NCBI GenBank assembly: GCA_016290135.1
Contig: JAEESW010000026.1
Location: 1 to 32,710, forward strand
Reading direction: 5' to 3'
DNA length: 32,710 bases
Source of the DNA: a bacterium
Lineage (GTDB): Bacteria > UBP6 > UBA1177
Position 1 is the first letter of the stretch. Each line of letters opens with the position of its first letter. A model generated the notes under the pieces. That model worked only from the letters and a program-made list of their open reading frames with translations. It searched no databases and was not told the DNA's origin. The position numbers were made by a program, and so were the translations under genes. This document shows, piece after piece, positions 1-32,710 of this stretch.

Positions 1-2
1 GG

Positions 3-2567
3 TATTCATGCGAATGTATCGGGGAGTATAATTTTGTTCAAAAAGATCAATATACATTCAAATGCATGCTGACAAGAACGGCAGAATGCACAGGACTTCC
101 AGAACATGCCGAATGGAATGAAGTGTCAAGCATCATGCAGAAGTCAGAAGACGGTGAATACTGGTCTCCGGAAACTACAGGTAGATGGAATTATACGCCT
201 TGCACGACATCCTGCTGTTTCCAATGCATTGAAACTTATTTCTGGAACGGTTCGGAGTGTGTAAACCTTTGTGATCAGGATCCATGCAGTGATGAGCCTC
301 ACTCAACCGGAGAATGTTTCTCTGTCGGTCCATTCAACTATACCTGCGGGTGTGATGAAGGATACTACTGGTGGGGTGAAAAGCGCGGATGTTTGGCGAA
401 GAAACCGGATTTAGGCAACATCTGCACAGGGTTGCACGACTGCTTCGACAACAATAAAAAAATTGACTGTCCGGTTTCGGGTGAAGATTTTTACGGTCAG
501 GACGCGAACTATGCGGAAGCAGGTATGTGTGCATGGCATGATTTTGCCGTAAACATCGAATTTCCGGAAGAACCGACTGTTTTAAACAGAAACACAGGAC
601 TTGAATGGACGCAGCATTTCTTCACTGAGCCTTGGGAAGAAGCTATAGACTATTGCGAAAACCTGACCTACGCAGGAAAAAGCGACTGGCGGCTTCCGAC
701 AATGCGTGAGATCTTTTCGATCCATAACGAGATCGGAGCAGACAATCTCCCCAGCTTGCACGGTATATATTTCCCGAAATTATATACTAATACAGCCTTT
801 TGGTCTTCAGACAGCTGTTTGTCAGGCAGCGACCAGGCTTGGGCATCAGGTGTCGTTGGTCACGGCGGACTAACTTATAAGGGTGATAAAACAAAAAAGC
901 TCAATTTTTTGTGTGTTCGCGGAGAAAAATCTCCTGCACCGGTTTTTGAAGTCTCAACTTTGAACGGGGACAAAGTCGTTACCGATACGGCGACAGGGCT
1001 CGTGTGGCAGAAAGATTATGTTTTAAAAGGAGAGTGGAAGCAGGCTCTTAATTACTGCGAAAGTCTGGTTTATGCCGGATATTCCGACTGGAGACTCCCA
1101 AACAGAAACGAAATTTTGTCACTGATAGACTACGGAAAATACAAACCCGCGTCCGATTTTTCCTATATTATCGGAGAGAGTACTGATTCATTCTATCTTT
1201 TTTCATCGACTTCTTCTTCATGGTTCAAAAATGTGGAAACAGTATTTGCCGTTGATGGAAAAATAGTTGATAACGGGAAAGCTGAGACAAATTATTACCA
1301 GGATAGGAACGTCCGCTGCGTGAGATCCGATCTCTGCGGAGAAGGACTCTTCCTTAAAGGTTCCGAATGCGTTCTCGATCCGTGTTCTCCGGAACTCTGC
1401 GAAATGCCTGGGGCGACAGGTTTGTGCATTCCGAAAACGACTTCAGCTTACGAATGCCAGTGCCTTGAAGGATTTTTCTGGAACGGAAGCAAGTGCGTCG
1501 ATCCCTGCGCTGCAGATCCGTGCTCGAAGGTAGCAAATTCCAATGGAAACTGCACGGCAATAAATTCGAATTTATATTTTTGCGGCTGCAATAAGGGTTT
1601 CGGCTGGAAAAGCGGGAAGTGCGAATCTTTTGCATCAGGAGTCGCGACTTTAGGAAACATCTGTATCGGGACGGAAACGATAACATTACCATTCCCCGAA
1701 ATGCTTAAATGCAAAGCGCAGGATTTTGAACTTAAAACTGTTTCGGATCAGGAAATCGTTGTGGACAAAAACACCGGGCTTGAGTGGCAGCACGCAGTGT
1801 CGGAAAAAACTTACACGTGGAATGAAGCTCTAGCCTACTGCGAAAATCTTGAATACGCAGGCTTCAGCGACTGGCGGCTGCCGGAACCGCTTGAGATACT
1901 GACTATCGTTAACCACGGTGTCTACGATATAGATGCCGATGCATATAACGACACACCGCAACTGCTTGTGAACGAACTTTCTTTTGAAAGTGTGTTTCCA
2001 TCTTTTGATGTCGGCAACAATCTCTGGACATCGGAAACATATAGGGATGACCCGGAAAGAGCGTGGGTCTTCAGCCCGCAGCGCAGCTATGTTTACTCCA
2101 ATCCGTCAAAAACAAACATCTACAACGCAATGTGTGTGCGCGGCGGCATTCTGCCGAGAGCGGAATTTAAAAAATCGGAAAACGGCGGAGATGCCGTTGT
2201 GACCGACTCTGCGACAGGATTTATGTGGCAGCAAGGCTTCACCGTGATGGAAGATGTTGAGCACTCGAACGCTATTGAATACTGTGACGATCTCACTTAT
2301 GCCGGATATTCTGACTGGAGACTGCCGAATAAAAACGAGCTTGCCTCACTTTTTAGTTTTGACACGACTTTTTCCGACTTCTTCGACATGCCGGAAAAAT
2401 ACGATTTCATTTCTTCCACCACATTTGTTCTGAATGCAACATATCCGAGTGAACCCTTTTTTATAGTAGATGAGAAGGCAATGACCATAAACATTAAAGG
2501 GGAAATCGGTTATGCGGAAATAAATTCAGGCACTTTCAATGTCCGCTGCGTAAGGAACCTTGAATAA
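3..2567 (+). CDS. EGF-like / four-DUF1566-domain surface protein, 5'-truncated
   Basis: The reading frame is open to the left edge: codons from base 3 onwards continue the cysteine-rich pattern (YSCEC...TFKC), so the ATG at 66 is only an internal Met and the true start lies outside the window. Modules in order: the end of one Cys-rich repeat; one full CxGLPExAEWN...WNGSEC repeat (about 93-260); an EGF-like module (about 270-395); a short GQDAxYAEAGxC module (about 410-540); two DUF1566 domains (about 570-930 and 965-1330), each with TGLxW, YCExLxYAGxSDWRLP and a final CVR; two EGF-like modules (about 1375-1630); two more DUF1566 domains (about 1750-2145 and 2190-2560). Every module type recurs in the giant lipoprotein at 10794-18935, so the two are paralogous. 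A secreted or surface-anchored role is likely from the many paired Cys. The ligand is unknown. The final residues NLE follow the last CVR. Confidence 0.85.
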   Translation, partial: YSCECIGEYNFVQKDQYTFKCMLTRTAECTGLPEHAEWNEVSSIMQKSEDGEYWSPETTGRWNYTPCTTSCCFQCIETYFWNGSECVNLCDQDPCSDEPHSTGECFSVGPFNYTCGCDEGYYWWGEKRGCLAKKPDLGNICTGLHDCFDNNKKIDCPVSGEDFYGQDANYAEAGMCAWHDFAVNIEFPEEPTVLNRNTGLEWTQHFFTEPWEEAIDYCENLTYAGKSDWRLPTMREIFSIHNEIGADNLPSLHGIYFPKLYTNTAFWSSDSCLSGSDQAWASGVVGHGGLTYKGDKTKKLNFLCVRGEKSPAPVFEVSTLNGDKVVTDTATGLVWQKDYVLKGEWKQALNYCESLVYAGYSDWRLPNRNEILSLIDYGKYKPASDFSYIIGESTDSFYLFSSTSSSWFKNVETVFAVDGKIVDNGKAETNYYQDRNVRCVRSDLCGEGLFLKGSECVLDPCSPELCEMPGATGLCIPKTTSAYECQCLEGFFWNGSKCVDPCAADPCSKVANSNGNCTAINSNLYFCGCNKGFGWKSGKCESFASGVATLGNICIGTETITLPFPEMLKCKAQDFELKTVSDQEIVVDKNTGLEWQHAVSEKTYTWNEALAYCENLEYAGFSDWRLPEPLEILTIVNHGVYDIDADAYNDTPQLLVNELSFESVFPSFDVGNNLWTSETYRDDPERAWVFSPQRSYVYSNPSKTNIYNAMCVRGGILPRAEFKKSENGGDAVVTDSATGFMWQQGFTVMEDVEHSNAIEYCDDLTYAGYSDWRLPNKNELASLFSFDTTFSDFFDMPEKYDFISSTTFVLNATYPSEPFFIVDEKAMTINIKGEIGYAEINSGTFNVRCVRNLE

Positions 2568-2611
2568 AACTACTAAAATTCAGCAATTTCTCTTTTGAAA
2601 ACCGGCGCAAA

Positions 2612-2703
2612 CGTGAAAATCAGCGTTTTTGAATCTGCTTTTTCGTGCAAAATCAGCATGGTTCAACCTGCTTTTTCGTGCAGGATCGGCGTTTGCCAGT
2701 CAG
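2612..2703. repeat. three degenerate 32-33-bp direct repeats between convergent genes
   Basis: The word cgtg[c]aaaatcagc and variants begins at 2612, 2644 and 2677. The 15-mer ctgctttttcgtgca is exact at 2635-2649 and 2668-2682, a period of 33 bases. The block fills the gap between the convergent surface-protein and dGTPase genes. No hairpin followed by a T-run was found, so it is not an obvious terminator. Confidence 0.6.
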
Positions 2704-2704
2704 A

Positions 2705-3751
2705 TCAGATCTCCGGGAATTTCAGTGTTTTCGGAATGAAAAAATTGTTGTAGAGGTGGATCGCGTAAGAGTCGGTGAGGCTTGCGATGAAGTCTGCTAT
2801 CGTTGTTTCCTGATCATCCGAAACTGGGATGAAGTTCGAATTGATGATGAGTTCGTAGTTTTCCTGAAAATGCCTGAAAAGGACTGAAATGATCTGCTCG
2901 GCCTTGGCGAATTCCTTTCTGATGGCGGGAAGTTCATAAACGTTTTTGAACATGAATTCCCTTAAATCGCCGATGATGTCCGCCATTTTGTCTGAAAAAC
3001 GGATGATCTTCTCGTGCGCCGATATCGCTTCGTAGCTGTTGTAGATGAGGTCCGTCGTCATCGCGTTTATGCGCTGGGAGCCTCTTTCACCCAGAATGTC
3101 TTTGTGCGGAACATCCGCAATGTCGAGGAATCCGCCGCGGACTGCATCGTCGATATCGTGGTTCAAGTATGCGATGATATCGGCAAAACGGATGATCTGC
3201 CCTTCGAGAGTTTCTGGAATGCCCGTTTTTTTGATGAGAGGTCCTTTCCCTTTGGAGTGAAGCACTATCCCGTTGCGGACTTCATGCGTCAGATTGAGTC
3301 CCTGACCGTTTTTGGCGAGAAAATCGACTACGCGGAGGCTCTGCTGCTCGTGTCTGAAGCCGTTTTTGAGGAGTCTTCCCAAAGCTCTTTCGCCCGAATG
3401 ACCGAAAGGAGTGTGCCCGAGATCGTGTCCGAGCCCTATCGCTTCAGTCAGCGATTCGTTGAGAAGAAGCGCCTTTGCCACGGTCCTGCCTATCTGCGAG
3501 ACTTCGAGCGTGTGGGTGAGTCTGTTGCTGTAGTTGCTCCCTTTCGGCGAAAGGAAGACCTGAGTTTTGTCTCCGAGCCTGCGGAAAGCCTTTGTGTGGA
3601 CGATCCTGTCGCGGTCGTGCTGGAATGCCGGGCGGATGCTGCACGGCTCCTCTTCGCGCAACCTCCCTTTGCTGTTCGCGCTGAGAGCCGCAACCCACGA
3701 AAGTTCCCGTTTTTCGATCTCTTCAAGGTGTTCGCGGATGTTTTCTATCAT
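2705..3751 (-). CDS. dgt: deoxyguanosinetriphosphate triphosphohydrolase-like HD protein
   Basis: HD-superfamily dNTP triphosphohydrolase, expected to split dNTPs (classically dGTP) into deoxynucleoside and triphosphate in the cytoplasm. Visible family motifs: SIRPAFQHDRDRIVHTKAFRRL and QVF near the N-terminus; RLTHTLEVSQIGR, giving the first metal-binding His; GLGHDLGHTPFGHSGE, giving the HD pair and following His residues. The length of about 348 residues fits the short dGTPase-like family. An ATG lies at 3769, but the Met at 3749-3751 is preceded by AGAGGG (3756-3761) four bases upstream, while nothing similar precedes the upstream ATG, so I chose 3751. It is a single gene with its own promoter and converges on the upstream surface-protein gene. 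Substrate preference cannot be read from sequence. Confidence 0.9.
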   Translation of the reverse strand: MIENIREHLEEIEKRELSWVAALSANSKGRLREEEPCSIRPAFQHDRDRIVHTKAFRRLGDKTQVFLSPKGSNYSNRLTHTLEVSQIGRTVAKALLLNESLTEAIGLGHDLGHTPFGHSGERALGRLLKNGFRHEQQSLRVVDFLAKNGQGLNLTHEVRNGIVLHSKGKGPLIKKTGIPETLEGQIIRFADIIAYLNHDIDDAVRGGFLDIADVPHKDILGERGSQRINAMTTDLIYNSYEAISAHEKIIRFSDKMADIIGDLREFMFKNVYELPAIRKEFAKAEQIISVLFRHFQENYELIINSNFIPVSDDQETTIADFIASLTDSYAIHLYNNFFIPKTLKFPEI

Positions 3752-3820
3752 TTTTCCCTCTGTTTTCATGCCATTATGCCGCGCATTCTCATTTCACGGC
3801 AATTCTCCTAAAACAGGGCT

Positions 3821-3848
3821 AATCTATCTACTATTCGGCATCTGTCCA
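3821..3848 (-). promoter_or_regulatory. probable sigma-70-type promoter of dgt
   Basis: On the minus strand TGGACA (3843-3848) and TAGATT (3821-3826) are separated by 16 bases, about 70 bases upstream of the chosen dgt start. The -35 matches consensus at 5/6 and the -10 at 4/6. Assigned by eye. Confidence 0.4.
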
Positions 3849-3944
3849 GTTTTCTTGTGCGCTATGCACTTTTTGGGAAGGATTTTTCTCTCCGGAAACG
3901 CTTAGCGTTACGACCGTTTTGTGCTGACGAGAGGGGCACTATTC

Positions 3945-3974
3945 TTGACTTAAACCTGATTTTGGCTTTAATAA
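3945..3974 (+). promoter_or_regulatory. possible promoter of the parvulin pair
   Basis: TTGACT (3945-3950), an 18-base spacer and TAATAA (3969-3974) lie about 50 bases upstream of the lipoprotein foldase. A small hairpin (tttccg/cggaaa, 3983-4000) sits in the resulting leader. AGGAG (4016-4020) is the ribosome binding site. Confidence 0.45.
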
Positions 3975-4026
3975 TGCGTTTTTTTCCGTTTCGGCGGAAA
4001 TTTTGCTTATTTTTTAGGAGGTTGTT

Positions 4027-5139
4027 ATGAAAAAATTATCTGTTGTTGTTTTGTTTACTTTGTTGTTGGCTTTTTCAGGCTGCTGCAAGAAAGCGGTGGA
4101 TATTGATCTTTATCCGAATAAGGGCGGGAAGACGATCGCAGAATTCGGCGGTGTAAAAATTGACGACAAGTACATGAAAACTTACGTCGACAATCTTAAC
4201 GACTATCTCAAAGCACGTTACAATACGCCTGAAAGAAAGGAAGAGCTCATGACTAAGATCATAGAGGGCGAGCTTGTTGCACTGAAGGCTATAAAAGACG
4301 GCGTGCTTGACGATGCTATCCTTGTTTCACAGGTCAAAAACACGATCGCAAGGTATTACAGCGGCACGAAGATGAAAGTCCAGATAGAAGAGAACCTTAA
4401 AGTCACCGAAGACGAAATGAAAAAATACTACGAGGAGAAGAAAGACACTTTCAATACTCCGGCGAGGGTCAAAGCAAGCCACATCCTCATCAAGACAACG
4501 GATTCGAGAGACAAGGAAGCCGCAAGAAAACTTGCTGAAAAAGTTGCTGCGGAAGCTGAAAAGAGCGCAAAAGACACAGGCAGCTTCGCTAAACTTGCTG
4601 AGAAATACAGCGATGACGACGGTTCGAAGAAGAGAGGCGGTGATGTCGGCTACTTCGAAAGGACGGAAGAAGGCGGCAAAATGGTCAAAGAGTTCAGCGA
4701 CGGCGCTTTTGCTCTTGAAAATGTCGGAGACATCAGCAAACCGGTAGAGTCGGAATTCGGTTTCCACATCATCAAACTGACCGGCAAAAAGGACAAGGTC
4801 GAGAAGAGTTTCGAAGATGTCAGGGCAAATATCGAAAACACGCTCAAGACTGAAAAGAGAAAGACCGCTTATGAAGATATGATAGAGGGCTTCAAAAAGG
4901 AACTCGGTTTCAAATTCGACAAAGATGCGGCTGTTGCTATCGAGATCGCTACTTCCGACAGCGCAAAGGACGCTTCCGACAACTTTGACAAAAGTCAGAA
5001 GATCAGGAATGTGCAGAAACCGATCCTCAGCAGAGAGCAGCTCGAACAGCTGAAAAAACAGCATGAAGAGCTTAAGAAAAACGGCGGAGAGCAGAACCAG
5101 ATCAAACTTCAGCTCGGAAAACCTGCTGAAAAACAATAA
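4027..5139 (+). CDS. parvulin-type peptidyl-prolyl isomerase lipoprotein (PrsA/SurA-like)
   Basis: A 370-residue predicted lipoprotein: the signal peptide ends in a lipobox (LLLAFSG|C, Cys19), so the mature protein should be anchored to a membrane on its periplasmic face. Residues about 35-140 form a helical SurA-like chaperone segment. Residues about 145-255 form a parvulin rotamase domain: ARVKASHILIK, FAKLAEKYSDD, GGDVGYF and the terminal FGFHIIKL. The C-terminal 70 residues are Lys/Gln/Glu-rich and low in complexity. AGGAGG-like bases precede the ATG. The role is assisting folding of exported proteins, probably outer-membrane ones, by cis-trans isomerisation at proline. The next foldase gene begins five bases after the stop, so the two are co-transcribed. 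Clients are unknown, though the large Cys-rich surface proteins encoded here are plausible. Confidence 0.9.
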   Translation: MKKLSVVVLFTLLLAFSGCCKKAVDIDLYPNKGGKTIAEFGGVKIDDKYMKTYVDNLNDYLKARYNTPERKEELMTKIIEGELVALKAIKDGVLDDAILVSQVKNTIARYYSGTKMKVQIEENLKVTEDEMKKYYEEKKDTFNTPARVKASHILIKTTDSRDKEAARKLAEKVAAEAEKSAKDTGSFAKLAEKYSDDDGSKKRGGDVGYFERTEEGGKMVKEFSDGAFALENVGDISKPVESEFGFHIIKLTGKKDKVEKSFEDVRANIENTLKTEKRKTAYEDMIEGFKKELGFKFDKDAAVAIEIATSDSAKDASDNFDKSQKIRNVQKPILSREQLEQLKKQHEELKKNGGEQNQIKLQLGKPAEKQ

Positions 5140-5144
5140 GGCGC

Positions 5145-6074
5145 ATGAGATCAAGATTCCTCTTCATACTCGTTTTCCTTTCACTTTTTCCGTTGTTTGC
5201 GGGAGAACAGCTTCTGAACAAGACTGTCGTCCGTGTCAACGGCAAGGTCTACACGGTATATGACTGCAAAAAACTGCTTCGTTTCGACGATCCGTCAAGT
5301 GTGCCGACGCAGGCCGTGCTTGACAGAAAGGACAAACTCATCGACCAGCTCATAAACAACGCGATCGCAAAGCAGGAAGCCGAGGCGCTCGAGATAACTG
5401 TCCCCGACGATGAACTCGATGCCGCTGTCGAATCTGTCCTTGCGCAGAACAGGATGACGCGCGAGCAGTTCTCTCAGGAACTTGCAAAAAACAATATGAG
5501 TTTCGAAACCTACCGCAACGAAGTCCTGAAGGAGCAGCTCCTTCTTCTTAAACTGAAAAAGAGGATAATCGTCACGATGGATGTCGATGAAAGGGCGCTT
5601 CGCGAGATCTATGAAAAGGAATTCAGCGGAGAGCAGGAGCTTCATTTTACGGCATCTCACATCATAATGCAGGCGGACGAAAGCAGTGACGCTGAGATCA
5701 AGGATGCGATGGAGGCGGTCTATAAAGAAGTCGCGGACGGAAAAATGACTTTTGCCGAAGCGGCCAAGGCTTATTCTCAGGACGGATCTGCGGCGAACGG
5801 CGGATCTCTGGGTTCGTTTGCGGCACGCGACATGGTCCCCGAATTTTCGGAAAAACTTTCGGAGATGAAAGAAGGGGAAATCAGCCGGCCTTTCAGGACG
5901 CGTTACGGCTGGCACATCGTTAAACTTGACAAAGTCGAGAAGCATGATCCTCCGACATACAACGAATCTTATGAAATGCTGCGCAGCATCTATTTCCAGC
6001 GCAATGTCGAGAAGATGTTCCAGACATGGCTGAAAAAGAAACGCAGTGAAAGCAAGATAGACATCCTTCTCTGA
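5145..6074 (+). CDS. SurA-like periplasmic chaperone with one parvulin domain
   Basis: A 309-residue exported protein with a Sec signal peptide (RSRFLFILVFLSLFPLFA, cleavage probably near residue 19) and no lipobox, so probably soluble in the periplasm. Residues about 25-145 resemble the SurA N-terminal chaperone module (VVRVNGKVYTVYD, then amphipathic helices). Residues about 165-262 are a parvulin domain with LHFTASHIIM, FAEAAKAYSQD, GGSLGSF and YGWHIVKLD. It has one PPIase domain, whereas E. coli SurA has two. It starts five bases after the lipoprotein foldase with only a weak AAGG ribosome site, which suggests translational coupling. The pair likely gives a membrane-anchored and a soluble foldase working on envelope proteins. 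Confidence 0.9.
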   Translation: MRSRFLFILVFLSLFPLFAGEQLLNKTVVRVNGKVYTVYDCKKLLRFDDPSSVPTQAVLDRKDKLIDQLINNAIAKQEAEALEITVPDDELDAAVESVLAQNRMTREQFSQELAKNNMSFETYRNEVLKEQLLLLKLKKRIIVTMDVDERALREIYEKEFSGEQELHFTASHIIMQADESSDAEIKDAMEAVYKEVADGKMTFAEAAKAYSQDGSAANGGSLGSFAARDMVPEFSEKLSEMKEGEISRPFRTRYGWHIVKLDKVEKHDPPTYNESYEMLRSIYFQRNVEKMFQTWLKKKRSESKIDILL

Positions 6075-6129
6075 TTTTTATCCGCAAATATTACAGCCGA
6101 AGTATCCTTCTAGCGGCGGTTTTGCCTTG

Positions 6130-6164
6130 TTTTGCGCTGTAAAAACGGAAAAAATCGCGCAAAA
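6130..6164. repeat. 8-bp inverted repeat with a 19-base loop in the HU upstream region
   Basis: ttttgcgc (6130-6137) and gcgcaaaa (6157-6164) are perfect inverted copies. They lie after the SurA-like gene and about 65 bases upstream of the HU -35 box. The arms could be a protein-binding site or a weak terminator. Nothing in the sequence decides between these. Confidence 0.3.
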
Positions 6165-6229
6165 ATGCCTCGGAAAATAAAAAAATAACAAAAAACTTAA
6201 AAAAACGACTTAATTTCGTTGAAAAATAT

Positions 6230-6257
6230 TTGACAAGAAAAAGAGGACTCCTAAAAT
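6230..6257 (+). promoter_or_regulatory. strong sigma-70-type promoter of the HU-like gene
   Basis: A perfect TTGACA (6230-6235), a 16-base spacer and TAAAAT (6252-6257). Transcription would begin near 6264, which leaves a leader of about 30 bases carrying AAGGAG (6283-6288) before the ATG at 6295. Confidence 0.75.
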
Positions 6258-6294
6258 AACACGTCGTTTGTTAACTTTTTTTAAGGAGAGTGTT

Positions 6295-6615
6295 ATGGCA
6301 AAAGCAGCAAAGAAAAAAAGAGAGTACCTCGTAGCAACAACGAAAACCGATTTCGTTAAAAAGATGAAAGAGACGGTTAAATCTGTTGCTCTTACGAATG
6401 ATCAGGCTAAAGAGCTTTACGATGTCTTCACAGCTATCCTTAAGGATACTGTTATTTCTGAGAAAAGACTCAGCCTTAACGGTGTTGGAACTTTCAAAGT
6501 AAACGAAAGAAAAGCTCGCAAGGGTATCAACCCGAAGACCCGTCAGGAAATCAAAATCCCGGCAACGAAGACTGTTTCTTTCAAACCGACACCTGTTTTC
6601 AAGAAGGAACTCTAA
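6295..6615 (+). CDS. HU/IHF-family DNA-binding protein
   Basis: A 106-residue basic nucleoid protein. After a Lys-rich extension (AKAAKKKRE) come the HU-type helical dimerisation part (TKTDFVKKMKE...LTNDQAKELYDVF) and the beta-arm segment with LNGVGTFKVNERKARKGINPKT, a close match to the family signature GFGxFxVxxRxARxGRNPxT. It ends IPATKTVSFKPTPVFKKEL. The ATG at 6268 is in frame but sits at the predicted transcription start without a ribosome site. The ATG at 6295 has AAGGAG six bases upstream, so I chose 6295. It binds and bends DNA with little sequence specificity. The gene is monocistronic between a strong promoter and a clear terminator, as expected for an abundant protein. The N-terminal tail is longer than in E. 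coli HU. Confidence 0.92.
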   Translation: MAKAAKKKREYLVATTKTDFVKKMKETVKSVALTNDQAKELYDVFTAILKDTVISEKRLSLNGVGTFKVNERKARKGINPKTRQEIKIPATKTVSFKPTPVFKKEL

Positions 6616-6642
6616 TCCCTCTGTTCTGATCCTTTTGGATTG

Positions 6643-6675
6643 CGGCCATGCGGACTCCGTGTGGCCGTTTTTTTT
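6643..6675 (+). terminator. rho-independent terminator of the HU-like gene
   Basis: cggccatgcgg (6643-6653) pairs with ccgtgtggccg (6657-6667) over 11 positions including two G-T pairs, around the triloop act. Eight T follow at 6668-6675. It begins 28 bases after the HU stop codon. Confidence 0.88.
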
Positions 6676-6724
6676 GCCGTGAAAAGATGCTCCCTGATAT
6701 TTCGGTTCTTGGCGGAATTTCAGA

Positions 6725-7477
6725 CTAATTGATCCTGCCGAGGAATTCTTCGGCGAGTTCCAGATATTTCTTCGCTCCGATCGAAGCGACATCGTAAAGA
6801 AGTATCGGCATTCCGAAGCTCGGAGATTCGCTCAGTTTGACGTTACGCGGAATGACTGTGTCAAAAACAAGATCCCCGAAGTGCTCTCTGACATCGTTTT
6901 CCACTTCGTAAGTCAGTTTGACGCGCTTGTCATACATCGTGAGAAGGATCCCGTATATCTCGACCGACGGATTCAGGCTTTTTATGCTGTTCATCGTTTC
7001 CATTATCCGGCTCAGACCTTCGAGCGCGAAATATTCGCACTGTATCGGGATGATTATGCCGTCGGATGCGACCATGTTGTTCACAGTGAGGATGTTGAGC
7101 GTCGGCGGAGAGTCTATGATGATGAAGTCGAACTTGTCTTTCAGCTTTTTCAATGTCTCTTTCAGGACGAACTCGCGGTTTTCGACTCCGAGAAGCTCGA
7201 TCTCTGCCCCCGTCAGATCGGAATTGCACGGGATTATCTTCATCGAGGGGAGTTTCGTCGGATAGACTGCCTTGACGGAAGGATCTGCCATCATGTCGTA
7301 GATAGTATTGAAGTTCTCGCCTTTGATGGAACTCATCGAGGTCGCGTTCCCCTGAGGATCCATGTCGATAAGAAGCACTTTTTTCTCAAGTGCGCTCAGC
7401 GATGCCGCAAAGTTTACGGCGGTCGTGGTTTTGCCGACACCGCCTTTCTGGTTGATCACGGAAATCGTTTTTCCCAT
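6725..7477 (-). CDS. parA: ParA/Soj-family partition ATPase
   Basis: A 250-residue MinD/ParA P-loop ATPase. The deviant Walker A motif KGGVGKTT (residues 11-18, with the signature Lys11), the switch/Walker A' region LLIDMDPQGNAT and the Walker B DFIIIDSPP are all present. It has the size of chromosomal Soj and lacks the N-terminal HTH of plasmid ParA. It would bind DNA as an ATP dimer and help segregate origins, normally with ParB. No parB is adjacent. The gene is instead the last of the operon HAD-purD-engB-SurA-N, starting 12 bases after its neighbour's stop with GGAGAGAG as ribosome site. Its partner is presumably elsewhere. Positioning some other cargo, as MinD/ParA-like relatives do, is an alternative. 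Confidence 0.88.
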   Translation of the reverse strand: MGKTISVINQKGGVGKTTTAVNFAASLSALEKKVLLIDMDPQGNATSMSSIKGENFNTIYDMMADPSVKAVYPTKLPSMKIIPCNSDLTGAEIELLGVENREFVLKETLKKLKDKFDFIIIDSPPTLNILTVNNMVASDGIIIPIQCEYFALEGLSRIMETMNSIKSLNPSVEIYGILLTMYDKRVKLTYEVENDVREHFGDLVFDTVIPRNVKLSESPSFGMPILLYDVASIGAKKYLELAEEFLGRIN

Positions 7478-7489
7478 CTCTCTCTCCGT

Positions 7490-8002
7490 TTATGGCATTG
7501 AATAAATCATAAGTTTCTGTCGTTTCAGAAGATTTTTTTTCCAATCTTCCACGGCCTTTTTTTTCTCTTCAGCCGAAACTTTCCTCCCTTTCGGAAACTT
7601 CTGCTCAAGAAAACGTTCTGTCATTTTATCTGTAATAAGCCGCATTTTGATGATCGTTTTAAATTCGAAATCTGTGAGTTCATATTTTTCGATGAAAGCT
7701 TTCATGTTGACATTTTTTTTGTATGTCTCGGTCTTCTGCCGTACGAGCTTTTCATCAACAGTTATCTCGTGTTCCCTGGCCTCTTCAAAAGTGATTATCC
7801 TGAAGAATATCAGTTCGAGTATCGTCTGCTTCATTTCAGGGGAAAGCGGCGTCTCAGGCGGAAAGTTGTTCTCGATGTTAAGAAGTTCTCCCTCCTGAAG
7901 GATCTCGGAATAGGTTATCGCGCGGTTGTTCATGCTGGCGACGACAGTTTCAATAGGGACTGCCTGCGAAAAAAACATGAGCGCGAGCATTGCGAATATC
8001 AT
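7490..8002 (-). CDS. exported SurA N-terminal-domain-like protein without a parvulin domain
   Basis: 170 residues. A hydrophobic N-terminus (IFAMLALMFFSQAVP) looks like a signal peptide. It is followed by VVASMNNRAITYSEI, which resembles the opening beta-strands of SurA-type chaperones, then helices (MKQTILELIFFRIITFEEAREHEITVDEKLV). The rotamase domain of the two parvulin genes at 4027-6074 is missing, and the protein ends in a Lys-rich tail. The ATG overlaps the engB stop as ATGA, with AGGTG nearby, so it is translationally coupled. A periplasmic holdase role is inference. It may be a truncated relative of SurA or a small family of its own. Confidence 0.65.
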   Translation of the reverse strand: MIFAMLALMFFSQAVPIETVVASMNNRAITYSEILQEGELLNIENNFPPETPLSPEMKQTILELIFFRIITFEEAREHEITVDEKLVRQKTETYKKNVNMKAFIEKYELTDFEFKTIIKMRLITDKMTERFLEQKFPKGRKVSAEEKKKAVEDWKKNLLKRQKLMIYSMP

Positions 8003-8574
8003 TCTTTCACCTCTCCGCTTTCAAGGATCTGCCGGATATGATCAAGAAGCTCTTCCTTTCCGGTCCCGTCGGCTGCGCTTGCGAAAAAAGAACCCTGATT
8101 TTTTTGTCTCGCGGCCGAAAGTTCGGTCTTTGTAAGTTTGTCGGTCTTTGTAAAAACCGGCTTGTATCCGATCCGGTAGTGATCCAGAAACTCTATCATC
8201 TGCTCGTCGTTCGGGAGTATCCCGTGGCGCGAATCGATGAGAAGAAAGATGTCTGCGAGGCTTTTTCTCGTTCTGAGATACTTTTCGATCACGACACGCC
8301 ACAGATCCTGCTCCGATTTTGAACGCGAAGCGAATCCGTAACCCGGAAGATCAACGAAATAGAAGGAATCGTTCACGCTGAAGTAGTTAAGAAGAACGGT
8401 CTTCCCAGGTTTTTTCGAAGTCTTTACCAGATTCTTGCGGCCGAGCAGCATGTTCATAAGGCTCGATTTCCCGACGTTCGAACGCCCGATGAAGGCAAAT
8501 TCAGGTCTCCCGTCGTCAGGAAGACCCGACATGGAAGATGCGCTTTTTATGAACTCGGCTTTCTTTATGATCAT
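7999..8574 (-). CDS. engB: ribosome-biogenesis GTP-binding protein EngB/YsxC
   Basis: A 191-residue TRAFAC-class GTPase needed for late 50S subunit assembly and/or cell division. G1 is GRSNVGKS (residues 30-37), G2 the Thr of KKPGKT, G3 DLPGYG, G4 TKTD and G5 SAA. FIGRSNVGKSSL and YFVDLPGYGFA are family hallmarks. Length is normal. The start ATG overlaps the purD stop (ATGA), and its own stop overlaps the next start in the same way, so three genes are coupled in one operon. Confidence 0.96.
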   Translation of the reverse strand: MIIKKAEFIKSASSMSGLPDDGRPEFAFIGRSNVGKSSLMNMLLGRKNLVKTSKKPGKTVLLNYFSVNDSFYFVDLPGYGFASRSKSEQDLWRVVIEKYLRTRKSLADIFLLIDSRHGILPNDEQMIEFLDHYRIGYKPVFTKTDKLTKTELSAARQKNQGSFFASAADGTGKEELLDHIRQILESGEVKE

Positions 8575-9890
8575 TTTGCCCTTTCTTGTTCGCGGTGTGC
8601 GATGTCGTGTCTGAAATAGACTTTGTCGAAGGTTATTTTTTCAACATTTTTATAGGTGTTTGCTACGGCTTCATCAATGTCTCTGCCGCATGAGGTGACC
8701 ATGAGGACTCTGCCTCCGTCCGTCACGATGTTTCCTGAAGCGTCGGATCTTGTTCCGGCATGAAATACGACGCAGTTTTCACCGACTGAATCAAGTCCTG
8801 ATATGATCTTGCCTTTTTCATAGCTTTCAGGGTAGCCGCCGCTCGCAAGGACGACGCACATTCCGTATCCGCTGCGCCATACGAGTTCAGGCAGGGCTTC
8901 GAGCGTTGTGAAAAGCGGAAGATTTTCCTCTTTGCCGCGCAGAGAGGTCTCCTTTCCTGCTACCGCCCAGAAGTAGGGGATTATGTCGCTTACGAGCATA
9001 AACATCAGCGGCTCTGTCTCTGGATCTCCGAAGCGGACGTTGTATTCAAGGACATAAGGCTCGCCGTCAACGACCATGAGACCTATGTAAAGGATGCCGC
9101 GATAGTTTATTCCCCGTTTTTTCAGTTCTGCGAGAAGCGGCCTCGTTATGGTCCTGTCAACTTTCTCATAAAGTTCGTCTGTTCCTGTCTTTACCGGTGT
9201 GTATGCGCCCATTCCGCCTGTGTTGAGCCCTTTGTCGCCGTCTTCAAGCGCCTTGTGGTCCTGCGAAAAAAGGAGTCTCTTGACATTCGTGCCGTCGGTG
9301 AGCAGGAGAAGCGAAAGTTCTTCCCCCTTAAGAAATTCTTCGATAACGACTTTTGATCCGGCTGCTTTGAATTTGCCGCCGAGCATCTGCGAAAGTTCGG
9401 ATGCGGCCTCTTCGTAAGTGCCGCAGATTATAACGCCTTTGCCTGCAGCCAGACCGTCGGCCTTAAGAACGACCGGGTATTTCGAGGACTTCAGGACCTT
9501 GTCTCCGCTCTCAAAGTCGGTGACTGTCGAATACGCCGCGGTAGGGATTCCGGCTGTTTTCATCACTTCTTTTGCAAAAGCCTTGCTCGATTCAAGACGC
9601 GCAGCCTCTCTGTTCGCGCCGAAAATAGTGAGTCCTTTTGCTTCAAAAGCATCGACTATCCCTTTTGCAAGGTAGTCTTCCGGCCCTACGACTGTCAGAT
9701 CGATTGATTCCCTGATAGCAAAATCAAGAAGAGATTCAACGGAATCGTCCTTAATATCGGGTATCTCGGCAACTTTTGCGATCCCTGCGTTCCCAGGAAA
9801 GCAAAAAAGTCTGTCGACATAAAAACTTTGAGCGATTTTCCATGCAAGGGCGTGTTCCCGACCGCCTTTTCCGACTATCAAAACTTTCAT
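8571..9890 (-). CDS. purD: phosphoribosylamine-glycine ligase (GARS)
   Basis: A 439-residue cytoplasmic enzyme joining phosphoribosylamine and glycine with ATP to make GAR, the second step of purine synthesis. It begins MKVLIVGKGGREHALAWKIA, the typical PurD start. The ATP-grasp motifs VVLKADGLAAGKGV, VIEEFLKGEELSLL and NTGGMGAYTPV and the metal-site segment EYNVRFGDPETEP are all present. Full length. AGAGGAAAAATG provides a good start. It sits 63 bases after the HAD gene and overlaps engB by four bases. It is the only purine gene of this operon; purL is 10 kb away in another. Confidence 0.97.
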   Translation of the reverse strand: MKVLIVGKGGREHALAWKIAQSFYVDRLFCFPGNAGIAKVAEIPDIKDDSVESLLDFAIRESIDLTVVGPEDYLAKGIVDAFEAKGLTIFGANREAARLESSKAFAKEVMKTAGIPTAAYSTVTDFESGDKVLKSSKYPVVLKADGLAAGKGVIICGTYEEAASELSQMLGGKFKAAGSKVVIEEFLKGEELSLLLLTDGTNVKRLLFSQDHKALEDGDKGLNTGGMGAYTPVKTGTDELYEKVDRTITRPLLAELKKRGINYRGILYIGLMVVDGEPYVLEYNVRFGDPETEPLMFMLVSDIIPYFWAVAGKETSLRGKEENLPLFTTLEALPELVWRSGYGMCVVLASGGYPESYEKGKIISGLDSVGENCVVFHAGTRSDASGNIVTDGGRVLMVTSCGRDIDEAVANTYKNVEKITFDKVYFRHDIAHREQERAK

Positions 9891-9953
9891 TTTTCCTCTT
9901 TTGTCTTTAGCAAATCAGTAAAACGAAGTATTTTAAGGAATATGTCCGCTATG

Positions 9954-10613
9954 TCAAACTTTGCGGCCGGTAAGATCGAGAAGCTCGCGCGGCTCGGAAA
10001 TGAGGAAGTCTGCTCCAAGAGCGATGAGATCTTCCTTTCTGCCGAAGCCCCAGAGGCACCCGACCGAAGCGATCCCTGCGTTTTTCGCCGTCAGGATGTC
10101 GGCTTTCATGTCGCCGGCATAGACAGTTTCCGAAAGCGGAACTTTTGTGATCTCGGCGATTTCAAATATCCCGTCTGGCGCAGGTTTCAAAGGCTTGCCG
10201 GGGCGCTCGCCAAGAATGGCGTCGAATTTGAATTCTCCGAGAATGGTTTCGGCGTTGAGAAGGGCGTACTTGTGCTCCTTGTTGGTGAGGATCGAGATCT
10301 TCACACCCCGTTCGACAAGCCCTGAAAGCGTCTCGCGGATCCCCGGAAACGGCGGGATCGTCCCGACTCCTTCTTCGTGGTAAAGGTCCAATACTTCCGG
10401 CAGAAGAGAGCTGATCACATCTTCGGAAGTCCCTTCCGGCAGCGCACGGCGCATCAGCATCCTCATTCCGTCGCCCACAAAACCAGTGTACTCTTCTATC
10501 GTGTGCGTTTTGAAACCGTGCTTTTCAAGAATACGGTTGTTCGTCCTCGAAATTATGTCGAGCGTGTCAAGAAGCGTTCCGTCCATATCGAAAATGACTG
10601 ATCTGATATCCAT
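9954..10613 (-). CDS. HAD-family phosphatase, phosphoglycolate-phosphatase-like
   Basis: A 219-residue haloacid-dehalogenase hydrolase. Motif I is FDMDGTLLDT at the N-terminus (nucleophile plus acid/base Asp), motif II ILTNKE, motif III the Lys in GKPLKPAPDG, and motif IV VYAGDMKADILTAKNAG. A helical cap follows motif I, so subfamily I as in Gph/PpaX. Phosphoglycolate or pyrophosphate are family guesses; the real substrate is open. The frame extends upstream to 10664, but GGAGG four bases before the ATG at 10611-10613, and a promoter whose -35 box lies on the upstream ATG, fix the start at 10613. It is the first gene of the HAD-purD-engB-SurA-N-parA operon. Confidence 0.85.
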   Translation of the reverse strand: MDIRSVIFDMDGTLLDTLDIISRTNNRILEKHGFKTHTIEEYTGFVGDGMRMLMRRALPEGTSEDVISSLLPEVLDLYHEEGVGTIPPFPGIRETLSGLVERGVKISILTNKEHKYALLNAETILGEFKFDAILGERPGKPLKPAPDGIFEIAEITKVPLSETVYAGDMKADILTAKNAGIASVGCLWGFGRKEDLIALGADFLISEPRELLDLTGRKV

Positions 10614-10641
10614 TTTTCCTCCCCAAAAACAAAAGCGGCGG

Positions 10642-10669
10642 ATTATAGAGGCAAAAAATGGCAATTCAA
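10642..10669 (-). promoter_or_regulatory. sigma-70-type promoter of the HAD-purD-engB-parA operon
   Basis: On the minus strand TTGAAT (10664-10669), a 16-base spacer and a perfect TATAAT (10642-10647). Transcription would start near 10635, about 20 bases before the HAD start codon. Confidence 0.75.
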
Positions 10670-10719
10670 ATAAATCCAGGAATTTATCGTTTGTCTGAAT
10701 GGTCAGGAACTGATGTCAG

Positions 10720-10800
10720 TTAACGGACACAGCGGACTGCCGTGTAGTCTGAGGATGCTTTATCTTTGGACGAACCGGAACTAAACTCGAGAGCTACCTT
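10720..10800 (-). pseudogene. orphan C-terminal end of a DUF1566 domain
   Basis: Immediately past the TAG (10794-10796) of the giant lipoprotein gene, a different frame reads VALEFSSGSSKDKASSDY then TAVRCVR and stops with TAA at 10720-10722. This is the standard ending of the DUF1566 domains in this window (compare WCLDFSEG...YTRCVR at the end of the giant protein). There is no start codon or ribosome site. It is best explained as the old 3' end of the gene, left behind when the last module was replaced or duplicated. Confidence 0.65.
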
Positions 10801-13800
10801 ACGCAGCGGGTATAGTGAGTGGATATCTGCTGATAACTTTCAACCATTCCTTCACTGAAATCTAAGCACCATGCGTAAATGTCAGGGTCATCTGCGTCAA
10901 TAGAAGAAGACCATATTATGTCGGTTTCACCTAATTTGCTGTAGAGACCGTTTGTATTGTAAGCACAGCTCCTGCATGCATTCGAGATGCATTCATTGTA
11001 CGACAGACAACTCGCGGAATCTGTATCTACGACCGCACATGCACCCCCGGTGATCGTGCCGGCACAGTTTTGAATAAGCGTTCTAAGCTCACTGATCGTA
11101 GGCAGTTTCCAATCGGTGAACCCGCCGTAGGTCGAGCCTTCACAATAGTCAACAGCACCCTGCCAGTTTACTCCGCCCACTCTCGGAGACCATGTGAGTC
11201 CGCTTGCCGGATCGTAGCACGGAGTGCCTGAAGTTGGACTGCATTCAGTCACACATTCTGAGCCGTTCCATGCATATCCGTTTTCGCAGCCGCACTCATA
11301 CTGATTCCATGCTGTCGCAGTGCAGGAGTTATTCGAATGGGGAAGACCGTTGCACGGTAGATAATAACTACACGGGTTGATGCACATCGAACCGTTCCAG
11401 AACATTCCGTCATAGCATTCGCATGCATAGTCATTTGCGCAGCTGCCTGTCGAATGTACAAAAGATTGGGAACATAAGGATGCGGTACATTGTTTTACAC
11501 ACTTTGCTCCGTCCCAGACATATCCTTCGTCACAAGGAGCTTTCGTGCAGCGGGCATCCACACCGCCGACAGCCGTTGTAGAAACAGGGTTTATTCCAGC
11601 CCAATTAAACCAAAGAGTCCATGCAGCCGCACTGTTATCTTCGTATGACGATGACGACCAAAGATAATCACTGTTGCTAAGTATGCTGCTTCCTCCATCA
11701 TAACAAGAACAGGATTCAGAACTCTGGCAACTGTTTTCCAGACAACTCGTTGACGGATCGCCTGTGTCTATGACACTGCACTCTCCGCCTGTTTCTACGT
11801 CCGGGCAGTTTCGGGCAATTGTTCTCAGTTCACTGATATTCGGCAGATGCCAGCTGCCGAGTCCGCTTTCTGAATAGTTGCCGCAATAATCAACAGCAGT
11901 ATACCAAGTTACATCATCCTGTTTTGCAGACCAGATCATACCGCTTGACGGATCAAAACAGGGCGTGCCTGATGACATACTGCATTCAGGCAGGATCGTA
12001 AGATCGTCAATGCAGAATCTCTGATACCTGTATGAATTGTAACGGAATTTCAAAGCGTGTGATCCGGCTGTCAGCGGGAAGCTGTGCATAGTCCAGTCAG
12101 TCCAGCCCGTCCTCTCATTGCCCGAAGATCCATTTGTGAGAAGGATAACCGATTCGCGGTTTGTCAACACCATATCTGAAGGACTCTCTCCGTCAATATA
12201 TAGAGCAAAGACAATGTCGTGATTCGTAGTATCCTGAATACCTCTTATGTAGAAAGCTACGACTCCGTCTTCAGGCATATTTACATTTATTGTCATTTCG
12301 GAGTGATAATTATCAGCATTGTAACACATTGCATAGTTTCCGGTTTTTGCTCCAAAAGCATTCGATCTTACCCAATGATACTCTGCGGAATTGTCAACTG
12401 AAATAATTCCGGAAGAAGTGTCTTCCCATGCATCTTCAAAACTCCAGATCCTTCTTTCCTTACACTGCAGGTTTTCAGACACATATCCGCTTTCGCATTC
12501 GCAGTCAAAAGTATCAGCCGATGTTGCCTTGCATACAGAATGTTCGCCGCAGGTGTTGGAGGCGGTTTCGCACGGGCTTATACATTCAGAGCCGTCCCAG
12601 AAATATCCGTCGGCGCAGTCGCAGCTTCTGTATGCCTGATCCCATCTGTAATGATAGTCTTTGCACTTGAAGTAACAGCCGTCGCCCGCCGCACCGTCCG
12701 ATTTGTAGCTTCCGATCGTTGTCGGCAGCCATCCGTAGCCGTTCCATGTCTGCGTTACAGTGCCGTCGTTCCACCATACTGCGTTTTGAGGAAGAGTCTC
12801 GTTGTCGCAGTCAGCAGATTGTGTTTTTCCGGCACATGCGTTGGAAGAAGAGTTCCATTCGTAGTTTTCGTTGCATCTGAAGTAACAGAATCCGGCATTT
12901 TCGACTGCATTTTCACTGTATCTTGATTCCACGGTATTCGGTTCCCAACCGGTGCCGTTCCATGTCTTTTTTACAGTCGTATTCCACCACGAAGCGAATG
13001 CCGGAAGTCCGGTGCACGGTTCCTGTTTGGTGTTGGCCGCGCAGTTTGTGCCGTCATAAGTGTAGTTGTCTTTGCATTTGAAACGGCATTCGTTCGGGCT
13101 CGGTGTTTCGTTGTAGGTTCCGGTCGTTTCCGGCAGATATTTCTGCGCCGCTTCGTCCCAAGTCTGGGTTATTTTGGTATATACGTTCCATTCCGCATTT
13201 TCGGGAAGCTGACCTGTGCAGTTAGCCTCGTTCATGTCAGGATCGCATTTTCTGTATGTCTGGTTCCAGTTGTGGTGCTCTTTGCAGTGGAAGAAACAGC
13301 CGTTTCCGCCTGCATCGGATTTGTATGTTCCGGTTGTTGACGGATACCAGTCGCCGGAATTGTCGTCCCAGGTCTGCGTTATGGTTGAAACACCGTTCCA
13401 CCACAAAGCGTTTTCCGCAAGGCCTGTGCATGCAATATTTTCTTGTGTTTCAGGATCACAAGTTCTGTCTTCGCTGTTCCAGTTGAAGTGTTCTTTGCAC
13501 TCAAAACAGCAAGTTTCGCTGCACTCGTTTTCGCTGAACACAGGCTCTTCCGAAGGTTCCCATGAATCTCCGTTCCATGTCTGTACGATCCTGTTGTCGA
13601 CCATGTTCCAGATCGATTTTGCCGGTTTGCCGCTGCATTCCGTGAGTGTTTTTCTTGCGACACACTTTTTGTCACCGGCATCCCAATCGTAGTTGGTGTT
13701 GCAAACGAAACGGCACATCGTTGAACTCGGAGTTTCGTTGTACTGTCCTACTTCACTCGGATACCAGTTGTTGCCGTCGTAAGTCTGGCTGATGCCGAAA

Positions 13801-16800
13801 ACAGTGTTCCAGACCGCGTTCTCGGGCAAGCCTTCGCAGGCGATATAACGCGTCGTAGCGAGGAGACATTTGCCGTGATTCCAGTTGAAGCCCGATCTGC
13901 AGCCGCAGGTGAAACTGTAGTCGTCTGCGGTGCAGAGCCCTGTCGAATTTGCCATGCCTTTGCATGCGTTGAAGCTGCACGGATCGGCACATTCGCCGCC
14001 CAGGCACGGCTCGTCATTGCGGACGCAGATTATGTATTTTGTAGAAGTTTTGTCTGTTGCTTCGATATTTCCCGTCTCAAAATCGACTGTCCACGCCTTT
14101 GCAGTTTCGTTGACCGAACTTGTCGAAGTCCAGAAACCTTTTGCCGCGATTCCCGGGAAACCGCTCATTGCGCCGTTTGTCTTCTCGTAATCGATGAGCG
14201 AAGCAAGCTCGTTTCTGTTGGGAAGACGCCAGTCGAATCTGTCATTAGTCGAGACTTCGCCGCAGTAGTTGAGAGCTTCAGCCCATGTTCTGGAAGCAAC
14301 GGCCTGTTTCTGCCACATGAGTCCGCTGACACTGTCTTTGACTGTCTCGGCAGTTGCCGTGAAGCGGCTTTCCGGCGCATCGTATTCATTTGTTCTTACG
14401 CAGAGAACGCTGTTTTGAGTCGTTTTTGCAACACTCACAAGTGCGCCGTTTTCATCAACTCTCCAGGCGTTTCCGCTGTTTCTGTTATCTTCACTTGCCC
14501 AGAAAGCGTGTCCTTTGGCAGTGAATATGCCGCCGAGCGCAGGGCTTGCCGTGCTTGAATCAACTATCGTGAGGAGTTCTGCCGGGCCCGGTATTCTCCA
14601 GAGCGATGACGAGCCGCTTTCATCGTTGAGATGAGAGCAGTAGTCGTTTGCGGAGCTCCAGTTCATAGCCGTGCTTGATGAAGCCTGCCACTCGTAGTGG
14701 GTGAAAGCGTCTTTTATTATTCCGTTTCCGGCTGCAGAAAGCGTGTGGGGAGTGCAGAATCCTGCTTCTGCATACTGAGCATCCTGACCGAAGAAAGCAA
14801 CGCCATAAGCCGGACATTCCGTCTCTGCCGTATTGTCTGAGCAGCTGTCTGCGCCCGTGCAGATGAGGGCAAGCGAAAGCGGAGCTTCAATGCATGCAGA
14901 ACCGTTCCATTTGTAGCCTTTTGCACACGAGAATGAGCATTCTTCTTTCGTTGTACCGAAAGTTGCAGCCTTTGCTGCCGGAAGCCAGTTCGTGCCGTTA
15001 TAAGTTTGAGCGAATGTGCCGTAACCGTCGTTCCAAAGCGCGTTTGCAGGAAGGTTTCCGCAGCTTTCAGTCGTTTTCGAGCAGTTTCCTGCCGTGATGT
15101 AGCCCGAGCAGTCTGCGGCGCACGGAGCGGAGCCCGTCGAATTGCCGAAACCCGCTATTTCCGCACATGCCTTGGATCCGCCGTCGCAGCCTTCACCTTC
15201 ATCCAAAATGCCGTCGCCGCAAAGTGCCGCTTTTCCGCATTCAGACTTGTTGAACGTGCAGGTATTGGGATCGCATGTTGCACTCTTTTCAGGATAGGTC
15301 GAAGCCGGATAGATCGTTCCGCAGGAAACAGGTTCGGAAAGCGTCGGTTCGCACTCTTCGGCCGAATCGACGATGCCGTTTCCGCATGCGTTCTTTGCAA
15401 CTACCGTTATCGTTTTTTCGTTGTCTCCTTCGTAAAGCGTTATCGCCTCGAGGTATCTGTACATATCCTCACCGACTGCCAAAAGCGTGTATCTGCCTGA
15501 ATTCATTTCGATATTTAGTGTTTCGTATTTGCCGGTTCCTTCAACGAATTTCGCAGTCTCGTTTGCAACCAGATCCATGTCGTCGTTGTAGATCTGGACA
15601 TAAACTTTCGACGGATGCTTTACCGTGTTTATGTTTACTTTGAGTTCAAGGTTTGCGTCAGCCGTGCCCGTAAGCTCTTCGTCAAGCCTGATCTCAACGC
15701 TGAATGTCGCACCTGCCGGAACGTTTACGCTTGCGCTCTTTGCATAATATCCGTCAGCATAAGCATCGACCGTGTAAGCCGCCGGAGTGAGGTTTTCAAT
15801 GCTTACTACACCGTTTTCAGAGTAGAAGACCTTGTTCCCGGGGTTGAGGATCACTGTCGGATTTGCGTTTGCGTGAATTGCATGACCCGTTGAATCGTTT
15901 ACGAAGATCTGAATGTTTGCAGGAACTTCCTTCGAATTTACGCCGTCACTGTCGTTGTTTACGAAGAACTCGTAGGTCTTCTGCGTCGTGTAGGTCTTTC
16001 CTGAGATCTTCGAGTTCGCGACTATCGTCATTTTGCCCGTGATATTGCCGAGAGAATCGACATTTTCGCTTCCGAGAAGGGTCTTGAGAGCAGTTTCACC
16101 CTGAGAAAGGTTTCCCGGAGCGAGAACTATCGTTTTTTCTTTCTTTTCCCCTCTCGGCTTGTAGTAAGTACGCGTATTTTCCTGAACTTTCTCGAATTCT
16201 TTTCCTTCGATACTGATGATAACTTTTTCGACATCTGCGCTTCCAGCCGCGACTTTGAGAGAGATCTGATCGGTAAGTGCGCTCAGTTTGGTGAGATATG
16301 GAACTGTCGCCATTTCAACGCCGTCAAGAACGGCAACTGTGTGAGCCGAAGCGTCGAAAGTATCAACTATTGAAACTGCGTTCATGTTGCCGTTGATGCC
16401 GTCAAAAACGAGGTATGCAGTCTCAAGGAGAGCATCGTGAAGTTCTTCGACATCGCTTCCGTTGTAGAAGATCGTTCCAGCATATTTCAGTGCAAGGTAG
16501 AAAGTCCTGAAAAGATCGAGCTTTTCATCGTTGGAAAGGCGGCTGTTCATCGGCATTAAGTATCTGGTGAATATTGCGTTCGCCTCTGCGACGCTGACTT
16601 CGGTGCCTCCAAGCGTAACGTGGCCGTTTTCGTTGAGAGTGTAAACTTTATTGCAGTTGGCAGCTTCCGTATCGGGATCCAGCCATGCGCAGACGAGCTG
16701 GTCGGGAGTGAGGACCGTTTCGACGTTGCTGAAATCGGGCCCTTTCGATGATGTCGTGATGTAGTTCGCAAAGATCATCATCTCTTTCTTCGTCGCTGCA

Positions 16801-18935
16801 TATTCAGTGTTGCCTGCAAGTGCATTCCTTGCTTTGGCAGTGTAGTCTTCCGGCGCGTTTCCGCTGTAGGTGAGCGGGATCAGCGAGGAGTCTGTCAAAT
16901 CTGCGAAAGTGGTGCTTCTGTTGTATGAAGTCGTTGCGGTATAAAGTGCCGCGATCGCGCTTCTCAGCTCAAGACCGTTCTTAACCGCTGCAACTGCGCC
17001 GCTTTCACGTTTTGCCTTCATGCGGTTATAGAACTCAGAAACAAAGAAAAGGTTCTCAATAAGATTCAAATTCCTCTGGAAGCCCACAGGCTTATTGATA
17101 AGTTCGTAAAGGTCGTTTCCGAGATCTGCGAACTTCTCACAGGTAAGATACGGAAGGAGAGAGCTTTCAGGTTTGTATGTCTGGAATCCGAGTTTGATGA
17201 ACTCAATCGGGGAATATCCGCGGTAGAATGAGCCGTCGCACCATCTTGCAACAAGATTGTCCACAGAAACGGGAAGATTTGCTGCTTCGACCGTGAATGT
17301 CGAATAGTGGTTCGTCTGCGAGATCATGACGCTCGAGCTCGTTCCCATCATGATCGGATCGCCTGCAGCGCTTGCCATGATCGGATCTCCCGCAGCCGAA
17401 GCCATGATCGGGTCTCCTGCAGCAGCAGACATTATCGGATCTCCTGCTGCGCTCGTCATGATCGGATCTCCTGCAGCACTTATCATGATCGGATCTCCGC
17501 CTCCACTTTTTGCGATCTGCATGATAGGATCGCCTCCGGCAGAGAACATTATCGGATCACCGCCTGCAGCAAGCATGATCGGGTCGCCGCCTACTGACTG
17601 AAGGACATCGCTTGAGCCGTTGGAATTTGCTCTTTTTGCTGAAAGCATGATCGGATCACCGCCGAAAACGGTGCCCAATTCGTGGATGAAATACATCGAA
17701 TCGCCTTCGAAAACGGCGCCTTCAGGCCTGAATCTGAGCCTCGAGACTTGAGGACCACCAGCAGTCAAGACTTCGTAACTTATTGAATTTATTTTGCTTC
17801 CGTTCTTTTTGACAGCTGTTCCCTTAGGAATTACGCCGTAGATACCGTCGTCTATCCTGAACGAAATGTCCTTCGACGTATCGCTTACATAGACCGTGCC
17901 TCCGTTTTTCTTCTGCAAAAAGAGGACTGTTGCAGAATCCTGCGAAAGAGTGTCACTGCCCGAAACAAGTTTTGCTCTTGCCGTGTATTCGCCCGGAAAG
18001 GAAGTAGTGAATTTGTAAGACGCAGCTTCGGCTGTTTTGTTCTGAACTGTCCAGCTGATTTTGAAATTCGGAGCAACTTTCGTGCTGCCGCCTTCAACGC
18101 TGAAATTTGCGTTGCTGTCAGCCGTTTCGCCGATAACTATCTCAGTTTTGTTTACAGAAACTTTGAAGCCGTTGAAGAGTTTCGCAAATTCGGGGGATTC
18201 CTTCTTCGCGTCTTCGGCGATCTTTTCAGAAAGGGTCTCCGCATCGCTTGAACCGATGAAGGAGGAGAGGAGTTTGAGTCCGTCATTTATTCCCGAAAGC
18301 CCGGAATAGTCGAGTTCACCCAGCCATTCTCCTGTTCCGATTTTTGTGTAAGTTCTTATTTTTGTTTCGCTTTTGCGCATATCAGCACAAGTCTTGTCGA
18401 GAAGATACGCCGCAGTCGTGATCTCGGAAATATTTGCGACATGGTCGCTCATTCCTTTGAAGCAGCTTGCTAGGTCACCAGCTTTTACGCAGTAGGTCTT
18501 AGCTGCCGAAATGTCAGCCTTGAATGAATATTTGCCTTTTGCATCGGTATCCGCCTCTGCGATCTTATCTGCTCCGCCGCATTCGTAAAGGGCGACTGAC
18601 GTTGCGCTTCCAGCCTGAACGGCACCGCTGATCCTGCGGCTTTCTGTCGCTTCAGGATCTACAGGAGCTTCATCCGGTGTTTCATCGGGAGTTTCGGGAT
18701 CGTCGTGATCTTCCGGTTCTTCCGGATTCTCATCAGGTTTTTCTGTATTGTCCGGTTCTTCCGGTTCTTGAGGATCGTCTGTATCCTTGTCCGATATTTC
18801 TACATCCGAAATGTCGGCATCGTCCGAATCACCGTCGGGATAGTCGTAAACGGTCTCCTTTTTGCCGCCGCCGCAGCTCATCATGAAAATCAGACTCAGA
18901 ATTGCCGGAAATACCCAAATCCTTCTCATTCCCAT
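10794..18935 (-). CDS. giant modular lipoprotein with GDPIM repeats, Cys-rich, EGF-like and DUF1566 domains
   Basis: 2713 residues. The signal peptide ends in a lipobox (LSLIFMMS|C, Cys21). An Asp/Glu/Pro linker (about 30-98) probably crosses the envelope or surface layer. Then: a carboxypeptidase-regulatory-like module (103-152); beta-rich segments; ten [AG]GDPIM repeats (425-531); a helical stretch (560-870); Ig/PEGA-like modules (about 900-1180); two Myxococcus-type disulfide repeats (CGNGIVDSAEECE 1184, CGDGILDEGEGCD 1239); seven CxGLPxNAxWN...C Cys-rich repeats (1292-2105). Two DUF1566 domains (1405-1515, 1530-1640) and an EGF-like module interrupt these repeats. A MAM/jelly-roll-like domain (2161-2318), DUF1566 (2325-2464), EGF-like modules (2468-2565) and a last DUF1566 (2572-2713) follow. 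GGAGG stands five bases before the ATG. A surface adhesin or structural role is inference; many modules are shared with the protein at 3-2567. Confidence 0.88.
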   Translation of the reverse strand: MGMRRIWVFPAILSLIFMMSCGGGKKETVYDYPDGDSDDADISDVEISDKDTDDPQEPEEPDNTEKPDENPEEPEDHDDPETPDETPDEAPVDPEATESRRISGAVQAGSATSVALYECGGADKIAEADTDAKGKYSFKADISAAKTYCVKAGDLASCFKGMSDHVANISEITTAAYLLDKTCADMRKSETKIRTYTKIGTGEWLGELDYSGLSGINDGLKLLSSFIGSSDAETLSEKIAEDAKKESPEFAKLFNGFKVSVNKTEIVIGETADSNANFSVEGGSTKVAPNFKISWTVQNKTAEAASYKFTTSFPGEYTARAKLVSGSDTLSQDSATVLFLQKKNGGTVYVSDTSKDISFRIDDGIYGVIPKGTAVKKNGSKINSISYEVLTAGGPQVSRLRFRPEGAVFEGDSMYFIHELGTVFGGDPIMLSAKRANSNGSSDVLQSVGGDPIMLAAGGDPIMFSAGGDPIMQIAKSGGGDPIMISAAGDPIMTSAAGDPIMSAAAGDPIMASAAGDPIMASAAGDPIMMGTSSSVMISQTNHYSTFTVEAANLPVSVDNLVARWCDGSFYRGYSPIEFIKLGFQTYKPESSLLPYLTCEKFADLGNDLYELINKPVGFQRNLNLIENLFFVSEFYNRMKAKRESGAVAAVKNGLELRSAIAALYTATTSYNRSTTFADLTDSSLIPLTYSGNAPEDYTAKARNALAGNTEYAATKKEMMIFANYITTSSKGPDFSNVETVLTPDQLVCAWLDPDTEAANCNKVYTLNENGHVTLGGTEVSVAEANAIFTRYLMPMNSRLSNDEKLDLFRTFYLALKYAGTIFYNGSDVEELHDALLETAYLVFDGINGNMNAVSIVDTFDASAHTVAVLDGVEMATVPYLTKLSALTDQISLKVAAGSADVEKVIISIEGKEFEKVQENTRTYYKPRGEKKEKTIVLAPGNLSQGETALKTLLGSENVDSLGNITGKMTIVANSKISGKTYTTQKTYEFFVNNDSDGVNSKEVPANIQIFVNDSTGHAIHANANPTVILNPGNKVFYSENGVVSIENLTPAAYTVDAYADGYYAKSASVNVPAGATFSVEIRLDEELTGTADANLELKVNINTVKHPSKVYVQIYNDDMDLVANETAKFVEGTGKYETLNIEMNSGRYTLLAVGEDMYRYLEAITLYEGDNEKTITVVAKNACGNGIVDSAEECEPTLSEPVSCGTIYPASTYPEKSATCDPNTCTFNKSECGKAALCGDGILDEGEGCDGGSKACAEIAGFGNSTGSAPCAADCSGYITAGNCSKTTESCGNLPANALWNDGYGTFAQTYNGTNWLPAAKAATFGTTKEECSFSCAKGYKWNGSACIEAPLSLALICTGADSCSDNTAETECPAYGVAFFGQDAQYAEAGFCTPHTLSAAGNGIIKDAFTHYEWQASSSTAMNWSSANDYCSHLNDESGSSSLWRIPGPAELLTIVDSSTASPALGGIFTAKGHAFWASEDNRNSGNAWRVDENGALVSVAKTTQNSVLCVRTNEYDAPESRFTATAETVKDSVSGLMWQKQAVASRTWAEALNYCGEVSTNDRFDWRLPNRNELASLIDYEKTNGAMSGFPGIAAKGFWTSTSSVNETAKAWTVDFETGNIEATDKTSTKYIICVRNDEPCLGGECADPCSFNACKGMANSTGLCTADDYSFTCGCRSGFNWNHGKCLLATTRYIACEGLPENAVWNTVFGISQTYDGNNWYPSEVGQYNETPSSTMCRFVCNTNYDWDAGDKKCVARKTLTECSGKPAKSIWNMVDNRIVQTWNGDSWEPSEEPVFSENECSETCCFECKEHFNWNSEDRTCDPETQENIACTGLAENALWWNGVSTITQTWDDNSGDWYPSTTGTYKSDAGGNGCFFHCKEHHNWNQTYRKCDPDMNEANCTGQLPENAEWNVYTKITQTWDEAAQKYLPETTGTYNETPSPNECRFKCKDNYTYDGTNCAANTKQEPCTGLPAFASWWNTTVKKTWNGTGWEPNTVESRYSENAVENAGFCYFRCNENYEWNSSSNACAGKTQSADCDNETLPQNAVWWNDGTVTQTWNGYGWLPTTIGSYKSDGAAGDGCYFKCKDYHYRWDQAYRSCDCADGYFWDGSECISPCETASNTCGEHSVCKATSADTFDCECESGYVSENLQCKERRIWSFEDAWEDTSSGIISVDNSAEYHWVRSNAFGAKTGNYAMCYNADNYHSEMTINVNMPEDGVVAFYIRGIQDTTNHDIVFALYIDGESPSDMVLTNRESVILLTNGSSGNERTGWTDWTMHSFPLTAGSHALKFRYNSYRYQRFCIDDLTILPECSMSSGTPCFDPSSGMIWSAKQDDVTWYTAVDYCGNYSESGLGSWHLPNISELRTIARNCPDVETGGECSVIDTGDPSTSCLENSCQSSESCSCYDGGSSILSNSDYLWSSSSYEDNSAAAWTLWFNWAGINPVSTTAVGGVDARCTKAPCDEGYVWDGAKCVKQCTASLCSQSFVHSTGSCANDYACECYDGMFWNGSMCINPCSYYLPCNGLPHSNNSCTATAWNQYECGCENGYAWNGSECVTECSPTSGTPCYDPASGLTWSPRVGGVNWQGAVDYCEGSTYGGFTDWKLPTISELRTLIQNCAGTITGGACAVVDTDSASCLSYNECISNACRSCAYNTNGLYSKLGETDIIWSSSIDADDPDIYAWCLDFSEGMVESYQQISTHYTRCVR
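17343..17663 (-). repeat. ten GDPIM repeats inside the giant lipoprotein gene
   Basis: Residues 425-531 contain ten copies of [AG]GDPIM. Copies 5-10 follow each other at exactly nine residues (27 bases), with consensus AGDPIMxSA. Copies 1-4 are spaced irregularly and have GG before DPIM. At DNA level each unit carries the complement of catgatcggatc, so the tract is a homogenised tandem array. I do not recognise the motif as a named family. Asp-Pro-Ile turns every nine residues could give a small beta-solenoid or a protein- or ion-binding strip; that is speculation. Confidence 0.85.
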
Positions 18936-19065
18936 TTTCTCCTCCCGTATTAAAGAAATAACAACTTTCTCAAAAAATCGCTCATTATGCTACTGAATTT
19001 TAGAAAAAGTGCAAGGAGATGAACTGATTTTGCAAAAATTTTACCGTTGATTGCAAATTTTTATC

Positions 19066-19094
19066 TTGATTTTTCAACTATTCTAATCTAAATT
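19066..19094 (+). promoter_or_regulatory. possible promoter of radC
   Basis: TTGATT (19066-19071), a 17-base spacer and TAAATT (19089-19094). The -10 match is modest and the leader would be only about 10 bases. The surrounding bases (about 19020-19100) are very AT-rich. Confidence 0.3.
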
Positions 19095-19111
19095 CTAACC
19101 GTGGGGTGATC

Positions 19112-19780
19112 ATGAAACAGATAAAGGATCTTTACGAAAAGGACAAACCGCGTGAGAAGCTGGTTTCAAAAGGGGCTTCGGCGCTTTCCAACCGTGAACT
19201 TGTCGCCGTTATTTTCGGGAGCGGCGGAAAAAACCATCCGCTGATGACCATTTCGAAAGAGATCGAAACTCTGCTCGAAAATGAAAAACTTGAAGCGCTT
19301 GATATCAAAAAACTTTCAGTGGTCCCTGGTGTCGGCTCTTCCAGGGCGTGCCAGATCCTGGCGGCATTCGAACTTGCGAAACGCTTTTACATCGAAAGTG
19401 AAAAACCGCTGATCAGGAGCCCGCAGGATCTGCTGCCGCTTCTCAAAGACTACGCCGAAAAGAAGCAGGAGCATTTTCTGACGATAACCCTTGACGGTTC
19501 GAGGCGGGTGATAGACGTTCATCTCACTTTTATCGGAACTTTGAACTATGCGCCGCTCCATCCGAGGGAGGTTTTTGCCGTGGCCTGCACTGACCGCGCC
19601 GCTTCGATAATCGTGGCTCACAATCATCCTTCAGGCAGCCTGACACCTTCCGACGAAGACAAACTCGTGACAAAACAGCTTCGCGAGGCTGGTTTTATGA
19701 TGGGGATCGAACTTTTGGATCACATTATTTTTTCGAAAGGAAACGGATTTTTCTCTTTTGCGGGAAACGGGATCCTGTGA
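19112..19780 (+). CDS. radC: RadC/YicR-family JAB1/MPN-domain protein
   Basis: 222 residues. The N-terminal part has the family opening (IKDLYEKDKPREKLVSKGASALSNRELVAVI, split here only by position) and a helix-hairpin-helix-like segment (LSVVPGVGSSRACQILAA). The C-terminal JAB/JAMM metalloprotease-like domain has HNHPSGSLTPSDED, the H-x-H and Asp metal ligands plus the invariant Ser. Despite its name the family has no established role in DNA repair. A GTG at 19106 is in frame, but GGGG at 19103-19106 fits the ATG at 19112 better. Its TGA touches the TAG of the convergent purL with no base between. Confidence 0.9.
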   Translation: MKQIKDLYEKDKPREKLVSKGASALSNRELVAVIFGSGGKNHPLMTISKEIETLLENEKLEALDIKKLSVVPGVGSSRACQILAAFELAKRFYIESEKPLIRSPQDLLPLLKDYAEKKQEHFLTITLDGSRRVIDVHLTFIGTLNYAPLHPREVFAVACTDRAASIIVAHNHPSGSLTPSDEDKLVTKQLREAGFMMGIELLDHIIFSKGNGFFSFAGNGIL

Positions 19781-22700
19781 CTAGTGCATCTTGTTCATCA
19801 GGCCTTTCCAGCTCTTTTTGAGTTCATAGATATCGAGGTCTACGACGCTTTCGTCTTTGAGGCCGCTTATCTTGAGGAATGTTCCTGAGGTTACTTCACC
19901 TATCTCGGCGCATTCGCAGTCTTTCATGGCATTTTTGAACGCTTCGGCATTTTCAGGTCTTACGGAAACAAGGATCCTGCCGTTCGATTCGCTGAAAAGA
20001 AGTGTGTCGTTTCTTGAGACATCGCCCGATTTTATCATTTTCTTGAGGTCGACTTTCGCGCCGAAGCCGCCGGAGAACGCCGATTCCGCAACCGCTATCG
20101 CAAAACCGCCGTCCGAAAGGTCGTGAGCGCTTTCAACAAGAGAGTGTTTCATAGCTTCATGCAGAGCGCGGTAGCTCTTCATGAACTTCGCAGAATCGAC
20201 TTTCGGGACGAAGCCTTCGTGTTTTATGCCGTGGTAGAGGTAGTATTCGCTGCCGCCGAGTTCGTCTTTCGTTTCGCCGATAAGGAAGATTTTGTCGTTT
20301 TCGTGCTTGAAATCCATTGTGACCATCTTTTCGACGTCATCCATCTTCGAGATGAGGGTGAAAAGGAGTGTCGGCGGGATCGAGATTTTGTTTTTGCCGC
20401 TGCCGTAGTCGTTGTGCATGCTGTCTTTGCCGCTGATGAGCGGGATCCCGTATTCGGTGCAGTATTTGTAGAGCGCTTTGTTGGAGCGGACGAGCTGAGC
20501 GAGCTTCATTTTGCCGTCGTCGTTCTTTTCAGCGTCGTAGATCGGATCAGGCCAGCAGAAGTTGTCGAGACCGCTCATAAAATCAGGGTCGGCGCCGACG
20601 CAGACTGCGTTTCTTACTCCCTCGTCGATTACGCTTGCCGTCATGTGGAAGCAGTCGATATCGCTGAAGGAGGGCTTGATCCCGTGAGAAACTACGATCG
20701 CGTTTTTCTTGAAAGGCGAAACTCTGAGAACGCCTGCATCGCTCGGACCGTCGTGTTCGGCTCCGCAGAAAGGCTTTCCTGCGCTTCTGCCCTGGACTTC
20801 GTGGTCGTACTGACGCACCCAGTCCTCTTTCGAAGCGATGTTCACGCGTCCCATCATGTCGAGCAGAATATGGTTGAGGTTGCTCTTTTCAGCCGGAACG
20901 AACTGTTTTTCAGGCTGTTTTTCGCGGAAATTCCAGACTGCTTCGAGTTTGTATTTCGGGTTACCTTTGTGGAGGAATTCCATCTCGAGATAAGCTGCGC
21001 GGATGTCGTTGTAGTAGATCTCAAGATATCCTGTGTTGGTGTATTCGCCGACGACTGTGATCTCGACTTCGTGGATGTCTGCGATCTTCTTGAGTTCTTC
21101 GTATTTTTCTTTCGGAACGGACATGGTCATGCGCTCCTGAGCTTCCGAAATGAAGATCTCCCACGGCTGAAGACCCTGGTATTTGAGCGGGACTTTTTCA
21201 AGGTTCACCCTTGCTCCGCCTGTATCCTGCGCCATCTCGCCGACACTTGAGCTGAGTCCGCCTGCGCCGTTGTCCGTGATAGCGTTGAAAAGACCTTTGT
21301 CGCGTGCTTCAAGAATGAAATCCAGCATTCTCTTCTGAACGATCGCGTCTCCTATCTGGACTGCCGTAACGGGGCTTCCTTCGTGAAGTTCCTCGCTGCT
21401 GAATGTCGCGCCGTGGATGCCGTCTTTTCCGACTCTGCCGCCCGACATGACGATGAGATCGCCTGCCTTAGCCTCTTTTTTCCACGACGGTCTGCCGTTG
21501 AGCTCCATCGGCATGAGACCGCCTGTTCCGCAGAAGACGAGAGGTTTGCCGAGATAACGGTTGTCGAAGTAGATAGAGCCGTTGACTACCGGGATACCGC
21601 TTTCGTTGCCGCCGTCTTTTACTCCTCTGTGGACGCCGCGGAAAATCCTTCCGGGATGAAGAAGTTTTTCAGGGATGTCGCCGCGGAAGAACGGGCTTGC
21701 AAAGCAGAAAACATCCGTGTTGAGGATCGGTTTCGCACCCATTCCGCAGCCGATGATGTCGCGGTTCACGCCGACGATGCCGGTGAGTGCGCCGCCGTAC
21801 GGGTCAAGTGCGCTCGGAGAGTTGTGGGTCTCGACTTTCATCGCGAAAAGTGTGTCGTCGTCGACCTGGACTATTCCGGCGTTGTCGTCGAAGACCGATT
21901 TTATCCACGGTTTGCTCTCAAGCATGTCGGTAGTCGTTTTTTTGATGCACGATTTGTAGAGAGAGTGGATCTCTTCGCTTTTTTCCGCTGTTTTGTCCTC
22001 GTATTTTATGTCTGCTGCGAAAATTTTGTGTTTGCAGTGTTCGCTCCAGGTCTGTGCGAAGACTTCGACCTCGCAGTCGGTAGCCTCAGCCGACATCCCG
22101 TGAGCGATTCTCTCTTTTATTACATCCTCGCGTTTGAAGTAGTCGCGTATCGCCTTCATTTCGTCGATGTTGAGCGCAAGGACTCTCGATCTTGAGATCT
22201 TCATCAGGTCTTCATCGGAAACATCAAGCGCCATTTTTTCAACGACCGGCTGCGTTTTGTCTACGACTCTCGGGACCGCGTCGCCTATCCTCTGGCCTTT
22301 GCGCCACTGTTTGGAACTGAGTATCGAATAACGCTGGATCACGCCGTTTGCAAGCAGATCCGACGCGATCTTTTTGATCTCGTCTTCGCTGATATTTCCG
22401 CTGATAAGATATTTCCTGCCGGAGAAGACCATGTCGTTTTCACCGATATTGCCGAGGAAGGTCTTGAGTCCCCAGAGAGCCGTTTTTCCTTCGTTGTCTG
22501 TTACGCCCGGAAGGTATCCGGTCTCTACGATCCAGTCGAAAGAATAGTTGTCGGCAAGGACTTCACGCGTCTCGAAAACTTCAGTCACCGGATCGGCGAG
22601 GACTTCCGACGCAAACGCCGCGACCTGCTGCTGAGTTACATTTTCGCAGTCGATCAGATAGACCTTGAGCATCTTGACATCGGTGACCGTTTTGATCCCG

Positions 22701-22786
22701 AGATCGGTCTCGATCCGTCTTTTCCAAGTCAAACCTTGTGCGTCTTTCACATCTTCGTTCAAACCGACTTCAACTCTGAAAACCAT
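19781..22786 (-). CDS. purL: phosphoribosylformylglycinamidine synthase, PurS-PurL fusion without glutaminase domain
   Basis: 1001 residues. It makes FGAM from FGAR, ATP and ammonia, the fourth step of purine synthesis. Residues about 1-75 (FRVEVGLNEDVKDAQG...LKVYLIDCENVT) and about 88-155 (GYLPGVTDNEGKTALWGLK...YLISGNISEDEIKKIASDLL) look like two tandem PurS-like halves. The PurL core follows with TWSEHCKHK, NSPSALDPYGGALTGIVGVNRD, RGVKDGGNESGIPVV, NGAGGLSSSVGEMA and SGKDSMHND. The C-terminal glutaminase domain of large E. coli-type PurL is absent, so a separate PurQ must supply ammonia; none is in this window. AGGAGG is five bases before the ATG. It starts nine bases after the PtsN-like gene and is probably co-transcribed with rpoN. 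Confidence 0.94.
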   Translation of the reverse strand: MVFRVEVGLNEDVKDAQGLTWKRRIETDLGIKTVTDVKMLKVYLIDCENVTQQQVAAFASEVLADPVTEVFETREVLADNYSFDWIVETGYLPGVTDNEGKTALWGLKTFLGNIGENDMVFSGRKYLISGNISEDEIKKIASDLLANGVIQRYSILSSKQWRKGQRIGDAVPRVVDKTQPVVEKMALDVSDEDLMKISRSRVLALNIDEMKAIRDYFKREDVIKERIAHGMSAEATDCEVEVFAQTWSEHCKHKIFAADIKYEDKTAEKSEEIHSLYKSCIKKTTTDMLESKPWIKSVFDDNAGIVQVDDDTLFAMKVETHNSPSALDPYGGALTGIVGVNRDIIGCGMGAKPILNTDVFCFASPFFRGDIPEKLLHPGRIFRGVHRGVKDGGNESGIPVVNGSIYFDNRYLGKPLVFCGTGGLMPMELNGRPSWKKEAKAGDLIVMSGGRVGKDGIHGATFSSEELHEGSPVTAVQIGDAIVQKRMLDFILEARDKGLFNAITDNGAGGLSSSVGEMAQDTGGARVNLEKVPLKYQGLQPWEIFISEAQERMTMSVPKEKYEELKKIADIHEVEITVVGEYTNTGYLEIYYNDIRAAYLEMEFLHKGNPKYKLEAVWNFREKQPEKQFVPAEKSNLNHILLDMMGRVNIASKEDWVRQYDHEVQGRSAGKPFCGAEHDGPSDAGVLRVSPFKKNAIVVSHGIKPSFSDIDCFHMTASVIDEGVRNAVCVGADPDFMSGLDNFCWPDPIYDAEKNDDGKMKLAQLVRSNKALYKYCTEYGIPLISGKDSMHNDYGSGKNKISIPPTLLFTLISKMDDVEKMVTMDFKHENDKIFLIGETKDELGGSEYYLYHGIKHEGFVPKVDSAKFMKSYRALHEAMKHSLVESAHDLSDGGFAIAVAESAFSGGFGAKVDLKKMIKSGDVSRNDTLLFSESNGRILVSVRPENAEAFKNAMKDCECAEIGEVTSGTFLKISGLKDESVVDLDIYELKKSWKGLMNKMH

Positions 22787-22795
22787 AACTTCCTC

Positions 22796-23245
22796 CTATA
22801 AATTTGAGATTAGATTGATCATTTCTTTCGGATCCCGTGCCGCGATGAGGCCGGCGCGTATTTTTGCGCTGCTGCATAAAACCGAGATCTGGCTTATCAG
22901 CTTGAGATAGAGCAGGTTGTTCCCTTCAGGCACGATCAGCGTGAAAACGAGGCGGACATCCTCTCCGTCGCTGCTTCCGTAAGGCATCGGCTCTGCAAGC
23001 GAGATGAGCTGGACGACGACCTCTTTCGACCCTTTTATCCTGCAGTGCGGAACGGCAACGCCTTTGCCGATCCCTGTGGAACCGTAAGTCTCGCGCTCCG
23101 TCAGGCTTTTAAGTACTGAATCTTTCGGAATACCGGCGCATTTTTCGGCGTTTTCGGCGATATATTCGAAAAGTTCTTCCTTTGTTTTTATGTCGGCATG
23201 ACAAGCGGCGAGTTCCTTTTTTAAGAATTTTCCTATTTTGCACAT
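22796..23245 (-). CDS. ptsN: PTS EIIA-type protein, PtsN (EIIA-Ntr)-like
   Basis: A 149-residue mannitol/fructose-class PTS IIA domain. The phosphorylation-site signature is clear: ERETYGSTGIGKGVAVPHCRI, split over residues 50-70 with active His67. LVFTLIVPEGNNLLYLKLISQIS and the closing helix complete the fold. There is no IIB or IIC domain and no sugar permease nearby. It lies two bases after rpoN, the classical location of ptsN, so a regulatory (nitrogen/potassium/sigma-54-linked) role is more likely than sugar transport. Its ribosome site (GGGAGC) lies within the last codons of rpoN. Confidence 0.88.
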   Translation of the reverse strand: MCKIGKFLKKELAACHADIKTKEELFEYIAENAEKCAGIPKDSVLKSLTERETYGSTGIGKGVAVPHCRIKGSKEVVVQLISLAEPMPYGSSDGEDVRLVFTLIVPEGNNLLYLKLISQISVLCSSAKIRAGLIAARDPKEMINLISNL

Positions 23246-23247
23246 GA

Positions 23248-24777
23248 TCAGCTCCCGACTTCGAATTGATAGTTTCTTTTCCGTTCCCTCGCGAGAGGAA
23301 TATTCATCTTCGAGCGGTATTTCGCGACGGTCCTGCGGGCGACTTCGATCCCTTCCTTGCTCAGAATGTGGGCGATGTCGTCGTCGCTGTAAGGATTTTC
23401 GCGGTCTTCACCTTCGATTATTTCGACTATTTTCTGTTCGAGACGCTTGTTTGTCGTCAGATTGTCGTTCACCTGCTTTACGAAGAAGTATTTGAGCTCG
23501 AAGATCCCGTGCGGAGTCTGCGCGTATTTGCCGTTGGTGAGCCTTGAGACAGTCGCGATGTGGCGGCCGATGTCGTCGGAAACATCTTTCAGAGTGAGCG
23601 GCTTCAGAAATTTGTCTCCGTGCTCCAAAAACGCCTTCTGATGCGAAAAAATACTTGCGGCGACCTGATAGAGAGTGCGGTTTCTGTCGCTGACCGACTT
23701 GATTATCCACTCTGCGTTTTTGTATTTTTCCCGGATGAAGTGCTTTTCATCGCGGTTCTTGACGTTTTTCAGGTTGTCCTCGAACAGTTCCGTTCTGAGA
23801 ACGACTGTCGGCAGCATCTTGTCGTCGATATAGATCACCGGTTCGCCGTCACGCATGAATACCATGAGATCGGCACGGACGTATTCCGTCCTTTCCCGCT
23901 CGTAACCGAATGCGGGGTAGGGGGCTGCGACACCGCTTCTGAAAAAGAGCAGAAGGTCGGTGAGCTCCTGCTGCGTGATGCCGAGATTCCCGCAAAGGGC
24001 GTCGAAATTCTTTTTGACGAGCAGATCGAGCATGGATACATCGCTGAAAAGCCTGTTGACCGATTTTTTGAACTCTTCAGGGATCTCGATCTTGCCGTGG
24101 TCTATGAAGATGAATCTCAGATATTCCGGGAAGTTCCGGCAGCCGCAGCCTAACGGCTCGAAATTTTTAAGGATCTCTCTTGCTTCGGCCACAGTTTTTT
24201 CATCTGTCGCTGTCTGGACCGCGATATCTTCATCGCTGTCGGGGAGAAAACCCCGGCTGTCAAGGTTGTAAGCCATGTAGATCAGTATGTCCTTCATGGT
24301 GTCGGGGTGATCGGAGACCGAGATCTGGAAGTCGAGCGACTGTGAAAAACTCTCCTCGTCGGGGATGGTGTTTTCAAAATTCAGGTTGTCGGGAAGATCG
24401 TTCGATTTTCTCAGATTCGTCTCGCCGAAATTGTTCGATGAAGTCTCGCGTATCTGCTCCCAGTCGAAGTCTGCAAGGATCGAACTCATATCAGCGGAAT
24501 TGTCGTTGATCTGGAGCGGAACTGTGACATCGATGCTTTTCTGGTCGGGGATCTCGTTTATGTCGCCGTGTTCTGTAACGGCCGCTTCCGGAGTATCGTC
24601 GCCCCAGTCCTCGATCTCGAGGAACGGATTCTCGGAAACTTCTTCCAGGATCATTTCCCTGAGCTCGAACTGGTTTTTCAGCAGCATCTCGATGCTCTGA
24701 CGCATCTGCAGAGTCATCCTGAGATCAGTCTTGAGCAATAGATTCTGCTGCTGCTGTATTTTTAAAGATGAACTCAT
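23248..24777 (-). CDS. rpoN: RNA polymerase sigma-54 factor
   Basis: 509 residues. Region I is Gln/Leu-rich (SLKIQQQQNLLLKTDLRMTLQ...IEMLL...LEEVSENPFLE). An acidic region II (about 55-160) follows, then the core-binding domain, an HTH segment (TLKDVSDDIGRHIATVSRLTNGKYAQTPHGIFELKYFF) and the RpoN box ARRTVAKYR near residue 480. This sigma factor recognises -24/-12 promoters and needs AAA+ activators; none is encoded in the window. Normal length. The ATG follows a modest GGGTGG site. It heads the rpoN-ptsN-purL gene string. Confidence 0.97.
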   Translation of the reverse strand: MSSSLKIQQQQNLLLKTDLRMTLQMRQSIEMLLKNQFELREMILEEVSENPFLEIEDWGDDTPEAAVTEHGDINEIPDQKSIDVTVPLQINDNSADMSSILADFDWEQIRETSSNNFGETNLRKSNDLPDNLNFENTIPDEESFSQSLDFQISVSDHPDTMKDILIYMAYNLDSRGFLPDSDEDIAVQTATDEKTVAEAREILKNFEPLGCGCRNFPEYLRFIFIDHGKIEIPEEFKKSVNRLFSDVSMLDLLVKKNFDALCGNLGITQQELTDLLLFFRSGVAAPYPAFGYERERTEYVRADLMVFMRDGEPVIYIDDKMLPTVVLRTELFEDNLKNVKNRDEKHFIREKYKNAEWIIKSVSDRNRTLYQVAASIFSHQKAFLEHGDKFLKPLTLKDVSDDIGRHIATVSRLTNGKYAQTPHGIFELKYFFVKQVNDNLTTNKRLEQKIVEIIEGEDRENPYSDDDIAHILSKEGIEVARRTVAKYRSKMNIPLARERKRNYQFEVGS

Positions 24778-24802
24778 AAACCACCCGCCAAAAAAACGGA
24801 AA

Positions 24803-24830
24803 ATTATAATGCCAAAAAAGATTGCGGCAA
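24803..24830 (-). promoter_or_regulatory. promoter of rpoN
   Basis: On the minus strand TTGCCG (24825-24830), a 16-base spacer and a perfect TATAAT (24803-24808), about 25 bases upstream of the rpoN ATG. Confidence 0.7.
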
Positions 24831-24832
24831 GA

Positions 24833-24866
24833 TTTTTGCTATAAGATTTTCAGCTGATAGCAAAAA
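24833..24866 (-). terminator. probable (bidirectional) terminator between the Rhs array and rpoN
   Basis: tttttgctat (24833-24842) and atagcaaaaa (24857-24866) are perfect inverted copies around a 14-base loop. They have T-runs on both strands. It would end minus-strand transcription from the Rhs array just before the rpoN promoter. Only four G/C pairs lie in the two arms, so strength is uncertain. Confidence 0.5.
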
Positions 24867-24898
24867 ACACTTTCGGGAAGGATTTTTCTGTCTGGCTT

Positions 24899-25150
24899 TC
24901 ACTCGAAAAGCTCGTTTTTGTGTCTACTTTTTGGGGATAGAGCCACTTCTTTCAGGCGGTAGTATGAGTCATACTGATAAGCGGTCCTGCGGTTTTCCTC
25001 GTTTTCCTGCTTCCCGATGAGGTGAAGCCCTTTGGAATAGGTGTATTCATAATCTGCGACTGTCGGTGCGTTCAGCGATGTGAAATCTTCTTTTCTGCGG
25101 CTGACTTTGCGCCAGTCGTCTTTATGCTTAATTCCATTAATTCTAAACAT
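24899..25150 (-). pseudogene. decayed Rhs/YD-repeat fragment
   Basis: An 83-codon open frame. Its second half (ADYEYTYSKGLHLIGK...YQYDSYYRLKEV) matches Rhs core residues about 72-112 of the gene at 27048-28997 (MSYNYSRGWHLIEK...YTYDSYYRLKEV). It then ends in unrelated sequence. The first 26 codons show no Rhs pattern, and the putative ATG overlaps the preceding gene by eight bases without a good ribosome site. This is an internal piece of an Rhs gene at the distal edge of the array, not a functional protein. Confidence 0.7.
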
Positions 25151-25445
25151 TCAACTTGAATAAAATAGCAGTCAATATGTCACTTACAGCATTTAGCACA
25201 CCGGCATATACCCACGACAAAAAGAATGCAGCAATTATGGCAACTTTTCTGTTTTCGAGTTCTTTTACAAAAAAGCTTGCCATAAAAAATACTTCAAAAA
25301 TCATAAAAATAGCACCTAAAAGCATATAGAAAATAAAATTCTGTGTGCTTAAACTAGTTGCTTCAATCAATACCGAAACAATCAAGAAACAATCCCAAGA
25401 TATTGCCAATAAAGTCAGATATATTTTAAAGATATCATTTTTCAT
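25143..25445 (-). CDS. small membrane protein, similar to the C-terminal half of the 26509-27060 protein
   Basis: 100 residues with three hydrophobic stretches: IFKIYLTLLAISWDCFLIVSV, split by position about 5-25, then about 38-60 and 68-90. FEVFFMASFFVKELENRK matches FEICFIASFFVKGLENKR of the membrane protein at 26509-27060. The previous gene (25457-25798) matches that protein's N-terminal half, so this pair may be a split version of one immunity protein. It starts 11 bases after its neighbour with AGAGGA as ribosome site. The DNA is AT-rich compared with the housekeeping genes. Function by position: candidate immunity component of an Rhs toxin. Confidence 0.6.
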   Translation of the reverse strand: MKNDIFKIYLTLLAISWDCFLIVSVLIEATSLSTQNFIFYMLLGAIFMIFEVFFMASFFVKELENRKVAIIAAFFLSWVYAGVLNAVSDILTAILFKLNV

Positions 25446-25456
25446 AACATCCTCTT

Positions 25457-25798
25457 CTATACTGTATAACCGAAAATGTTAAAGACAAAAAGCACCAGAA
25501 AAAGCCGAAACAAGAACAATAAAATAATTGTGTTTCTGAATTTTTTTATATGTGGTGCAAAAAAGCTGGAAATTACGTAACTTATGTGAACTATTAAAAA
25601 ACATGGAATACCTATTAAAAATGAAAAACCTCCGATATCTGACAATAATTTAATATTGCCCATTTTTGATCCACAACCCCAAATAAACAATATTCCCCAA
25701 AAAACCAACAAATAAGTGAATTCAGAAGCTAAAATAAAAGCATAAAACAATTTATTACTATTTATTTTTTTCATTATTCCATTGATTATCTTAACCAT
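25457..25798 (-). CDS. membrane protein, candidate Rhs immunity protein (N-terminal half homologue)
   Basis: 113 residues with about three hydrophobic helices. The start chosen is the ATG at 25796-25798 (MVKIINGIMKK). GGAGG at 25806-25810 lies seven bases upstream, inside the codons of the Rhs tail gene, whose last 13 bases this gene overlaps. The frame continues upstream only because it runs antiparallel in another frame of that tail. MVKII, the central helices and LRxTxILLFLFR...LxFVF resemble the first half of the protein at 26509-27060. It ends where that protein continues, and the missing half is supplied by the next gene. Acts presumably in the inner membrane; the toxin it would neutralise is no longer present next to it. 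Confidence 0.65.
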   Translation of the reverse strand: MVKIINGIMKKINSNKLFYAFILASEFTYLLVFWGILFIWGCGSKMGNIKLLSDIGGFSFLIGIPCFLIVHISYVISSFFAPHIKKFRNTIILLFLFRLFLVLFVFNIFGYTV

Positions 25799-26031
25799 GG
25801 ATCTACCTCCGGCTGAACAAACCCGCTTTGCTGCCACTTTTCGTAAGTATTGGCCCATGTTCTAGATGTAGGAAGAGCTAATGGATTTCTGACAAGAATC
25901 GGCTTCGAACCATCATATCCGAGAATCAAAATATTTTTTAGAGGGTCCTTGTTTACATAGTACGGATTTTTATAAATCATTATCGCTCCGTTTGGTCCGG
26001 TGCTGGTGTAATTACTTTTTCTCTTTTGCAT
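25786..26031 (-). pseudogene. orphan Rhs C-terminal tail (no core, no toxin domain)
   Basis: An 81-codon frame. From STGPNGAI onwards (about 26004 down to 25786) it matches the last 72 residues of the Rhs protein at 27048-28997: NPYYVNKDPLK, RNP, YEKWQQSGFVQPEVDPWLR. The first nine codons overlap the end of the secreted-protein gene by 20 bases in another frame and have no Rhs similarity. The piece has lost its Rhs core and cargo but keeps an intact frame and the embedded ribosome site of the next gene. It may persist as a recombination target and translation-initiation segment rather than as a working protein. Confidence 0.7.
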
Positions 26032-26464
26032 TACGTTGGCTTTTTTGTTCTAAAAGTATTTTCTGACATCCTTCAGCATTGAAAAACTTATCCCCGGTTC
26101 CTGTCAACGATATCAACTGCAATCCCTTTGCAGAACTTGGATAATCTTTAAGTTCTGAATATGAAAAAACATATTTTATCCCAACTCTTTCAATCAGAAT
26201 TTTATTGCCGTCCACTTTGTAATCGACTGTTGATGAATAGGTTACTTCTCCAGCGTTGTCACCATCTTCCGACCAGAATTCATGGAAAACGAACTCAGCT
26301 TTTTTGTTGCTTAGAAAAATGATTTTTGTGGAAAGTTCGCCTTCACAGATACTTTGAAAAGTTTTTCCTGACAAATTAAAATTGTGTTGCTTTTCTGTCT
26401 TTTCTTTTCCAAAAACAGAAAACGAAATAGAAACAGCAATCATAAAAATAAAAAATGCTTTCAT
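26012..26464 (-). CDS. small exported protein, candidate Rhs immunity protein
   Basis: 150 residues. A signal peptide (KAFFIFMIAVSISFSVFG) probably cleaves after Gly19. The mature part is beta-rich (STKIIFLSNKKAEFVFHEFW, EVTYSSTVDYKVDGNKILIERVGIKYVFSYS), with two Cys (in SICEG and EGCQK) that could pair in the periplasm; the C-terminus is Lys-rich. I do not recognise a family; a small lipocalin-like barrel is possible. GAGGTAG directly before the ATG follows a short remnant reading NIDPYW[Y]stop, like an Rhs tail. Position after a tail remnant suggests it is a periplasmic immunity protein. Confidence 0.6.
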   Translation of the reverse strand: MKAFFIFMIAVSISFSVFGKEKTEKQHNFNLSGKTFQSICEGELSTKIIFLSNKKAEFVFHEFWSEDGDNAGEVTYSSTVDYKVDGNKILIERVGIKYVFSYSELKDYPSSAKGLQLISLTGTGDKFFNAEGCQKILLEQKSQRNAKEKK

Positions 26465-26473
26465 AGCTACCTC

Positions 26474-26509
26474 TTAATACCAATAAGGATCGATATTTCC
26501 GCGGTAATT
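26474..26509 (-). pseudogene. vestige of an Rhs tail end
   Basis: Between the membrane-protein stop (26509-26511) and the exported-protein ATG (26462-26464), one frame reads NYRGNIDPYWY then TAA at 26474-26476. It resembles the tail ending QPNVDPYWQ-stop at 30927. The ribosome site GAGGTAG follows at once. The match is only about six residues, so it is suggestive, supported mainly by its position. Confidence 0.4.
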
Positions 26510-27060
26510 TAGTAAGTCATAAATCCTAAACTCTGTAAAATGTAAAAACATACTAATGATAACAAAAATACGACAATCATAATTTTTCTCTTGTTTTCTA
26601 GCCCCTTAACAAAAAAGCTCGCTATAAAACATATTTCAAAAATTAGATACGGAATAATTTCAATGCTCCCTGAAATTAAGTGCTTAAAAAGCAAAAGGTT
26701 TTTGTCCGGTTGCTTTCCCGATCTATAGATGGCATCTAAAACAATATTACCACCCAACCAATTAACAAAAACAAAAGAGAGCAGCAGTATTCTGAATAGA
26801 AAAAGCAATATTGCTGTTTTTCTTAAATATTTTAATTCCTCCATCTTAAAGCTCACAAATATGTAGTATATGTGAAAAGCCAAAAAATATATGAAGGGAG
26901 CTACTACTATAAACAAAAAAGTAGTTTCTGAATTTAATATGGACAATTTATAATACAAATGGAACTCGACCCACAATCCAAAAAATATGAACAAATAAAA
27001 GATTTCAGAAATCAAAACCAGATGGTGCCATAGTTTATCACTATCGATTATCTTAGCCAT
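26509..27060 (-). CDS. multi-pass membrane protein, candidate immunity protein of the adjacent Rhs toxin
   Basis: 183 residues with about five hydrophobic helices (roughly 10-30, 42-68, 82-102, 125-150 and 160-180). The start is the ATG at 27058-27060 (MAKIIDSDKLW). GGAGGTGG (27065-27072) lies within the Rhs tail codons, and the gene overlaps the last 13 bases of that Rhs frame, including its stop. This arrangement is identical to the one at 25786-25798, and the product is homologous to the two-gene set 25457-25798 plus 25143-25445. AT-rich composition. It directly follows an Rhs toxin gene, so an immunity function in the inner membrane is the simplest reading; no recognised domain supports it. 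Confidence 0.7.
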   Translation of the reverse strand: MAKIIDSDKLWHHLVLISEIFYLFIFFGLWVEFHLYYKLSILNSETTFLFIVVAPFIYFLAFHIYYIFVSFKMEELKYLRKTAILLFLFRILLLSFVFVNWLGGNIVLDAIYRSGKQPDKNLLLFKHLISGSIEIIPYLIFEICFIASFFVKGLENKRKIMIVVFLLSLVCFYILQSLGFMTY

Positions 27061-28997
27061 GGATCCACCTCCGGCTGAATAAACCCGCTTTGCTGCCATT
27101 TTTCATAAGTTGTGGAGTCATAACCGTAACTTGCCCCAGGAACAAAAGGATTGCGGTAAATCATGGGCTTACCAGAACCGTTATTGCCATCAAACAAGAT
27201 AGTTTTCAATGGATCTTTGTTCACATAATATGGATTGCGGTAAATTTTAATTGCGCCGTTGGGTCCTGTGCTGGTATCAATGAAAACAGGCGGTTGTTCA
27301 CTTTCTCCACGCTTCAGCATTTTCGCCAAAATGTTATTCATCAAAATTTTTTGAATGGCGTTTGAAGGGTCTTTGTCTGGATCCGACGGCATATTTTCCC
27401 CTGTTGCCCCAGAACAATTTCCAGATACACACTGGCAACTACCATAACTGCACTCAACATCAGCTTCTGGGTATTTGCTTCTTATAGGATTTGTTCCAAA
27501 ACTATCGTCATCTTCTACTGCCTTGGATTCGGGATTTGTTCCATCACCATTGTTAGGAATTTCCCTGTCGGAATCAGCTTTATCAGGTTCTTCATCAGGA
27601 GTATTTCCTGCGATTTTATTGAATAATTTTTTTGCTGTATCAAAATCATAAATCCCTTTTTCAAACATAGAAAACATCTTTTTGGAAAAACCACGACAAT
27701 TAGTGCCTGATGAAGTAAAAAGGATAGCATATTTCCCTTGAGATCTAATTAATCTATTTAATATATTTCTTGCCATTTCGTCTTGCTGAGGAGAAGTCTT
27801 AAGTTTAATTTTTACTTTTCCAGCTTTGTTGGAATCGTCTGAATAAACAACGCCTCTTACATTCAATCCGAAGATTGCGCTACTCATATTTGGCAATCTG
27901 TATAGTATACCATCATTTTCAAATATAGCTCCAAAACTCCAAGATTTATACCCGTTAATATTTCCTGGATCAGTAACAGATATTTTCTGATGCATGAAAA
28001 AATCATCGTCTGTACCATCTTCAATCCAAATATCCAACCCACTCGGATCACTCGCCTCAATGACCATTCCGGCAACGTAGGCGAAGCCATTACCTAAGTT
28101 GTTGGCATCTCCCCAGATTCCGATTGGATCTTGGTTGATGAAGCGGTGCATGTCGATGTGGTAATAACGGTTTCGCATCCAGTAAAGGCCTGTTTCGGAC
28201 TCGTAGAGCGAGCCGCCCCAGATGAAATTGTGCAGGTTCGTTGCATAGCAGGTCTGGTTGCTGCAGTTTTTCGGCGAGAACTGGGAATCAAGGATTTCAA
28301 AATCACCGTAAACACGGTATCTGTAACGCTCTAAAACATTGCCGTTTGCATCGGTGAGGGCTGTCACATTTCCGCGTTCATCAGTCAGGAAATAATAAAG
28401 TGTGGAAGTGTTGTTCGCGGTGACTTCGATTGCGATATGTCTGTCTGTGCCGGAATCGATGATGTTTGTGTAATCGTCCGAATTTGTTGATATTTCAACT
28501 ATATCCCAATCGTCGTAAGTGTATCTTTCAGTTGTGCTTCCGACGGTTTTCGTTATGCGGCGGTTGAATGCGTCGTAGGTGTAAGTTGCAATTGTTTGAT
28601 TACTGCCGTCCTGATAAAAATTGTCGGTTCTTGCCGCCGTGTTATTTGCAAAGTCGTATTTGACTTCTTTCAGGCGGTAGTATGAATCATAGGTGTATTT
28701 ATCCGATGTGTTCTTTATGCCGTCTGCTTTCTCAATCAGGTGCCAGCCGCGTGAATAGTTGTAGCTCATGTCATAAATATCGGCATTTGCATTGCTTACC
28801 GTATGATTGTCGAGCATGTTCCAGTTGTTGTAACTGAATGTCTCGATCAGGTTCTGACCTTTTGTAATGGCGGAGAGGACTCCGTTTGCGCGGCTGTATG
28901 ATGCGATTTCGGAATTGTTGTATTCGATCAAATCAAGGTCGTTTCCGGTAGCTGTCTTGCGGAGTGTCTTGCCATTTTCAATTTGTTTTTCATGCAT
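27048..28997 (-). CDS. N-terminally truncated Rhs protein with putative papain-like cargo and conserved tail
   Basis: 649 residues. Residues 1-316 are YD/Rhs core, ending in the canonical GLYWMRNRYYHIDMHRFINQDPIG...DPSGL. There is no signal or N-terminal shell region, and compared with the neighbour gene about 73 codons are missing in frame at residue about 130. The variable domain (about 320-460) has FMHQKISV (His336), SWSFG and TNCRGFSKKMF (Cys434). A His before a helix-capping Cys is reminiscent of permuted papain-like (NlpC/P60, LRAT-like) enzymes; this is a weak call. A Ser/Asp-rich linker with four Cys follows, then the conserved tail (578-649). The frame starts 18 bases after the WG-protein stop without a clear ribosome site, so it looks like an orphan toxin tip. 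Confidence 0.75.
   Translation of the reverse strand: MHEKQIENGKTLRKTATGNDLDLIEYNNSEIASYSRANGVLSAITKGQNLIETFSYNNWNMLDNHTVSNANADIYDMSYNYSRGWHLIEKADGIKNTSDKYTYDSYYRLKEVKYDFANNTAARTDNFYQDGSNQTIATYTYDAFNRRITKTVGSTTERYTYDDWDIVEISTNSDDYTNIIDSGTDRHIAIEVTANNTSTLYYFLTDERGNVTALTDANGNVLERYRYRVYGDFEILDSQFSPKNCSNQTCYATNLHNFIWGGSLYESETGLYWMRNRYYHIDMHRFINQDPIGIWGDANNLGNGFAYVAGMVIEASDPSGLDIWIEDGTDDDFFMHQKISVTDPGNINGYKSWSFGAIFENDGILYRLPNMSSAIFGLNVRGVVYSDDSNKAGKVKIKLKTSPQQDEMARNILNRLIRSQGKYAILFTSSGTNCRGFSKKMFSMFEKGIYDFDTAKKLFNKIAGNTPDEEPDKADSDREIPNNGDGTNPESKAVEDDDSFGTNPIRSKYPEADVECSYGSCQCVSGNCSGATGENMPSDPDKDPSNAIQKILMNNILAKMLKRGESEQPPVFIDTSTGPNGAIKIYRNPYYVNKDPLKTILFDGNNGSGKPMIYRNPFVPGASYGYDSTTYEKWQQSGFIQPEVDPWLR
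27065..27072 (-). promoter_or_regulatory. ribosome binding site embedded in Rhs tail codons
   Basis: GGAGGTGG is read in the Rhs frame as part of the codons for PEVD. It positions ribosomes for the membrane-protein ATG at 27058-27060, seven bases after GGAGG. The same device is at 25806-25810 (GGAGG) for the ATG at 25796-25798. Confidence 0.75.
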
Positions 28998-29015
28998 AAA
29001 ATTTACCAGTTTGAA

Positions 29016-30917
29016 TCACGAAATAAACATAAAGATGCTTCCGGTATAAACCAGTTCCCCGTCCTTCATCTCAAGAAACAGAAGCCAGCCTGTTCCGCAC
29101 AAAGGTCCGCAATACTCTTCCCTGTAAACCATTATGGTGTCTGATTCAGGGTCATAGAGAGGGATCGAAAATTTAATGATTCGGTGTCCTGAAACTTTAT
29201 TCAGACAGCTCTCCATGTCATATTCTTCGCTTCCGTTTTCTCCATAACAGATGCTGTCGCTTACAATACCGTCTTTTTCACAGGAATATTTTTCCAAACC
29301 TGAAACGGCTATTGATTTTCTGTTTGTTTCAATGAATTTTTCAACAAATTTCTCAGCATCGTTCTTCTGCATTTTCTCCGCTATACCCGATACATCGTGC
29401 TTTTCGATACGGCGGAATGTGTTTTCAGAACTTTTGGAAGCCACCAGATAACATGATTCTTTATCGTGAAAATGAGCATAGTGTTCAATAATTTTTTGCA
29501 GAAGTTCATCGGCTCCCATTTTTAAAAGAACAGGATTCGGTTCGGCTTTCCCGAACATTTTTTCGATCCTTCTCCTCGGCAGCCAGTAATCTTCCGCGAG
29601 GATTTCCTTCTCTTTCCATTCATAGCAGACAGGCTCGACATAGCGCAGTTCGTCAAGAGATTTCCAGTCAGGATCTATCTCAAAAATCTTTTTTCCGCTC
29701 CTGTCTATCACGAAGTAATGTTCTTCCTTCTTAACCCATGTCCTGCCGAAATAAAACGCGCTTACGCTATCGTATTCTGCCGGAATAATTTCCTTCCCGT
29801 TTTCGTCAAGGAATCCCCATTTTCCCTTGTATTTGAATGAAACTGATTTTTCTTCAGGGCACATACTTTTTCTTACATTTTCATATTTGCTATCTTCATC
29901 CTCTGTGATTTCGATGCTATGCGGAGTTTCCATCTTTTCGTTGCAGTTCTCATCCATTTCTGTAAAAAAAGAGGGTTTGACTTTATCGCAGATTTTTTTG
30001 CCGGTTGAAGCGTCGAAAACTACGAAGTGATTTTCTTTCTTGTCTTTTTTCTTATAGTCAAGATAGAAACTGTTGTTTCCGATGGCATTTCCGTTGCTGT
30101 TAAAAATATAGGTAATCTCTTTTGCCGTATCCTGCATAAGAAAAATTTTATTGTTTTCAGCGGTTACCAAATAGATAGACGAACCTTTTTTTAAAACAGC
30201 TTTCCCTTTGGTCATTCCGAAAAATCCATCATATTCCTCTTCTGAAACCTTTGCCTTTTTAAGATCGACAACTCTGAATTTTCCGTTTTTCGAAACAACC
30301 ATCGTCCCGAGACTGTGACCATCTATTCCGTCGAATTGAGGAGGAAAAACAAAAAGCCCGTTTTTATCTATTACAAACCACAAGGTCTCCTTTTTCAGAG
30401 CCGTCATACCCTCATCCAAACGAATGATTCCTTTAAATTCAGGTTTAGCGATAAAATCCCCTTTTTCATTTATAACTCCCCAGAAACCGTCTTTTCTGAC
30501 CTCCGCCGTTCCATTAGAAAATCTGTCAACAGTATCGAATTGCGGCTTTGCAACATAATTCAAATTTTTATCAACGAATCCCCAGTTGCCGCTTTGAATA
30601 TCCGAAACTGCAAGCAGTCCTTCCGAATAAGAACGATCAATGTCTCGGAATTTGACATCTTTTATCTTTTTTCCAGTTTCATTGAGAAAAACAAACTCTT
30701 TTTGGGTCGTAAAAGCTGGAATCAGACCGTCTTTTATCTTGTCTATGTAGAGATATTCAGCCGGAATCACCTCTTTTCCGTTTTCATCAAGAAGACCGAA
30801 AAGTCCGTTTTTATCCGAAAAAATATAGCGTGCTTTTGTTTTTGCAGAATCCGGCACAGATGAATGATTTGAACAGGCTGCAAAGAATAGAATGGTTAAA
30901 AATATTAGTTTTTTCAT
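29016..30917 (-). CDS. WG-repeat lipoprotein between two Rhs genes, candidate immunity protein
   Basis: 633 residues. The signal peptide has a lipobox (TILFFAA|C, Cys15). WG/KWG repeats fill about residues 30-260 and 360-420: GLFGLLDENGKEVIPAEY, NWGFVDKNLNYVAKPQFD, FWGVINEKGDFIAKPEF, KWGFLDENGKEIIPAEYD. The last 200 residues are different: a helical part, then Cys-containing strands. WG repeats build beta-propeller-like binding surfaces and occur in many secreted proteins of unknown role. It begins nine bases after the Rhs stop with TAGGAG as ribosome site, the position where Rhs immunity genes stand. It may protect against the HExxH peptidase cargo from the periplasmic side. It is much larger than most known immunity proteins, so an accessory role is possible. 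Confidence 0.75.
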   Translation of the reverse strand: MKKLIFLTILFFAACSNHSSVPDSAKTKARYIFSDKNGLFGLLDENGKEVIPAEYLYIDKIKDGLIPAFTTQKEFVFLNETGKKIKDVKFRDIDRSYSEGLLAVSDIQSGNWGFVDKNLNYVAKPQFDTVDRFSNGTAEVRKDGFWGVINEKGDFIAKPEFKGIIRLDEGMTALKKETLWFVIDKNGLFVFPPQFDGIDGHSLGTMVVSKNGKFRVVDLKKAKVSEEEYDGFFGMTKGKAVLKKGSSIYLVTAENNKIFLMQDTAKEITYIFNSNGNAIGNNSFYLDYKKKDKKENHFVVFDASTGKKICDKVKPSFFTEMDENCNEKMETPHSIEITEDEDSKYENVRKSMCPEEKSVSFKYKGKWGFLDENGKEIIPAEYDSVSAFYFGRTWVKKEEHYFVIDRSGKKIFEIDPDWKSLDELRYVEPVCYEWKEKEILAEDYWLPRRRIEKMFGKAEPNPVLLKMGADELLQKIIEHYAHFHDKESCYLVASKSSENTFRRIEKHDVSGIAEKMQKNDAEKFVEKFIETNRKSIAVSGLEKYSCEKDGIVSDSICYGENGSEEYDMESCLNKVSGHRIIKFSIPLYDPESDTIMVYREEYCGPLCGTGWLLFLEMKDGELVYTGSIFMFIS

Positions 30918-30926
30918 TTCAATCTC

Positions 30927-32710
30927 CTATTGCCAATACGGGTCTACATTTGGCTGTATAAAACCAGATTGCTGCCATTTTTCATGGGTCGTTGAATCAT
31001 ATCCGTATTTAGCTCCAGGTGCGAACGGATTCCTGACAAATCCATTTGTACCATCGGAATTCTGTTTATTCCAAAACAGTTCTTTCAACGGATCTTTGCC
31101 TTTGTAGTATGGATTGAAAATAAAAACTTTTCTGCCATTGTTGTCATATTTGATAATTGGACCAACTTCATCCATAATTTCGAGAAAGCTCTTTTTTTCT
31201 CGTATTTCAAGAATTTTTTTGATGAACTGATTTGCAAAATATGTCTGAATTTTGTCTTCTGAAGAATCTGGATCTCCAGGATATTGTTCTCCTCCTTTCT
31301 TCTTTTTTTCCTCTTCTTCTTTTGCCTTGTTTTGGTTCTTTACAGCATTCTTTTCTGCTTCTTTAACTGCTTTCTCAAGTTCTTCTATCAGTTTTTCCAG
31401 CTCATTTATCACTTCTTTCAGCATTTTAATTTTGTCTGCATCTTTTTCTTTTTTTAAATATTGTTGTATTTGCTCCAAAAAAGCTTTTAACTCATCAATA
31501 TTTGGAGCATTAATTATAAATTTATCATAGATAAAATGAGTCAGTTCGTGAGCCAACTTCTCAGCCAACGAAAGGGCCTCTTTACCACCGATAACCACAA
31601 GGTAATCTTGAGACATCTCTTTTTCATCATATTTATACGTAAAACTACCTACATTTTTATCATCATCACATTCAATATGCACCTTGTTGTTTCTATCTAT
31701 TTCTGCTATATCCCATAATTTTGCAACTACTGAATTGTCATTTACAACCTTCATAACATCATCCATACATGATTCTTCTCTAAAGGCTGTTACTAGCCCC
31801 GTCGGATCACTTGCCTCAATGACCATTCCTGCGACATAAGCGAAGCCGTTGCCGAGGTTGTTGGCATCTCCCCATATACCGATGGGGTCTTGATTGATAA
31901 AGCGGTGCATATCAATGTGGTAGTAACGGTTGCGCATCCAATAAAGACCTGTTTCTGGCTCATAGAGGGAGCCGCCCCAGAGGAAGTTGTGTAGGTTTGT
32001 TGCATAGCAGGTCTGGTTGTTGCAGTTTTTCGGCGAGAATTGGGAATCGAGGACCTCAAAATCGCCGTAAACACGGTATCTGTAACGCTCTAAAACATTG
32101 CCGTTCGCATCTGTGAGGGCTGTCACATTTCCGCGCTCGTCGGTGAGGAAATAATAAATTGTGGAAGTGTTGTTTGCGGTGACTTCGATTGCGATATGTC
32201 TGTCTGTGCCGGAATCGATGATGTTTGTGTAATCGTCCGAATTTGTTGATATTTCAACGATGTTCCAATCGTCATAGGAGTATCTTTCTGTCGTGCTGCC
32301 GACTGTTTTTGTAATGCGGCGGTTGAATGCGTCGTAGGTGTAAGTTGCAATCGTGTTTTGACTTCCGTCCTTGACTTCAATGAGGCGGTTCAGGTCGTCG
32401 TAGATATAGGTTTTATCGTCTGTTGTGCCGCTTCTGTCCTCGGAAATCATGTTGTTCCTTTCATCGTATTCATATGCGGATTCTGTGTTGCTTCCGATTT
32501 TTTTGTTTCTTAGTCTGTTGAGTTTGTCCACTCCCCATGCATAGGTTATGCCGTTTTCGGTGCTCTGTTCGATGTTGTGGACTCCATCCTGATAGTAGCT
32601 GTCGGTTCGTGCAGCTGTATTGTTGGTAAAATCGTATTTGACTTCCTTCAGGCGGTAATATGAATCATAAGCATATTTATCGGAAGTGTTCCTGATGCCG
32701 TCAGCTTTTT
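30927..32710 (-). CDS. Rhs/YD-repeat protein with putative HExxH metallopeptidase cargo and conserved tail, 5' end outside window
   Basis: The frame stays open to base 32710 (upstream codons read KADGIRNTSDKYAYDSYYRLKEVKYDF and on), so the protein continues beyond the edge; the GTG at 32529-32531 is internal. The YD-repeat core ends in GLYWMRNRYYHIDMHRFINQDPIG and DPTGL at about 31800. The variable part follows: LAEKLAHELTHFIYDKF (31536-31550 encodes HELTH, a zincin HExxH motif), then a Glu/Lys coiled coil of about 65 residues, a GGEQYPGDPDSSED linker and a helical segment. The conserved tail (NPYYKGKDPLK...HEKWQQSGFIQPNVDPYWQ) closes it. The Rhs shell would encapsulate the cargo until delivery. 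A zinc peptidase toxin is a reasonable inference; the third metal ligand is not obvious. Confidence 0.82.
   Translation of the reverse strand, partial: KADGIRNTSDKYAYDSYYRLKEVKYDFTNNTAARTDSYYQDGVHNIEQSTENGITYAWGVDKLNRLRNKKIGSNTESAYEYDERNNMISEDRSGTTDDKTYIYDDLNRLIEVKDGSQNTIATYTYDAFNRRITKTVGSTTERYSYDDWNIVEISTNSDDYTNIIDSGTDRHIAIEVTANNTSTIYYFLTDERGNVTALTDANGNVLERYRYRVYGDFEVLDSQFSPKNCNNQTCYATNLHNFLWGGSLYEPETGLYWMRNRYYHIDMHRFINQDPIGIWGDANNLGNGFAYVAGMVIEASDPTGLVTAFREESCMDDVMKVVNDNSVVAKLWDIAEIDRNNKVHIECDDDKNVGSFTYKYDEKEMSQDYLVVIGGKEALSLAEKLAHELTHFIYDKFIINAPNIDELKAFLEQIQQYLKKEKDADKIKMLKEVINELEKLIEELEKAVKEAEKNAVKNQNKAKEEEEKKKKGGEQYPGDPDSSEDKIQTYFANQFIKKILEIREKKSFLEIMDEVGPIIKYDNNGRKVFIFNPYYKGKDPLKELFWNKQNSDGTNGFVRNPFAPGAKYGYDSTTHEKWQQSGFIQPNVDPYWQ

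Follow-up and report, generated by a model that had tools for sequence, protein, structure and literature searches.

The window analysed here, a stretch of 32,710 nucleotides from a rumen bacterium of the UBP6/UBA1177 group (genome of 2.47 Mb, 98% complete), carries on its minus strand (24899-32708) an array of Rhs genes and envelope-protein genes that is probably a contact- or envelope-type polymorphic toxin locus, in which effector/immunity modules and displaced orphan immunity genes have been reshuffled through a conserved domain at the C-terminus of the Rhs proteins, hereafter the tail. Read from its sequence, the array is composed of two modules bearing putative toxins and two toxin-less units of putative immunity genes. 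The left part of the window contains housekeeping genes (purD, a parA-like gene, radC, purL, rpoN and others, recognized by inspection of translations), and the array is located beyond rpoN and extends off the contig end. A fixed chromosomal home beside rpoN was considered and rejected, as only genome G006 also has a tail and an immunity gene there. The congeners of the genome are ruminant-gut MAGs.

All elements listed in the original prediction were found on the minus strand. Rhs protein 1 (30930..32708, with the stop codon to 30927) is cut at its 5' end by the contig end, leaving the N-terminus outside the window. When this protein is split into core, variable region and tail, the YD repeats and Rhs-associated core extend to about 31794 (Pfam RHS_repeat, 4.3e-9; NCBIfam TIGR03696 Rhs_assc_core, 2.4e-11) and are followed by a variable putative toxin region including a linker (31140-31793), with a metallopeptidase-like HELTHF motif. 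The conserved post-toxin C-terminal domain occupies 30930..31325 (profile A1, E 9.8e-64), and the tail proper (30930-31139), 60% identical to the other Rhs tail, ends in ..FIQPNVDPYWQ. Next comes a WG-repeat lipoprotein, the putative immunity protein for Rhs 1 (29016..30917; Pfam WG_beta_rep, 2.7e-36), and then the N-terminally truncated Rhs module 2 (27048..28997, 649 aa), in which the core extends to about 28035 (TIGR03696, 2.3e-11), the variable putative toxin and linker (27261-28034) carry a Cys/His motif and TNCRGFS, and the conserved post-toxin domain (27051..27425) includes a tail proper (27051-27260) ending in ..FIQPEVDPWLR. The cores of the two modules end in ..EASDPTGL and ..EASDPSGL, i.e. 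with DPxG(L/V) before the variable region. The putative immunity protein for Rhs 2 is a membrane protein of 183 aa with 5 TM segments (26509..27060). It is followed by a 36-nt tail vestige, NYRGNIDPYWY and a stop (26474..26509), corresponding to the last ~10 residues (10-11) of the NRGNIDPYWY tail type, and by an exported 150-aa protein (26012..26464), an orphan putative immunity protein of the family IMM9. At the end of the latter gene begins a toxin-less orphan tail ORF of 81 aa from its ATG (25786..26031), with a tail proper at 25789-25992 that ends in ..FVQPEVDPWLR (71% identity, E 2.3e-29). Two membrane proteins follow, of 113 aa (25457..25798) and 100 aa (25143..25445), and the last element is an Rhs core fragment (24899..25150; recognizable core 24944-25126), which matches several Rhs cores with 93% identity over 59 aa and is a relic of a further displaced module.

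The finer claims made about this arrangement need adjustment. Each tail was said to be followed within 0-12 bases by a different envelope-directed protein. The distances from the tail stop to the next start are, in order, +9 nt (the WG lipoprotein), -13, +9 (the exported protein after the vestige) and -13 nt, so that two followers lie at the predicted distance and the start of each of the two membrane genes falls within the tail, with the ATG in the sequence ..GATCCATGG.. and a 13-nt overlap. All four followers are envelope-directed, but they represent three families only, as these two membrane genes are mutually related (38% identity over 99 aa). The two membrane proteins reported after the orphan tail are present; the gene ending at 25143 is, however, the second half of a two-gene putative immunity unit, the counterpart of the fused single 183-aa gene at 26509-27060.

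The tail was traced with a 76-aa query and, separately, with a profile built from the longer C-terminal domain. The 76-aa query detects 12 copies in the window genome, on six contigs, versus only four Rhs cores, and most tail copies are therefore orphans. The same query finds the tail in 13 of 14 genus mates and gives weak matches in other genera of the order; the profile is positive in 19 of 28 genomes of the phylum, none of them in the fourth family. Among the searched databases and phylum genomes, the domain is confined to one order, and no relatives were found in Pfam, NCBIfam, PHROGs, PDB sequences, plasmids or viral contigs. Narrowly defined, it is ~70 aa long; the preceding helix-like segment (..PSDP...D..Q....IL.K.L..) extends it to ~110-130 aa. 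The near-invariant motifs are NP(Y/F)Y..KDP(L/M)K, NPF, T.EK, a G and a VDP near the very end. In other families the tail ends in ..EVDPYDK, ..DIDPYFY or ..NIDPYEW, with an exported or WG-type protein close behind. All complete Rhs C-termini examined across the genus loci end in this tail, after the toxin. The domain is common to all toxin types, and the toxin is therefore not the extreme C-terminus of these Rhs proteins. The possibility that the tail itself is the toxin was rejected, given that the same tail occurs with many unrelated upstream domains and downstream families. The dN/dS of tails attached to Rhs proteins, about 0.13, suggests that the attached domain is probably functional, and its post-toxin position suggests that it takes part in release or export, or plugs the Rhs shell. 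Some orphan tails are in frame, with a dN/dS near that of the Rhs tails (~0.17), and may be more than leftovers. AlphaFold2 produced no usable model of the tail domain (15 sequences, pLDDT 44) or of the Rhs 2 toxin (6 sequences, pLDDT 35).

The check proposed with the original prediction, a search for tails in related genomes and a tabulation of the genes behind them, bears it out: all 65 tails with an intact following gene that could be scored genus-wide (the rest being contig ends, 3'-truncated tails or broken genes) precede small, variable genes for exported, lipoprotein or membrane proteins. A simple hydropathy/lipobox rule assigns an N-terminal signal or membrane segment to 62 of these 65 followers, and the other three have an evident N-terminal signal sequence too. 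Spacing is stereotyped, with 30 followers at +9 nt, nine at -13, four at -10, three at -7 and the remainder at +8 to +16 nt, with one exception at +30; these distances and overlaps suggest that the tail-linked genes are co-transcribed and translationally coupled. Given the 12 tail matches in the genome, the 13 of 14 genus mates and this regular spacing, the array is not a chance arrangement. The followers form about 17 clusters, one of which (IMM14) lies behind a frameshifted tail end and is not a partner. They include WG-repeat lipoproteins, exported proteins of the DUF4424/NADase_transloc type, ankyrin proteins that are membrane proteins or lipoproteins, single-span proteins of ~165 aa and small multi-span proteins in pairs, among others. 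In relatives, tail and envelope gene occur together at the end of complete Rhs genes and also as orphans with no toxin. At locus L055 a dozen tail-linked putative immunity genes of at least six families are found, a heterogeneous polyimmunity locus in the sense of at least four unrelated immunity genes in tandem on one strand.

The origin of the orphans in the window is apparent from loci in which homologous genes still follow complete Rhs genes. The 150-aa IMM9 protein is 89% and 87% identical to the products of genes directly behind complete Rhs genes with M15-peptidase-like toxins in L063 and L065, respectively. The Rhs gene of the former (L063:5113-13224) ends in ..NRGNIDPYWY, a stop, GAGG and ATG, after which the same putative immunity family follows with the same +9 spacing; these matches identify the vestige at 26474 as the end of a lost Rhs gene. 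Similarly, the orphan 113-aa membrane protein is 88% identical to the product of the gene behind the complete Rhs of L061, and the 100-aa protein is 80% identical to the second gene there (L061:12543-12833). The L061 Rhs tail (..NILILGYDGSKP..) also resembles the orphan tail of the window. Displaced 3' fragments homologous to C-termini attached elsewhere, as in the rhs loci described by Jackson et al. (PMC2935791), are thus present, with matches in L061, L063 and L065; displaced pieces that comprise a core and a toxin tip are represented by Rhs module 2 and not by the tail-only orphans.

Comparison of these loci across species also indicates that crossovers in the shared tail reshuffle putative immunity genes between genomes. 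For a given upstream gene, the point of fusion between immunity gene and tail is often fixed across species, and the gene after the tail varies. The junction of a WG gene end with a tail, ..GATATTGGTGA/GAAAATTTG.. (..GGATATTGGTGA/GAAAATTTGT.., the slash marking the fusion point), is found in L026, L058, L071 and L072, where the next genes are IMM3, IMM4, IMM16 and IMM1, respectively. The IMM9-tail junction of the window, ..GAGAAAAAGTAA/TTACACCAGCACCGGACCAAACGGAGC.., recurs with a few substitutions in L063 and L065, followed by IMM12 and IMM2 there and by IMM3 in the window. Such identical junctions joined to different next genes in different species strengthen the cassette model of the original prediction beyond what the sequence of the window could show. 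The tails themselves are mosaic: orphans that share only the upstream gene have a tail identity of 0.73 in the 5' half (background 0.59) and 0.71 in the 3' half (background 0.70), and those that share only the downstream gene, of 0.60 and 0.75, respectively. Label shuffles on the 5'-minus-3' difference gave p=0.0002 for the upstream and p=0.015 for the downstream gene; these p-values are approximate, as the shuffles treat sequences as independent, and the junction data stand apart from them. Finally, between L061 and L065, which come from two species, the Rhs cores are ~90% identical and the toxins 37-51%, after which ~300 bp of linker and tail are 98-100% identical and lead into unrelated immunity genes. 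The reshuffling is deduced from differences between genomes, namely 15 of the genus and a small number from other genera, most or all of which are MAGs. Ordinary homologous recombination would account for these patterns, and the ragged tail ends and within-tail crossovers point to it rather than to integron-like site-specific exchange.

It is unlikely that the orphan tails are passive scraps of ordinary C-terminal displacement, left by illegitimate deletion and playing no part in rearrangement. It is true that the tails are cut to varying lengths at the 5' end, leaving anything between the full domain and ~14 residues, with a 3' end that is nearly always intact; that the frames of some (L026, L071) are broken; and that immunity genes are kept upon displacement in other described systems (PMC5361080, PMC2935791). 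Independent deletions, however, can produce neither one upstream junction with four different immunity families, nor tails that are mosaic between their 5' and 3' parts, nor a near-identical tail tract of the length seen in L061 and L065 between unrelated toxins and unrelated immunity genes.

An improbable alternative is that each orphan tail ORF is an independent gene for a small peptide, coupled to the preceding stop, that aids or regulates the immunity proteins. The ATG or GTG of many orphan tails overlaps the previous stop (-4, -1 or +1 nt), of 40 orphans whose 3' end is intact, 24 have the whole 68-aa tail in frame, and the low dN/dS of the orphan tails points in the same direction; this value, however, is also expected if orphan tails exchange with Rhs-attached copies. 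Moreover, an in-frame ATG within 20 nt occurs in 20 of 37 cases versus 18 of 37 in one control frame, which is not clearly above it, and the next immunity gene persists where the tail is reduced to 10-30 residues or broken.

The assignment of the downstream genes as immunity partners relies on their pairing with the toxin regions. Variable regions of the HExxH metallopeptidase-like type are partnered with WG or ankyrin lipoproteins; H/C-type regions resembling PPPDE peptidases (E 0.0032, below the cut-off) with small membrane pairs; DUF5675 regions (6.5e-10, above the cut-off) with exported proteins; and M15-peptidase-like regions (Peptidase_M15_4, 0.014, below the cut-off) with the 150-aa exported protein. 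Some variable regions are hydrophobic and possibly pore-forming. The enzymatic assignments are suggested at the level of motifs, DUF5675 being the only match above the Pfam cut-off. The downstream cluster is the same in 21 of 28 pairs of similar toxins, a number reached in 0 of 20,000 shuffles (maximum 12); in the seven exceptions, the downstream genes either belong to related clusters (two WG clusters, or two clusters of small membrane proteins) or are the two exported families found with DUF5675-like domains. The WG protein of the window (29016..30917) is 100% identical over 633 aa to its counterpart after the matching Rhs of genome G007 (L057), where the toxin region is 99% identical to that of Rhs 1, and the 183-aa membrane protein is 79% identical to the product of the gene behind a homologous toxin in L073. 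As similar toxins carry the same downstream family, the downstream genes are likely to encode immunity proteins that would protect against the upstream toxins. That they are instead accessory or export factors of each Rhs seems quite improbable. The followers vary widely, some being large (a WG protein of 633 aa, an ankyrin protein of 548 aa), and have no match to the listed Imm families, as might be expected of such factors, but there is one family per toxin family, they occur without any toxin, and their envelope location fits envelope-type toxins; immunity proteins with a signal peptide or lipobox, or with ankyrin repeats, are already known (PMC3482391).

An artefact of metagenome assembly, by which short-read assemblers would have joined unrelated cassettes at repeated tails, is very improbable: the sources are indeed mostly or entirely MAGs, and contig ends cut off several arrays, among them the Rhs of the window, but the exact stretches common to two tails within a genome (median 10-19 bp, maximum 75 bp) are too short for routine chimeras, and the same junctions occur in independent assemblies, including the roughly 20-contig genome G007 with 18 tails.

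In full-length Rhs relatives, an N-terminal signal peptide precedes EGF-like and LRR segments and RHS matches, and no PAAR was found; nor does the window genome have a match to TssB/VipA, for which the positive control was detected. The signal-peptide start and the genome without TssB suggest that delivery is not by a standard T6SS. In the mechanism we propose, a Sec-exported Rhs protein would carry a variable antibacterial domain near its C-terminus, probably attacking the target cell envelope, and then the conserved tail, and the next gene, translationally coupled to the tail, would produce the matching envelope-located immunity protein. A new toxin/immunity module would enter by homologous recombination through the Rhs core, shifting the old module downstream. 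Loss of the redundant toxin would then be tolerated and that of the immunity gene would not, as long as relatives still deploy the toxin, so that the orphans may be kept for protection from the toxins of other strains. A displaced immunity gene would be retained with the stretch of tail needed for its translation: the ribosome-binding site overlaps the tail stop (TAGGAGG), or else the start codon is in the tail itself, and deletions would therefore stop at the tail end. Since the tail is common to all modules, each immunity gene would be flanked by tail DNA, and crossovers in the tails would insert, delete and reorder genes, resulting in a heterogeneous array. A broader reading is advanced tentatively, as possible but somewhat short of probable: that the tail is at once a functional part of the Rhs protein, acting in release, export or as a plug, and a genus-wide joint through which immunity cassettes circulate between species in an integron-like but integrase-free manner and toxins are swapped between core and tail.

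Displaced Rhs tips, which the original prediction acknowledged as known, and arrays of orphan immunity genes are already established (PMC2935791, PMC5361080, PMC3482391), and the present array, with its effector/immunity modules and displaced orphan immunity genes, is a variant of this known kind and no new kind of system. In the Rhs C-terminal displacement described by Jackson et al. in 2009 (PMC2935791), a complete rhs gene is followed by displaced 3' fragments with small downstream genes. The array resembles these loci in its strings of displaced 3' fragments and in truncated modules that retain some core; there, however, an orphan combines a core fragment with a toxin tip and no domain follows the toxin, whereas in the present array the toxin is succeeded by a conserved domain, the shared sequence is 3' of the toxin, and many of the orphans contain a tail and an immunity gene but no toxin. 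In the T6SS arrays of Vibrio cholerae (Kirchberger et al. 2017, PMC5361080), sequential displacement of effectors with retention of immunity genes likewise loses old effectors and pushes their immunity genes downstream into heterogeneous arrays. That model invokes homology-facilitated illegitimate recombination, whereas here TssB is absent and the same conserved tail before each immunity gene would serve as the homology joint. Heterogeneous polyimmunity loci (Zhang et al. 2012, PMC3482391) also contain tandem unrelated immunity genes on one strand, probably co-transcribed, with a content that differs between close relatives; in our case, tail copies link the genes, Rhs genes usually adjoin, there are several loci per genome, and the putative immunity proteins are all envelope-directed. 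The MafB-CT/mafI cassettes of Neisseria (Jamet et al. 2015, PMC4287609) similarly place alternative C-terminal cassettes with an immunity gene after a secreted toxin gene, but they keep the toxin C-terminus, and their joint is 5' of the toxin rather than a conserved 3' tail. Tandem esaG/tipC immunity genes (Garrett et al. 2022, PMC9484751) are comparable in that the array is enlarged, shortened and made mosaic by homologous recombination at short conserved blocks; there the blocks lie inside paralogous immunity genes, and here a piece of the toxin gene lies between unrelated ones. The claim that the array is not a standard description must accordingly be narrowed. What appears to be new is the conserved ~70-130-aa post-toxin domain and its apparent action as a recombination joint, of which no description was found in the literature searched, although this does not prove that none exists.

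In this group, an Rhs protein does not end with its toxin, contrary to the usual working rule, and tools that treat everything after DPxG as toxin would include the tail. The tail profile may be used as bait, the gene after a tail being a candidate immunity gene and the Rhs region before it a candidate envelope-directed antibacterial toxin, which yields about a dozen pairs. In a host phylum with hardly any described biology, these loci offer a sequence mechanism by which arrays of unrelated orphan immunity genes may grow and be reshuffled without an integrase.

The stretch 29016-32708, which holds an Rhs gene and behind it a WG-repeat lipoprotein gene, a putative immunity gene, has a close counterpart at L057, a locus in genome G007. 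The two genomes are separate at the species level. The WG proteins are 100% identical, the toxin regions are 99% identical and the DNA around the tail, the conserved post-toxin domain, is identical over 393 bp. Judged from these sequences, the entire toxin/immunity module appears to have moved between the two species very recently.

The final ~17 residues of the tail are present twice (..NVDPYSNLQQGGFIQTNVDPYWY) in L022, L059, L064, L067, L069, L070 and L071, which include both Rhs tails and toxin-less orphan tails, and this small tandem duplication sits precisely on the tail/immunity joint. In L055, L061, L065 and L067, the final codons of the putative immunity genes of the IMM2 cluster (..GDQTEQ*) are tail DNA read in another frame, so the immunity gene ahead of the tail takes its stop codon from it.

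Elsewhere in the window, a predicted lipoprotein of 2713 aa (10794-18935, minus strand) carries consecutive, almost identical 'GGDPIM' repeats, several 'DWRLP' blocks of DUF1566-like type and numerous segments resembling EGF domains. The gene at 66-2567 (plus strand) encodes a smaller relative.

Two tail-plus-immunity islands, L023 (G000:C41) and L058 (G007:C2), have no substantial Rhs core nearby and are putative immunity-only loci, distant from toxin genes. In G006, another species, a tail scrap (L163; C46, about 4450-4542) with an IMM1-family gene adjoins rpoN, a neighbourhood shared with the window's array, which hints at an old insertion site common to both species.

What the first reader, a model, noticed from the sequence alone, without database searches (positions are those of the whole stretch)
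25786..27072. Immunity-gene ribosome site and start codon encoded inside the toxin's last codons
In two copies the codons for PEVDPWLR-stop supply GGAGGT[GA]GATCC followed by ATG of the next gene, with identical 13-base overlaps (27048-27060 and 25786-25798). Toxin and immunity translation are thus coupled. The protein motif may be conserved partly because of this nucleotide function. In the third copy (30927) the tail reads PNVDPYWQ and the site TAGGAG lies just after the stop instead.
Basis: partly seen in the sequence, partly recalled or inferred. Interest (0 to 1): 0.75.

Follow-up and report, generated by a model that had tools for sequence, protein, structure and literature searches.

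The report
Toxin tail encodes immunity gene's start
In a rumen bacterium of an uncultured phylum, the last codons of antibacterial-type toxins double as the ribosome landing site and start codon of the neighbouring protective gene, and this ending is reused as a swappable part with many different protective genes; the principle (overlapping, probably coupled genes) is known, the reusable toxin tail is a new variant.

Summary
On the minus strand the codons for PEVDPWLR-stop supply GGAGGT and, 7 nt after GGAGG, the ATG of the next gene (27060 and 25798). The two 13-base overlaps differ at one base, the 25786 copy is a tail without RHS or toxin domain, and in the third copy the stop TAG is itself part of TAGGAG. 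The tail recurs after variable toxin domains and as orphans in candidate phylum UBP6. Of 87 endings, 28 have Glu and all 28 carry an out-of-frame ATG in their last codons; 59 are not Glu, of which one truly overlaps. Glu is GAG in 28 of 28 (background 14-23%) while Val and Asp third positions vary. Same-tail pairs with different immunity genes lose identity exactly at the ATG, so the ribosome site belongs to the exchangeable tail. The predicted constraint is supported; coupling is inferred, and folding gives no sign of a masked ribosome site. Exceptions: one Asn tail overlaps without a Shine-Dalgarno, one Glu tail has its gene after the stop. Overlapping toxin-immunity genes are known; this is a new variant.

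The parts
27048..28997 (-). RHS-type toxin reading frame (649 aa): RHS core end, EASDPSGL, variable domain with a Cys motif (TNCRGF), conserved tail
   Evidence: RHS_repeat only below Pfam's cut-off for this copy (17.8 bits, cut-off 22)
27051..27272 (-). conserved C-terminal tail (about 74 aa) ending PEVDPWLR
27057..27072 (-). GGAGGTGGATCCATGG: Shine-Dalgarno inside the Pro-Glu-Val codons and ATG of the next gene inside Pro-Trp
26509..27060 (-). putative immunity gene (183 aa, hydrophobic, begins MAKII), overlaps the toxin by 13 nt
   Evidence: function inferred from position
26012..26464 (-). 150-aa reading frame with signal-peptide-like start, upstream neighbour of the orphan tail
25786..26031 (-). 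orphan tail: 81-aa frame of tail only, ending PEVDPWLR
25795..25810 (-). GGAGGTAGATCCATGG: Shine-Dalgarno and ATG inside the orphan tail
25457..25798 (-). putative immunity gene (113 aa, begins MVKII), overlaps the orphan tail by 13 nt
30927..32531 (-). RHS-type toxin with a metallopeptidase-like motif (AHELTH) and tail ending PNVDPYWQ; its frame runs on to the contig end
30924..30929 (-). TAGGAG: stop codon and Shine-Dalgarno fused (non-overlapping class)
29016..30917 (-). WG-repeat lipoprotein-like putative immunity gene (633 aa), starts 9 nt after the toxin stop

Best explanation
A family of RHS-type (polymorphic, probably antibacterial) toxins in candidate phylum UBP6 carries, after its variable toxin domain, a constant tail of about 70 aa whose DNA also serves as the 5' leader of the next gene, the putative immunity gene. 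The tail ends in one of two interchangeable ways. Ending A (PEVDPW, PEVDPSW, PEVDPLW): codons CCG-GAG-GTN hold the Shine-Dalgarno sequence, and the A before TGG gives the ATG, so the genes overlap by 7-13 nt. Ending B (PNVDPY..): no site in the codons; the stop TAG with the following GAGG is the Shine-Dalgarno and the gene starts usually 9 nt later. Recombination joins tails to new immunity genes at the start codon (ending A) or just before it (ending B), so each immunity gene comes under a ready-made ribosome site next to the toxin's stop, also where only an orphan tail remains. Most likely effect (inferred): immunity is made whenever the tail is translated. Shown: sequence architecture, covariation, codon constraint, junction. 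Inferred: coupling, toxin and immunity functions.
For: Tail found in 14 of 15 genus genomes, 19 of 28 in the phylum sample. Of 87 endings (4 of 91 rows dropped as spurious): 28 Glu with GAG 28/28 and an out-of-frame ATG 28/28; 59 others, 2 with such an ATG (1 real). The ATG leads a frame of 102-364 codons in 19 of 28. Background GAG 23% of 3,410 Glu codons, 26 of 183 in the tails, 37 of 240 before GT. Changes on the tail-body tree: Glu third 0, next Pro third 0, Asp third 6, Val third 12. Spacing from Shine-Dalgarno to start 7 nt in 23 of 28; 16S rRNA ends in CCTCC. Junction: 15 same-body, different-immunity pairs fall from identity 1.0 to 0.53 at the ATG. One immunity family (11 rows) has both endings: overlap with Glu 3 times, no overlap with Asn 7 times, Glu without overlap once. 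13 switches of ending on the tail-body tree; of 6 independent pairs on supported branches overlap goes with Glu in 5.4 on average and against in 0. GGAGGTNGAYCCATGG occurs only at these tails in 15 genomes (17 matches, control 0).
Against: The independent-pairs test alone is not significant (median p 0.0625). The Asn codon of ending B is as unchanging as the Glu codon of ending A although it has no such role. No sign that the Shine-Dalgarno is masked by folding (0.38 against 0.40 unpaired). Overlaps of 7-13 nt are not the best spacing for coupling according to a review (PMC12548453, passages). G004:C46:2819 keeps an intact 108-aa overlapping gene with Asn and no Shine-Dalgarno; G016:C169:20496 has Glu but its gene starts after the stop. 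In 8 of 28 Glu tails the overlapping frame is truncated. No expression data.
Confidence: 0.72

Rival explanations
1. Hitch-hiking: ending A arose once with one immunity lineage and is dragged along by recombination; GAG and the overlap are shared ancestry, not selection on the ribosome site.
For: All 6 RHS-bearing toxins with ending A have variable regions with Cys motifs of two kinds, and 12 of the 28 downstream genes form one family. AAT is equally frozen in ending B.
Against: Asp and Val third positions of the same ending changed 6 and 11-12 times while Glu and Pro thirds changed 0 times. The ATG sits in Pro-Trp, Ser-Trp or Leu-Trp in different tails, always with GAG upstream. Ending A precedes several gene families that do not match each other by BLAST.
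Confidence: 0.2
2. Protein-level covariation: Glu and Trp (ending A) and Asn and Tyr (ending B) are alternative protein caps with different binding properties, and the ribosome site is a by-product.
For: Ending residues covary strictly; the tail is conserved at protein level (pN/pS about 0.19 in toxin tails).
Against: Trp is shifted by a residue (PSW, PLW) in 4 of 28 with Glu kept; one hybrid PNVDPWE exists; the third codon position of Glu is fixed against codon bias.
Confidence: 0.06
3. Ordinary compact operon: an independent ribosome site that happens to lie in coding DNA, with no coupling of translation.
For: Strong Shine-Dalgarno, no masking structure; overlapping genes are common in bacteria (PMC12548453, passages).
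Against: The overlap is kept over 28 tails and reused with several gene families; a free-standing site would not need to sit in the tail.
Confidence: 0.3

Closest known systems
Translationally coupled overlapping gene pairs (review PMC12548453, passages read)
   Same: Co-oriented genes, start codon within a few bases of the upstream stop, Shine-Dalgarno as an aid to coupling
   Different: Here the upstream part is one constant tail joined to many unlike downstream genes, with two alternative codon endings; coupling not measured
Bacteriocin-immunity overlaps: mcbC/mcbI of Moraxella catarrhalis (PMC2761928, passages read); sakacin P operon of Lactobacillus sakei (title seen in reference lists only, PMC1169027 not held)
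   Same: Toxin 3' end overlaps immunity 5' end, proposed co-regulation
   Different: Single small bacteriocins; no constant tail reused across toxins, no alternative endings in what I saw
Orphan cdiA-CT/cdiI and rhs-CT/rhsI arrays (PMC3150448, passages read)
   Same: RHS or CDI toxins, exchangeable modules, orphan immunity genes kept downstream with own Shine-Dalgarno
   Different: There the constant part lies before the toxin domain (VENN, DPxGL); here there is also a constant part after it, and 57 of 87 copies lack the RHS motif searched for
Immunity gene arrays by successive displacement in Vibrio cholerae T6SS clusters (PMC5361080, passages read)
   Same: Arrays of orphan immunity genes; an old effector 3' end shifted back with its immunity gene
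   Different: No shared tail across effectors and no embedded ribosome site described in the passages seen

Membership tests
RHS polymorphic toxin with C-terminal variable domain | RHS/YD repeats in the protein | tested here: met
   PF05593 at 41.3 bits, above cut-off 22, for the 30927-32531 copy; 17.8 bits, below cut-off, for 27048-28997
RHS polymorphic toxin with C-terminal variable domain | DPxGL-type motif followed by a variable domain | tested here: met
   EASDP[ST]GL followed by dissimilar regions of about 155-250 aa in the long copies listed
RHS polymorphic toxin with C-terminal variable domain | toxin domain at the extreme C-terminus | tested here: not met
   a conserved tail of 70-110 aa ends all 26 sequences aligned (at least one of them an orphan), behind the variable regions; hence filed as a variant
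RHS polymorphic toxin with C-terminal variable domain | toxic activity neutralised by the adjacent immunity protein | not testable with these tools
   none; inferred from gene order
translationally coupled gene pair | close or overlapping co-oriented frames with Shine-Dalgarno | tested here: met
translationally coupled gene pair | downstream site masked by RNA structure (unfolding model) | tested here: not met
   unpaired probability 0.38 against 0.40 with shuffled flanks, 28 sequences; the reinitiation model does not need it
translationally coupled gene pair | downstream translation depends on upstream translation | not testable with these tools
   needs reporter or ribosome profiling data
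orphan toxin/immunity arrays | detached toxin fragments with downstream immunity genes near a full-length toxin | tested here: met
   30 rows with RHS motif, 57 without (one of these is 316 aa and may be a cut-off toxin); G010:C11 holds about 11 tails in 17 kb. Orphans hold the tail, not the toxin domain

The most novel reading that the evidence does not exclude
The constant tail is a dual-use connector: as protein it is part of the toxin, as DNA it is a portable ribosome-binding leader with a recombination border set at the start codon, so that any immunity gene captured there is expressed in step with the toxin; the residue Glu or Asn in the protein is set by whether the RNA must carry the ribosome site. 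Orphan tails persist as leader cistrons that keep stored immunity genes translated.
Probability: 0.35. Interest if true: 0.62.

Novelty: new variant of a known kind. Interest (0 to 1): 0.5.

Why it matters
Toxin modules that swap partners must bring immunity expression along with them. A constant coding tail that contains the next gene's ribosome site and ends at its start codon would be a simple solution, and a natural case in which a protein residue is chosen by an RNA function. It gives ready-made natural pairs (same tail, different ending; same immunity family, both endings) for measuring coupling.

Tried and rejected
Rejected: identical overlaps (one base differs); 25786 as a toxin end. 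Rejected: a relay in which orphan tails start by -1/-4 stop-start overlap on the upstream gene: 18 of 45 orphans with an upstream gene show it, but out-of-frame stops inside tails do so in 0.288 on average, p = 0.07 without correction for relatedness. Rejected: masking of the Shine-Dalgarno by folding. Led nowhere: AlphaFold model of the tail from 26 sequences, mean pLDDT 47.8, so no fold search was run; Pfam on the tail-only frame, no family; viral contigs, none of 64 candidate stretches confirmed; plasmids, no match. The AAT invariance of ending B is only partly explained: before GT, AAT makes up 130 of 163 Asn codons. The codon background comes from long stop-to-stop frames and may contain some antisense frames. 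pN/pS of orphan tails (0.197) equals that of toxin tails (0.188), but this does not separate selection after from before orphaning; pairs were compared ungapped and filtered by divergence. Papers: searches; none of the listed titles and abstract starts describes a constant post-toxin tail with a ribosome site; this is no proof of absence from print. PMC3482391 was asked for six terms and held none of them.
Full report
What is there. The window lies in an uncultured bacterium of candidate phylum UBP6 from the ruminant gut: related loci come from records titled bacterium UBP6_UBA1177 and UBP6_UBA1209 and from other rumen and gut assemblies; the window itself is G000:C47. On the minus strand the 3' part of the window holds, in order of transcription, an RHS-type toxin (30927-32531, its frame runs on to the contig end), a WG-repeat lipoprotein-like gene (29016-30917), a second RHS-type toxin (27048-28997), a hydrophobic gene (26509-27060), a 150-aa frame (26012-26464), a tail-only frame (25786-26031) and another hydrophobic gene (25457-25798).

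Check of the observation. Both endings CCG GAG GTN GAT CCA TGG YTA AGA TAA are as described, with GGAGG followed after 7 nt by the ATG of the next gene. The overlaps differ at one base. The 25786 copy is an orphan tail, not a toxin. In the third copy the stop codon is part of TAGGAG. The 3' end of the 16S rRNA in this genome reads GGCTGGATCACCTCC, so GGAGG is a proper Shine-Dalgarno. GGAGGTNGAYCCATGG occurs 17 times in 15 whole genomes of the genus, each time at the end of this tail, with no match of the reversed control.

The tail. About 74 aa (NPYYxxKDPLK ... RNPFxPGAEYGYDSTTYEKWQQSGFxQPxVDP) follow dissimilar variable domains in the long copies and also stand alone before putative immunity genes. 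Own genome 11 matches; 14 of 15 genus genomes; 17 of 19 family genomes; 19 of 28 phylum genomes, none of the 3 outside the order. No relative in viral contigs or plasmids. An AlphaFold model is not confident.

Two endings. From 91 rows found by a motif scan of 44 fetched stretches I dropped 4 spurious ones; 87 remain: Glu 28, Asn 56, Asp 2, Lys 1. All 28 Glu tails have an out-of-frame ATG in their last codons; 2 of 59 others have one, of which G000:C27:38927 is spurious by frame (Fisher p about 9e-21, not corrected for relatedness). The Glu tails' ATG leads a frame of 102-364 codons in 19, a truncated frame of 15-46 codons in 8, and in one (G016:C169:20496) the gene instead starts 9 nt after the stop. 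In the others the stop is TAG in 45 of 59 and followed by GAG in 35 of 59, so the stop codon helps to form AGGAG(G).

Synonymous sites. In Glu tails: Glu GAG 28 of 28, next Pro CCA 26 of 26, Val 4 forms, Asp 20 GAT and 8 GAC. On the tree of tail bodies (26 rows) third-position changes are Glu 0, Pro 0, Asp 6, Val 12; on the tree of downstream DNA (27 rows) 0, 0, 6, 11. In Asn tails (53 rows) the Pro third changes 21 times, Asp 11, Val 21, but the Asn third also 0 times. Asn before GT is AAT in 130 of 163 background codons, Glu before GT is GAG in 37 of 240: GAG runs against the bias, AAT with it. This removes part, not all, of the doubt.

Independence and border. Ending switches 13 times on the tail-body tree (81 rows, many weak branches); 6 independent pairs on supported branches, Glu going with overlap in 5.4 on average, never against, median p 0.0625. 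A direct case: G010:C2:83052 (Glu, overlap) and G009:C17:87589 (Asn) are identical over the first 66 nt shown before the ending and then differ. Across 15 pairs with the same body and different immunity genes identity falls from 1.0 to 0.53 exactly at the ATG in ending A; across 38 such pairs in ending B it falls just behind stop and GAG, a few bases before the start codon. One immunity family is found with both endings: 3 overlapping with Glu, 7 not overlapping with Asn, 1 Glu not overlapping. The one real counter-example in the other direction, G004:C46:2819, has Asn, an intact overlapping gene and no Shine-Dalgarno; its DNA looks like a crossover between endings.

Mechanism. Architecture and constraint are shown; translational coupling is inferred from overlap plus Shine-Dalgarno. 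The review PMC12548453 (passages) reports that coupling is most efficient at -4 to +3 nt and falls with larger overlaps, so -7 to -13 nt is not optimal; the strong Shine-Dalgarno may compensate. Folding shows no special masking. Overlap of toxin and immunity genes has precedents (PMC2761928, passages; PMC7132975, passages), and orphan immunity arrays too (PMC3150448; PMC5361080, passages). What I did not find described in my searches is a constant tail behind the toxin domain that carries the ribosome site for exchangeable partners.

Verdict. A real, well supported but mechanistically familiar feature: a new variant of overlapping, probably coupled toxin-immunity genes, with a reusable tail as the new element.

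Noticed in passing
L046, L047, L049, L052, L054, L059, L072 (tail ends): Several Asn-type tails end in a tandem repeat of the ending (such as PNVDPYSNLQQGGFIQTNVDPYWY), as if a second ending had been added by recombination.
   Followed up: no
window 24920-24944 (in the RHS fragment 24899-25150), G004:C46:3774, G014:C15:7962: A 25-nt sequence (GGCTCTATCCC.AAAAAGT..ACAC) ends an RHS fragment in the window and follows a truncated immunity frame in G004; 3 of 15 genus genomes have it.
   Followed up: partly
L075 1427-1454, L058 445-472, L063 554-581, L048 2140-2167: Nearly the same truncated 24-aa immunity start (MAKIIEKIKRRPLFFTYIF.FRNA) followed by the same 28-nt sequence in four genomes.
   Followed up: partly
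window 10794-18935 (-): 2713-aa lipoprotein-like protein with many GGDPIM repeats and Cys-rich repeats.
   Followed up: no
L094 (JAFSNZ010000035.1): A contig labelled Methanobrevibacter holds three such tails; probably a contaminant contig.
   Followed up: no
L043 1-20000 (G010:C11): Dense array of about 11 tails in 17 kb with putative immunity genes between them.
   Followed up: partly
Asn-type tails, codon before Val-Asp-Pro: Asn is AAT in 55 of 56 although neighbouring synonymous sites vary freely; only partly explained by context bias.
   Followed up: partly
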